From Pyropia yezoensis (taxonomy: Eukaryota > Rhodophyta > Bangiophyceae > Bangiales > Bangiaceae), in NCBI GenBank assembly GCA_009829735.1, contig CM020619.1, positions 15,011,589-15,075,588 on the forward strand: a stretch of 64,000 nt of DNA, given 5' to 3'. The notes beneath the pieces are model-generated. The model did not search any database. It saw nothing but the letters and a program-made list of their open reading frames with translations, and had not been told where the DNA came from. Shown piece by piece: positions 1 to 64,000 of the stretch; positions within the stretch are counted from its first letter, which is position 1, and each line of letters starts with the position of its first letter. The position numbers and the translations under genes are program-made.

Positions 1-1363
1 CTCGCCGCGTTCATCCCCGTCGCGGCGGTCGCGCGGCGGCGGTCCGCCTCGTCCAGCGCCGCCCACAGCTCCCCCGCCGACCCGACGGGCACCTCCTCCA
101 GGCCCGCCACCGTCACGTCGCCGCCGCTACCCCCAAAGCCACCCCCCCCCCCCCCCCCCCCACCCCCCCCGTCGAGGATGCGCAGCGGCGGGCCGCCGGG
201 CGGCGCCAGCAGGTCCACCAGCGCCTCGTTGTAGATTTCCAGGTAGGACACATGCACCGTCGCGTCTCCGGCGGCGGCGCCGCCCCCCGCCGATAGGCGT
301 GCAAACAGGTGCTCGGCCGCGCGGGGGATGATGCCCGCCCGAGGGGAGACGGTCCACCCGCCCGATGGCTCGGCCGCCGCGTCGGCGGCGGATGCCGCCG
401 CCGCCGCCGCCGCCGCGTCTGGGACGGGGGAAGAGGAGGGGGGCGGGGCGCCGCCGGCTGTGGCTGTCACCGCCCCGTCGTCGTCGCCGTCCCCCGCGCC
501 GTCCCCGTCCCCGTCCCCGCCACCGCCACCGCCGCCACCGCCACCGCGCATCGACGGCCGTGCCGCCGGCGGCGGCGGGGCGGGGGAGGCCCCGACCGGC
601 ACCCGCCCCCGGTCGCCCTGCATGGTGTACGTCTTGCCTGACGCGGTGCTGCCGTACGCAAAGACCGTTGCCGAGTAGCCGGCGAGGACCTGCTCCACCA
701 GCGGCGCCGCCGTTGCAGCGTACACGTCCGCCTGGGAGGCGGTTGGCCCAAAGACCGCGTCATAGGTGTACGACTTGGCACTGCCGCCGCCGCCGCCGCC
801 ACCCCCGCCGCCGCGGCTCGTCTCTTCCCCGTCGGCCACCGCGCCGGGCGCCGTTGGTGACAACGGCCGCCCGCCCCCCCCGGTACCACCACCGCCACCA
901 CCCCCCGCCGCCGTCGGCACCCCCCGCAGGTGGGTGCTGAGGCGTGTCCCCCCCCCCCGTGCGTCGCCGGGGACAGCGGGGGCGTCGGGGGTGACGCCCC
1001 CCCCCACCCGCCTCCCCCCCGGCCGTCAGGGGGGTAGAGGGTGACCCGCCGGGCCGCCTCGTCCACCCCCACCACCGGCCGGACGCCGGCGCGGCACGCG
1101 GACGCGGACAGCGGCCGTACGCGGACAACGACGCGGATGGGGACGGCGGCGGAGGGGGGGGGGGGGGTTGTGGCCGGGGGGGACGGCCGGGGGTGGCGCC
1201 GGCGGCGGGGAGGGGGGGGGGCATCGTTGTGGTTTGGAAGGTTCCAGGGGGGGATGCGAAGGGGGTGGGGGGGGCGCAAGAGGGACAATGAGGGGGGGGA
1301 GAGGCTAGAACGAGATGGGGTGGCTTTGGGGGAGGGCGGGGGGGCGTGCGGGCGCCAGGACAA
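1..1363 (-). CDS. kinesin motor-domain protein, partial (runs off the left edge)
   Basis: Minus-strand kinesin heavy-chain motor domain; kinesins are ATP-driven microtubule motors. Seen in order: the first beta strand VVVRVRPL (about 1110-1140), SYTYDAVFGPTASQADVY, a P-loop GSTASGKTYTM (about 630-660), SYLEIYNEALVDLL, and GMNAA at the window edge, just where switch I (NxxSSRSH) should begin. Only about the first 300-400 residues are inside the window. Two loops carry very long Gly/Ala/Asp/Pro insertions. VVVRVRPL and the P-loop lie in different frames, separated by a G-rich stretch at about 780-1040. I see no GTRCGT donor there, so a homopolymer length error in the assembly is as likely as an intron. 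The P-loop reads GSTASGKT where most kinesins have GQTGSGKT. The only in-frame ATG before the motor is at 1363, giving a 70-residue Pro/Ser-rich leader; the true start is uncertain. The subfamily cannot be named from this part. Confidence 0.8.
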
Positions 1364-4300
1364 CAGGGCGTGTCAAGGGAAGCGGCAAGACGGCGGCGGG
1401 GGGCAGGGGCGGTGGCGGTGGGGTGGGTGGAGGTTGGGGAAGGGTGGTAGTTGCGCGGGTGCGGGCAGGGAGCGCGCCTCCTCGGCTCTGCCACGCACCT
1501 GTGGGGGGGAGGGGGGGGTTGAGCCCGCGGCGCCGACGGCGGCGACCGTGCTCAGCGCGGGACGGCGGCGGTGGCGGTAGATAGGTACAACAGCCTCCAC
1601 GGCTTCAGTAGAGACAAAAAAAAACGGCGAGCGATGCGCCGTGCGCCGTCCTCCCCGCGGACCTTACTCTTCTCCCACCCCCACCCTCCCACACCCCATC
1701 TCAAAAGTGCCACCGCAGGCCGCCGCGGGCGGGCAACTCCCCATCCCCCCCCCCCCCCTCGCCTGGCCAGCCGTCGCCCCAGGTCGGTCGCCGCGGCCAT
1801 GGATGGACGGAACGGGGCCACTACGTACACCAGGGCAGGAGCAGATGCATGGGGAAGGGGGGCCGGTTGTCATCCATCCACCATCATCCCTTCCCCCCCC
1901 CCCCCACCCCCCCCCCCCAGCGCGCCTTGGGGGCCGCGGGGGGGGGGGGTGAGGCCCCACGTTTGAACGCGCCCCCCCCTGGCCGCCACCCCCGCCGCGC
2001 GGGGCGGGGCCCGGTGCGTGGCGGTGGCGGTGGCGCCACTGTAGCGCGTGCCGCGTGCCCGCCAATGCTGCCGTCGGATCTCTCCCGCCAACGCTCCGCA
2101 CCGCCAGCCTGCGCCGTGCCGCCAGCCCGCCTCCTTCCCTCGTGAGCCGCGAGGAAGAATTGATCCGACAACGTGTACCAGCTCCATAAGTGTAGATAAC
2201 AACCCGCTCACAAGCCCGCGGATAGCCATTGACAGTATTTTATTTGATTTGGGTTGCGGCCCAAACAAATCACGAAAATAATGGAAGCTCACCACGTGGT
2301 ACAACACGTGTGTCCCAAAGGCCCACCCAAGAAAGACGACAGGTTGTGCCCAAGGCGCTTGGGCAGGGAGGATGGTGGGAGCGCGAAAGACGACGGACGT
2401 GCCGACCCGGAGGGGGGCAATGGTGGAGGCAGGCGGTGGTCGTGAAGTACGGCGCCGCGCCGTGGCCACGCCCGCCCGCCTGGCCCGGTCCCCCGTCTGG
2501 TCGACCGTCCCAGTCAGTCGCGCTCCCCACTGGAGATACGATTGCACCTCCCCCACCGCCGCACTCGACCCAGTCGATCGCCCGGCAAGTTACAATGGAG
2601 AAAGGCAAGCAATAACAAAGCACAAGTACTGTACATACAGTACGGTACATCACTGTACAGTACGTACAGTACAACGCGCGAAGAGAGCGCGTGACGGGAC
2701 CACTGCGGCGAGCTACACGGGTCCCGCCAAAATTACGGCACACCAGCCTCTCATCGAGCCCACAGCGGGAGGAGCTGGGGAGCTGCCGAGTGGAACAATG
2801 GGAACGGGTGACAGGGGATCGTGGATGTGTGGGTGGTGGGGACAAGCTCCCACCGTCCCGTGGGCGGCCGGCGATGACGTTCCCATTTTTCTTGGGTGGT
2901 TGCGGCTTGGGGAGGAGGGCTTGGCCGTGTGTAAAACCCATGACGCCCTCCCCCCCCTTTCCCCCCTGGGAACCCGGGCTCCCCCCTTCGGACAAGACGT
3001 GAGGATGAGACGAGAGGATGCGGCGGCCTCTCCCTGGAAAGGATGACCAAGTGCTGGTGCTGCGGCTCGTGGATGAGCGTGGCGCCCGCGGGGATCACAC
3101 ACTATCCATACAGAACACAGGGGGCCGTCCGAACCATGAGAATGAGAATAAGAAGAACAAGCGAGAGCATTTGCATCCGATGACCTCCTCTCCCCGGCCC
3201 CCGTTGCAACATGATGTCTGCCGCCGCAGTCGCCAGATCACCACCTGCACCCTCCTCATTCAACGGGAGGGACGGGCGCGCGGATGCGAGGGGGAGGGGG
3301 GGGGACAGGGTGATGCAGAGCTACCCCGCGGAGCGCTCCGCCGTTTGAACGATGAGATTGCCGTATCAACGATGGGGGCCCTTGCAACCTCCCCAAGGAG
3401 ACGGTGCTGTGCAAGGGCCCGCGTCCAGGGAAAACCCCCCCCCCGCCCCCCCCCTTGTTCTCCCGTCGCCGAATGACGGGGGGCCCGCGAGAGCGCACGC
3501 ACCCGCCCCCCCACACCGCACCACGACCGCGGTGGGCAACGCTGTTGACAGAAGGGGCGGTTGGGGAGGGGGGAGGCGCTCGGGCCCGCCGCCAGAGAGT
3601 GGCCCACAGCTGTCTCCATTCGAGCGGTGGCTGGGCGCACCACCCCCATTCCGGCGGGGGGGAGAGGTGCGCAGGTGGAGTGGGCACACCTCGAGGAAGG
3701 CCACCGCGACCGCGTCAAAGATGGGCCCGACGCGGTGCGACGGCCGGCGCAACCGTAGCCACCCACCCCACTAAACGGCCGGTGGAGCGTGTGGGGGCGC
3801 GTGCCCCAGCGGGCCCATGGGCGGTCACCCCACGCCTGGCCTGGGGGCGCGTTGCAAGCCAGCTCTTCCCCTTCCCGCCACGAGAGGAGCTTCTTGGCTT
3901 TTTTTTGCGGGGCCCGCCTACCTACCTTTCGCGGCGGCCACACCCCCGCGTGTGGCCCCCAGCTACCGTCGCCGCGCGGCAGATGGCCAAAATCTCGACC
4001 ACACCACCTCGACCTGGCCGCCCTCCCCGTGCGCCCACGCGGGGGGTGATGGTGATCCCCGCGGCCCCGCGGCTTGGCCCTTTGGCCCGCGCCGCCCGAG
4101 GATCGTTGAGCGCTGCGCTGTGGAGCGCCACCCCCGTCACACACGCCGGGACCACACGCGCTGGTCGGGCAGAAACTCACACTCGGCCACGGCGCGACGG
4201 CTGTGGGCGCGCTGGCCTCGGGGCGCCGATGCCGGCGTCTGCGACCGCGGGAGCGGTTCCACGCACCAGTTGGGGTTGGGCGCGTGTGGCCCGCGTCACC

Positions 4301-4697
4301 CGGCACGCTCTCCCCCCTCCTCCCCCGCCCGCCCACCCTGTCCGCGGCCACACACCCGCTGCCGCGCACACGCACGCCACTCGCCGGGCGGAAAGGCGGG
4401 GGGGGGGCGTCACTGGTCGCTGTGCCCGCGCGCGCCGCCGCCCACACACGGCCCCTCCCACCGGCCGGGCCAAAACGGGCTCCCGACCGGTCAGTGACTC
4501 CCTCGCCGCCGCCGCCGCCGTGACTACCGTCACCCTGTCGGTCGTCCCGTTGGTTCCCGTTCCCCAACCCCCCCGACCGCTTCTCCACACACCCGCTCCG
4601 CTTCCCCCCCCACCTTCTTGCACACACTTACCTCACTGCCCCTCTGTTCTCGGACCTCTGGGAGCGGACCTGCTTTGTCGCTCCCCTTTCCCATCCC
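1364..4697. other. intergenic region between divergent genes
   Basis: Spacer between the divergently oriented kinesin and OHCU decarboxylase genes, so it should hold both promoters. It is C/G-rich with many C runs. Open frames here overlap on both strands and resemble nothing I know. The only distinct structure is the cluster of TACTGTAC/TGTACAGTAC motifs at about 2625-2674. Confidence 0.5.
2625..2674. repeat. cluster of short palindromic TACTGTAC / ACTGTACAGT motifs
   Basis: About 50 bases made almost entirely of overlapping GTACTGTAC, ACAGTAC and ACTGTACAGT copies; ACTGTACAGT is a perfect palindrome. Similar motifs recur in other non-coding parts of the window (see findings). Function unknown; a protein-binding site or a transposon footprint are both possible. 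Confidence 0.6.
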
Positions 4698-5242
4698 ATG
4701 ATGGCCCCACCGCCTCCCCCAGAGGCCGCCCCTCCCCCCCCTGCCTCGGCGGCCTTCTCTGGTGGCGGCGGCGGCGGTGGCGGCGGGACAGCCGGCGCGA
4801 CAGGCGGCAGCAACGGCGCGCCCTCCCACCCCCCGCCCCCGGGCTCTGCCACAGAGCGGGCGCTCGCCCGCCTGTCTGCCCTCTCCGCCCCCGCCTTTCA
4901 CGCCGAGATGCTGGCCATCTGTGGGGTCAACGCGTTTGCGTCGCGGATGGTGGCGGCCAAGGCGGTGCGGTCGCCCGGCGGCTACACGACCGTCAGCCAG
5001 GTGCTGGACGACGCGGAAGCCGCGTGGGCCGACTGCACCCCCATTGAACGGATGGGCGCCTACTGGGCGCACCCCAACGTGGCTGCCACCCTCCGCAACA
5101 GTGGCGCCGCGGGGGTGGCCCGCACCGAGGGAGGGGGGGGGCTCCGGGAGCGCTTTGAAACGTACTGTGCGCTGGACACCCCGGGGGGGGGGGCCCCCGA
5201 CGGCGGGAGTGACAGTGGCGGCAGTGGCAGTAGCGGTGGTGT

Positions 5243-5284
<42 letters not shown>

Positions 5285-5711
5285 CGGCAATGGCGGCGGC
5301 GGTGGCGGTGGCGGCGGGGGGCCTGGCGGCGGAGGCGCCGCCGACGCGGCCCCGTCGGCGGCCGAGTGGGAGCGGATGGAGGCGGCGCTGCTGGCGTACG
5401 AGGAGGCCTATGAGATGCCCTTTGTGCTGGCCTTTGCGGGCACGTGGAGCGTGGCGGGGGTGACGGCGGAGATCCGCCGCCGGATGGGGCGGCCCCGCGC
5501 GGACGAGGAGGCGACCGCCTCTGAGGAGCAGCGCAAGTGCGTGCGGGGGCGGCTGACGCGGCTGCTGGAGATGGCTGGGGGGGGGGGGGGGGTGGCGGCG
5601 CGGGGGCCGCCGCCTCCGCTGGGGGGGGGGTGGGGGGGGGGGGGGGGGGCGCGTATCATGGGAGGGACGGGAGGGAGGGGGCTGATGGAGGGGGCGTCTG
5701 GGAGGGGCTGA
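4698..5711 (+). CDS. 2-oxo-4-hydroxy-4-carboxy-5-ureidoimidazoline (OHCU) decarboxylase
   Basis: 337-residue intronless frame. OHCU decarboxylase catalyses the last step of urate oxidation, turning OHCU into S-allantoin, in or near peroxisomes in many eukaryotes. Two conserved blocks match the family. Residues 50-160 contain FHAEMLAICGVNAFASRMV and the MGAYWAHPNV segment, equivalent to the catalytic His-Pro motif. Residues 222-292 contain YEEAYEMPFVLAFAGTWSVAGVTAEIRRRMGRP and an ERK/RLTRLLE-type end. A Gly/Ser/Asp tract at about 160-220 splits the two halves and lengthens the protein well past the usual 160-180 residues. The Glu-Gln motif normally found a little after the His is not obvious, so activity is not certain. 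The N-terminal 50 and C-terminal 45 residues are Pro/Gly low complexity. ATG 4698 is followed at once by a second ATG codon. It converges on the DUR3-like gene. Confidence 0.8.
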
Positions 5712-6692
5712 GGAGGGAAGGGGTTGAAGGATGGGGGGGGGAGCAGGTGAGGTGTGGGCTGGTCAAGTGGGGGGTGGGTGGGTGGACGTTTTGTGGCGGT
5801 GGCGTTTTCCCAAGTCTGCCCTGGGGGGGCAGAGGGCGCGAGCAACGGCACGTGAGTGTCGGGCGCCGGTCGTGGGGACGCTGGCTCGAGGGGCAGAGCC
5901 CAGTGCAGACACCGTCGCACACGGTCGGCGGGGGGGGTCGGGAGCTTGGCTGTCGGGCGTGCGCCCGTCGACCCTTTTTCTTTTCGTACCCTTTTACTTT
6001 TTTTCTTTTTGCTCCAGAGTCCCCCACGTCGTCGCTCTCGTACCGCCAAGCGCGCTCGATCATGTTGCGTCGGCCGTGGAGCTATGATCTTGGGGGCGGA
6101 GGGGGGGGTTGATGGAGAGTGACGGGAGAGGCCCGGCCCACCCCTGCGCGGGCGTCGCGGCCGTCCTCCCCGATGTGGCCCTCGGCGCAGCTGCCCGGCT
6201 GGCAAGACTCCTAGGGAGGGCCGGTGGGCGGCAAGCGGACCCAGTCACAGACAGCTCGTGTTTGGCGCCCCCCGGCGGCCGGAGACCTCAAGAGTGCGGG
6301 GGGTGAGGAATGCCCTGTCGCAGGCAGACGGGGGAGTGCTAGGGGGATTAGCTCCACTCACAGCGCCTGTAGCCGTCCTGTCCCACCACGCCCCAGAGCA
6401 CAAGACTGCCCGTCGCCGGACTGCCCGTCGCGACGGACCGACACGGGACACAGAGGTACACGAACACCCTGCGAAATTAGTGTGCTAAAACCCCACGATC
6501 CCCCCTCAAGAGCGGCAGCCAGCCGGCTGCGGGTTGAAATAGACAACAAAAGAAGGGGTAAGCGGGTGACCCCCGTGCTCGGTGAGGCACCCAAGGCCGC
6601 GCAAAAGACCGTCAGTCTATGGCGCGCGCGCCGCCGCACGGCGGCTGGTTGTGAGCGCATCCGAGCCGACCCTCTTCGCATTCCATGTCCCA
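5712..6692. other. intergenic region between convergent genes
   Basis: Shared 3' spacer of the OHCU decarboxylase and DUR3-like genes. A pyrimidine stretch at about 5975-6015 (runs of T in CTTTTTCTTTTCG and TTTTACTTTTTTTC) stands out from the GC-rich background. I see no gene and no recognisable poly(A) signal that I would trust. Confidence 0.4.
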
Positions 6693-9157
6693 CTACTCGT
6701 CCACCTCGGACGAGATGCCGTCGCTCTCGCCCACCGGCTCCTCCATCGTCTTGACTGGCAGCGGCGGGCTGATGGCCCCGCACGACAAAATAGCCAAGAT
6801 GGACGACCGTGACTCCCATACGGGCAGCAACACCATGGCGATGGTGGCCATGAGCCCCCAGATGATCGAAAGGATAACCCAAAACGTGAAGTAGCCCTTG
6901 GAGAAGACGCCCGCCGGCAGCGCCAGCAGCGGCCACGCAACGACAAGGACGAGCGCAAGGCCCACCCCCCAAGCAGTAATCATCTTCATAGCCTTATCGA
7001 TCTGGGCCTCCGCCTCGGGGGTCAGCTCGGCATTGGCATCCGCGTCAAGGAGGGGAATAGACTTGGTGGCCAACCAGTCACAGTTGTCAGGCTTGATGAG
7101 CGACACAACGACGCAAATGGCGGCGGAGCTGAGGATGGCAACCACATTGCCAACCACCATGACCTCATCGCGCCCAGTGTTGGCAATGCTGACGCCGCCG
7201 TCAAAGGAGGAGGCGTAGCCGAGCCACGAGGCAATCGCAAGCACCAGCCCGCCAATGGCGCCGGCAACAGCGCCCGCCCCCGAGCACTTGGACCAGCTAA
7301 TGGCAAACGCCACAGGCGCCACCGCAGACCCAATGATGACGCCCATGCCGAGGTACACCCAGCCCAGGCTGACGCCAATCGCGTTCAAGGCAATGCCCAG
7401 AACGCCCGTCAACAGCCCGAATACGATGATGGCAATGCGAGAAACCAAAACCACGCTCTTGCCAGTGACAGGCTTGCCCATCCGCCGCATGAGAGGCGCG
7501 TACACGTCATAGGCAACGAGCGACGACACGGCAATCTGCTCGGCCGCGCCGGTGGACGTCACGGCCATAAAAAGCATAATCAGGATAAGAACCGAGCCGC
7601 CCTTGCCCATCAGGTGGGTCGCAACGGCGGGAGGAACCAGCCCACTGTTGGACTCATCGAGCGTGATGGGAAGAGACAGAGCAATGCCGGCCAGGCCCAG
7701 AGAGGTAGCCAGCGTGAAGGGGATGGCAAACCAGGACAGACCACCCAGGATGTAGCCCTTCCAGGCGGCCTGCGGCGTCGCCGCGATCGCCGACTGCCAG
7801 TAGCTCTCTGTGGAATGCGACAAGCAGGATGGGGAACGACAAGAACGGCAACAGGTTGCACCAAAGAAGAGTCCAACAAACGAGACACGCACAGGCAGAG
7901 CAGTCAGCAGCTGTCCTCGATCGATACAAAGGCTGCGAGGCAGGCCGAACCGCCCACTACATGCCCACCCAGTCGGAATAAGCTGGCGCGCTTCAACGTA
8001 CGGTCCACAAACACAGTGCCAAACTGCGGAAGAGCAATGAATGGACGGAACGAGCACGCGTCGCGCAGTGGTAGTGGCCAGGCACGTCGCATGCAGTCAG
8101 AACAGAGAGCGAGCCCGATGAGAAACCATGTCAGTCAACGGCTCGTCCTCAACCCGCGCGACCCCGCCAAGCAGCTCAAGTGTACAGCGCCCAGCCCTCC
8201 CCACCGGAATACCGCACCCTCCATGATACATAGCTCCCCCCGCCAACGCACGTTGCCGCAAATGTTGCTAAGCCCAAACAGCAGGCCGTTCTTGCTGAAC
8301 ATGGTCAAATAGCTGCCGCCCTTGTTGTCCAGCACTGGCTGGATGACCGACGTTGCCTGCAGCCGGTCGTACACCGTAGACGGCGAGCCCAGCGTGCTGT
8401 CCGTGACGTACACCTGGAACACAAAGATGCACAGCGCGATCAAAATGACGGCGGTGTTAAAGTAGGACGCCACGAACGTCGCCTTGAGCCCGCCCGCAAT
8501 GGTATAAAGGATAACGCCCAGGGGGATGAGGAAGGAGGCCAGGTTGGTGTTGATGCCCGTCAGCGCGTTGACCACCGCACTGCCGCCCAGGATGAGCATG
8601 GACGTGACAATGATGTTGGTGGCAAAGGCGAAAAACAGAAAGACCGTGTGGGCGACCGTGCCCCACCGCGCCTGGATAATCTCAAGGAAGGTGTGGGCGG
8701 TGGGCGCCCGCCGCTTGACCTGCACCGCCAGCAGCGCAAAGATGATGATCTGCAGCGTCGCGCCAGAGGCGTACCAAAACGGCCCCGACACCCCATACTT
8801 GAACGCCACGTTGGACGACTGCAGCAGCGTTGCCGCCCACGTCCACTGCGACACGAGCACCGAGGCGGTGAGCCCCGTCTTGACGCTCCGCCCGGCGGTG
8901 TTGAAAAACTCCGAGTCCATGGGCCGGTTGAGGATGCGGCGCTCAATGAGCACCAGCCCGACGGTGGCGATGCCAAACGAGATGCCAAACGCCAGCACAA
9001 TGACGTAGCCGACCGCCCTGCTCAGCTGCGCCGACCCGTCGGCGAGGCCGAAAAAGGACGCCTGGCACGCATACTGCGGGTCGAGGAAGAAGTTGCGCGT
9101 GACGGGGCTGGTGGTGCACCCAAACGCCTCCACCGACGGGTTGACAAAGTCCGCCAT
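6693..9157 (-). CDS. DUR3: DUR3-type urea / sodium:solute symporter (three exons)
   Basis: Plasma-membrane symporter of the SSS family; DUR3 proteins take up urea, and in some species polyamines, with H+ or Na+. Splicing inferred as exon 1 9157-8252, exon 2 8023-8002 (22 nt) and exon 3 7807-6693, giving 680 residues, the usual DUR3 size. Donors are GTGCGT and GTACGT; both acceptors end CAG. The joined protein restores the diagnostic [17 protein letters not shown], with the Gln codon split across intron 2. Other family marks are [20 protein letters not shown] (about 103-122), GPFWYASGA (125-133), [14 protein letters not shown] (222-235) and many hydrophobic helices from residue 50 on. The start sits in CCCACCATGG, a strong initiation context. 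The C-terminus is short and acidic (ISSEVDE). Its tail-to-tail neighbour acts in urate breakdown. DUR3 has been studied in Pyropia, which fits the suggested host. Confidence 0.93.
8002..8023 (-). other. DUR3: 22-nt microexon of the DUR3-like gene
   Basis: Encodes FGTVFVD plus the first base of the next Gln codon. It is preceded on the minus strand by TTCCGCAG and followed by GTACGT. Flanking introns are 228 nt (8251-8024) and 194 nt (8001-7808). Leaving it out deletes a near-invariant DUR3 motif and breaks the frame, which is why I accept it. Confidence 0.85.
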
Positions 9158-12100
9158 GGTGGGAACGCCGCGGGGCGGCCAGGCCGTCGATGGTCACCGC
9201 CGCCGACAGTGGAGGGAGGGGGGGGCGGGGGGGGGAGCACACGACAGACGTGGTGGGGAGGGGGACGGGTGTGCGGCAGGCAGCGGCAAAACCAGGAAGC
9301 GGTCGGTCCCACGCACGCCCTCCCACTGTGGTTGCAACGGAGGCGGCGGCGACGCTGGCAGGCGGTCCCCCGCTCGGCAAACCGTCTAGTACATAGACAG
9401 ACTCGGTACACCCTCGCCCGGCAGACCGCCAACGAGCCGTCTGGGCGGCCGCCAACCCCCACTGCCCCGCCCCGCCACGTGCCGCTGGCAGGTTGGGGGT
9501 GCCACGCGCCACCCCCACGCGCCACCGCCGGCAGGCAGCCGAGCCCCCCCCGGCCCCACGCACTCCCCCCATCCCCCCACACCCCCGCCCCCCGCCGCCG
9601 CCAGCTCCCTCCCTCCCCCACACCCACCTCCCAGCGGGGGGCTCCACCTGGCCCGTCGCCTGCGCGACCCGCCCCCCCTCCCCCCCCCCCCCCCCGCCCT
9701 CCCCCCACCTCCCCAACCCCGGCCATTCCCTCCCTCGCGGCAACGAGCCCCCGCTGCTCGCCCGCCCACGCAGCCAGCGCTGATCCCTATCCCCCCCCCC
9801 CCCCCCCCCCCCGGCAAAGGCACAGGCCGCCGCGTGGATCCGCGCTCCAGGCCTGGCACAGTCGGCAGGGATCCTCCCCACCCCCCCCCCCCCCCCCCCC
9901 GGGGGGCGCCCAACCCCCCCCAGCGGGGTGAACCCCCCCCAGTGGGGTGGGGGCGGCCGCCCTCTGGGACTACTCCCCGTGGCTCTCTCGCTACCCCTCC
10001 CCCCGCCCCCCTCAAACCCAGCCCGCGGGCGGTGGTGGGAGGGGGGAGCCCCGCGCGAGCGTGGCTCGGCAGGCAGGCGCCCCTTCCCCCCCAGCCGGTC
10101 GCCCACCAGGCCCCCTGCCGCTCCCCCTTGCCCCCCCTCCCCACGAGACTGGCCGGCAGCGCGCGGCCTCTGCCGCCTGCGCTACTCCCACCCCCCCCCC
10201 CCCCCCCCCCCCGACTCCTCCACCCTGCGCACCCACCCCCCCCCCCCCCCCCCCCCGCCCCCCGCCTCAAGGCCACGTCGTTGACGACCCCGACGCTACG
10301 ACCACCTCACCACCAGACACAGGTCCATCCGCCCCTGGTGGTGGCCCGTCGACCGTCAGTTCCACTTATCACCAGGAGCGTAGATACATACCGCCCCCCT
10401 CCACCCCCCCCCCTCCACGGTCACACCCCCCTCCCGCAGACGAGGCCAAGTCCTAAGCACCCTCCTCGCGGCCCAGCCCCCACCCATCCGCATCGGTGAT
10501 CAGCTCCTCAAAGAACCGCCCGCGCAGACCCTGCCGCCTCCTCTCTCCCCGCCTCCCAGAACGCCAGCAGTGGCTACCGCTGCGTTCTCACGCGCCTCAC
10601 CACCCCCCCCTCCCACGGCCGTCATAGGCGGCAGTCGTACACCGGCAACCTCGCACAACCAGCGGGTACACAGTGTCTCGAGATGACCTTGCGAGACCGA
10701 TCCGCGTCGATCCCCTTCCGCGGCCCTGAGCAAACCGCGGGACTGCTTTAAACGCGCGGGAAGGTACAGTACATACATACTGTATCGCTCCCCCGCGCAT
10801 CCACCTCTCAAACACCGCTGGTGTCATGTCCAGTGTCCTGCTGATCAACAGTTCGGCGCGCATATGAATGGCATATATTGAAAAGGACTGTTCATGTATA
10901 TATATATACAATCAATTATGAATTCTTCCAAGCTAGCGTTCGTTGGAACGCGTCGCTCGTGAATTTCTCGAAACGGTCGGGAGTGGTTGTCACTGGCATG
11001 CTCTGGACGACGGAGGGCAAACCAACGGTTGGTATCAGTGCGCCCAGCGAGAAGAGAGTCTGCTTCTTCAACCCGCGCCTCTAGAGGCTTGAATGAGGAA
11101 GGGGATGGCTGCCCTGGCGTTTGCACCGGAAAGGCCAAGCCCCCCAAACAATTTGAATCCTACGTCACCAAAGACAGCCGTAGTCCTGGCGGTCGCTCGT
11201 CCCGTTCGTGCTTGGCGCAGCGACGCTACTTAGTTGCTGTCTGGCAGCCATCCGACATCCATTGGGGAGGCGCGTTTGAGCTTATCACTGCCAGCGTCAG
11301 ACGTGCTCAGCGAGACGACGTGGGATTCGCATACAAGGCAGGTAGGTGGCTGTGATAGCCATCTCTGGGACGGGACCTTTTGAGATAGCCTCCTGCGTCA
11401 AAGTGAGTACGTGAAAGGCGCCCGTGCCGATATTTGCATTTCATGGTTCACGGCGAGATTCATACAAATAGTACATACCATTTCCCACGCACATGCTTCA
11501 ACTTCCTTCCCAATGATCCACATACCTCTAGCTAGGACCCTTCCTTTTTCACTGCGCTGGGACGTGTCCCTCCATCCGCGTGAACAAGCCTGGCACAACC
11601 AATCATTCTCCACAGTGGAGGGCCCCCGACTCTGATCTCACCTCCTCTCCCGGGTCGTCCGTGGGCGAGAGAGCCTAAAAGAAGGCCACGAATGCTCCTC
11701 CCACCAGAACGTCTCGTGCCACGATCCACCCCCCCCCCTGCTAAACGGCTGTCGTGTCGCTCGTCGGTCAAGGTGGGCTGCTGGCCTTTTCCCCCGTCAA
11801 CGGGTGTCCCCAAAACTGGTGGCCCCGCGGCCACCGTCGCCGTCTGCCCTATGCTCGCCAAAGTTGCGCAAGCGCAAGGATTAGGGGGAGGCGCTGGAGC
11901 CCCCTGAGCCCCGTTTGTGGAGCAGATGTGGCGTGAGCAGTGAGGCCGCGAGACCGCGCGATCAGTTACTACCGTTGGTGCCGCGTGAGGGACCGTGAAG
12001 GGGGGCGGTTGGGTCGTAAATACCCCAGTGGAAGCAGACGCGCTGCCTGTTGGGTTCTATATGTACAAGACGCTGCTGCGGAGGCAGCGTCTATTTAGGC

Positions 12101-12658
12101 CTGCACTGACCCCTTTTCCAGGCGTGTGAAATGCCGTAGAGTCTCGGGGACCTGGTGTAGCCGTTCGCCCTACTTCAAGACGCGTTTAGATAGGTCCTGT
12201 CTGCGGGCCTCACGGGCCTGCGGTTTCCTTGGGTTCCTCTGCGACGAAAGGCCGCAGAGCTTGCCGGTCTTTGAGGCCCAAGGGATTCTTTATGTAGCGA
12301 AAGTGAAGGCCCCTGGCCGTGCAGTAGGTAGACATGCTGCCGTTGGTCGTGGCTACGTATATACCACACGTCCCTTTTCCCCACAGTGGTCTCGCCAGCC
12401 TATTTACTGCAGAGAGATCCAGACCAGCATGGTTGACAGACGGTCGCACAGCTGTAGGCAGACGCCACAGGCAATGCAATGCATGACGCTGTTGGCCAGG
12501 GGGGGGGCAGTGTGAACCAAAGAGCATTTCGATAGAATATATGTATATGGGGGTAAGCGCAACTGTTTGTGACAGTCCAGGATCGCAGTATTTACAAACT
12601 AATTGATCCGTCTTCGCCCATGGCGCTGTCCTTGTCATCGCCCCCTCGCACTGGCCTC
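9158..12658. other. intergenic region, C-rich then AT-richer
   Basis: From 9158 to about 10500 the plus strand is dominated by C runs, including 22 C at 9791-9812, 22 C at 10191-10212 and 21 C at 10236-10256. From about 10700 to 12650 base composition becomes much less GC-rich, with an AT stretch at 10855-10930 (TATATATATACA). Open frames are short and I recognise no product. The DUR3 promoter should lie just right of 9157. A TACTGTAC-like motif lies at about 10763-10785. Confidence 0.45.
9791..9812. repeat. 22-nt poly-C homopolymer
   Basis: Uninterrupted run of 22 C. Similar C runs follow at 10191-10212 and 10236-10256. Lengths in the assembly may be inexact. Confidence 0.8.
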
Positions 12659-13077
12659 CTAGTGTCTAGTCTACCGACCGGCTCATTTGAATCGATTCGG
12701 CTCATTTGAGCCATTCTTTCGGGTCCTTTTTTTCGTACTTCCCGTGGTCTCCTGCTCATTTTGACCACAGAAAACGGACTCAGCCCAGGCTGTTTCCTCT
12801 TGGGACATCTCGGGAGCATCCCAGCCAAGGGAAGTGCGCGTATGGAACTGGAGAGGTGCAGTATGGGGTGGGGTGGGGTGGGCAGGCTACGAGGATGTGC
12901 GACAACGGATGAAGGTAACAAGCGGCTCACCGGCGCAGCTGAGGTGTGCCGGCGGCGACGCCAAGGCGTGGGGTCGAACAGTGCCTCCAGGGGTCAGAAT
13001 CGACGAATTTGGTGGGGCTTATTTGAGCCCTCCGGACCGGCTCATTTGAGCCTTTTTTCCGGTATACTAGACACTAG
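12659..13077. mobile_element. MITE-like non-autonomous DNA element
   Basis: A 419-bp segment bounded by 18-bp terminal inverted repeats with one mismatch. The left end is CTAGTGTCTAGTCTACCG; the right end, read on the other strand, is CTAGTGTCTAGTATACCG. The palindromic CTAG (or the TA inside it) at each tip may be the target duplication. Subterminal copies of CGGCTCATTTGAGCC occur near both ends (about 12680-12715 and 13015-13055). No transposase frame fits inside. Size, TIRs and subterminal repeats suit a MITE; the superfamily is open, with a TA target pointing to Tc1/mariner. Confidence 0.6.
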
Positions 13078-13090
13078 CGCACTACATAGC

Positions 13091-13112
13091 GCGCTACATT
13101 CTGTAGCGCGAT
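13091..13112. repeat. small perfect hairpin next to the MITE-like element
   Basis: CGCGCTACA, a 3-base loop, then TGTAGCGCG, directly beside the right end of the MITE-like element. Purpose unknown. Confidence 0.5.
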
Positions 13113-13351
13113 GTCCCCGTCCCGTCGTCGACTCCCCCGGGGGCCGTCGTCGCTTTCTGACCGCTCTTCCCCTCTCCCCCCATTTCCCCTTCCTCTGCGG
13201 AGATTCCACGGGGCAGCTCGTGTCATGAAGAGGATGCGGACAAGCAATAGGGGCACGCCGCCATCGCACCTGCTATGGTATCGTACCTTGAGAACAAGGT
13301 CCCCGCGGGGCCCCTCCCCTCCGTTTCACCACCGCTTCCGCCCACGCTATT

Positions 13352-13466
13352 GTGCGTCCCGTAAAAAGTGGACGTGCACAGGTCGTGCAGTGTGGGTTTG
13401 ATTGGTCCAGTGGCCGATATTTGACATGATCACGACATGTGCACGTCCACTTTTTACGGGACGCAC
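13352..13466. repeat. 115-bp long inverted repeat with adjacent TATA-like sequence
   Basis: Two arms of about 35 bases (GTGCGTCCCGTAAAAAGTGG... and its complement) match at all but one position, separated by about 43 bases. CTATATATAAGG follows the right arm at once (13466-13477). It could be a very short MITE or a hairpin-bearing promoter element. No convincing gene starts just downstream on the plus strand. Confidence 0.65.
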
Positions 13467-13477
13467 TATATATAAGG

Positions 13478-14115
13478 CCTCTGCCGGGGCCCGCGCCAGC
13501 TGCTCCATCAACGTCGCCCGAAAAACTCCCCCAACTACCGCTCCTCCATCCACCGACGCCCACCGTCCTCCTCGCCACTCCCTCCATCGCCGAATCCGGC
13601 GCGGCCCCTCCCCCCCCGGCCCCGCACACCTCCTCCACCACCACAACCACCGCATTTGCTGAAACCGCTTCCTCCAATCCATCACCGCTCCCTCCTCACC
13701 TCTCATTCTCACAGCAACCGCCACTGTACTGCACACCCTCCCACCCCCCACCTCATCGGCCACCACCGACGCTGCCGCCGCTACGGATCCCATCCGCATA
13801 CCCCGCCCAATCCCCACCCCCACCACCACCCAAGCGCCGTCCAGGCGCCGCTCTCGCAAGCCCCCTTCCCCACGACGACACCGCCGACACTGCCTCAAGG
13901 CGCGCACCATCCGCAGCTTCACATTCTCAAGGACTGCGGGGAGCGTGCCCAACGAGCTTCACACAGCTTGCGAGTCGAAGAGAGGGGCTGTGTCCACCCC
14001 CAAGAGTCTTCTTCTGTCACAATGGGCGGCACGGCGGGGATCATCGCCACGCGCCGCCGCTCACATGGTCGCCCGCAACCCCCCCCCCGACCCTCCTATC
14101 CCCCGCCCCTCTACT
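13478..14115. other. intergenic region, C-rich
   Basis: Pro/Ser-rich open frames on the plus strand look like composition artefacts. This is the 3' flank of the LPMO gene. Nothing else is recognised. Confidence 0.35.
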
Positions 14116-15537
14116 TCACAGGCACATGGAGAAGCGGGCGGACCGCTCGTACGGGGAGCACGAGGTCCCCGCGCAGCAGCTGCCCGTGGACTTCCCCTCG
14201 ACCACACACCAAGAGCCCCACGCCATGCACCCGGCCGCGGGCGGCGCGGGCGGCGGCGGCACCGGCTGCGCGGCCGGCGGCGGGGTCCACGTCGGCTGCG
14301 CGGGCGGCGGTCGCGCCGGCGGCGACGGCGGCGTCTGCGTCGGCTCCACCGACGGCGGCTTTTGGGGTACCGGCTGGGCGGCGGGGGGGGGGACCCCGCC
14401 CCCACCCCCACCGCCCGCCTTGATCGTCACGTCCGAGCACGTCCAAAACTCCTCTGGCCATGGCGCGCCGGCGCCGCAGGTGGGCATGTCGGTCGGGCAG
14501 TTGCTCCACGCCGCCGGGTACCTGTAGCCGCTCACGCCCGGCGGGAAACACGAGTTGGCCGTCGCCCAGTACCACTGAGCGACGCACCGCTCACAGGAGA
14601 AGCCGGCGGGGAGGGCGTAGCGCATCTTGCCGGACGAGCCGCCAAAGACCAGCGGCGTGCCCGTCCCCGGGATGCCGCCGGCAGAGCCCTTGCACGGCAG
14701 ATACCAGCGGGAGGGGTAGCCGGGCTGGATGGGCCCACAGTCCGACTCCGTGCCCGCCTCGCACGCCGGGTGGGCCACCCGGTCCAGCCGCACGCACGCG
14801 CCGGGGGTGGCAAAGCAGGCGCCCGTCGGGTCCGCGCCGCCGCACTTGTCCACGTCGCACACCCACCACTCCATGAAGCCATTGTGGTGGGCGGTGATGG
14901 CGAGCTCGAAGTCAACCGTCCCGCCGGCCGTGTAGGTGGCCACAGTCTTGCCACCAAAGTAGAATTGGCCGCCCACCTCGTGGGCGCCCCCGCCGCCGGC
15001 GGGATCCCCACACGGGCCGTGGTCCCCAGCCCGGGCGGGGCCCAGCGTCGCGTCGAGCGGGTCGTAGGGTGTCCAGGCGCCGCCGTTGGCGCCCGACACG
15101 CCGCCCGTACCGCCAGCGTTGAGGCAGTGGGGGCTGTGCGTTACAAATGGGGAACGGAGGTGGCGAGGGAATCGGCGCGCAGCCGATGAGGGGGAGGAGA
15201 GGTTAGAGTGCAGCCAGGATGGGAGCGCGTTGCTCGGGAAACGCCAGGAAGACGGTGTTAGACACAGTGCACGGACAGCCACGTGCAATCGACACCCCAA
15301 CCACCCGCTCGCCCTCACGCGGCCGATCCCACCGCCCTCCGTCCACGCCCTTCACGTGCGCAAGCAAACGTACCAGGTGTCCCGCGGCGCTGCAGGGTCA
15401 ATGGTGGTAAACGGGAAACTCGTGCGGAGTGCCCCCCGCTGGCGGGGCGTCACCACCAGCCCGTGGCCGTTGGCGCGGGTGGCGACGGCGGCCACCGCCA
15501 CCGCCACCGCCACCGCCGCTACCGCCAGATGACGCAT
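14116..15537 (-). CDS. secreted lytic polysaccharide monooxygenase, AA15-like, with a C-terminal Cys-knot module
   Basis: LPMOs are copper enzymes that cut chitin, cellulose or related polysaccharides by oxidation, outside the cell. Two exons inferred: 15537-15374 and 15133-14116, with a 240-nt intron (donor GTACGT, acceptor CACAG), giving 393 residues. Residues 1-24 form an Ala/Val signal peptide ending ANG. The mature protein then starts HGLVVTPRQRGAL, placing His25 as the first ligand of the histidine brace. The second ligand is probably His138 in ITAHHNGFMEWWVCD. Also family-like are CERCVAQWYWATANS (about 235-249) and EEFWTCSDVTIK (about 282-293). A Gly/Pro-rich linker leads to a 38-residue module with spacing C-x6-C-x9-CC-x4-C-x11-C, a knottin-like pattern that may bind carbohydrate. 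An ATG at 15561 is also possible, but would put eight residues before the signal peptide. The substrate is unknown. Confidence 0.87.
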
Positions 15538-17983
15538 GATAGGCGTGGGCGAGGGAAACAATCAGGTCGTGAAGGGTTTGGCAGCCACAACACCACCGGG
15601 AGAGGGTGGACGAAGGGGGAGAGGAGAAGGTGTGCTCAAGGCCTGCGGCGGCAGAGGGCGTGTGTGAGTGTGTGGTTCCTGATTCGAGGCTGGGTAGGAG
15701 CGCTGCGATACTGGGTGTGGCCCGTACTTTCCCTCCCAGCCGCCAGCCGCGCCTTCTTGTACCGGTCGGGAGGACGCTGGCCGGCGTCGCCACCGCTGCT
15801 ACCGCGCGGACGTCAGTCGCCCACGAGCCGTGGTGGGGACGTCGCGGACGCAGCCAAAGCCGGCCGCGAGCAAATCGACAGAGGAGGGGGTGCGGCCAGG
15901 TGTTAGGGTGGTGCAAAGAGGTGGGGGGGGAGGGTTGGTGTGCAGCGAGCACAGCGGAACGTGGGCGCTGCGCGTGTATGGTCGCCACCTCGGAAGCGCG
16001 GTGGTGGCGTTAGAAGTGCCACTCATCATGATGGGGACCACAACCCCGCGCTGACTATCCGCCAGGACGCTCCGATCAACGCTGCTAGTGCTACGCTCAC
16101 GAGCTTCCCCGCACTGCGGCGGTGCGGTCGCGCGGGACGGCGGCGGCGCACGCGCAGGCCGTCATGCACAGGGGTGGATCGTCCACAGCGCCGCCTACGT
16201 ATGTGCCCATGACACACAGGCCGCCAGCCACCGCGAATCTAGGGGGACGCTCCGGCCACACAGCTCCTCTGAATACACCGAGCGGGTGGACAAGATCCTC
16301 CAGCGACCAACGTGCCTGTCATGGACAAGCCCTACGCTCCGCCTCCCATCCCCCACCCCCCGCCTCCCTCGGTGCGGGACTGGACGCCCAACAGCAGCAC
16401 GCGCGGGGTCTCCATCTCAACACACCGCCGCCGCACGCTCCCCTGGCTCGAAGTCTCCCCCCACGATGTCCGACAACCCCACCTCGATCTGCTCTTTGTT
16501 GTACACATGAGACAACCGGAGATTGCCATCAAACGTCCTCCACCTCCCCACCCTCAAATCCCCCACCCTGCTTCCCCGCCGTTGATGTATTCCAGCTTCG
16601 CCACGGCTCTGAACGAATGGTGCAATGACACAACCCCGCCTCGCGCCCCCCCGGGCCGCGGCGCCCGCGAGAGAGTGAGCAACAGGAACCTGTATATCAT
16701 ATGTATGGATACACATTTCCCAACATCACAACGGTTCGACGAGGCGGTGGACGCATGGGACGATCATCGCGACGGAGGGGTGGGTGGCGCGGTGACGAAC
16801 AGTTTGGAGCAGACGCGCACCCTCCTCCCCCCCCCCCCCAAAACACCACCGGGGGGAACCAAAGCCCCCCCACGCAAGACCGTGCAGTACCGTACTGACG
16901 TTCTGGCAACGTAGAAGCCGTGCGTATGCGGTCGTGGCGGCGATGCTCCGACGCCGGCGGAGGGAGAGATGGGCGCGGTGGGGTGGTCAGCCAATGCTGC
17001 TGAGCGGGCTGGCCCGACGGCCACTCGGGCGGGCTCGAGTGCCGCCTTCCCACCTGTGACCACGGGGAAGTGTCAGCGGCAGGGGCGCGCACAACCAGCG
17101 AAGGGGCTTGCAGGGCTCGGATTGGAATTCAGTGTGGATCCAGCCGGGAGCGGCGGCAAGCAACAGTATGTACTGTGCTGTTCGCAGTACAGTGTGTATA
17201 CAATTATTTTCCCGTGTTCTGTGTCCACGTTGCGCGGGATGTCGCATCGTGAGCCGGCGCGACTTCGCCGCGTCCATGCCCGCGGGGCAGGCATAGACCC
17301 TGCCAGCAGGGTGGGGGCATGTCAGGACCTGTTGCCACTGGCGGTGGTGGTGGTGGTGGTGGTGGTGATGGTGGTGGCGGTAGTGGGGGCTGTACTGAGT
17401 GACGTGGCCGTGGCGGTTGCAGTGGCGATGGTGGCGTTGGTGGCGGAGGAGGTGGCGGCCACCGTCCAGGGGCCGTTCTTGGAGGAACCACCCGGCGCTG
17501 GTCGGACCGCCGCCACAATAGGCCACGGACGTGGTCGCTTCAGCAGCGGCTCCCCCGTCGATGTGGTTTCCATTGTCGTCCGTGGGTGAGGCGTTGCTGC
17601 GGGCATACGCCCGGGCGTGCGTCTGACGCCGCCATTCGCCCCCCTTGCCTCCACAAGTATCGCCGCCATGGCCGGCGCGTCATCGGCCAGAACAGGAATT
17701 GCCACCCACACTGGTGCCGCGGTCGGCCGCGGCCACGAGTGGTGGCACAATGAGGGGAGCGGCCGACGCCGGGCAGTGCTCGGCCATGGCCGCCGCCGCG
17801 GAGAGCAGGCGGCTAGCTTGTCCCACCAAGGTCGACCGGCGGGGTACGTTCCGTGCCGCCCCGACGGTGGAGGCAGGCAAAAGGCGCTGTGCGAGCGGGT
17901 TAGGTACATTAGCGTCTAACAGATTTCTTTTCATATATTTAATGCGGAGGTTAGACTAGATTCACATGGCTTGCTTCGATCGA
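15538..17983. other. intergenic region
   Basis: Holds the LPMO promoter at its left end. Several Ala/Thr/Pro/Arg-rich frames exist on both strands (for example minus 17322-17909), but none has a motif I recognise. A GTACTGTGC...GCAGTACAG cluster lies at about 17165-17195. The last 60 bases before the copia element are AT-rich. Confidence 0.4.
17341..17381. repeat. GGT trinucleotide microsatellite
   Basis: About 13 GGT/GAT/GGC units in a row, with ACC on the other strand. Confidence 0.8.
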
Positions 17984-20900
17984 TGTGGATTCTTAGTGAA
18001 AGGGTCTATTGGAAAGTAGAAAGTGGGAGCCAACGGCCTTCGAACCGACCGGGCAATCGAGCAGAGGGTGGCCGTCGTCCGCGCGCACCCAAGCACGAGT
18101 CTATGCAATGATCCCCACTTGTCTTCCCCCTCCTCCCTCCTCGCTACTCGATGCGAGGGAGCGCTTATATAGGCGCGGAGTGTCTCACCACAGGCGTGAG
18201 ACGGCACTCCACACCCCATAGGCAAAGCATGCACACAAGGCAAAACAAACACACAACGCAGCGCGAGGATGCAGCGTCAAATTGCCAGCGCGGCCGACAT
18301 GTGTCAGCACGGCTGACGAAATGTGATGGAACCACGCGATTGGCTCCGTAACATTCCATCACCTTCCAGAATCATTCGCAATCACGGTTTCGACCATTAT
18401 GGAACTCGCGTGGCGTTACTGTCAGTGTGGATTCTTAGTGAAAGGGTCTATTGGAAAGTAGAAAGTGGGAGCCAACGGCCTTCGAACCGACCGGGCAATC
18501 GAGCAGAGGGTGGCCGTCGTCCGCGCGCACCCAAGCACGAGTCTATGCAATGATCCCCACTTGTCTTCCCCCTCCTCCCTCCTCGCTACTCGATGCGAGG
18601 GAGCGCTTATATAGGCGCGGAGTGTCTCACCACAGGCGTGAGACGGCACTCCACACCCCATAGGCAAAGCATGCACACAAGGCAAAACAAACACACAACG
18701 CAGCGCGAGGATGCAGCGTCAAATTGCCAGCGCGGCCGACATGTGTCAGCACGGCTGACGAAATGTGATGGAACCACGCGATTGGCTCCGTAACATTCCA
18801 TCACCTTCCAGAATCATTCGCAATCACGGTTTCGACCATTATGGAACTCGCGTGGCGTTACTGTCAGTGTGGATTCTTAGTGAAAGGGTCTATTGGAAAG
18901 TAGAAAGTGGGAGCCAACGGCCTTCGAACCGACCGGGCAATCGAGCAGAGGGTGGCCGTCGTCCGCGCGCACCCAAGCACGAGTCTATGCAATGATCCCC
19001 ACTTGTCTTCCCCCTCCTCCCTCCTCGCTACTCGATGCGAGGGAGCGCTTATATAGGCGCGGAGTGTCTCACCACAGGCGTGAGACGGCACTCCACACCC
19101 CATAGGCAAAGCATGCACACAAGGCAAAACAAACACACAACGCAGCGCGAGGATGCAGCGTCAAATTGCCAGCGCGGCCGACATGTGTCAGCACGGCTGA
19201 CGAAATGTGATGGAACCACGCGATTGGCTCCGTAACATTCCATCACCTTCCAGAATCATTCGCAATCACGGTTTCGACCATTATGGAACTCGCGTGGCGT
19301 TACTGTCAGTGTGGATTCTTAGTGAAAGGGTCTATTGGAAAGTAGAAAGTGGGAGCCAACGGCCTTCGAACCGACCGGGCAATCGAGCAGAGGGTGGCCG
19401 TCGTCCGCGCGCACCCAAGCACGAGTCTATGCAATGATCCCCACTTGTCTTCCCCCTCCTCCCTCCTCGCTACTCGATGCGAGGGAGCGCTTATATAGGC
19501 GCCGAGTGTCTCACCACAGGCGTGAGACGGCACTCCACACCCCATAGGCAAAGCATGCACACAAGGCAAAACAAACACACAACGCAGCGCGAGGATGCAG
19601 CGTCAAATTGCCAGCGCGGCCGACATGTGTCAGCACGGCTGACGAAATGTGATGGAACCACGCGATTGGCTCCGTAACATTCCATCACCTTCCAGAATCA
19701 TTCGCAATCACGGTTTCGACCATTATGGAACTCGCGTGGCGTTACTGTCAGTGTGGATTCTTAGTGAAAGGGTCTATTGGAAAGTAGAAAGTGGGAGCCA
19801 ACGGCCTTCGAACCGACCGGGCAATCGAGCAGAGGGTGGCCGTCGTCCGCGCGCACCCAAGCACGAGTCTATGCAATGATCCCCACTTGTCTTCCCCCTC
19901 CTCCCTCCTCGCTACTCGATGCGAGGGAGCGCTTATATAGGCGCCGAGTGTCTCACCACAGGCGTGAGACGGCACTCCACACCCCATAGGCAAAGCATGC
20001 ACACAAGGCAAAACAAACACACAACGCAGCGCGAGGATGCAGCGTCAAATTGCCAGCGCGGCCGACATGTGTCAGCACGGCTGACGAAATGTGATGGAAC
20101 CACGCGATTGGCTCCGTAACATTCCATCACCTTCCAGAATCATTCGCAATCACGGTTTCGACCATTATGGAACTCGCGTGGCGTTACTGTCAGTGTGGAT
20201 TCTTAGTGAAAGGGTCTATTGGAAAGTAGAAAGTGGGAGCCAACGGCCTTCGAACCGACCGGGCAATCGAGCAGAGGGTGGCCGTCGTCCGCGCGCACCC
20301 AAGCACGAGTCTATGCAATGATCCCCACTTGTCTTCCCCCTCCTCCCTCCTCGCTACTCGATGCGAGGGAGCGCTTATATAGGCGCGGAGTGTCTCACCA
20401 CAGGCGTGAGACGGCACTCCACACCCCATAGGCAAAGCATGCACACAAGGCAAAACAAACACACAACGCAGCGCGAGGATGCAGCGTCAAATTGCCAGCG
20501 CGGCCGACATGTGTCAGCACGGCTGACGAAATGTGATGGAACCACGCGATTGGCTCCGTAACATTCCATCACCTTCCAGAATCATTCGCAATCACGGTTT
20601 CGACCATTATGGAACTCGCGTGGCGTTACTGTCAGTGTGGATTCTTAGTGAAAGGGTCTATTGGAAAGTAGAAAGTGGGAGCCAACGGCCTTCGAACCGA
20701 CCGGGCAATCGAGCAGAGGGTGGCCGTCGTCCGCGCGCACCCAAGCACGAGTCTATGCAATGATCCCCACTTGTCTTCCCCCTCCTCCCTCCTCGCTACT
20801 CGATGCGAGGGAGCGCTTATATAGGCGCCGAGTGTCTCACCACAGGCGTGAGACGGCACTCCACACCCCATAGGCAAAGCATGCACACAAGGCAAAACAA

Positions 20901-22502
20901 ACACACAACGCAGCGCGAGGATGCAGCGTCAAATTGCCAGCGCGGCCGACATGTGTCAGCACGGCTGACGAAATGTGATGGAACCACGCGATTGGCTCCG
21001 TAACATTCCATCACCTTCCAGAATCATTCGCAATCACGGTTTCGACCATTATGGAACTCGCGTGGCGTTACTGTCAGTGTGGATTCTTAGTGAAAGGGTC
21101 TATTGGAAAGTAGAAAGTGGGAGCCAACGGCCTTCGAACCGACCGGGCAATCGAGCAGAGGGTGGCCGTCGTCCGCGCGCACCCAAGCACGAGTCTATGC
21201 AATGATCCCCACTTGTCTTCCCCCTCCTCCCTCCTCGCTACTCGATGCGAGGGAGCGCTTATATAGGCGCGGAGTGTCTCACCACAGGCGTGAGACGGCA
21301 CTCCACACCCCATAGGCAAAGCATGCACACAAGGCAAAACAAACACACAACGCAGCGCGAGGATGCAGCGTCAAATTGCCAGCGCGGCCGACATGTGTCA
21401 GCACGGCTGACGAAATGTGATGGAACCACGCGATTGGCTCCGTAACATTCCATCACCTTCCAGAATCATTCGCAATCACGGTTTCGACCATTATGGAACT
21501 CGCGTGGCGTTACTGTCAGTGTGGATTCTTAGTGAAAGGGTCTATTGGAAAGTAGAAAGTGGGAGCCAACGGCCTTCGAACCGACCGGGCAATCGAGCAG
21601 AGGGTGGCCGTCGTCCGCGCGCACCCAAGCACGAGTCTATGCAATGATCCCCACTTGTCTTCCCCCTCCTCCCTCCTCGCTACTCGATGCGAGGGAGCGC
21701 TTATATAGGCGCGGAGTGTCTCACCACAGGCGTGAGACGGCACTCCACACCCCATAGGCAAAGCATGCACACAAGGCAAAACAAACACACAACGCAGCGC
21801 GAGGATGCAGCGTCAAATTGCCAGCGCGGCCGACATGTGTCAGCACGGCTGACGAAATGTGATGGAACCACGCGATTGGCTCCGTAACATTCCATCACCT
21901 TCCAGAATCATTCGCAATCACGGTTTCGACCATTATGGAACTCGCGTGGCGTTACTGTCAGTGTGGATTCTTAGTGAAAGGGTCTATTGGAAAGTAGAAA
22001 GTGGGAGCCAACGGCCTTCGAACCGACCGGGCAATCGAGCAGAGGGTGGCCGTCGTCCGCGCGCACCCAAGCACGAGTCTATGCAATGATCCCCACTTGT
22101 CTTCCCCCTCCTCCCTCCTCGCTACTCGATGCGAGGGAGCGCTTATATAGGCGCGGAGTGTCTCACCACAGGCGTGAGACGGCACTCCACACCCCATAGG
22201 CAAAGCATGCACACAAGGCAAAACAAACACACAACGCAGCGCGAGGATGCAGCGTCAAATTGCCAGCGCGGCCGACATGTGTCAGCACGGCTGACGAAAT
22301 GTGATGGAACCACGCGATTGGCTCCGTAACATTCCATCACCTTCCAGAATCATTCGCAATCACGGTTTCGACCATTATGGAACTCGCGTGGCGTTACTGT
22401 CAGCAGCGACCGCAACATCCAAGATCATCCAGAACCATCTAGTGATGACTGGGCCGCGTCGGACAGCAATGTGACGCAGGTTCCATCAGCTATGGATTCA
22501 CA
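17984..22502 (-). repeat. expanded 3' LTR: ten tandem 442-bp units plus the 99-bp LTR start
   Basis: Units begin at 17984, 18426, 18868, 19310, 19752, 20194, 20636, 21078, 21520 and 21962; the single 99-bp remainder is 22404-22502. Every unit begins (plus strand) exactly at the LTR terminus TGTGGATTC and ends ...TTACTGTCAG. Each carries a CTATATAAG box on the element's strand. Units look identical except for one G/C variant beside that box, with C in units 4, 5 and 7. In element orientation this is LTR positions 100-541 repeated ten times. Confidence 0.97.
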
Positions 22503-23826
22503 CTCCCACCTTTTCCTTATCCGAGCGCTGCACCTCCGCTACGCTCGGCTGCCGGATGATCCACTGCTCCACAGGGTTCTGGTCCATCGCAGTCCGCAAG
22601 ACGTCGTCGAGACTCTGGCAGAATCCCGGCTTGGTCAGCCCGTCCGCAAGGTTGTTCGCCGACTTGACCAGGCCGACGTTGGTGATCTCGTTGCGGTTAT
22701 AGGCCTCCCGGGCAGCAGCAATGTCGATCATGAGCCGCTTCTCCGTCGTGTGGGATGCCCGCGTGATGACGTCGAACAGCTGCTTGGAGTCCGTAAGCAT
22801 CGTCAGCGGCACGCGCTGCTTGTACACGCGCTCCAGGTCGTGCTTGATGATGAAGGCCTCGTCGAACGCGTTGGCAAATGCGTAGACCTCGCCCGCCATG
22901 ATGGAGCGCACGACGCGACGGGACTTCTTGCTCGAGTAGGCCAGCACGTGGCAGCGATCAGCAGCATCACACAGCAGAATGATGAAGCCCAGCTGGGACG
23001 AGTTGTCGTCGTTCGACGCAAAGGACGCGTCAGCGTATACGCGCAGATGTAGAGTCGTCCGGTCCAGTGGCTTGTACGACAGCACCAGGTCCGCCGTCGA
23101 CTTGGCGTACTTGATCGCCTTGTTCAGCTCCTGCACGTGTCCCTTGGCAAAGGTCTTGGACGACACTTGAGCCGCGCGGTTGATCGCAGTGCACAGGTCC
23201 GGGCGGCTATGCGACAGCCACGCAAAGGAAGCGCGGACGGAGACGAAGTCGTCGTAGGTGATGTCCGTCGGCATGATGCGCACCAGCTTGATGTACTCCG
23301 GCTGACTCAGCGTGAAGTGCCGCCGGGGCGTAGTGAGAGTGCGCACCTGGACGCCCAGAAACTCCGTGTTGTCCCACTCACGCGGCTTGGACTCGAAGCG
23401 GGCCAGCGTCGTTTCCGTCAGGCGCTGGAACTCCTCGTTCCCGCCCAGCAGCATGTCGTCCACGTACGAGCCGAGAAGACCGTCGACGTCACCACCTCCG
23501 TCCTTGACGTACAGGTCCGGGTCCCCCGTCAGCGGCGACATAGACAGGTCGCCCTCAACGTGGGAAGTCATCGTCGCGCTCCAGTAGTCTCCCGCGTCAC
23601 AGAGGCCGTAGAGAGGCTTGAGGATGCGCAGCACTTCTTCGTCAGCGACACCCAGGATGGTACGGTCCTCCTCCCTCGGACTCAGGTACACAGGTCGAGA
23701 CAGCTTGTCCTTGCTCTGAAGGTAGGACTGGTTGACGTCGTGCGAGAAGACTCGAAAGCCGCGGACAGCACTGGTGGACACGATGATCTTCGTCGACCGC
23801 TGCCGCAGTGTAGACAAGTTGTGCAC
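22498..23826 (-). CDS. copia element: reverse transcriptase (C-terminal part) and RNase H
   Basis: Open stretch with FSHDVNQSYLQ, LKPLYGL, the catalytic YVDDMLLGG, and an RNase H region (AYADASFASN, SIMAGEVYAFANAFDEA). It ends where coding meets the purine tract and the first bases of the 3' LTR. Confidence 0.9.
   Translation of the reverse strand: MHNLSTLRQRSTKIIVSTSAVRGFRVFSHDVNQSYLQSKDKLSRPVYLSPREEDRTILGVADEEVLRILKPLYGLCDAGDYWSATMTSHVEGDLSMSPLTGDPDLYVKDGGGDVDGLLGSYVDDMLLGGNEEFQRLTETTLARFESKPREWDNTEFLGVQVRTLTTPRRHFTLSQPEYIKLVRIMPTDITYDDFVSVRASFAWLSHSRPDLCTAINRAAQVSSKTFAKGHVQELNKAIKYAKSTADLVLSYKPLDRTTLHLRVYADASFASNDDNSSQLGFIILLCDAADRCHVLAYSSKKSRRVVRSIMAGEVYAFANAFDEAFIIKHDLERVYKQRVPLTMLTDSKQLFDVITRASHTTEKRLMIDIAAAREAYNRNEITNVGLVKSANNLADGLTKPGFCQSLDDVLRTAMDQNPVEQWIIRQPSVAEVQRSDKEKVGV
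22503..22518 (-). other. copia polypurine tract
   Basis: On the element's strand AAGGAAAAGGTGGGAG directly precedes the 3' LTR start TGTGAATCC, the position and composition expected of the plus-strand primer. Confidence 0.8.
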
Positions 23827-23856
23827 GACGAACGGCTTGGCGTGATCGCGGTTGCC

Positions 23857-25626
23857 CTACACGACGTAGCGACTCTTCCCCTTCTCCTCGGTCGTACCGA
23901 CGTGCTTCAGCACGTGCACAAAACGGCCACCCAGGATGTTGGCGTGACGGGGCAGGGACTTGCGCTTGACTGCAACCCACACCTTCCGCTTCAGGAGTCC
24001 CTCTGCTTCAGCCCGGCGCGCGTCTTGGATTATCTTTGACGATATGCGCGCGTCGCCAGTCTTGAGCACCTCCGTCACGTACACCTCTGTAGCTCGCGGA
24101 AGGGCGGTCGGCGCATGCTCCGTCGCAGGTACCGATGCCGTCGGCACGACTTGTCCGTCTTCAGCAACCTCGACGACGTCCCGAACACGAGGCCCGCCTG
24201 ACACAGGCGTCACATGATCAGCAGCCGTAGTGGAAGTCTCCTCGGCCTGCTCCGGCCGGTACTCCTTCACCTTGTCCACGGAGAAGAGCTTCACGGAGTT
24301 GCCAACGTTGAGCCACACTTGCTTGCCATTGGTTGACAGAACACGGTACGGCCCCAACCATCGATCAACCGGCTTCTCGCGGTAGACCAACACGGACATA
24401 CCTGCTCGGATGATAGCATCAGCAGAGGCGGGGACGCGGCTGCGCGCGGCGCGCTCCAGCCGCGACTTGGCGACGTGCTTTGCCATCTCGTCCCGGGCGG
24501 CGTGCATCGCCATGACACGGTCGCGTTGCCCAGGAAGGTTTACCGGCGTCACGGGCATCCGCGGCAGGACCCCAAAGACCATCAGAGTCGGCACGAGCCC
24601 GCTCGGTCCAGCCGTCTGGTTCATGCCCCACACAGAGAGTGCCAGAGCGTCCTCCACGGGCAAGTCCGAGTGAGCAGCCCTGACCCGCCAGTAGATCCGC
24701 CGCAGGAAGGCATGGTAGCGCTCGCCGACGCCAAGAGAGTTGTGCGACTCCACGCCGGACTCCAGTCGCTTGATGCCCGCAGACAGCTGCAGCGCCTTCC
24801 ATTCGTCCGACGCGAGCTGTGGTCCTTGGTCGGTGTGCATGAAGTCCGAATAGCCGATGTACGGAGTCACCCAGCAACGCACGTACGCCCGCCAGACGTC
24901 CTCCGTCGACTCGCCGTTGGAAAGGAAGGTCGCGGCACTGAAGAGCGTGTCCTTGTCGACCACGTGCAGCAGCGGCTTCCCGTCGAGGTACATGATGTCC
25001 AGCAGCACCGTCCGGTTGAAGACTATGTCGCCAGGTGGCAATGCTACGCGGAACCGACTTGGATCCTTCGCGAGCCGCTGGCATAGGTCACAATTACGGG
25101 ACACGTCCTGCAGCTGCTTCAAGGTGCTTGGCTTGGCGTGCTCTCCGCCGGCCTTGTTGATGACGGCGTAAAGGCGGTCCGGCTGCGGATGGAAGAAGTG
25201 TCGGTGCAGCTTGCGCAGTTCCGGCATGGTGTAGAGCACGTTCTGCTCCCAGACATAGTAAACGTGACCAAGCTTGCGCACCAGCGGCACCGTGACGGAG
25301 TAGGCTTCGCACACGAGTCGGTTGAGCACGGTGTTGGCGTACATACGGAACTTGTCGAGGATGTCCAGCCCGAACAGCAGAGGCACGTTCACGTCCACGA
25401 CGTTCACCATCAGCTGCATGAAGAAGTCGTCGGCCAGAGGGATGCGCATAGCCAGCGTGCCAATACTGGCGTGCCGGCTTCCGCCAAAGCGGTACACCTC
25501 GGGCACCTTGTCCCGCTTGAGTCGTCGTGGCAGTCCCGCCCAGTTCAGGTACGCGTAGGCTTGCGGCTTGCCGATGACGGTGCGTTGTGCGCCAGTGTCG
25601 ACGCACGCCCCTTGGAAGTCTTCCAC
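23857..25626 (-). CDS. copia element: aspartic protease and integrase
   Basis: Starts with the protease motif CVDTGAQRTVIG. A GAG-pre-integrase zinc segment (HRHFFH ... CDLCQ) follows, then an integrase core with DIMYLDG, HTDQGPQLASDEW and SHNSLGVGERYHAF, and a tail that binds the surrounding pol region. Confidence 0.9.
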   Translation of the reverse strand: MEDFQGACVDTGAQRTVIGKPQAYAYLNWAGLPRRLKRDKVPEVYRFGGSRHASIGTLAMRIPLADDFFMQLMVNVVDVNVPLLFGLDILDKFRMYANTVLNRLVCEAYSVTVPLVRKLGHVYYVWEQNVLYTMPELRKLHRHFFHPQPDRLYAVINKAGGEHAKPSTLKQLQDVSRNCDLCQRLAKDPSRFRVALPPGDIVFNRTVLLDIMYLDGKPLLHVVDKDTLFSAATFLSNGESTEDVWRAYVRCWVTPYIGYSDFMHTDQGPQLASDEWKALQLSAGIKRLESGVESHNSLGVGERYHAFLRRIYWRVRAAHSDLPVEDALALSVWGMNQTAGPSGLVPTLMVFGVLPRMPVTPVNLPGQRDRVMAMHAARDEMAKHVAKSRLERAARSRVPASADAIIRAGMSVLVYREKPVDRWLGPYRVLSTNGKQVWLNVGNSVKLFSVDKVKEYRPEQAEETSTTAADHVTPVSGGPRVRDVVEVAEDGQVVPTASVPATEHAPTALPRATEVYVTEVLKTGDARISSKIIQDARRAEAEGLLKRKVWVAVKRKSLPRHANILGGRFVHVLKHVGTTEEKGKSRYVV

Positions 25627-25721
25627 CGTCTCCAGCAGAGTCAGGAAGCCGGGGTCCTCTTCGATACGCGGGGGTCGACCCCGCCGTCTGTGTGCGAGGG
25701 CAAGTCGACGACTCCTGCCCT

Positions 25722-27257
25722 CTACGCAAAATCCGACTCGTCGCTCTGCACCCCGTCGTCGTCCTTGGCGGCCGGCTCCGAGTCCTGCACGAGAGTCTCA
25801 AAGACGTCGACGTCGTTCTGCGCCGCGCCACCCGCTTCGTCGCTCTCGTCAGCCTTGTCGCCGTCGTCGTCTTCACCCGTGACTCCAGCCGCATCCAGCT
25901 GCGAGCATAGCTGGTACAAGACGGCGCTGGCCGCGGGCTGCGTAGCGCGCTTCTTGGCGTAGTACTCCAGCTTACGCTTAGCGGCCTTGACGGCGTTGAC
26001 GGGATGAGGGCAGTTGCCAAGGGAGTGCGAGCGATCGTCGCAGTTGAAGCATCCCATCAGGGACAATGGGTCGAAGCGCGGCTCGCTACCGCTGCCCTTG
26101 ACTGCACCGTGTCGCTTGCCGAAGTCCTTGTTCCGGCGCACGTAGTGACCTTGGCCAGCGAACAGGATCCCGGGCACCTTGTCCTCCACAGGCGTAGGTC
26201 CGCGCGCGACCTCATCGCGCATGACCGCCATGCGAGCCTCGTTGTGCAGGTGAAGCGCGGCTTCCAGCTCACCGAACAGCTGCTGGAACGTCAAGCGGTG
26301 CGTCGCGATGCGGCTCAGGGGCTCAGTCGCCCACGCGTTGCCGACAACCGCGTTGCGCAGGAACTCCACCTTGTAGGACTCGCCATGATGAGACCGGGGC
26401 ACTTGGGGCGCCAGCTTACTGATAGTCTTGTACGTCTTTTCCAGCGCCGCCGTGACGTCGGTCCCGTCCTTGACGAAGGAGCTCAGTCGCAAGCCGCTCA
26501 GGTAGTTCTTGACTCGGTCTTGACGGACGATGGAGTTGTACTCGGCACTGACCATGTCGACGGCCTGCGCAAACGTAGCCGCGGTCCCGTGCACACGGTC
26601 CAGGAAGAAGCGCTTGGCATCGCCGCGCAGCAGGTTGTGCAAGTACTGCAGCTTCTGGGACGCAGTCAGCTCGTAGTCACGCGCGACCTGCTGGTACTCG
26701 GCGACATACTCGTTCCAGCTCTCGCCGAGGTTACCACTGAACTTGGCAGCTTGGTCGCGGGAGCGCATGGCGACGTTGTGGGCTGCACGATCAGCGCTGG
26801 CCCCCGACGCCGCAGCGCTGGTAGCAGTAGACAGCGCGCTCTCGTGCTGCACGCCCGCCACACAGGAACGACGACCAGCCGCTTCCACCTCCGAGGCCAT
26901 CTCCGTGGCGACAGACCGCTCTTCGGCTTCCGGGTACAGCGCCGTCGCCAGCGTCATCTTGATGCGGTGTGAGGGATGCTGCTCCAGGTTGGCACCACGC
27001 GCGTTCAGCCAGTTGCGCAGGTCCCGATGAAGGTACGGCAACGCCACCAAGCTCGGGCTGAAGAGGACGGCAGGCGGGAGTAGCTCAGAGACAGCAGCCT
27101 TGACCTGCTCGCCCGACATCGGCGTAGCCGCCATCTCGGCCTCCAGCATGCGGACAGAGGCCACCACGCCCTTCTTCTCCTCGTTCAGCAGGCTGTCGTC
27201 CGCGGCCGCCATGAAGGTAGGCAGCGCCCCATGAGTAGTCGCAGAGACGTCCGCCAT
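25722..27257 (-). CDS. copia element: gag
   Basis: 511 residues. Central helical part (SWNEYVAEYQQVARDYELTA, LHNLLRGDAKRFFL) of the copia gag type and one CX2CX4HX4C zinc knuckle, CFNCDDRSHSLGNC, near 26010-26055. An acidic C-terminus follows. Gag packages the element RNA in virus-like particles. Confidence 0.88.
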   Translation of the reverse strand: MADVSATTHGALPTFMAAADDSLLNEEKKGVVASVRMLEAEMAATPMSGEQVKAAVSELLPPAVLFSPSLVALPYLHRDLRNWLNARGANLEQHPSHRIKMTLATALYPEAEERSVATEMASEVEAAGRRSCVAGVQHESALSTATSAAASGASADRAAHNVAMRSRDQAAKFSGNLGESWNEYVAEYQQVARDYELTASQKLQYLHNLLRGDAKRFFLDRVHGTAATFAQAVDMVSAEYNSIVRQDRVKNYLSGLRLSSFVKDGTDVTAALEKTYKTISKLAPQVPRSHHGESYKVEFLRNAVVGNAWATEPLSRIATHRLTFQQLFGELEAALHLHNEARMAVMRDEVARGPTPVEDKVPGILFAGQGHYVRRNKDFGKRHGAVKGSGSEPRFDPLSLMGCFNCDDRSHSLGNCPHPVNAVKAAKRKLEYYAKKRATQPAASAVLYQLCSQLDAAGVTGEDDDGDKADESDEAGGAAQNDVDVFETLVQDSEPAAKDDDGVQSDESDFA

Positions 27258-27741
27258 TGTTGCGCGTCAACGAGCACTCGCAGCACAGCAGGAACTGCAG
27301 ACCACGCGGGCAGCAGACACACACGACGTCGCACTCACCCGAGCGTCCACAACAGCACAGCACGCAGGCAGACACACCCCGTCCGAGTTGCGGGCGTCCT
27401 TCCCCAAGCCTGTCGGCGCACCGGTGTTACCCGGAGGAGGTCGGCCGTAGACCTTATGGAACGTCAACACGCACGCGTGCCAAGGATTCTAGGCAGGCTC
27501 CGACCCGAAGGCCGGCGCCCCAGGCACCAGGCGCGCGCACGCTCAGTCCCCCCGTTGGTTCAAGTGCCCTTGCCCTTGTACTGCGCCGTGCATACGCGCG
27601 GCGCGACCTTGACAGCCGTGCACACCTTGCGCACACGTACTCCGCCCGTACACAGCTACGCGGCGTCCTCGTCTTGTTCCCGTGCACCGTCCCCGTCCGG
27701 CGCACGTCTTGTTGAGGGTCACCTTGATCGTTATTCGCGAA

Positions 27742-28282
27742 TGTGGATTCTTAGTGAAAGGGTCTATTGGAAAGTAGAAAGTGGGAGCCAACGGCCTTCG
27801 AACCGACCGGGCAATCGAGCAGAGGGTGGCCGTCGTCCGCGCGCACCCAAGCACGAGTCTATGCAATGATCCCCACTTGTCTTCCCCCTCCTCCCTCCTC
27901 GCTACTCGATGCGAGGGAGCGCTTATATAGGCGCGGAGTGTCTCACCACAGGCGTGAGACGGCACTCCACACCCCATAGGCAAAGCATGCACACAAGGCA
28001 AAACAAACACACAACGCAGCGCGAGGATGCAGCGTCAAATTGCCAGCGCGGCCGACATGTGTCAGCACGGCTGACGAAATGTGATGGAACCACGCGATTG
28101 GCTCCGTAACATTCCATCACCTTCCAGAATCATTCGCAATCACGGTTTCGACCATTATGGAACTCGCGTGGCGTTACTGTCAGCAGCGACCGCAACATCC
28201 AAGATCATCCAGAACCATCTAGTGATGACTGGGCCGCGTCGGACAGCAATGTGACGCAGGTTCCATCAGCTATGGATTCACA
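27742..28282 (-). repeat. copia 5' LTR (541 bp, single copy)
   Basis: Same sequence as the last array unit plus the 99-bp remainder; termini TGTG...CACA. The first 20 bases of the leader on the element's strand (from 27741) do not begin with the usual TGG-type tRNA primer site. Confidence 0.95.
27922..27930 (-). promoter_or_regulatory. TATA box of the copia LTR
   Basis: CTATATAAG on the element's strand, inside a GC-rich flank. Transcription would start about 30 bases further into the element. The same box recurs in each array unit. Confidence 0.6.
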
Positions 28283-29663
28283 ATCGAAGCACATCTATAT
28301 ATGTAGAACTACGAACAGAAATACTTCGATGAGTAAGTATTGTTAGCGAAGCTCCTATGTGAAGCAGCCACGCTTGTTGTCGCGCTAACGCCAATTGATT
28401 GGTCCACGTATTTGCAATGTCAAATTGCTCCTAGCCACACGTTAGACCGGTATGGCTCGAGTGGCACGATACGACGGCGAGCCGTCGGTGCTGTCTAGCT
28501 GCCAGCGGCCCTCGTTACGGTTGCCTTGTGGTGCCCACTCGCTTCGGGAGAGTGGGCGGCCTGGTCGGGGAGGGGGAAGGGGGACTCGGGTCGGGGGGTC
28601 ATCCGCTGTGCCTGGGGGGGGCGCGGCTGCGGCCGGAGTCGGGGCGGCTGCTGCGGGGGGAGGGGGCGGCGGCTGCCTGGCGTTGGGCGGCTGTGTTCAT
28701 GCGGGGTGTGGCCGCTGCCAGGCAGGGGGGGCGGCCGCGGCCGCGAGAGCGGCGGCTGAGGCAGGGTGTGGGGCGGCCTCTTCCGGAGAGGGGGCTTCCA
28801 CAGGCGGCTAGCGGTGGGAGCGGGCGGCCGCTGCCGGGGACATGGCGACGGCTGGCGGCTGCGGCCGGGGTCGGGGCGCGGTGTTGCTGAGGATGGGGTG
28901 GCCACGGCCCGGTAGGGGGCGGCCGCCGCAGTGTGGGTTGGGCGGCGGCAGCTGAGGGGGGGGGGGCTGCTGCCCGGGGGAGAGCAGCCGCTGCCGGGGG
29001 TGGGGCAGCCGCTGGCGGCTGGGGGAGGGGGTCGGGTGGTTGCTGCCTGTAGGGGGGCTGCGGCTGCGGGCGGCTGGGGGCATTCGGTGGGCGACCAGGG
29101 CCGGGTGGGGGGTGGCTGCTGCTTGGGGCGGGGAGGCCGCTGGTGGTCGGGGGCGGGGGGTTGGCGGCCACTGCGTGAGGTGGGGCGGCTGCGGCCGGGG
29201 GGGCGCGGGTGCCGCCGGGGGCGGTGTTTTAGGGCGGCGGGGGCGGGCGGTCGCTGCCGGGGGGGGGGGCGCTGTGGTCGCGGGGGGTTTTAGCTGCTGC
29301 CGGGGGGTGGGTGGCCGCCGCCTCGGGTGGCGGCTGGGGGCAGCGGTGGGGTGCGGGTTGGTTCGAGGTCGGGGGCGGCTGTGGCTGGGTGGATAGCGGC
29401 GGGGGGCGGAGCGGGGCGGCGCGGGGGGACTGTTAGTAGTGGGGGGCGCGGCCTGGGGGCGGCCGCCAGTGCTTGGCGGGGCGGGGGTGTCCGCGGATGG
29501 GGGGGAGTACGTGGGGGAGCGCCCTGCTGTTGGAGGAGGCGTCGGCCAGGCGCCGTTGCGGCCGCGCCTCTGGGAACGTTGGCGACCGGTGGGTGGGCTA
29601 TGACCAGCAGGGGCAATGTATTGGAGTACATGGTTGGCATTGCGGCCGCCGCGGCGGGCGCCG
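28283..29663. repeat. AT-rich patch then degenerate G-rich low-complexity tract
   Basis: 28283-28450 is AT-rich and flanks the copia target. From about 28540 to 29500 the plus strand is an irregular succession of GGGCGGC/TGCGGC/GGGGG words without a clean period. Many G runs could form quadruplexes. No protein recognised. Confidence 0.5.
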
Positions 29664-30270
29664 TCACCCTCGCCGCGTGGGCGTCCCGTATCGCGGAGGC
29701 AAAGTCGTGGCCCGGTCCACCTCGTCCCCCCCAGACTCGTTGCCCGCGGTAAATGCCGTCGCTTCGGCAGTGGCGGCTGCCAGCTGGTCCACCGCCGCCG
29801 TCGCAGCGGCCTTGATGCCCACCGTCACCGCCTCGGGGGTGACGCCCGACGAGGGCGGCGGCGGCCCCGCAGGCACCGTCCCGTTGGCTGCGTTGCGGTT
29901 GCCATTCGCCACCGCCCGCGTGTCGTCGGCCGTCTCGCGCACAATTCCCGCCCCCCTCGCAGCACCCCCCGGCCCCCCCCCCCCCCCCTTCCCAGCAGCC
30001 CCGCCATTGGCTGGAGCAGGCACCCCCCTCCCAGCACCGAGAGACGTATGTACCAAGCAGGCAGAAATAGAAGAGGAAACAAAAACAACTGCTGACCACA
30101 CGGCTGTGTTGTGTTTCTGGCTGCGAGCCGGTTGGTGAAGCGCCACGTGGCCCCTGCCACATGATCTCCTTGAGTTTTCGCACTTCGGAGTTCATTACAG
30201 TGACACCCTGTGTGCTAAGCTTCGCTATCGGCCCCCCTCGCTTCCTGGGGGGGGCTTCCATTGATCGAGA
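29664..30270 (-). CDS. hypothetical protein, possibly spliced
   Basis: Weakly supported. On the minus strand a segment near 30270-30150 reads MEAPPRKRGGPIAKLSTQGV then NSEVRKLKEIMWQ. After a pyrimidine-rich stretch and a CAG at about 30005, a second segment reads ANGGAAGKGGGG... then IVRETADDTRAVANGN and KAAATAAVDQLAAATAEATA. These pieces look more protein-like than their surroundings. No family is recognised, and the start, exon limits and C-terminus are uncertain. It may simply be low-complexity noise. Confidence 0.25.
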
Positions 30271-30365
30271 GTAGTAATATCTGTGTCGTCCCTCCGTCGT
30301 CGACCACCACCTCGGTTGACGCTGCAGTGCCAAGTGAAGGCCGACGGCGCTGGTGGCAATGGGGA

Positions 30366-30398
<33 letters not shown>

Positions 30399-31379
30399 AG
30401 AGGGACCACCCCGCCGCTGCCGGAGGAGTGGTCGTCCTCGCCAGTCGGGCCGCCGCGGCCGCCGCCACCCGCCGCACCGCTTAGGATGGTAAGACCCCTG
30501 TGGTGTGGGAAGGGAAAACTGGGGGGCGCGCAACCCACCTCCCACACCACCTCCACCACCACCTCTTCACCACCTCCACCACCACCTCTTCGCTGTCGCC
30601 GGCGGAGGCGGCGGGGGGTGGGAGCAGAGGGCTCATCTCCCCACGGGCGGTCGCAACCGGGGATACCCTTGGACCCGCCCCCGCCGCCGCCCGCCCCCGT
30701 CGCCTCCACCCACCGTCACCATCACTTGGGCCTCTGCTGTCGGCGCTGGCTTGATTCACGCTTCCCTCGGCCGTCAGGGCAGCAGCGGGCGACCCCCCCC
30801 ACCCGTTATTGGTTACCCTCTTCCCTCTACCGCCGCTGCGCGGTGGCTGCGCCGCACGACGACGGCGGCAGTGGCAGCGGCGGTAGCAGTGGCGGTGGCT
30901 GCCGCGGTGGCGGCGATGGCTGCGGCCGGCCGCCGTGCGTGTCGGGTGCTCCGGCGTCCGTAGCGGCTGGCTGCGGCGGCCATGGCAGTGACGCTGGGCA
31001 CGCAGCTGCTGGGGCGACCGACCTTCCCATCCCCTATCACGTCGCGGCTGGCGGTGGTGGTGGCGGTGGTAACGCCACGCCGCAATAGTGACCGCGGCTG
31101 GGACCCCTCCCCCCCCCTCCCCTCTATCCGCCTTGTGAGTCGCCTGGCAGGCCGCGTCCGCGCGGCCGGTCGCGGGGCGGGACGGCCGCCGACGGGCCGC
31201 TACCCGCCGGCGTGGGGACCTGCAGGAGGGGGTTGGCCACGGACAGGACAGTGGTGCAATCCAGTACACAGTTCCCTACAGTACGCGGACTGTAGGCGGC
31301 CAGCCGCCACTCGCCACGGCAAATGCGCGCTGTGGGACGGACCGTTCCAGGGACAGGGGAGGAGCAGCCGCAAAAGTTC

Positions 31380-31441
31380 TTTACAGTCAGTCAGTCGCTC
31401 CCCCAGCGCCTTTACAGTAAGTCAGTCGCTCCCCCAGCGCC
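31380..31441. repeat. two direct 31-bp repeats
   Basis: TTTACAGTCAGTCAGTCGCT... at 31380-31410 is repeated at 31411-31441 with one base different. Confidence 0.85.
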
Positions 31442-32405
31442 TTTGGCGGGGTGGCACCCCTCACGGCTCACAGCAACCACCTACGCCCCTTCCGTTGTGC
31501 TGTAGCTACCACCGTGTCCGTGGATGCCAGCCAGCGCCCCCGTCCTCACCAGTTTCGCTCCCCCCCACCCACCCTTCTCTCGCCTTGTGCCCGTTGTGTC
31601 GCCGTCGCTGCCCTCCCTCCCGGGCCCTTCCCCCCCCCCCCCCCCCCCGCCACACCCCCCCGCTTCGTGGGCCAACCAACCAACCGCGACAATGGTCGTG
31701 GCCACCTACCACTGACTGTCGCGCCGGCACGTGGTGCCCGCCCGCAGGGGCGTAGCGGGAGGGGGGGGGGGGGGGGGCAGAAGCGCGGGGGCCCCGCCCC
31801 CGCATGTCCCCCCCTCTCCCTTCCCTCCCCCCACGCCCCCCCGGTGAACGCCGTCGCCAACGACAACCCTCCCCCCCCTCCCCCTTGAGCTCCCGCGTCA
31901 GTCTTCCGTGTCTTTCCGCGACCGTCCCCGCCCCACCTTCCAGGACAATCCACCCCCACCCCCACCCCCACCACCCAGTCCGTTGACGGGCGCGTCGGGC
32001 CGACCAGAGGTCCCCTCCGACTGTCCTCTCCCTCTCTCCTTCTCCTCTGGCTTCTCCCTCTCTGCAGTGGCGCCGCTGGCCTCTCCCTCTCACCGCCGTC
32101 CTCCCCCTCCCGCTCCCCCGTCCACCACCACCACCCCCCTTTCCCACCACGCCCCCGCCCTTTCCCACCACCTCCCGTTCCCCCGGCCCCCTCTTTCAAC
32201 CACCACCCCCCCTTGACTTCCCACCCCGCTCTTTTCCTTCCCGCCCCGTGCCGCCCCCCCGTACACTTCTGCCTGCACCCGTGTGCCGCCCCGACGTGGC
32301 GGCGGAGGGGTGGGGAGGGGGGGAGGTCAACACCCAATCGGCGCGTGTGGGGAGCCACCGCCTCCGTCCCCCCCCCCCGCCGCCGCCGTGCGTGTGTACG
32401 GTAGC

Positions 32406-32466
32406 CCACCTGCCTGCCCGCCCGCCTGCCTGCCTGCCTGCCTGCCCGCCTGCCCGCCTGCCCGCA
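32406..32466. repeat. GCCT/GCCC tetranucleotide microsatellite
   Basis: About 15 tandem 4-base units, mostly CCTG or CCCG. Confidence 0.85.
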
Positions 32467-33088
32467 CACGCCTGCACGCTGCTGCGGCTACTCTATCGTT
32501 GCCCCGCCGGCCGCCGCTGGCCTGTCGACCGCTCTCCCCCCCGGCCGGCCGCCAGCGTGGCTGCCCCCGCCCCCCCGCCCCCCACAACCTCCACGACTGC
32601 GCGTGCGGGCGGCTGTGGCAAGGGGGAGAGCGAGGGGGGGGGGGGGGGGGGGGGGAGAGGGCTGCCGTCCGCCAGCGACGTCGCCGCCGCCACACCGCCA
32701 CCACTCCTTCACTGCTGGGCTACTGGTGTCGACGCCACCCCCCCCCTCCCCCCCCCCCCCCCCGCGCCGCTGCCGCTGCTGCTGCTGCTGCTGCCGCCGG
32801 CCGGGCTACGGCGGGGTGCCACCACCACCACCACCATCACCGCCACCTCCACCACCACCACCGCCACCGCCACCACTAAATATAGCTCCGCGCGAGCGCA
32901 ACGGGGTTAGGAGGAGGTCGTTGGGGGTTGTTGGCCAGGAGGAGGAGAGGGGAGGGCCGCCGAGCCGCCCCGCCGCGCCTGTACGCGCGCGTGCCACCCC
33001 GCCGGGCGGCGCGTCGGGTGCCACCGCGGCGAGCGGGCGGGGCGGGCGGGCGGGGCGGGGCGGGGGAGCGACGGCAGGGGCTGGGGCT

Positions 33089-33114
33089 GGGGGGGGGGGG
33101 GGGGGGGGGGGGGG
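33089..33114. repeat. 26-nt poly-G homopolymer
   Basis: Uninterrupted G run; the exact length in the assembly is doubtful. Confidence 0.75.
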
Positions 33115-33565
33115 TGCCGTACCAGTCCCGTCCCCGCTTTGGTCTTGTGCCCCCACCGTCGCCGCCCGCGGCGTCGCGCCGGCCACGTCGGGCGGCGGCG
33201 CCCACAGCCGCGGCGCCGCGGCCGCCGCCGCCGCGCGCGCTGACGGGTTGGCCTGCCGCCGCGGGCGGTGACGACCCTCCCCCCCCCCGCCCCGCCCCCC
33301 GCCGCCACGGCCGCCCCCTCGAGGTCTGCTTCTCCCCGCCACCCCGGGCCGCGTCGTGTGCGCGTTGGCCCCCCCCTCCCCCCCGGCCGCGCTCCGCGTC
33401 TCCCGTTCCAGCACTCTCCCCCCCCCCCCCCCCCCCCTGTGAGACCCCTCTTACCCCCGTGAGGCCTTCCCCCCCACCCCCGCGCCCTCTTCCCCCCCCC
33501 CCCGCACCCCGCCGCTCTTCTCCCCCCCTCCCCCCCCCCGTCTGCCCCTCGCCCGCTCACCCAAT

Positions 33566-33656
33566 GTGCGCTGCCCGCACGTCCCCCTGGGCGACCATGC
33601 CGACGGTGGAGGCGGCGTCGCCCCCCCCCCCCGGCCCCCGCTGGGGCCACCGTCGC

Positions 33657-33689
<33 letters not shown>

Positions 33690-34122
33690 TGCGAGTGGTG
33701 GTAGCGCCGGCGGCGGGCGGCGGGTTCGCGTTCCCCCCCCCTGGCTCGGCCCCCGCCTTCCCCGCCCCGCCGCCGCGGTCGCCGCTCCCCCCCCTCGGCC
33801 ACGCGCTCGCGGGCAGACGGCCGCGGCGGAGCGGCAGTGCGGGCTCGGTCGTGTCGTCATCGTCAACGCTGGCGGTCACGACGGATGGCGGGGGGGGCGG
33901 CGGCTCGGCCGCGTCGTCGTCGTCGCCGTCGCCGTCGCCAACGTCGTCCCGGTCCGTGTCGTCGTCGACGTCTGCGTCCTCGTCGTCGGTGGCGCCCATG
34001 TCCCGCGGCGCCGCCGCCCGATCTGCCCTCCGCCCATCGTCGCCGGCCATTGCGCCGTACCGGGCGCTGCCCCTCGGGGGCTCCTCCTCGGGGTCGGTGC
34101 TGGGGAGTGGGAGTGATGGGGG

Positions 34123-34153
<31 letters not shown>

Positions 34154-37100
34154 GGCGGCGTCGTCGTCGGTGTCGGCGGTCGGGTCGCGGGGGGGATGAG
34201 CGCGGGGGGGATGAGCGCGGGGGGCTGGGCCGGCGCAAACGGGGTGGGCGGGGGTGGGGGTAGCTGGTGGGCGGCCGGGAGGCCGGGCGCCGCTGCAGAA
34301 AAGATTCGCGGTGGCAGCAGCAGCGGTGGGGGGAGTGGCAGCGGCGGCGGTGGGGAGAGCGGCGGCAGCGGCGGCCGGGATGGTGACCGGCGCAGCCTGC
34401 CCGCGCTGGATGTCAATGGCCTGCCGCTGATCCTGCCTCTCTACCGGCCGGGGCGGGCGGAGGTCAGCGCCAATGCGGGCGCGAAGTTGGACGTTGCGGT
34501 GGAGGAGAGTAGCAGTGAGGGGGAGGGCGCCGACGATGGCCCAGTTATGGGTCTTGGCGTCGACGTTGACGATGAAGGAGAGGACGACGAGGACAGTACC
34601 AGGGGGGGTGGCACACCCGTCATGCAGGGGGGTCTCACGGTCACGAGGGATGACGCCTGGCTCGGCCGCTATCGGCAGGTGGTGGAGGAGGAGGCAGACG
34701 ACGATGGATGGGACGAGGACGAGGGGGTGTCTGAGAGTGGGCAGGCAGCGGCCGAGACGTCGTCCCCTCTGAGCTCTCTGGCAGATGGCAACGGGGATAG
34801 TGTGGACGACGATGACGATGGTAGCTACAGCAGCGATTGTGGCACCGGCGAGTCTGTCGCAGGTGACACGGACGCTGACGGGGACGATGAGCAGGAAGAG
34901 ACGGCCGAGCACACTGTCGACGCCGACGGTTTGGAGGAGGAGGACGACGACGACGACGATTTGTTGCTGGACGATGAGGACGTGGTGGACGTGGACGACC
35001 ATGAGTACTTGGAAGAGCCGTCTGCGGGACGCCTTCGCCGCGTTTCGGCTAGCGGCCGCGGACGGGCACCAGGATATCCCACCGCTGGGGTTGCCTCTCC
35101 CCCATCACCCGCCGTCCTTGATTCCGCAGCCAGTGGGGGCACGACAGATCCCCCTGCGACGGAGGTATCTTCCACCATTGATACCGCGACACCCCCCGCC
35201 ACTGCATCTACTGCCGCCTCTTCCATTGCAGCTTCCACCCACCCTGCCCCCGCCTCTGCTGCCGTCCCTTCACCCGCTTCTGTCCCTGCCGCCGTCGACG
35301 ACTTTGACGCTGGCGAGTATGAGTCGGAGCCCGACAGCGACAGCTCCCTCGACGGCGCCGTGTCGGCCACGTCGACAGAGTCGCTTGCCCTCGGGCCGTG
35401 CCTCCGCGAGTCCGCCGCAACTGGCGGGGGCGGCTGGGGTCCGGGTGGCGACGAAAGGCCGCCACCATTATCGCAGATGGCAGCGACCCCCACTGGGCTG
35501 TCACGGTGGACTGCCCGCGGTGGCGGCCGCCCGCCTTCGGGGGCCGCTGCAGCCGCTTCTGCGTCCGAGGCGGCCGAGGTGACCCTCTCAGCGCTCGAGG
35601 TGTTGGCTTTTGGCGGGGAGCCAGGGGGGGGGGGGCGGGGGGGGGGGCCCGCCGCGGTGGGCGGCAAGGCGTGGGTGGGGCGCCCCCGCGGGGGGCAGAC
35701 ATTGCCTTTGGCGCGGCCCCGGCGGGGGGTACTGTGCAGCCGCTGCCGTTGCCAGGCGCGGCCGCAGCCGCAGTTGTGGATGTGTCGGCTGGTGGTGGTG
35801 TTGGCAGCGGTTGTGGCGGCCCGCTGGCGCGCATTGTCGCAACCCTGAGGGGGGCCACCGCCGCCCGTGACTGGCCTGTCCTGGGTGCCTCCCTGTCGGC
35901 GCTCCGCGCCATGGCAGCCGCGTCCGAGCGGGAGCGGCGGCGGCTGGGTGAAGCGGGCGGCATCCCGGCGCTTGTTGCCGCTGGTGCGGTGATCCTCGCG
36001 GCTACCGTCGGTTCTGACTGGCGGCACGGCGGGAGGGGACGCGCTGCTGCCGTCGCAGGTGGGGACAGCGCCGACCGCCTCGTGCCGTCCCCGTCGCCGC
36101 CCCCACCGGCGGTGGCGGCCGAGGCGGCCATGGCGCTGGCCAATGGAGTCTATGGGGTGGGTGCCAACAAGCGACGGGCGGCCGCGGCGGGAGCGGTGCC
36201 GGTGCTGGTGGGACTATTGTGGTGGGCGGTGGGAGACGAGGGCAGTCGGCTCTCTGCGGCTGGCGCCACTCCTACCGGGCCCTTGCCCACCCCCGTACCG
36301 CCGCGGCCACCCCCACCCACAGCAGCTCGGGACGTGGCCACATGGGCGGCCCTCGCGCTGCGCAACCTGGTGCGTGGCCACCTGGCGGCCGCAGCGGATG
36401 TGGCCAACACCGACACAGGCGTGGAGGGCCTCCTCACCGCCGTGGCAGTGGCGGTGTCTACCGCCGACGACCGCTTGGCCGCCGCCGCCCTCCGGGCCAT
36501 TGCCGCTCTTGCCGCCTTTCCCGTTGCTGGGCGGGGCATCCAGCGCAAGGTGGTGGCGTGCGGGGGCCTGGTCACCGCCGCCGCGGCGACCGCGGCGTTC
36601 CCCCCCGCCCCCGGGGGAGGGGTGCCCGACGCCGCGGCAGCGGTACTGGTGGCCCTCTTGCGGGGTCAGCCGCGGCATGCACGCGCGTTTGCGGCCGTCG
36701 AAGGGGGCGGAGTCAAACGCCTTGTGGCGGCCGTCCACCGAGGCGCCGCCGCGGCCAATGCTGCAGGGGGAGGCGACCCCGCCAGTCGAGATGGCTTCCC
36801 TGGCGGCTCCCCGCCACCGTCATTCCTCACCGCCGTCGCTGCCCTGCGGCTGCTATGCGCCGACGAGGAGGGCCGCGCCTCCGCAGCGGCCGCTGGCTCC
36901 ATCCCCGCAGCAACCGCCGCGCTCGACGCGCTTGCCCCGTCGGCGCGCACCGCCGCGGCGGGCATCCGCGCGCTGGCCGCGACGGTGGGTGACAGCGCAA
37001 CCTCCGCTGCAGACGCAGTGTCGGTTGGCGGTCTCACCGCCGTCGCCGCCTGCCTCGCCCGCCACCGTCACCGGGTAGAGGTGCAGGCAGCCGGCCTAGC

Positions 37101-39469
37101 AACGCTCGCCGCAGCGGCGGCCGCCGCGGCGGGCGGGTCGGGGGTGGTGCCGTCGGCGCTGGCGGCGGTGGGCGGCGTGGACGCGGCGCTATGGGGGCTA
37201 ACCGCTCACCCGCGGTCGCCTGGGGTGGTGGCGGGCGGCTGCGGGGTGCTGCTGGGGGTGGATGTGGCGGCGCTGCGGGGTGGGGGGGGGGTGCGTCCCG
37301 CCGACGTGGCCCGCCTGGTCGCCAGCCGCCGGGGGGGGATGGCCACCGCGGCGGCGGCCGCAGCCGCAGCGGCGTCCAGGGGGGGGGGGGCGGGCGGCCG
37401 GGTGGACTCAATGACCCACCTGGAGGGGGGGCGGAGGGACGGCCTGGCCGACGGCGGCGGCTCAACAGAAGCGGGGGCGGGACTTGCCGCTGCTGCTGCC
37501 CGCGGAGGGGCCGCCTCACCGACCGCTGCAATGGCTGTTGCGGATGAGCTGCTCGCCGCTCTGCGGGTGTTGCCCGCGGGGGGAGGGCGCCTCGGCGGTG
37601 GTGGTGGAGGTGCTAGCGCAGGCGTGCATGGAGGTGGTGTCGTTGGGGACGGTGGCGCCGCCGCCGCCGGTGCGGGCGGCGTTCGCACAACGAGCCGCCT
37701 TCGGGGGAGCCGTTCGTCGCGTGGAGGCAGCGACGGCCGCGGCAGTAGCGGCATTGGCTGCATGAGCGCCGCGGGTCCTGCTGCTGGAAGTAACGGCGGC
37801 ATCGGCGTCGGCGGCGGCGGGCCGGCTGGTGGGGCCCGCGGCCGCGGCTCGTCGCGAGGGCTCCGCGGCGGCGGCGGCGGCGGCGGCGGCGGGGGCGGCC
37901 GCGGGGGCGCCGGCGGGTATGGGAGCTCCCGCCTGGGCAGCGGCTTGGTCCGCAGCCGCAGTCGCCGTCGGCGTGCCGCGGCCGCCGCGGCTGCTGGCGC
38001 CGCCGGCACGACGGGTGGTGGGCCAGGGGTGGGGGCAGCTGGCGGCAGCGGGGGGGGGTGCGTCCCCGCTGGGGCGCTGGGAAGCCGCGCGGGTTCCTAC
38101 GCCGCCGCCGCGGCGGCGGCCGGGGGGGTGCCCACCGCGTTTCCTGGCGGCAGTGCCGGCAAGGGTACTCTTCGAGGGCTGCTGACGTCGTCCATGAGTG
38201 GCGGGGCGGCGAGCAATCGGGGGGGGGGGGGGCGCTCGTGGGGCCATTGGGGGCGGCCCCCGCGCGCCGCGGGGGGGGGGGGGGCTCCCGCCGTCCCGCC
38301 CTCCCGTCTCGCCGGCAACAATGGCGGCGGCAGCCTCCCCGCCGACGCCCTCGTCGAGCGGCGGTGGCGGTAGCGGTGGTGGCGGCGGCGGAAGTGGTGG
38401 CGGGGGGGGCGTGGCGGGCCTCGCCCGCGCCCTCCGACGCCCGACCAAGCGGTCCATCCGCTACGCGGCGGCGCCCGCCGACTGGGAGGAGGAGGAGGGT
38501 TCGTCGGGGTTGGCGGGCTCCTCGGCGAGCATATCCCCCATGGGAGGTGCCGGCGGTGCTGGTGGCGGCGGCGGGCGCACCGGTGGGGGCGGCGGCGGCG
38601 GTGGGGGCGGTGGCACGCGCGGTGGCGGTGGTGATGGGGGCGGCGGTGGAGGTGGCGGCGGCGCGCCGACGGCAGCGCGCGACTCGACCGAGGCCCCCTT
38701 CTTTTCCGCCCCCGCTGGCGTGACGCTGACCGAGTCGGGCGTTCGCGGCGTGGCAGTGGGCGCCACCGCCCCCTCGCACTACCACTTTCGGAAGCCGTCG
38801 CCGGCGGCGGCACGGCCCGACGATGTGTTTTATGCAGACCACATCTACTACCAGCCGGGGCGGGAGGCTGGGGCAGGGGGGAGGGGAGGGGGTGGAGGGG
38901 GGGGCCGGGGGCGTGGTGGCCCCGCTGCGGCGGGCGGAAGGGGGGGCGGGGGAGTTGGCGGCCAGGACGGTGGCGGCCAGGACGGTGGCCCCGGCGGTGG
39001 CGGCAGCGGGGCCCATGGTGGCCATGCATGTGCTGGTGGCGGTGGCCATGCCGGCGGTGCCGGTGGGGGGGGTGGGGGTGGCGGGGGGGACGCCGGCGGC
39101 GCCCGCAAAGGCCACCGCTCGGAGCGGGGCTCCCTCGCCGCTCGCCCCCACAGGCGGCACGTGCTGTTTGACTACAACACGAGGGGCGTTGCGGCGGCCA
39201 ACGCGGCCAACGCGGCGGCGGCCGCCGCTGTCGCCGCGGCCACGGCGGCAGACGCGGCGGGCGCTGCCGGCGGGGGCGCCGCCGCCGCCGTCGCCGCCGC
39301 CGACGCGGCGGCGGCGGCGCAGCGGCGGCGGGCGCTGCGCGCGGCGGACTCGGCGGTGGTCGACGGCGGCTCCCCGCCGCCCGCGTCCTTGCCAGGGACG
39401 CCTTGGGGAGGGGGGGTGGCGGGGGGGGGGCGCCAGCGGGGGCGCCTTCCTTCTCCGGCGTCGTCCTAG
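33566..39469 (+). CDS. large acidic, armadillo-repeat protein
   Basis: A long plus-strand gene of roughly 1,960 residues, read in one frame to about 35640, a second to about 38220-38370, then the first again. Both changes fall beside long G runs, so homopolymer errors or unseen introns are likely. The N-terminal third is Ser/Gly-rich, then strongly acidic (for example about 34680-35020, with runs of D and E). From about 35850 to 37300 come helical repeats of armadillo type: LSALRAMAAASERERRRLGE, GGIPALVAAGAV, AAMALANGVYGV with AGAVPVLVGLL, and ATWAALALRNLV. ARM repeats form a protein-binding superhelix. The C-terminal third is Gly/Arg/Ala low complexity around short conserved-looking islands (RPTKRSIRYAAAPADWEEEE, DDVFYADHIYYQPGR, RRHVLFDYNTRGV). 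The partner and role are unknown. The ATG at 33566 is the first in frame; upstream exons are possible. Confidence 0.6.
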
Positions 39470-40758
39470 CGTTAGGCACGAGGGGGAAGGGGTGGGGGCG
39501 TCTGCTGCCGTGGGTCGCCTCTGGGGCGTCGCCCCTCGAGATACACATCTATTTATGCGCACCCTGACCTGTCGCGTTGGCCGTCGTCGCGTGTCTGTCG
39601 TGGGGGTGGGGCGGTGGGTGGCATCACCGTGGGGGGGGGGGGCGCGGAGCCGGCACGGACGACCCAGCAGGCGCCCCCGGGGGCGGTGTCCAACTTCCCG
39701 CGCCCACTCCCTTTGCCCCAATCCCCCCCTTTGCCGGGGGAAACCCCGCAGGCTGCCGCCATTGTCGCGGCGGGTGACTGCTGCCGCCTCGGACGCAACG
39801 GCAACGCGTGCGCGCGGGTGTGCGGGCTGGGGACGGACTGGGCCACCCGATAGGACGGTACTGTACTGAATGTATGTACTGTACATATATGCCTGCGATT
39901 CCCGGCAGCATTGGAGTCACACCACGTACCCGATGGCTGCGACGGCTACGTCACCCGCTTGTACAGACCGATTCCCTCCCCCCGGTCGGGGAGGAGCGGG
40001 GACGGCGGGGCACGCCACGCCGCACCGCACGACGAAGCCCAACTGAGCAGGCAGCAGACACGGGCGGGGTCAACGGCGAGAAGCGGTGGCGACATGCAGG
40101 CGCCGTTGGCACCGCTACGGCCGGGGCAGACGCACCTCGGCGCCCCCCCCCCCCCCCCACCAACGCAGAGGCGGGCCGTGAGAAGAGGCTCGGCGGCGCA
40201 GTCGGGCTGGGAGGGGGTCCCGACGCTGTTCTTGTTTTTCCCTTGTGAACCGGCTGCCAAGAACTGGCGGCCCCTCTCTTAGACATGCTCAGTGCCGACA
40301 AAAGCGGAGATTTTTGCGCACATCTGTGTTGCTACAAACGGTCCCTTGTACTCCTCCGTTCCAGCAAAGGAGCTGCAAAAGAAAAACGAGCTCTTTTGCG
40401 CGCCGCAGCTGACCCTGGGCCCGCCAATATGTCCCGCTCAGGGCACGCAAGTGCAGGAGAGGGAGGAGGACATTGCTACTTTTCGAGTGTCTTGCTGTCC
40501 TGGGGCGGTCTCTCCTTCGTCCCGTGGGGTGGGGTAGCATGTAGCATGTGCCGTCCGTGCCTCGAAGGTCACAGCAATGAAGTGACTGCGGTCTTGCCCA
40601 AGGTCAGAAGCGACACTGTAAGCACACTATGAATTGCAGCCCTCTTCATCATGATTACAGTACAGACCCCCCCGGTACTGTACTCGACGAATGGAACGGG
40701 GAACGGCCACCCGGATGTGAGCCCGCTCAGCCTGGCATGAGCGCCACGCGGGGCAAAA

Positions 40759-40814
40759 CGGGGGGTGAGCGAGAGCGAGCGTGTGCGCACACGCTCGCTT
40801 TCGCTCACCCCCCG
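40759..40814. repeat. 56-bp near-perfect palindrome
   Basis: Centred between 40786 and 40787, with no spacer and one mismatched pair. Each arm reads GGGGGTGAGCGA(A/G)AGCGAGC and so on towards a TGTGCGCACA centre. Able to form a cruciform or RNA hairpin. Confidence 0.85.
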
Positions 40815-41329
40815 GCACGTGCCTGCTCGTCGGGCCAGCTACCTATCTGAAGTAGTGTGTACAGTACAGTAGGGGTCTCGCTCTTGGTTGCGCAACCCCT
40901 GGGCTCACACGAGCGGGCAGCTGGTGGGAGCACCCGGCCCGGCCCGCCCCTTGACCACCAGCGGTTTGCCGCAGCTGCCACCGTGCGGAAGGGGCGCTGG
41001 CTGAGGAAAGCCGCCTCCAGCACACCAGAGGCCTCCTGCTCGGGCACGCCCGCCCTGCTGTTTGAGACAGGCGCCTGGGCGTTTTTTCATTCTAGCGTTG
41101 CCCCTTCCCTGCCCCCCTCAAAGGCATACCCTCCGTGGACCACTCGGGCGCGAGCGCTGCCGCACCTGTTGCCTGTTTGGGCCGCAGTGGTGGTGGTACA
41201 GTAGTGGCATGCTGAGGCGGCGGCGACGGCGGCGGCGGGGCCCGAGACAATTACCATCCCTCAGTAGGTGGGCATCGTACCCTCTTGGTGTGTGCGAGTG
41301 GTCGGGTCTGGGTATGGGACGTCCCGTTA

Positions 41330-42640
41330 GGGTGTGTCCCCACCTTTGGGGGGGTGACGCTCCGCTGGGGCTACCCCCCGCGGGGCCGCGTCAAACGTCT
41401 CGGCACCCCCACCCTCGCCGCGTCGACCAACCCCCCCCGCGACCTCTAGGCGCTCTCAGACGACAGGGGGCTGCCACCGTCGCCGCGGGGGCGAGTTTCC
41501 CCGTCGCGGCGGGGACGAGTTTCCCCCCCTCTCCGCGCAGGTGCCGCTGGGGGATGGCTGCCTTACGCAGCAGGCGGTGTATCCCCCCTCTGATAGGTGG
41601 CTGCCATCCGCAGGAGTCGGCGGAGAGGAGGCTGCGGCAACGTTGCAGTAGCGTCATCCTGCTGGAAGGTAGCGCGGCCTGGTCCCCCACCCTCTGGAAC
41701 TGTACAGCACAGTACAGTACAGTCCCTCCCGTACCTCCCCCCAACCACCCCCCACCCCACTGGCATGGTTCTTCTGACACTGCCACCGGCAGCCACCCCG
41801 GCGTGTCTCGGCGCCGAGGCTAGGTTGCTAGATGAGTAGTTTAGTCTCCTCTCCTGCCGCACCGAGTGACACCGTATCCGTCGATAGCCAACAGATACAT
41901 CCTACGCGCTGTGTGTGTGCGCAATGAACCGTCGGGTGTGTGGCTCCGCGAGGGAGTGTCCTACGACTCCGTGCGGGGAGACACACCCCACTGTGGCTGG
42001 GCGAGGCCACGTCACACTTCTCAGCATCCTCCCCTTGCCGCGTCACAACCCCCCCCACAACCCCCCGGCACGCTCTGACGGCAAGGGCTCCCCACTTTTG
42101 CGGCGGGGGCAAGCTTCCCCTCCCTCAACCCTGGAGACGCACGCGGTGGTGGCTGCCATCCACAGCGCGCGGCGCAGACGCGGCTGCAGGACGGCTGGGG
42201 TCGCCTCATGTTGGTGGAACGCGAAGGGTGGGTCGGTCCCCACCTGAGCACGCCTCCTCCCCTCCAGCAGCCCCCCACCCTGCTTGAATCAGTCCCAGTC
42301 CCCTCCACAACGACACTGGGTCCCATCCCGGGTACACAGCCCTGAGGGAAGTTCGTCGCACCGGTGGGGACGAGATCGGCTGGTCGTTTCGTCATATCCT
42401 GGTGCGCCCCCCTGACACGAGCTCCGTCGAGGCCTCGTCGCAGTACGTAACCGCGGATCCGCAACCACGCCCCACCTACCCCCCGAACCTGGTGGTTGTT
42501 CTGACACTGCCTCCCCGAGCCTGAGTAGAGTCTGATAGGAACACTGACGGGGATGTGCTACCGTGAGTCGTTTGGTCCTCCGTCCTGACGCACCGAGTGA
42601 CACAGTATCCGTCGATGGGGTGCAGCCCAACCGCTTCTCC
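41330..42640. repeat. diverged tandem duplication, two units of roughly 600 bp
   Basis: Unit A (about 41330-41895) and unit B (about 41975-42640) share the same order of landmarks: GGTGGCTGCCATCC, CTTCTGACACTGCC / GTTCTGACACTGCC, and GCACCGAGTGACAC then GTATCCGTCGAT. The rest has diverged a good deal. Limits are approximate. Confidence 0.5.
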
Positions 42641-44841
42641 CCTCGCAGAGATACGCTGTCAGGCTGTGAGAAGCGGGGAGACTGCCAGTCGGCTGTCGCG
42701 TCAGACAAAGCGGGGGGATCCTTAGCAGCGAAACCTTGAGGCACATCATGGTCAGTGCCCGCGTGGAGGCCGTGCGGCTGCAACACGCCCCAGTTCGACG
42801 ACCCCCCCAACTGGTTTTGGGGCCCGAAATACATACATCCAGAGCGGATACAGAGGACCACGCGACCTGGCCGAGGTGGAAGCCGAAGGCAGTCCGTGCG
42901 TGGCTCCTGTACGCAGGAGGATGTTGCAACGAAGATTGTCTGCACTCGGTGCAAAGAAGTCCCGTAGGGCAAATTTCCACCAGCAAGCACATCTGCAGTC
43001 TACCCCTGCCGCGCAACCGAGCCGTGTGGGAGCGGCCAATACGATCACCTGTCTCAGCCACACAAAGTGGCCATCCCATTGGCGGTGCTCCCGGCCCACG
43101 CGATGGCGAGCTGGTGTCAGTTAGATGCACAACCGGCTCCCAGCAGCATGGTCCCTTTTCCCGCATTTGAGAGGCACTGGGTAGACACGCCCCAGCCAAC
43201 GGTAGCCAACGGACCGCGGGACGGCGCGCGGAGGTTGGTGTGGTTCGCTGGGGGGGTGTGTGCACCGCATCCGCCACCACGGCGATCGGCACCGACCCCC
43301 CCGGAGGCTGCACCTGTGGCCCAGGTCCGCGTGTTTTTTCTTCTAATCCGAGCGCATCCACGGGCCGTCCAGCACCTGCCCTGCCTCATTGCGTCCGGGC
43401 CGCGGTGTCGTGGGGGGCGCTCGGCAACGGGATTTGCGCGCGAACGGGCGCGCAGGGGGCGGCGCCAGGCCGCCCCCCCCGACGCCCTCCCCTCCGTTGA
43501 GCAGGAAAATTCGGGAATCATTGCTGACCTGCGTCCTGGAGGCCTGGCCCACCCGAGGGCCAAAAATCTTGAGGCAAGATGGCGGCCACACACAGCCTCT
43601 CCTTGCGGAATGGCGCCCCCCCCTTATTGATGTCCCACCGCGGTGGACAATGCCGCGCGCCATGTTCAGGCGGTGGATGGACACCCAGGCGGAAAGGACA
43701 ACAGCCCGGCTTGTGTGGTCCGTTGACTGCCTGTGTCAACAGTCACATAGGCGGACTCGTGCCCCCTTGTAACAAAGAACACCACCTGATCAGGGATGAC
43801 TGTGCTGGCATCAAGCGCGAAACGGTCCAAATCTGGACGCATCACAAGCGTGGTGGGCACACCCGCGCGTGCAGGGTTCACCAGGTCACAGAAAAAAAAC
43901 CGCCGCGTCATTTTTTTTTGGCCAAGCAAGAGCTGGTTTAACTTGCCGAGGGCAAACAGTGAACGAACCGGAGAAGTGAGCGAGACACTGGCCAATGCGA
44001 CGGCACGTGGCGGTCTTGTGTGCGGTGGGCCTGCCCATTCGCGCGAGTTCCTCAACCCCTCCTGTGGACGGGGCGTGGTCGGCGCTCGGCACGGCGCACG
44101 CAAGGATATGTCGCCATCCGGCACACACGGTGCCAGCAAAACGAACAATGCCATTCAAATGTCATCAGTGTCGGCCACGCCCCTGCCTGAGTCGTGTCTG
44201 AACAAGGGCCGGCGCGGGGCTACAAGGGCTCTGAACAGCCTCGCAACCGCCGGGGCCGAGAATTTGTGTCTGGAATGTAGTCTTGAGGGGGACGTCGACC
44301 TCTGCCCCTGCTCCAGCGCGCCACCAGACCCCCACGGCCACACCCTCAACCTCACAGAATCAGACCATCCGCGGCCCCCGAGCGGCCGGCACCCGTCTGC
44401 GTTGGGCGCGTTATCTACGTTTGGCTGCCAGCCGGCAGCATCGGTTGTGGTGGCCCACCTGCGCCGGCCACAAGCGACCACACAGCGGGAAAAGGCGCTG
44501 CGCCGGTGCAGGTGCAGGTGCGAGAAGTCTGTCTGTCCAGCACCCACCGCTGCCCTGCTCCTGTCACCGGTCGAGGGGCGGTGGGGCCCCAGGTGGAGCC
44601 CGCAGTCCCAGCCGGCCTCGACCGCGCGGACGACGGACGCACAACCGCTGGCCGCGCAGGCAGACGTGGCCCACCGCCAACGCGTTGCTGACCGCCGCCT
44701 GTGCCGCCGTCTTTCAGTGTGTCCCGCCACGCGCGCCGATGAGGTGGGGTGGGCTGGCCCCCGCCGCCCCCCCTCGGCCCCCCCGCGCCACTGACGGCTC
44801 TTCCCACATCTAGCGGGCGGGGGGCGTTCCTCTCCACGCGG

Positions 44842-44844
<3 letters not shown>

Positions 44845-44875
<31 letters not shown>
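44845..44875. repeat. 31-nt poly-G homopolymer
   Basis: Longest single-base run in the window. Confidence 0.8.
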
Positions 44876-45346
44876 CGGGAGAGGCTGCGGCGGTGGGCGT
44901 GGCAAGACGGGCGTGGCGGGCCATGGCACACAGCCACTGTGGCGCCGCTACGCTTCCGGTGCCCAGGCACTGGCGCCACGGCGGGGACAGGCGACAAGCG
45001 ACGCCGGGGGGGTGCTGAACGGTCGGCAGGCAACGGCCGCCGGTCGGGGGCGGCGGAACGAGGAGCGCGGGTGGCGTCGCTGGCGTTGGGCACACTGGGG
45101 GGGGGCGGAGGCGGGGGGAGAACGGGGAACTGGGCGCAGCGGCCAGGGGGCATGCCGGACGGGCCGGAACGCGCGTATTGCCGCCCACACGCGGTCTACG
45201 TGGGCGCCGCCGCCGGCCGTCGAAGTGGCCGCGAGACACTGGGGCGGCTTGACTGCGCCCACGGGTCCAGAGCTGTGTGGGCAGGGGGGCGACGGGGAGG
45301 TGGGCGGCGCCTCGCGTCGGCCCACCTCTTTTTCCCACTCGGTGGG

Positions 45347-45380
45347 GCGGCTCTCCCCCCCACGTGGGGGGGAGAGCCGC
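45347..45380. repeat. 34-bp perfect palindrome centred on CACGTG
   Basis: GCGGCTCTCCCCCC then CACGTG then the exact complement. The centre is a G-box/E-box core, so this may be a protein site as well as a hairpin. Confidence 0.8.
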
Positions 45381-45962
45381 ACGCCGAAGGGGCGGCCAAT
45401 CCGGCGGGGTCGCCTACCACCGCCTGCTCAGTGCCGGGCAGCGACTGGCGCGCTGGGGGACGCCTCCGGGTCGCCACGTGAGGGCCGCCGCCGCCGCCGC
45501 GCGGCCGAACTGCCTTGAAAGTGAGGCTGGCGCGACGCCCCGGCCGTGCCGCGGTCCGGCCCTCGGTTGCGACCGTGGCATCAAGAGGGTGGGAGCTCCT
45601 GAGGTGGCGGGGGAAGGGGGTCGGCCGCTGCAGTGGCGCATGTGGCGAACAGCAGGCAGGGTTGGGGCAACTTCCACGCCCCCCCCCCACGTCCATATGA
45701 CAGCGCCATTCTCGCTGCTGCCGTCCCCTACTTGACCACCGGTGCAGGGTGTGGGAGCGCATGCGTCCGAGCCGTGCCGCATGTGGCCAGCGCCACACTG
45801 CCCCCACTCCGCGCTTCCATCCGTACCCCCTGTGTCGTGGTTACCGTCGTGGCCACCGTCACCGACGCCACGAACTGGAGCTCACGCACAGAACGCCCTT
45901 TCTCCCCCGCATCCCCCCCTTTCACCACCCTCCCTCCCCCCAACCTCAACCCGAACCCCATC

Positions 45963-47948
45963 ATGCCAATGCTAGGCCTGCTACCGCGGCCCGCGTCGTC
46001 GGCCACTACCACCGCCCCCGGCGCGCAACCATCGGCTGCACGGTCACCCGCACGGCGGCGGCGGGGCAACACTGCCGGTCGCCACGCGTCTGCGGCGGCG
46101 GCAACGACCCCGTCGGCGGCGGCGGCGGCGGCGGCCGCCGCCGCCTCTGCTCGCCACGCACGCGCCGCCCGCCACGCGCGTGCGCGGGAGGCGGCGGCGG
46201 CGGCCTCGCCCATGGCGGCGGCGGCGGCGGCGACGGCGGCGGCAGCCGCGGCGACGTCGGCGGCATCCACCGCACCGTCCGAACCAAATGACGGTAGGCG
46301 GGTGGACGCGGCCGACCTTGCCGCCGCTGCCGCCGGGCTCCTCCGCCCGGCGTTCGCCGTAGGGGTGCCACCGCCGCGGCACCGCGTGGCGGTAGGGGTG
46401 CCCCCACGGGCGCCGTCCGCTGCGACGCGGCACCGCGTTGCCCGCGGGCCGTCGGCGCCCGTGTCCACGGCCGAAGTGGCCGCCGCAGTGGCCGCCCGAC
46501 GGGAGAAAAGGGCGGCGGCGGCCGCGGCTGCAGCAGCAGCGGCGGTGGCTGCGGCGCCACGGCCGGTGCAACCACGGGCGACGAGGCGCCCGTCGCGACG
46601 GACGGGGGAGACCGGCAAGCCAAGGTGCATCAAGCCCCCTCTGGCGGTGCCAGCGCAGCTGGCCGCGCAGCAAAGGCCAACCCCCTGCCCGTCCTTAACA
46701 AGCAGTGTCAGCAGCAGTGGTTCAGCCGTGTCGGGAGGGGCGGCGGCCGGCGCGCCCCCGTCCCCGACCACCGTCGCCGACTCGTTCGACCCACTGACCG
46801 AGACAGGCAGCTTTTACTCGCGTGGGCGGCTGCCCAAGGCCAAGGTATTCCTCCTTCGCCGTCGTGGCGGCGATGGCGATGGCGAGGACGTGGGGAGCCC
46901 CGTGAGCCCCACTTCATCACCACTGCCACCGGGAAGCACCGGCGGATATGGGCGTGGTGGCGGTGGTGGTACCGCAGCCTTTGTGCCCGACGAGTTCGCA
47001 GAGGAGACGCACCTGCCGCGGCGGCACGACGACGATGCGGCTGACACGGCACAGGTGGTCAGCGGCCGCAGCCACAGCTCCCGGAGCGTTCGGAGCGTGC
47101 GGAGCGACTTCCAGCTGGATGACGCGCCGTGGGCGTCCCGCCTCACCACCGACAAGACGGGCCATGTTGGCGGTGGCGTCAGCGGGTGGGCGGCCGCCTC
47201 GGCTGCTGCAATCGCATCTCCGACCTCCATGCCCCCTTGGGCAGGGTGCGACCCGTGGGCGGCAACCCCGTCAGAGACGCTCGTTCGATCAGGGGCAACC
47301 GGCTCGTCCCCTGCCATCGTCTTAAGCGTTGATGATGACGACACTCTTGCAGAGTTGCCATCCTACACCCAGTCCGCGATGGGCGGGTACTGGGGCGGCG
47401 CTGGGGGCAAGGCCAACCGCCGGGTTGGCGGCGACGTTGCCGTGGCCGCGGCTCCTCCGTCACCCACCCCCCCCCCAGCGACAGTTGAGCCCGCGTTTGT
47501 GCCTCCCCGCCACCGGCGGCAGGGGCGGTCGGGGGCCCCGCCGGTGGGCGGCCTCGACGGGAGCGCGTGGGACCCCGTCCCGTCCAACGCCCCTTCTTCT
47601 GCGAAGAAGCAGTACCGTGGCCGCTTCATTCACCGGTTGCTGCGGCGGCGGTCGTGGCCATCCGCGGGCGCGGCTGGCGCGACGGCGGCGGCGGGCGTGG
47701 TCGCTGCCGATGACGCCCGCTTGCCTCACCGCTCCTCCTCCATGTCTGCCTCTGCCACGGGGGCGTCGGCAGATCGCCATGTGTCGCTGTGCGTCGACGA
47801 GTTCGTCTCGTTCGTCACCGCGGGGGTGGCAACCGCTGCCGACAGCGGCGCCGCAGTAGCAGTTGGACGGCAGCCGCTTCGGTGGCTGGCAAAGGTGGGA
47901 GCACGGCGGCGGCGGCAAGCGGCCGCTGCTGCCGTTGCTCGGGGCTGA
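45963..47948 (+). CDS. Ala/Ser/Gly-rich disordered protein, unknown function
   Basis: 661 residues from ATG 45963 (MPMLGLLPRPASS). The frame is open further left to 45633, but that part looks like leader sequence. The N-terminal 230 residues are poly-Ala with Arg/His. An imperfect repeat of about 17 residues follows (AVGVPPPRHRV / AVGVPPRAPS...RHRV). Then come less biased stretches: SFDPLTETGSFYSRGRLPKAKVFLLRR, AFVPDEFAEETHLPRRHDDD, SHSSRSVRSVRSDFQLDDAPWASRL, KKQYRGRFIHRLLRRRSW and RHVSLCVDEFVSFVT. No domain is recognised. Long disorder, basic patches and Ser/Arg motifs would suit a regulatory or scaffold protein, but that is a guess. Even codon-level openness over 660 codons supports a real gene, although GC-rich sequence yields long frames by chance. 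Confidence 0.5.
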   Translation: MPMLGLLPRPASSATTTAPGAQPSAARSPARRRRGNTAGRHASAAAATTPSAAAAAAAAAASARHARAARHARAREAAAAASPMAAAAAATAAAAAATSAASTAPSEPNDGRRVDAADLAAAAAGLLRPAFAVGVPPPRHRVAVGVPPRAPSAATRHRVARGPSAPVSTAEVAAAVAARREKRAAAAAAAAAAAVAAAPRPVQPRATRRPSRRTGETGKPRCIKPPLAVPAQLAAQQRPTPCPSLTSSVSSSGSAVSGGAAAGAPPSPTTVADSFDPLTETGSFYSRGRLPKAKVFLLRRRGGDGDGEDVGSPVSPTSSPLPPGSTGGYGRGGGGGTAAFVPDEFAEETHLPRRHDDDAADTAQVVSGRSHSSRSVRSVRSDFQLDDAPWASRLTTDKTGHVGGGVSGWAAASAAAIASPTSMPPWAGCDPWAATPSETLVRSGATGSSPAIVLSVDDDDTLAELPSYTQSAMGGYWGGAGGKANRRVGGDVAVAAAPPSPTPPPATVEPAFVPPRHRRQGRSGAPPVGGLDGSAWDPVPSNAPSSAKKQYRGRFIHRLLRRRSWPSAGAAGATAAAGVVAADDARLPHRSSSMSASATGASADRHVSLCVDEFVSFVTAGVATAADSGAAVAVGRQPLRWLAKVGARRRRQAAAAAVARG

Positions 47949-48879
47949 GGGCGGCTGGCCGGGCAGCGAGTGCTGGTTCGCTGGTTGGCGCCGTGCCGGG
48001 AAAGCTTGCTTAGGAACGTACCCCCGAAGTGCAACTCGTCGCGGGGAGGCACAGCCACAGGCCACGCGTCCAAAGACGAGAGGCGAGACAAGGGTGAAGA
48101 TAAACAGGTAGGAGTGCCGTAGAGGAACTGCTCAAAAAAATCACCCGTGCCTCAGCGTGGCTGACGCGAGCAACATGGCCCTTGGCAACGAAAATACATG
48201 CCGAATGCGCATGCCACGACAAACAACTGCTATCGTGGCGCCCTCACGACACACACGAGCAGGCAACACGACCCGACGGCCCGCCTGCTCTGGCGAAGCG
48301 CCCGTGCCATGCCCGTCGCGGCCCGCACGTCAACGGGGATGCACCTCCCCCCGCACGCACCGCCAATCCCGATGGGCAAACCGCAGCAGGAGCGCACCAG
48401 ATAACGCGTCGTCGGCAAGGCAAGCAGAGAACGCCGCAGATAGAGTGGAAGGAGGGGTGCACCGCAATGTTGCACTGCAGGAGTGGCTAGCGGGCGGTCG
48501 AGCGCGAGTTTCAGCACGTGATGCGCAAAAATGGGAAGAAAATATAAGCGTCAGTCCGCTGTGGGCTGGTCCGCTTTAACGTGGCAAAACTGTTGCAAGG
48601 CGGAAGCACAGATCATAAGGCGCAATCACGAAGGAGAAAAAAGGCACAGCGAAGGCACAGTCGAAGATCGGAAGCACGCAAGGCAAAACACAGTGCTGTT
48701 AGTGGATGAGCACATACAGCAAGCGCGACGTGCCTCCAACAAGAGATGCATGGCAATAGCACGTCCGACCCTCACCCACCCCGCTTGAATGCCTGGTCAG
48801 GCAAGCGCGGATTTTCGAGCACTGCATCAGCCAGGCGCCCTCCTCCTCATCACCACCCAGCAGCCCCCCTACCCAGGAG
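47949..48879. other. intergenic region between convergent genes
   Basis: Shared 3' spacer of the Ala-rich gene and the PP2C gene. Less GC-rich than the flanks; no gene or repeat recognised. Confidence 0.4.
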
Positions 48880-50142
48880 TCAACGTACAATCACAGTGAC
48901 ATCATCAGGCTTGCCCTCCAGCCGCGCATCGTCGCGGTGCTTCTTGGCTTCGACCGCAAAAGGGCTGACATAGTGAGTGGCCACCGACGCCTCCAGTGCC
49001 CGCTCCAGCACCGCCTGCGCCACGTCCACGGGCCGGACGGCGGTGGCCTTCCCACGCCCCTCCCCACCGCGGTCGCCCGCCGCCGGCCGATACACCCCCG
49101 CAATTCCCTTCCCGTTGACCACATTGTCCATCACCCGTAGCAGGTCCTTCTCCCACACATTGTCAAAGAGGCCGTCACTGGCCAGCAGCACCCAGTCCCC
49201 CGCGCGCACCGGCACATCAATTGGCGCGGCTTGCTGCACCACCTCCGCGTCGCCCCAGCTGACCTGAAAGGGGTAGTTGAAAGCGTGCTGCTGCCGGTCC
49301 GTCTTGTACACGACCCGCCCGTCGCGGATGAGCCACAGGCCCGAGTCACCCAGGTTGAGCCCCCGTAGCCGGTCGCCCTCGAGGCCCGCCAGCACCGCCG
49401 TGGAGCTGCCTCCCACCCGCGTCGCGGCGGCGGCATCAGCAAACGCGGCGGCCACCTGCCCAGGCCCCCGGTGCCGCACGCCGCGGGCGGTAAATTTGGC
49501 AAGGTACCGAGAGTAGACCGCCGCGTCGACATTGCGGTCCGACCAGCCGCCGACGCCATCAAAGACGCCCGCCGCGTTGCCCTGAATAAAGTACGCGTCC
49601 TCACCGGCGGTGCGCTTGTGCGGGGCTGGCGCACACGCGGCCGCACACTCGAGGTGCAACCCCCCGTCGGTGGCAATGGTTGGCGGGGGGGGCGGCGGGC
49701 ACGCTACCCGGGACTGCACCGCGGCAGCCGACGCGGTGCGGCGGGAGCCCCCCACCGACGACGCCGACGCGCGAGGGACGGGTGGCGGGCCCACCACCGA
49801 CGGGCCCGCCGCACCGGCCGCCAAGCCGCCACCGCCGCAGCCGCCACCGCCACCACCGCCACCACCACCAGCACCGCCGCCGTGGGAGGGGGGTGCGGGG
49901 GGGGACGGCGGCGGAGGAGAAGGAGGGCGCGGCGCCCGCCGGCGCCCGGCCGCCGCGGACGCAGCCCACCGTGACAAGGGCGGCGGCGTGACCCCAGCGC
50001 GGCCGCCCGCCGTGACCGCTGCCGACACGGGGCGGGCGGCAGAGGCCACCACCTTGGCCGCCACCGACGCAGACCGCTGCAGCAGCATCGCACCGGCAGG
50101 ACGAGGCAGGAAGGGAAGGCCACAAGACACAAGACACGGCAC
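48880..50142 (-). CDS. PP2C-family protein phosphatase, PTC7-like, probably organellar
   Basis: 420 residues, no intron. A Mn/Mg-dependent Ser/Thr phosphatase. The catalytic part (about 160-420) has the PP2C metal-binding aspartates in order: GEDAYF (Asp182), GVFDGVGGWSD (Asp195), LNLGDSGLWLIRDG (Asp266), DWVLLASDGLFDNV (Asp323) and KPDDVTVIV (Asp413/414). Also present are GGSSTAVLAGLEGDRL and QQHAFNYPFQ, which mark the PTC7/azurin-like branch. Yeast and animal PTC7 act in mitochondria, on coenzyme Q synthesis and matrix proteins. The first about 60 residues are Ala/Arg/Ser-rich without acids, like an organelle transit peptide. ATG 50088 (MLLQRSASVAAK) may be the true start and would give a cleaner one. 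A Pro/Gly tract (about 70-150) links the two parts. The enzyme looks complete; the exact organelle is inferred. Confidence 0.9.
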   Translation of the reverse strand: MPCLVSCGLPFLPRPAGAMLLQRSASVAAKVVASAARPVSAAVTAGGRAGVTPPPLSRWAASAAAGRRRAPRPPSPPPPSPPAPPSHGGGAGGGGGGGGGGCGGGGLAAGAAGPSVVGPPPVPRASASSVGGSRRTASAAAVQSRVACPPPPPPTIATDGGLHLECAAACAPAPHKRTAGEDAYFIQGNAAGVFDGVGGWSDRNVDAAVYSRYLAKFTARGVRHRGPGQVAAAFADAAAATRVGGSSTAVLAGLEGDRLRGLNLGDSGLWLIRDGRVVYKTDRQQHAFNYPFQVSWGDAEVVQQAAPIDVPVRAGDWVLLASDGLFDNVWEKDLLRVMDNVVNGKGIAGVYRPAAGDRGGEGRGKATAVRPVDVAQAVLERALEASVATHYVSPFAVEAKKHRDDARLEGKPDDVTVIVR

Positions 50143-52952
50143 GGCCCGTCAAGGAAGGGGAGCAGGGGGGGGGATGCGGGGAGCGGGACACGGAGGCTGC
50201 GGGGCCACGCGCCAGGCACAAGCCCGGCGAAATCGGGCGCGGCCAGCCGCCGCCGGGGCGGCGACGGGCGCGCACCCGCGTCGGCGTGGGCGGCCGGCGG
50301 CGCGAGTCGGTAGCCGCGCGCACACACGCGCCGGCGCCGTCGGTGCACCGCACGGCAACGAGGCCGGCAACACCCCCCACCCCCGCCCCACCCGCCACCC
50401 CGCCCCAGGCAGGCGGGCGGGCGGGTGGGCGAGTGGGCGGGTGGCCGGGGGCGGCGGCGTCAGCGGCAACGGCACCGGCGGCACTGACGGCACTGGGGGC
50501 AGCACTGGCGACGGGGGTCGGGCGGGGGTGGCAGACGCGGAAAGGGAGCCAACGGCGGGGACACGCGGCGGCGCCCCCCCCCCACCGACCACCACCCGCG
50601 GAAGCAGACGGCAGGGCGGGGGGTGGTTGGGCGGCGGCGGCGGCGGGGTGGGTGCGGGTCGTGGCCCCACCACGACCCACCGCGGAGCGCACCACGGGGC
50701 CCACGAGGTAGGTGCCCGCCGGCCACGGAGGAGGGGGGTGGGGACGTGCAGGTGCAGCCACCGGTGAGGGGGGGGGGGCGCGCGGAGAGGGCTGGCGGGC
50801 CGTTTCCGCCAGCCGCGGGAACCTCGGCCCCCGGCCTTGCCACCGCAGCGAGCGCTGGCAACCCCGCCTCGGCGCTAGGCCGCCGCCGCCCCCGCCGGAC
50901 GAGGACCCGCCGGCGCTGATCATTGGCTGCCGCTCGAATGGAATGGCCCGCAGCCTCGCGCGTGGGCGGCGGAGAGGGGCGGCTGAACAAAATCGCGGAC
51001 GGGCTCTCGAGACACGCGAGGGCACAGCGCGGCGGGGGTGGCCGAAAGAGCTGACGGCCAGCCAGAATATCCGTGGTACAGTTGGAGACACGTAAGACTA
51101 AGTGGGCGTGGCGTGGCGGACAGCTGAGCGAATTCCGACGCGTATGCCGAAGCATCGTCGTGCATGCCAAGAAGTTTGAGCGGTGCACACACCGCGACGC
51201 TGTCGGGCGGACGGGACGGCGGGCGGCGCAGTGGGGCTTTAACCGTGTACTGTACAGCCAGTGGCCAAAATCGTTTGTCCACTTAACAGCTGAAACTACA
51301 ATAATTAATTTGTCACGATCTGCACCCTGCCCAGGCGCGCTGGGTTTGCAGCCAGCGGCTGCGACTTTGGGGTGGGCACTGCAAGTAAGTAAGTAACCGT
51401 GGATGGAAGTAAGGTTGGGACCGTCTGTCACCATTTGAGCAGGGTTACTCGATTGGATTCCCGTACCTGGACTCGAAGCCAGGCCACCCCCCCACCCCCG
51501 AGTGCGGCCACCCCCCCCTGACGGCCATCCCCCCTGCGCCCTGCAGGCCACACCCCCACCCCCGTGAGCGGCCACCCCCCTCTGGCGGCCAGCCCACTCT
51601 GGCGGCCACCCCCCTGCGCCCTCGCTCTCGGCAGTGCGTGCTCCTTGGCCACGCTTTGGCCCACCCCCCACCCCCGTGAGCGGCCACCCCCCTCTGGCGG
51701 CCACCCCTCTCTGGCGGCCACCCCCCTGCGCCCTCGCTCTCGGCAGTGCCTGCTCCTTGGCCATGCTTTGGCCCACCCCCCCTGGCGGGCACCCTTCTGG
51801 CGGTGCCACCCCCCTGCGGCGCGCTCCTCCGGCGCGGCGCCGCCATTTCCGGGTGTCGCCTTTTTTGCGGCCCTCCCACTCCCTCGTGGCGGCGGTGCTC
51901 GCCCGGCGTTGCCGCCCCCCTGGCCGGCGTGGCCCTGTCCTGGTGTCGCCCCTCTTTGCGGCGCTCCCCCTCCCTCGAGGCGGCGGTGCTCCTCTGGCGT
52001 TGCCCCCCCTCTGGCCGGCGTGGCCCTCGTCTGGTGTCGCCCCTCTTTGCCGCGCTCCTCCACCCTCGTGGCGTATCTGGCCTGTCGGCCACGTCTTTCT
52101 GCGGCGTTTGACGATGTTACTGCCGACGACCGGTTTTTTGCCACTGCGGCCACCTCTCTTTTGTGGTGCCCACGCCTCATTGCCGCCGGCGACCTCTCTC
52201 TGGTCGCACCCCCCCCCCTTTAACGGACAGCCCTCCCTGTTGGCGTCCAGCCCCCCCCCTCCGCAGCCCCCGCGGTATTAATCCCTGACTTGCAGCGGTC
52301 ACTCTCCCCCGGCGACATTTATGTCCCCCTGTCCGCGCCTCTTGCGATTGGGGGTCATCCCACCGTGGCGGCGGCGGGTGGTGTAGTCGCTGGCGGCAAC
52401 TGCGGTGGAGGTGGCAGCTTGGAGTGCAGCATGGGGGGGGGGGGGCAATCCGGCTGGATGACGGCGGGCGCCCGGTGGGTGGCTCGTGACTTATGCGTCC
52501 TCGCACTCGCCCTCCTTTTTCGGCGGACGCACCTGTGGTTCCTGGGCTTTTTGGTGGACAGCCTTCACGTCCATCATCATCATCAGGCGATAGCCATGCT
52601 CCTCTACCCGCTATAGGAGCCGCTGCCAGGTGGCTTTTTGCTATATTTTGCGCCGGCCGTGGCCAAGGGGGGGGGGGTGGCGACGATGGGGGCTGTAGTG
52701 GTGGTGCTGACGGTGGCAGCGGCGGGTCACCGCCGCCCCCCCCCCTCCCAGCCCCGCTCGCCCCGGCCACGCTATCACCGAAACCGCCGTATGCTCCCAT
52801 TCTTTCGTGGGCGGGCACCGGGCCCGCCGCTCACTTTGCAACTATGAGTCGACAATGGGTCAGAGAGCGTGGGAGGTGTCCAGGTGGACGGGTTGTTGAG
52901 TGCAGTCATGGAAACGAGATAACAGGATGAAAGGTGCTTTTAAACGGGCAGC
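50143..52952. other. intergenic region
   Basis: Starts with the PP2C promoter. 50.1-50.9 kb is GC-rich low complexity; 51.0-51.45 kb is less biased and holds GTGTACTGTACAGCC at about 51244-51258. The tandem repeats below follow. Frames at 52.2-52.9 kb (Gly/Pro-rich, both strands) are not convincing. Confidence 0.4.
51601..52075. repeat. two neighbouring tandem repeats, about 112-bp and 90-bp periods
   Basis: GGCGGCCACCCCCCTGCGCC starts a unit at 51601 and again at 51713 (112-bp period, partial second unit). A different unit beginning TGTCGCC(C/T)(C/T)T starts at 51854, 51944 and 52035 (about 90 bp). Both share GGCGGCCACC / CTGGCCGGCGTGGCC words. Confidence 0.75.
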
Positions 52953-55847
52953 CTACGGAGCTTCAACGCCACCGTTTCCAAGTGCCGTAGTGACATCATT
53001 GCCGTGCGGCGGGGTCGACTCGGGCAGTTGGCTCGCCGCCGTCATGAGGTTGACAAGCCAGGCCGGTGGTGCCGCGTTGGCTGGGTGGTGCGGAAGACCA
53101 ACCGTGGGTGCCATGGAGACAGCGGAGCCACTGCCTTCCGCCATGGCACCCGCCCGCAAGGCCGCGTTCTCGGCCTCCAGCGTCCTGCTGCGCTGCTCCA
53201 GCAGCTGCTTCTCAAGATCGGCAATGCGGAGCTCGGCGGCCACATGGCTGGCCGCAGTTGCCCAGACGGCCCGCCGCCGCCTCTTTGGCGGCGGGCCTGC
53301 TGCAGCCGGAGGAGCAGGCCGAGGGGCACGGCCCCCATCGCCCCTCTGGTCCCCCCCACCATTGACCCCTTCGCCCCCCAGCACCCTTCCACCATGGCTC
53401 CCATCCCCCTCCTCCCCCCCGCCGTTGCGCCCATCATCGTCCTGCTCCCCCCCATCAATGTCCCCCCCCCCCCCTCCGCCCTGCTCATCCAGTCCTGCAC
53501 CCATACCCTCGGCGTCACCCTCATCACCCCGCTCTGCTGCTCCCTCGTCGTCCGCCAATCTGCCGCCGTCTCGCGGTCGGCTATCCTGCTTCCGCTTCTC
53601 CCGGCGGCGCTGGGAGTGGTGCGCCCGCTCCAGCGCCGTGTACACCCCGGCGGCGCGGCCGTGGTCCAGCTCGTCGGCGTCCCGCTGGTCGACAAACTTG
53701 CTGCCAGTCATGGCGACCACCAGCGGCTGCCGGCGCTCACAAAGCTTGTAAACCCTCTCGTGCTGGGACTCCTCTGTGTTCGTGGTCGTCGAGGCGGCCG
53801 CGCGCTGCGCGTGATCCGCCTTCGAGAACGCGGGGCAAAACGCCGGGAGCAGGCGCGCGTTGCCCAGCACGCCAGCGCAGTCGCGAGTCGGCTCCGTCTG
53901 GATGACGGACGCGCGCAGACGCTCCGCCTCGGCGACGTTGTGGCACTCAATGAGCTTCCTCAATGTGGCACGCACGGACAGAGACGCGGTGGGCGTGCGC
54001 TTTGCAGCCAAAGAGGATGCTCTGCGCGAGCTCGTCTTCGCTGAACTCGTCAAACCCGACGTCCTCGAGCGCGTCGCACGGTCCCCCCGCCAGCGACGCG
54101 GAGGAGTCCATCGTCACCCCCACAAGCACGCCGCACGACATGCGCCGGACATTCTCGGTGGCCAGTTGGAGGACAGCGGCTGACGGGGCACCATCCAGCG
54201 TGGGGTCGATCACCGAAAGCTGCCGCATGACGAGCACGTGCCACAGCGCCCAGCGGGGGTTAATCTTCAAAACCTCCTGAAAAAAAAGCTTGTAACAGGT
54301 CCGCGCCACGTGCCGGGTCGCCCGCTGGATAAAAAAGCGGGCGAGCGTAACGCCCTTGTTGTTGATCGTGGCGGAGATGGCGAGCACAAAAAAATCGCCG
54401 TCCTGGGACAGCCCCACCGACTCGACCGCCTTGTAATACTCGTCCGTCTCAATGGCTACCACACCGTTGGCCACGCGGCGCACGTTGCTCTCAAAGAAAG
54501 CCGGGAAAATGTACGCGGTCGCATCGGACACGACAGGAGCGCGGAAGTACGGGTCCCCCGCCACAACCGCTCGTGCCACCATGCGGAGGGCCGCGTCGCG
54601 GCCCTGCCCCCATGGGTTTCTCTCCGCCGCCGTCTGTCGGCGGGCATAGCGCAAAGCCGTTTGTGGCACAGCGGCAACAACTCGACCATACTCGGCCGCC
54701 AACTTGTCGCGCACGTCCTCCTCCTCCGCTGCGAGGGAGATATGATGGTGCGCCTTCAGCTCTGCCGCCTTGAGGAGGAGCCCACGGGTGGAGGTAGTGA
54801 TGGGGGGGGGGGGGTGGGTGTGGGGGCCCACAGAGAGGATGAGGAAGCTCCCCTTCAGGTCCCGCTCGCCGGCGTGCGTCAACGGCACGCCGACAAAGAG
54901 CACGCTGCTGCACGTTACGTGGCAGGACAGAGGCCGGGAGGTGCCACTGTGGGACCGGCACCTAGACCGAGAGCCGGCGGCGCGGATTTTAATACATGGT
55001 TGGTTCGTGTTGACACCGGCCGGGATATTCGTGACGTCTCTGCGAAGGCAAAAACAGAACAAAACACCAGTTGGAGAAAGAGAGTCTCAGAGAGAATCAT
55101 TGCCACCTGATGTCAGCAATCCGCGCTTTCTACCGGTCGTGTCTATGGGGGACGGGCGGCGGGGGGGCGCCCCCGCTGTCCATTTACAGAGGGGGGACCC
55201 TTCTCGCCCCGCCCCATTCCCCGCCTATCACTGGCCGCCCCCCCCCCCCCCTCACCCCGTTTACCGGGCGCTACCCGGCGCAAAGCTTCGGCCGCCGAGC
55301 CTACTCACCGCTGTTAGAGGACACACCCCATGCGCGCCGAAACGTACCTCTCCTCGCTCAGCCATCGTTCAATGTTGCCCAGGTCCTGGATGCTCGAGAT
55401 CGACGCGTTCTTGTGCCCCATGCGGTTGGCCCGTAAGTAGCCGGAGCACCCCAAAAATTTTCGGCCCGACGCCTGGATGGTTACGACCTTTCCCCTCAGT
55501 GGGGTCTCCAGGCGCGCACAGAGAACGTTCGGGCATGGATTGAGGATGAACGGCACCACCACCGAGGTGTACTTCTCCCACTCCCGGGCCAGTTCCTGCT
55601 GCTCCGTGTTGGTAGAGGGCGTGTCCGCGCTGGCTTCCTCGAACACCTTCTCGTACACTGCGTATTGGTCGGCGTCCCCCGGCTTAAGCGCCGTGTGCGG
55701 CACGTCCAGCACAGCGCGTGGGACGTTCGGGCAAGCGTCGACCCCCGAGCACGGGTACTCGGTCCACTCATACGAGCAAAAACCGAAAGTGAGAGAAAGC
55801 TGGTTGTGGCAGTATTGACCCCCAGGTAGGGGGGCAACACGTGCCAT
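52953..55847 (-). CDS. uncharacterised nuclear, possibly transposase-like protein
   Basis: Minus strand. Exon 1 is 55847-55348 and exon 2 starts at 55039; the 308-nt intron has donor GTACGT and acceptor TTCGCAG and keeps the frame with an Arg codon. Exon 1 has paired Cys residues (NPCPNVLC ... GCSGYLRANRMGH) that could bind zinc. Exon 2 (DATAYIFPAFFESNVRRV, DGDFFVLAISATINNKGVTLARFF, RWALWHVLVMRQLSVIDPTLD, GCKAHAHR) resembles a nuclease-type core loosely, with acidic residues and a C-x2-H-x-H-like end, but I cannot fix a catalytic triad. Reading changes frame at about 53960, so that gene copy may be interrupted there. The C-terminal part has an NLS-like PPPKRRRR and a leucine-rich coiled coil (ELRIADLEKQLLEQ). 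A DNA-transposon transposase or a host DNA-binding protein are both possible. No terminal repeats were found. Confidence 0.45.
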
Positions 55848-55987
55848 GCAAGGGGCGGCAGGCCACTAGCCTGATCCGTTCCTCCCCCTGCATTTGGGTC
55901 CATATTCCCTAAGTTTGGGATAGTTAGCTTAGTAGTAAATCCAACTTGGATTTGAGGGTTTTCTGCATTTATCGTCTTGAATTTTCG
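55848..55987. promoter_or_regulatory. short 5' flank of the preceding gene, cut by the gypsy LTR
   Basis: Only about 140 bases separate the first ATG of the minus-strand gene (55847) from the gypsy LTR start (55988), so the LTR now forms part of its upstream region. The stretch is AT-richer than average. No clear TATA box was assigned. Confidence 0.35.
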
Positions 55988-56273
55988 TGTGGCCCGGTGG
56001 GCAGGTGCTGGGGTGGGAGATTCTGAGTGGCGAGATTCTGAGTGGACCCTGGGGGGATAAGGGGAGGGACAGCGGGGCTTGGCCCTGCGTCCCCGTCCCG
56101 ACCAAGAAACTGTTGGACCACACACCATCCTCTTGTTTGTCCGTGGGGGGTTTGCCCCACAACAGGGACAGAGTGTGTGCGACTTGCACTTCTTCCGGTT
56201 CCCCCGACACGGGAGGCAGCCCTAGCACACCGCCCCAACTTGGGTGCCGTGTGTGCTTGTGGTTTTTGCCACA
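55988..56273 (+). repeat. gypsy 5' LTR (286 bp, inferred)
   Basis: Begins TGTGGC and ends GCCACA, perfect 6-bp inverted ends. TT and then a primer site starting TGG follow. The left limit rests on this pairing only, since no second LTR is available. Confidence 0.6.
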
Positions 56274-56275
56274 TT

Positions 56276-56292
56276 TGGTGGAGCAGCAGGGG
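56276..56292 (+). other. gypsy primer-binding site
   Basis: TGGTGGAGCAGCAGGGG, two bases after the LTR end, would pair with a tRNA 3' end ...CTGCTCCACCA. The tRNA species was not identified. Confidence 0.6.
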
Positions 56293-56368
56293 ACAGAGGT
56301 AAACTTTACCTCCGGGTGCACCCGGGTGTAGGGGGCCCTCTGTCTCAGAGGAACGGTGGTCTTGGACC

Positions 56369-58339
56369 GTGTCATACGGATCGTCAGCCAACATGGCTAG
56401 CTCGGACCCCCCGTCGTCCGGGGAGTACACGGGTGACGCACGTACTTCAGTGCCTTTGAATACTGGTGAGACACAGGTGGGTTTACCTGGGGTCGCAGAG
56501 GGACTAGAGGTCCCTCAAGCCAGCAGGACTGGAAGTACGGGCGGGCAACAGGCCACCCCGACTCAGTCGGGAGTTCACTCGGGTGACACTTCTGATGTGG
56601 GTGGGCCGAAGTCTGGCCACCGCGTGGTATACTCAACGGGAACGTCCCAAGGGGTGAGGACTGTCCCCGCGGGTTCCACTCGGGTTGGAGCCAACTTTGG
56701 CTTGGAGTCGTCGCCAACTAGGCTTTCGGAGGACGGTGGACCTCCGTTGGTCGGCGATGGGCTCGCGCCCATGCCCCCGGTTGAGACCCCTGAGGAACGT
56801 GGTTACCCCTCAGGTGGACTCCCGGAGGCGGACCGAGACTCAACTGGAGTCGTCAATCCACTCCTCGCGGAAACTGTCCGTCGGGAGGCGACCAATGTGT
56901 TGCGGCAGACTTTGCCGGACCTGGTGGTCACGATGACGAATACTATTCTGAATCAGATTGTGGCGAGTTTGCCAGATGGCCTTAATGTCCAGACCGGATT
57001 GGGGCTTTCGAGCCCGCAAGGGCAGGGGGAATCCCCCCTTACGCCTATCTCTGGTCGCCCCGAACTGGGGGCGACACCTGTGACTCCCAACGAGGGAGCC
57101 ACACCATACTCGGTGGGGCGTACGCCCTTCACGGGGGAGTTCCCCCCGGAAACGCCGGCGGCTACACCAAGCGCGCCGCGCCGGACTACAGGCACTGAGA
57201 GTGAACTTACCCCAGTGCCACAGCGGCTGTTCCCTCAACGTGAGGTGCCGCCCAAGATCCAGGTAGCCAACCCGGTCTACCAGAGGATCTTTGACTGTGA
57301 GACCTACGCCCTCCACAACAAGTCGGTGGCGTATGGTCCTGACCAGGCCCGAGCCATGGGCCGTGCCAAGAAGAATGCACTTCATTCTTTTGGGCACAAA
57401 GCGGAGTGGGACGGAACTCCCCCCCTCCGTGTCTTTGAGTTCCTACGTCGTTTCACAAAAGCCTGTGACGACAATGCCATAAGTGAAGGCATGGCTTTTT
57501 ACATGCTACAGGGGTTTACGAAGGGCGACCTACGGACAGAACTTATGTCCGTCATGCCCAGCTCCTCAAGTGGAGGCGCTGGGGAGGTGACGTCCTATTT
57601 GGAGCTCGTCAACTGGTTGTTGAGAGCCATGGTTGATGAGGCAGCGTTGGCTTCTCAAGTCGAGGAGTTTACGCAAGCCCATCAGGAAGAGGCGGAGGAC
57701 GAGTTGTCCTTTGCGGAGCGAGTCCGTAAGCTCAACAATCTTTGTGGGTTTCTTCATCCACAAGCTGTGGTGAAGAGTCGGTTTGTGGAGGGACTCCATT
57801 GGTCAGTCCGGATGGAGACCCGGGAGCATAACACTACCCGGGCGACCCTGGCCGAGTTGGCCAGGTTCGCCTATCGCAGAGGCGAGGCCTACCGCAAGTT
57901 GCGGGAGGAACAACGCCAGGAGCGTCAGGCCGAGTTGGCCAAGGAACGGGAGGAGGCGCGCCAGGCCAGAGAGTTGAGAGAGGCACACCGAATCCGCAAG
58001 GAGAGGGTGGTAGCTGCCGTGGGAACTTCCCAGGGTATCCCTTCGTCTTCCCCAGTTGGGAAGACCCCTCCCGGACCGGACCATCGGTGTTGGAACTGCA
58101 ACTCCGATGGTCACTGGGCATATGATTGCCCCAAGTTGAGTAAACGCATCCAACAACTTGTTAGGAATGCGAGTAAAAAGTCGGCTACGAACGAAGTACG
58201 TTCACGCCGCGAGGGTGGGTCTCGACCGGTCGTTGCGGTCGCCACACCCTCGGCGGAGGAGGCGGACACGTCGTCCTCGGACTCGTCGTCTTCCTCCCCG
58301 CCCTCAGATTCGGACGCCAAGTCGGCGGGAAACGAATGA
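56369..58339 (+). CDS. gypsy element: gag
   Basis: 656 residues; the ATG at 56393 (AACATGGCT) may be the start used. A capsid-like central part (about residues 300-520, with HSFGHKAEWDGTPPLRVFEFLRR-type retrotransposon gag motifs) is followed by a charged coiled coil and one CX2CX4HX4C zinc knuckle, CWNCNSDGHWAYDC. The tail is Ser/Asp-rich. Its stop overlaps the first codon of pol in ATGA. Confidence 0.9.
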   Translation: MSYGSSANMASSDPPSSGEYTGDARTSVPLNTGETQVGLPGVAEGLEVPQASRTGSTGGQQATPTQSGVHSGDTSDVGGPKSGHRVVYSTGTSQGVRTVPAGSTRVGANFGLESSPTRLSEDGGPPLVGDGLAPMPPVETPEERGYPSGGLPEADRDSTGVVNPLLAETVRREATNVLRQTLPDLVVTMTNTILNQIVASLPDGLNVQTGLGLSSPQGQGESPLTPISGRPELGATPVTPNEGATPYSVGRTPFTGEFPPETPAATPSAPRRTTGTESELTPVPQRLFPQREVPPKIQVANPVYQRIFDCETYALHNKSVAYGPDQARAMGRAKKNALHSFGHKAEWDGTPPLRVFEFLRRFTKACDDNAISEGMAFYMLQGFTKGDLRTELMSVMPSSSSGGAGEVTSYLELVNWLLRAMVDEAALASQVEEFTQAHQEEAEDELSFAERVRKLNNLCGFLHPQAVVKSRFVEGLHWSVRMETREHNTTRATLAELARFAYRRGEAYRKLREEQRQERQAELAKEREEARQARELREAHRIRKERVVAAVGTSQGIPSSSPVGKTPPGPDHRCWNCNSDGHWAYDCPKLSKRIQQLVRNASKKSATNEVRSRREGGSRPVVAVATPSAEEADTSSSDSSSSSPPSDSDAKSAGNE

Positions 58340-61300
58340 CCGTTGGGGCTGGTCGTCCGAAGCTCACAACGGCAGCCTCGGCCAAGTGGGCCAGGAGGAC
58401 GAACCAACCGTGCCGGATACTGCGGCGACCTAAGGGAGTCCGCCCACCTCGGGTAGGACTCCCCAAGAACGTAAACCCACGTCGGGTCATCGCGGTGCTG
58501 ACGGGTGAGAACTTCCAGGTGGCTGGACGGGTGCAACTTGCCCCCGGCCGTGCATGCTGTACCCGTATCGTACTTGATACCGGGTCAGGAGCCTCCTTGA
58601 TACGCAAGTCGCTGTTACCAAAGGAGGTGAAGCTCCAACGCTGGAGGTCCAAAGCTGACCATATGATTGACATCAATGGTGGGGTACTTCCCATCGTTGG
58701 TGCCGTGACCCTACCAACTAGGTTGGGGACCCATGAGGTCGACGTGACCTATGGCGTAGTTGAGAATATATCGGTACCCCTGCTTCTGGGTACCCCTTAT
58801 GTTGTTACACAAGTGCCTTTGATTTGTGGCCCTGAGTACTGGGTCAAGTTGATGAATGGGGAGACTATCCCCATCCTTGGTAAGGGAAAGTCTGTGGCTC
58901 CTGTGACAGTGTCACAGTCGAAGCCTGTTTGCTCTGTGAGGGAAGGGTTTACTGCTACCCTGCGTTTAGCCCGCAAAGTCACGTTGTCCCCCAACTCGGT
59001 GGCGCACGTTGATGTTGTAACTGATTTTACGGGGAACGGGTTGGTGCACCCTCACCCCCGTCTTGCTCGCAAGCACCAAGTGCATGTTGCCCTTGGCACG
59101 ATGGACTCCAAAGCCGGAGTCCCGTGGAGGATCCAGGTGATGAACCTGAGCCCGACGCCCAAGTACTTCAAGTCGGGAGCCAAGTTCGGCTATATCGACC
59201 AACACGAGGGACCGGTAGTAGCGGTCACCCTCAACGCGGGCGCAAGTAGCGACCCGAAGTCCGGAAAGGAGAAGCATCAAACCAAGTCGGCCGCCTCTCC
59301 TCGACCCCATGTGAACATGGAGGGTGTCCCCCCCAGGTTGAGGGTTCAAGTTGAACGCCTCTTGGACCAATATCACAAGCTGTGGGATGGTCAATTGGGA
59401 CTCATGAGAGCCACCCAACACCGGATCGAGTTGAAGCCCGGTGCACCCCCTATACGCCAACAACCGTATAGGGGAGGACCTCGTTCAAGGGCCCTCGTTA
59501 AGGAGCAAGTTGCTCACATGGAGGCCCTCGATGTGATCGAGGCCAGCAACGCCGAGTGGGCGAGTCCGGTGGTTATCGTCCCCAAAGTTGATGGGACCCC
59601 CCGGTTTTGTATCGACTACCGTAAGCTCAACGAGAGCACGGTGAAGGACAGTTATCCCCTACCTAGGATGGATGACTGTCTGGACTCTCTGGGGGAGGCA
59701 AACGTGTTCTCTACCCTGGACTGTAACGCGGGGTACTGGCAAATTCCCATAGCCCCGGAGGACAGGCATAAAACTACCTTTACCTGTCACTGTGGTACCT
59801 ACCAGTGCAAGCGCCTACCGTTTGGTCTGTGTAACGCGCCGGCAACTTTCCAGCGCGCTATGGACATGATTCTGGCCGGAGTACGGTGGCAGATCTGTCT
59901 TGTGTACCTGGACGATATCATTGTGTTCTCCCGAAGTCCGGAGGAACACATTGGCCATCTTGGCCAGGTGTTCAAGCTACTTGCTGACGCCGGTGTGTCA
60001 CTGAAGGCGAGTAAGTGCTACCTCTTTACTCAAGAGGTGGAGTACTTGGGACATGTTGTCCATCCGGGGCGTCTCAGTGTTAACGAGAAGAACTTGAGGG
60101 CCATTCGTAAGGCTCAGTACCCCCGGACCCAGACCCAGATGAGGAGCTTCCTCGGGATGTGTAACGTGTACCGACGTTTCACCAAGGGCTTCGCCAAGGT
60201 GGCGAAGCCGTTGAATGAGCTAGTGAGCTCAACGCTACCGAAGAACCTGCCTCCCCCAAGTCGGGTGGAGCAGGAATCCTTTGAGACTCTTCGGGACCTT
60301 CTGCTGAAGCCCCCCATCTTGGCTATTCCCAGGTTGGGAGGCCACTACATCCTGGATGTGGACGCTAGCTACGACCAACTTGGTTGTGTGTTGCTTCAGC
60401 AGCAGCCGGACAAGGAGTACTTGCCGGTGGGATACTTTAGTAAGGGGCTGAACTCGGCCGAGAAGAACTACGGAGTCACCGAGTTGGAAGGACTCGCAGT
60501 GGTGTGGGCGGTGACGTCACTTCGTCACTACCTGGAGGGTGAGAAGTTCCTCATCCGCTGTGACCACCGCGCGTTGCAGTTCATCTTTAAGACGGACTGT
60601 ACGAACACTCGTCTCAACCGGTGGAGGGTGCGACTGGCACCCTTCAACTTTGACATTGAGTACCGACCTGGCAGGCAACATGCCCTTGCCGACGGCCTCT
60701 CTCGGGTACCTACCGAGGGGCTGGACACTAACCCAGTCGATGAGGACATCCCCATCGTGGGGGTAGTCACGCGCTCGGGTCAGGCGTTGAACCCCGAGGC
60801 GCCAGGGAACAAGAAGTACTTGCCCCTGTCCCTGGACGAGGTGGTGAAGGCCCAGGCCGAGGATCCCTTCTGCAAGTCGCAGAGGGATATACTGGATACG
60901 GTGGTTGAGACGCGCTTCTTTCTGGGAGACGATGGCCTCCTCATGAGGAGGGGGGTATTCCAGGGGACCGAACAACTTGTCGTCCCCGCATCCCTCAAGG
61001 ACAGTATCCTTGAGAGGGAGCACAACGCTCCCACGGGTGGACACCTGGGGTCTAGTAAACTGTACCAGACCCTGAGGACCAGGTACTACTGGCCGTCCAT
61101 GGTGGTGGACATCTACAGTTGGGTGGCTGCCTGCACAAGTTGTGCACAGAATCGTCTGATGGAACGGCGGCCTAGTACGGCTATGCTATTGTTCCCGGCC
61201 AAGGAGCCCTTCGCCGCGTTGGCGATGGACATCCTTGGGCCACTGCCCGTGACCGAGGAGGGCAACCAGTACCTCCTGGTCATCTGTGACCGGAAGCGCG

Positions 61301-61380
61301 CTCTTGGAAGGTGCGAGGCTGCGGAGGGCGGGGAGCTCATGCACCAGCAGCACGGTGACAGCCCCTCATGCACCGCCTGA
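58336..61380 (+). CDS. gypsy element: pol (protease, reverse transcriptase, RNase H, start of integrase)
   Basis: Aspartic protease VLDTGSGASLI (about 58570); reverse transcriptase with RFCIDYRKLNE, LPFGLCNAPATFQRAM and the catalytic VYLDDIIVFS (about 59905); RNase H LDVDASYDQLGCVLLQQ; the integrase zinc segment (H-x-H ... CTSCAQNR, about 61020-61155) and the beginning of the core (AMDILGPLP). The last about 30 codons do not resemble the family and belong to flanking sequence. Confidence 0.92.
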   Translation: MTVGAGRPKLTTAASAKWARRTNQPCRILRRPKGVRPPRVGLPKNVNPRRVIAVLTGENFQVAGRVQLAPGRACCTRIVLDTGSGASLIRKSLLPKEVKLQRWRSKADHMIDINGGVLPIVGAVTLPTRLGTHEVDVTYGVVENISVPLLLGTPYVVTQVPLICGPEYWVKLMNGETIPILGKGKSVAPVTVSQSKPVCSVREGFTATLRLARKVTLSPNSVAHVDVVTDFTGNGLVHPHPRLARKHQVHVALGTMDSKAGVPWRIQVMNLSPTPKYFKSGAKFGYIDQHEGPVVAVTLNAGASSDPKSGKEKHQTKSAASPRPHVNMEGVPPRLRVQVERLLDQYHKLWDGQLGLMRATQHRIELKPGAPPIRQQPYRGGPRSRALVKEQVAHMEALDVIEASNAEWASPVVIVPKVDGTPRFCIDYRKLNESTVKDSYPLPRMDDCLDSLGEANVFSTLDCNAGYWQIPIAPEDRHKTTFTCHCGTYQCKRLPFGLCNAPATFQRAMDMILAGVRWQICLVYLDDIIVFSRSPEEHIGHLGQVFKLLADAGVSLKASKCYLFTQEVEYLGHVVHPGRLSVNEKNLRAIRKAQYPRTQTQMRSFLGMCNVYRRFTKGFAKVAKPLNELVSSTLPKNLPPPSRVEQESFETLRDLLLKPPILAIPRLGGHYILDVDASYDQLGCVLLQQQPDKEYLPVGYFSKGLNSAEKNYGVTELEGLAVVWAVTSLRHYLEGEKFLIRCDHRALQFIFKTDCTNTRLNRWRVRLAPFNFDIEYRPGRQHALADGLSRVPTEGLDTNPVDEDIPIVGVVTRSGQALNPEAPGNKKYLPLSLDEVVKAQAEDPFCKSQRDILDTVVETRFFLGDDGLLMRRGVFQGTEQLVVPASLKDSILEREHNAPTGGHLGSSKLYQTLRTRYYWPSMVVDIYSWVAACTSCAQNRLMERRPSTAMLLFPAKEPFAALAMDILGPLPVTEEGNQYLLVICDRKRALGRCEAAEGGELMHQQHGDSPSCTA

Positions 61381-62927
61381 CCCTTTCAAGGACCTGTCAG
61401 AGCCGCCAGATCAACGAGCATGGGACACGTTGTTAAGGTGCCGCGGGTCAGTCATCGTACGGCGGCGCCGCGCGGCGGCAACTAGGATATTGAGCTCCGT
61501 CCGCAGATGGGCACACTCGCTCACGGAAGACAGCTCCGCCTTTGTCTCTGGAGAGCTCCGGAGCGAGGGTGTACAGTACAGAGCCAGTGGGGGGCCATCT
61601 CCAGGCTCTTGGTGGGTCATTGTCCGTAAACTTCTTGCTCGCGTATTAGTTTCTATGTAAGTATTTCCGAACCGCGTTCGGATTCGGAAACCCGCCGTAT
61701 TCCCGCCGAACGGTGGAGTGATTTGGGTGGAACGAAGCAACCCTGCGGGAGGGGGGGAGGGGTGGAATGTCGTGCAAGGGGTGGGGTAGATTCAATCGCG
61801 GGGCACACTCATGCGCAAGATCCGGGTGGCCGCGTCACCGGGGCTGCGCCCGACCGTCCCTCACGGCCTCCGTGGCCTGGGGTGAAAATAGGGGTCATGA
61901 AAGCACCCCAATTTTCTTTTCAGCCACTCACAGGGCTACACGTTTTTTGAAAAGGCTGATGTAAAGAAACCCAGGCTGCACACCTTAACTTTAGGCGTGG
62001 CCGCCGCCCGTCACTCACGCCCACTTAAGAGCGGTCTCCTGGGTGAAAATACACACATCCCATTGGTTGAAAAACCTCGGGAACACCTAGAGAGAACGCG
62101 GAAGGCCGCGCAAGAGAGACACAAACAGGCACCTGAGGCCCGGCCGACTGGAAAAAAATACCCGTGCCAAACACCATAAGATGCGCTATGAGCTCCTCTT
62201 TTTTATGCACATTTTTTCTTGTCTCTTTCGTCGGTGCTTCACTCTGCTTCACGGGGGCACAAAGCCAGATGACCGCAAACAGGCCCTCTTAACTGGGCGT
62301 GCACTGTGACGGGGGTGCCACGGCACAACCCCGTCGCCGCCCGCCCCTTCCCCAGTTGCGCCACCGCGTGGTGTAACCACGTGCACGGGCCATGGCGTAC
62401 ATACATACGCCCACTGCCGCCCCCGGTGACGGTCCACAAGGACAAGTTGAAAAGGAGATAAGAGAGAGAAACCACCATAGGTCAGACGAGACCGGGGGCC
62501 CCGCCGGACATCGGCTCTGCCGTCCTCGCACTGGCCGCGCGGTCACCGCAGGGGAGGACAGCCGGTAGGTCCACCCAGAGTGGAGCGCACAAGAGAGGGG
62601 CTGGCGTGGGGCGGGGTATCTAACGTGCACGCAGGTGAAGCATCGCGTCCTGCCGAGCTCCTCTCCCCCTGAAAAAGTCGTCCCCCCCGGCGAGGCCACG
62701 GCCACCACCAAAGCATCATGGTCCCTGTCCAGGTTGCGGCGTGCCCCAGATCGCCAATGGAAGGCACGTCTGGCCTGGCCAATCGCGATCCACAACTTGC
62801 CCGTGGCGCTTCCCCACAACCTCGTCAGTGGTGCCCGCCGCCCATTGTCGTCAGCGGCGCCCCCTCGTTTCCTCGTCAGCGGTACCCCCCCCCCAAACCT
62901 CGTCAGTGCGACCCTTCCACAATCTCA
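61381..62927. other. intergenic region
   Basis: No gene recognised. Has GTGTACAGTACAGAG at about 61570-61584 and AT-richer stretches around 61900-62230. The final part carries the minisatellite below. Confidence 0.4.
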
Positions 62928-62938
62928 TCAGTAGCGCT
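62815..62938. repeat. minisatellite, about five units of 26-27 bp
   Basis: Imperfect units built on CCTCGTCAG(C/T)GG(C/T)(A/G)CCCCC. The right end reaches the 3' end of the methyltransferase-like gene. Confidence 0.65.
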
Positions 62939-64000
62939 TGCCCCCCAGTTCGACCGACGACAAACTCCCACCCCGCTGCTTCCGCCGCGCCGCCGCCCGC
63001 GCCACCGCCCCCCCATCATCAGGCGGCAGGCCCGCGTCGTCAATCGCCCGTGGGCCCCGGCGGGAGGGCGTCGCCGCCGCCTCCCGCGAAAGCGGCGGGG
63101 CGGGGGAGCGCCCCGGCAGCCGGGGCGCGCCGGGTTCCCCAACCTGCCCTCCTGCCGCCGACCGCTCCCCCACCACCCACTTGGTGGACCGCGCTGCGCC
63201 ATTGGTGCCATGCCGCCCGCGGCGGGGCGTACCCGCGGGGGTGGTGCCATGAATGCCGCCGCCGCCGCCCCGTCCCGCCGCGCCCGGCTGCCCGCGGCGC
63301 ACCGCCGAGCGCACCGCCGCGGCAACCACTGCCGCCACCCCCAGCCGCAGGACGTCTCCCCACACGAGCGCCACCAGCGACGAGGCGCCCCGCGCAAGCG
63401 GCCAATGCGCCGGGCATGCGGTGGCGACGGCGGCCGCCCAGACGCGCTCGGGGAGTGTCACGGCTGGCGGCAGCGCGCCGTCCCGAAAGTCCACCCCGTC
63501 CCGGTGGTAGGGGGCGTGGAGGGCGGCCTCGGGGAGGGGCAGCTCCGCGTCTGACACGTGTGGCGAGCGGCGGAGGACGAGGAGCCCTTGCGGCTCGTCT
63601 ACGGGCCCCACGGAGCGGTCGGCCCCCGCGACGGCTGCCACCCGCGCAACGGGGGTGTAGTAGCGCAGGATGGGCGCGTACAGATGGGAGCGGGTGCCCC
63701 AGTCGTGCACAAAGACCACGGACGAGGGGGTGAGGTAGGGGAGCACCCTCATGGCGGTCGCAACGCGAGCACGGCCATCAATGAGGACCGCGTCAAAGCA
63801 AGGAGGCTCACTTTGTCCCCCGTCAGCGTCAGCGGCCAGGTCGTCCACGGCGTTGACATAGGAATGGAATTGGGCGTAGCTGCCGTGCTCAAAGGGGGAG
63901 ACCAGCCCCCATGGCCGAGAGGCGGGTGACCGTGGCGGGAGGGGCGCCGCGGCGGCCGCCGCGACCGCCCCGCTGAGGGGGGAGGGGTGCGTGTCCGCCG
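62928..64000 (-). CDS. methyltransferase-like protein, partial (5' end beyond the window)
   Basis: The frame is open from the right edge (no Met needed inside) to a stop at 62928, over 350 codons. The core reads SPFEHGSYAQFHSYVNAVDD, then FDAVLIDGRARVATAMRVLPYLTPSSVVFVHDWGTR, then YAPILRYYTPVARV. This is the later half of a class I SAM-dependent methyltransferase-like fold: the acidic end of a beta strand followed by IDGR and HDW. A similar segment is known in algal, plant and fungal proteins of unclear substrate. The SAM-binding Gly-rich motif would lie outside the window. A hydrophobic stretch (VLRLGVAAVVAAAV) about 200 residues in may be a membrane anchor. The last about 110 residues are Gly/Arg/Ala low complexity. 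Activity and substrate are not deducible from this part. Confidence 0.55.
   Translation of the reverse strand, partial: ADTHPSPLSGAVAAAAAAPLPPRSPASRPWGLVSPFEHGSYAQFHSYVNAVDDLAADADGGQSEPPCFDAVLIDGRARVATAMRVLPYLTPSSVVFVHDWGTRSHLYAPILRYYTPVARVAAVAGADRSVGPVDEPQGLLVLRRSPHVSDAELPLPEAALHAPYHRDGVDFRDGALPPAVTLPERVWAAAVATACPAHWPLARGASSLVALVWGDVLRLGVAAVVAAAVRSAVRRGQPGAAGRGGGGGIHGTTPAGTPRRGRHGTNGAARSTKWVVGERSAAGGQVGEPGAPRLPGRSPAPPLSREAAATPSRRGPRAIDDAGLPPDDGGAVARAAARRKQRGGSLSSVELGGKRY

Follow-up and report, generated by a model that had tools for sequence, protein, structure and literature searches.

A Ty1/copia retrotransposon in the genome of nori, the edible red seaweed Pyropia yezoensis, carries one LTR of normal length and one that consists largely of a tenfold array of its own outer part, and this array has the look of a satellite repeat at an early stage of its formation. 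The element lies at 17984-28282, on the minus strand, of the window (the whole 64-kb stretch of DNA that was analysed), within a single ATCGA target duplication; its tenfold LTR array, at 17984-22502, had been reported in a first-pass annotation and is confirmed in the assembled sequence. The origin of satellite arrays is an old open question, and most arrays are seen long after the event. Here all ten units, hardly diverged, are found together with the parent element, its target duplication and a single 5' LTR, which allows us to propose a sequence of events: the element inserted, a non-homologous joint formed once at the LTR terminus, and homologous growth followed. The parts of the locus are the following:

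17979-17983: target duplication ATCGA, left copy (flanks compared)
17984-22403, minus strand: ten units of 442 bp arrayed head to tail, each corresponding to LTR positions 100-541 as the element reads (TRF and unit comparison)
17984-22502, minus strand: expanded 3' LTR, 4519 bp long and comprising both the array and the 99-bp LTR start (base-by-base comparison)
19503: private G>C, position 194 of unit 4
19945: private G>C, position 194 of unit 5
20829: private G>C, position 194 of unit 7
22404-22502, minus strand: single, non-repeated 99-bp LTR start (LTR positions 1-99)
22503-22518, minus strand: purine-rich stretch adjoining the 3' LTR, a putative polypurine tract by position and composition
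22503-27741, minus strand: internal region of 5239 bp, with a copia-type reverse transcriptase (RVT_2) and a weak integrase-core match upstream of it
27742-28282, minus strand: normal 5' LTR of 541 bp, same sequence as array unit 1 plus the tail
28283-28287: target duplication ATCGA, right copy (flanks compared)

TRF placed the array at 17984-22403, with a period of 442, 10.0 copies, 99% matches and a score of 8819. When the ten units were compared base by base, seven proved identical (units 1-3, 6 and 8-10), and the only difference across 4420 bases was a G>C that units 4, 5 and 7 share at their position 194. Joined to the 99-bp tail, unit 1 matches the 5' LTR (27742-28282) at every one of its 541 positions. 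Since the purine-rich stretch at 22503 and the RVT_2 match lie on the minus strand, the element reads leftwards and the array is its 3' LTR, the repeated side being the outer, U5 end. The base comparison thus agrees with the anatomy claimed in the first-pass annotation (a 541-bp LTR against one of about 4.5 kb, ten 442-bp units plus 99 bp, one ATCGA duplication), and all nine joints bear out its further claim that each unit is LTR 100-541 in element orientation and ends exactly at the LTR terminus.

The assignment to Ty1/copia draws on the RVT_2 domain (PF07727, 41.3 bits against a curated cut-off of 31.6, minus strand), on LTR ends of the form TGTG..CACA (TG..CA) and on the 5-bp target duplication; a weak integrase-core match (rve, 17.9 bits, below its cut-off of 32.6) stands in the frame upstream of the reverse transcriptase, which would be the order of Ty1/copia. 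The RVT_2 match contains an in-frame stop, which is present in none of the eight sibling elements among the RVT_2 matches listed. Next to the 5' LTR, the sequence at 27700-27741 does not start with the TGG of the usual tRNA primer site, and this family may use an unusual primer. The tenfold promoter of the first-pass annotation is no more than a count of motifs: a single TATA-like motif occurs in each LTR, at position 354, which lies within the repeated unit. The private G>C falls at LTR position 348 (element orientation), six bases before this motif in units 4, 5 and 7.

The count of ten units rests on a PacBio RSII assembly. According to the genome report, HGAP contigs were followed by mate pairs, PBJelly gap closing and Quiver polishing, and then by optical maps and Hi-C, yielding scaffolds of 29.4, 34.3 and 43.6 Mb for an estimated genome of ~108 Mb with 65% GC (PMC7423979); the assembly that we searched has 107.5 Mb in 11 contigs, three of them of 43.6, 34.3 and 29.4 Mb. 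One or a few true units might have been inflated by read overlap or gap filling, or their number might be wrong, and the HGAP, PBJelly and Quiver steps as well as a primary contig N50 of 340.8 kb speak for such an artefact (PMC7423979). Against it, the 64-kb window holds no N, and a false joint would have to sit exactly on the LTR terminus, while the junction-pattern search found the joint in no other LTR. The 4.4-kb array is, moreover, shorter than typical PacBio RSII reads. We therefore consider an artefact quite unlikely.

All nine unit-unit junctions read GTCAG/TGTGG (the slash marks the joint), so that, as the element reads, LTR position 541 is directly succeeded by position 100; where the array passes into the 99-bp tail the sequence is GTCAG/CAGCG, and at the outer edge of the array it is ATCGA/TGTGG. 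The latter two are the native contexts of the joint, and they have no base in common on either side, so microhomology at the joint is zero. A 29-base junction pattern, allowing up to two mismatches, occurred nine times in the 107.5-Mb assembly, always in the window array and at no second locus, and its backwards control occurred nowhere in the assembly. Slippage requires short homology; as the native contexts have none at the joint, we reject slippage on short repeats as the first step, and replication slippage, one of the causes listed in the first-pass annotation, is accordingly disfavoured for that step. A chance illegitimate tandem duplication, later enlarged by unequal exchange, would require nothing specific to retrotransposons, and its second breakpoint, at LTR 100, indeed bears no visible mark; its other breakpoint would have fallen by accident on the exact terminus, which we estimate as a one-in-several-hundred event, again at a joint that lacks microhomology, making this a very unlikely origin.

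A breakpoint exactly on the LTR terminus points instead to an end made by integration. Autointegration products show such a joint, in which an exact LTR end meets an internal site with which it has no homology, and the same joint is also expected of a second integration or of an end-joined terminus. The GTCAG that precedes each joint is a candidate 5-bp integration target. A target-site matrix built from ten insertions has no power to support it (leave-one-out percentiles of 0.22-0.95), and it placed the GTCAG site 110th among 515 in the LTR and, relative to the window, at percentile 0.71.

The family to which the element belongs proved young. The 99-bp LTR start matched 21 places in the assembly, two in the window and 19 elsewhere, and all 19 other LTRs are single, with a length of 541 or 542 bp; 17 of them differ from the window LTR at 0-3 positions and two (L025 and L026) at 28 and 31. 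In eight elements with two LTRs close to the window LTR, the window element included (with unit 1 plus the tail taken as its 3' LTR), the two LTRs differ from one another at 0, 0, 0, 0, 0, 1, 1 and 2 positions, which argues that the family is young. The internal region of 5239 bp has the same length as that of a sibling at C3:20.7 Mb. Among the ten insertions with both edges readable, nine have perfect 5-bp duplications and one matches at four of five bases. The two duplications of the sibling L015/L016 (C2:10.71 Mb) differ at one base, with CGGAT on one side and CGAAT on the other. Another sibling (L021, C3:9697900-9701900) has identical LTRs only 2840 bp apart and is ~2.9 kb shorter inside than the window element.

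In reverse transcription, both LTRs are copied from one and the same source of information. The normal, identical 5' LTR thus places the expansion after reverse transcription, and on this ground we reject an array made during it; repeated strand transfer in reverse transcription, also proposed in the first-pass annotation, is disfavoured by the same single 5' LTR, identical to unit 1 plus the tail. Repeated template switching that builds the array before integration would yield near-identical units in one event, and the U5 end is a natural cDNA end. It would also demand nine identical non-homologous jumps, which is implausible, it leaves the normal 5' LTR unaccounted for, and it fits poorly with the single form of the other 19 LTRs that share the 99-bp start; we regard it as scarcely credible. 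Transcripts would normally end in the first R, so that outer units need not enter new insertions, and outer array units were found in none of these 19 LTRs.

How the array grew can be read from the private variant. With its context, the G>C occurs three times in the assembly, each time in unit 4, 5 or 7, and the odds of two more independent substitutions at the same site and to the same base are ~6e-7. In a toy model of block duplication with one mutation, which is illustrative only, three non-adjacent carriers arose in 8% of the runs and a single carrier in 50%. The presence of the variant in the non-adjacent units 4, 5 and 7 supports in-register unequal exchange or conversion among units, and unequal exchange was indeed among the causes that the first-pass annotation had offered; a one-shot amplification of a single unit would not put the same substitution into these three units. 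The G>C calls could be polishing errors. Taken together, the growth step is better supported than the step that made the first joint.

For that first joint we tentatively favour, at somewhat less than an even chance, a second integration into the 3' LTR, followed by recombination between the nested copies and by growth through in-register unequal exchange or conversion. A young copia element would have inserted once, leaving ATCGA on both sides, and integrase would then have linked a second copy, by its outer terminus, to a site inside the 3' LTR, with GTCAG serving as the 5-bp target; this copy would have been either a sibling cDNA or a sibling insertion, in the same orientation. Homologous recombination between the nested pair, which would share 99 + 5239 + 541 bp, could have removed the extra body, so that the LTR retained a single additional 442-bp unit. 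From these two units, in-register unequal sister exchange or gene conversion could have built an array of ten and carried a newly arisen G>C into three of its units. The second integration, the nested recombination and the number of exchange steps are the parts that we infer.

Several observations are consistent with a second integration. Nine joints sit exactly at the LTR terminus with no common base in the native contexts, the family makes 5-bp duplications, the outer ATCGA is intact and the internal 5239 bp match the sibling at C3:20.7 Mb; the single 5' LTR places the change after both LTRs were made, and the confinement of the C variant to units 4, 5 and 7 across the assembly speaks for growth by exchange. 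Against it, a second hit within one 541-bp LTR is improbable for a family with 21 LTR-start matches in 107 Mb, an objection that is lifted if cDNAs strike one another. Furthermore, no remnant of a nested copy survives, the powerless target-site test lends GTCAG no support, and other first steps would yield the same final structure.

One such first step is an unfinished integration, in which the gap at a newly joined LTR terminus breaks, the end is joined to a sister-chromatid break at LTR 100, and exchange enlarges the resulting duplication. It would explain the exact terminus and the zero microhomology without a second insertion, and it suits the fact that only one end of the element is affected; the price is a second break and an end joining without loss at the LTR end, of which there is no direct trace, and we hold it to be unlikely.

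A further possibility is autointegration, in which the U5 end would have attacked position 100 in the 3' LTR of the same cDNA, releasing a 442-bp circle that recombined into the LTR of the insertion, possibly after multiplying by rolling replication. Two truncated circles have been described as the product of autointegration (PMC4751563), and the circle predicted from the joint would equal the 442-bp unit. In Magnaporthe, circles of MAGGY, MGRL3 and GYMAG1 are reported to arise mainly by autointegration, while those of Copia1 are reported to arise mainly by homologous recombination (PMC9694575), which tells somewhat against the idea; yeast Ty circles, as described, lack signs of autointegration save for one consistent read (PMC4751563). 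The circle would also be very small and would have to recombine with the chromosome, and a single rolling template with no later exchange would leave the C in units 4, 5 and 7 unexplained. An origin from such a circle is thus, in our estimate, rather improbable.

The second integration that we favour and the circle belong to a broader idea, possible but doubtful, that integrase can start a satellite: autointegration or transfer of one cDNA into another would create the exact joint, and the resulting minicircle or nested pair would then be amplified. If true, this would be a route from an integration by-product to tandem repeats, observed while the family concerned is still young, and such by-products would furnish tandem repeats with exact-ended seeds. 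The locus would also offer a simple marker that can be counted, if cultivated strains differ in their number of units.

We also looked for arrays of this kind in other copia elements. Of 144 RVT_2 places, the 20 best-scoring (10 kb each, one tandem triple counted once) held no LTR array; nine of these loci had an LTR-spaced repeat, one a 5010-bp element tandem, one only a repeat with a 6-bp period and nine nothing, and these last nine, having no visible LTR pair, add little weight to the negative result. TRF found repeats with periods of 61-95 bp and 2.0-3.3 copies in three of the surveyed loci (L031, L038 and L043). Assembly-wide searches with three surveyed LTRs, representing two families (those of L031 and L048 are one), revealed no second array among the best candidates scored, nor did a search with the array itself, in which the best 40 of 50 candidates were scored. 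Three distant relatives (C2:2.88, C3:6.48 and C3:26.68 Mb) match the array in two pieces, and two of them were aligned. Elsewhere in the window, Ty3/gypsy-type open frames lie on the plus strand at 56369-61380, with a zinc knuckle followed by RVT_1, RNase H and Integrase_H2C2, and two GC-rich tandem repeats, of ~112 and 91 bp with 2.1 and 2.5 copies, lie at 51548-52073.

Compared with known systems, the array shares features with several. In shared-LTR tandem elements, head-to-tail copies arise by in-register recombination and the repeat comprises the LTR and the body; the nori array is likewise head-to-tail, but its unit is LTR 100-541 only and holds no internal region. At C1:23413740-23430694, three RVT_2 matches follow one another at intervals of exactly 5010 bp, and the first 10 kb (L029) contain a direct repeat of 5010 bp; this is probably a shared-LTR tandem of another copia family. 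As in an LTR-derived satellite, the nori units are near-identical and head-to-tail, with one variable site among ten; such a satellite is also independent of its parent, and long or multilocus, whereas the nine junctions here occupy one locus inside the element. As the array still lies inside its parent element at one locus, we call it satellite-seed-like and do not class it as a satellite: the phrase 'seed of a satellite' in the first-pass annotation is fair as a description, with the proviso that the junction pattern occurs at one locus only.

Autointegration circles resemble the array in joining an LTR end to an internal site of the same family; as far as the excerpts of the source papers go, they are extrachromosomal and no chromosomal array is described, whereas the nori array is chromosomal (PMC4751563, PMC9694575). 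The unit of Sobo in potato, RPCS in rodents and other LTR-related satellites contains or resembles an LTR, as in nori; Sobo differs in its ~360 kb and its mixed 4.7-kb unit, and these satellites form large arrays for which the excerpted accounts mention no parent insertion with a target duplication (PMC3648361, PMC9659126, PMC6947457). The first-pass annotation had deemed the arrangement unfamiliar, and its exact form did not appear in titles or abstracts among the matches listed from the open-licence literature; LTR-derived tandem repeats as such are documented, in maize, where CRM1TR and CRM4TR derive wholly from the LTR and UTR of one retrotransposon family (PMC3648361). For these, the authors proposed illegitimate recombination for the first joint and gene conversion as the main mode of growth, leaving unequal exchange and circles possible and mentioning nested insertions (PMC3648361). 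CRM1TR and CRM4TR are like the nori array in stemming from a single retrotransposon family; they come, however, from Ty3/gypsy centromeric elements rather than from copia, their units run from a point within the LTR to one in the UTR whereas those of nori are bounded by the outer LTR terminus, and by the published dating they were amplified at least ~4 and ~1 million years ago whereas the nori array is young (PMC3648361). What is unusual here is thus a young array that lies inside its own parent element and is bounded by the exact LTR terminus.
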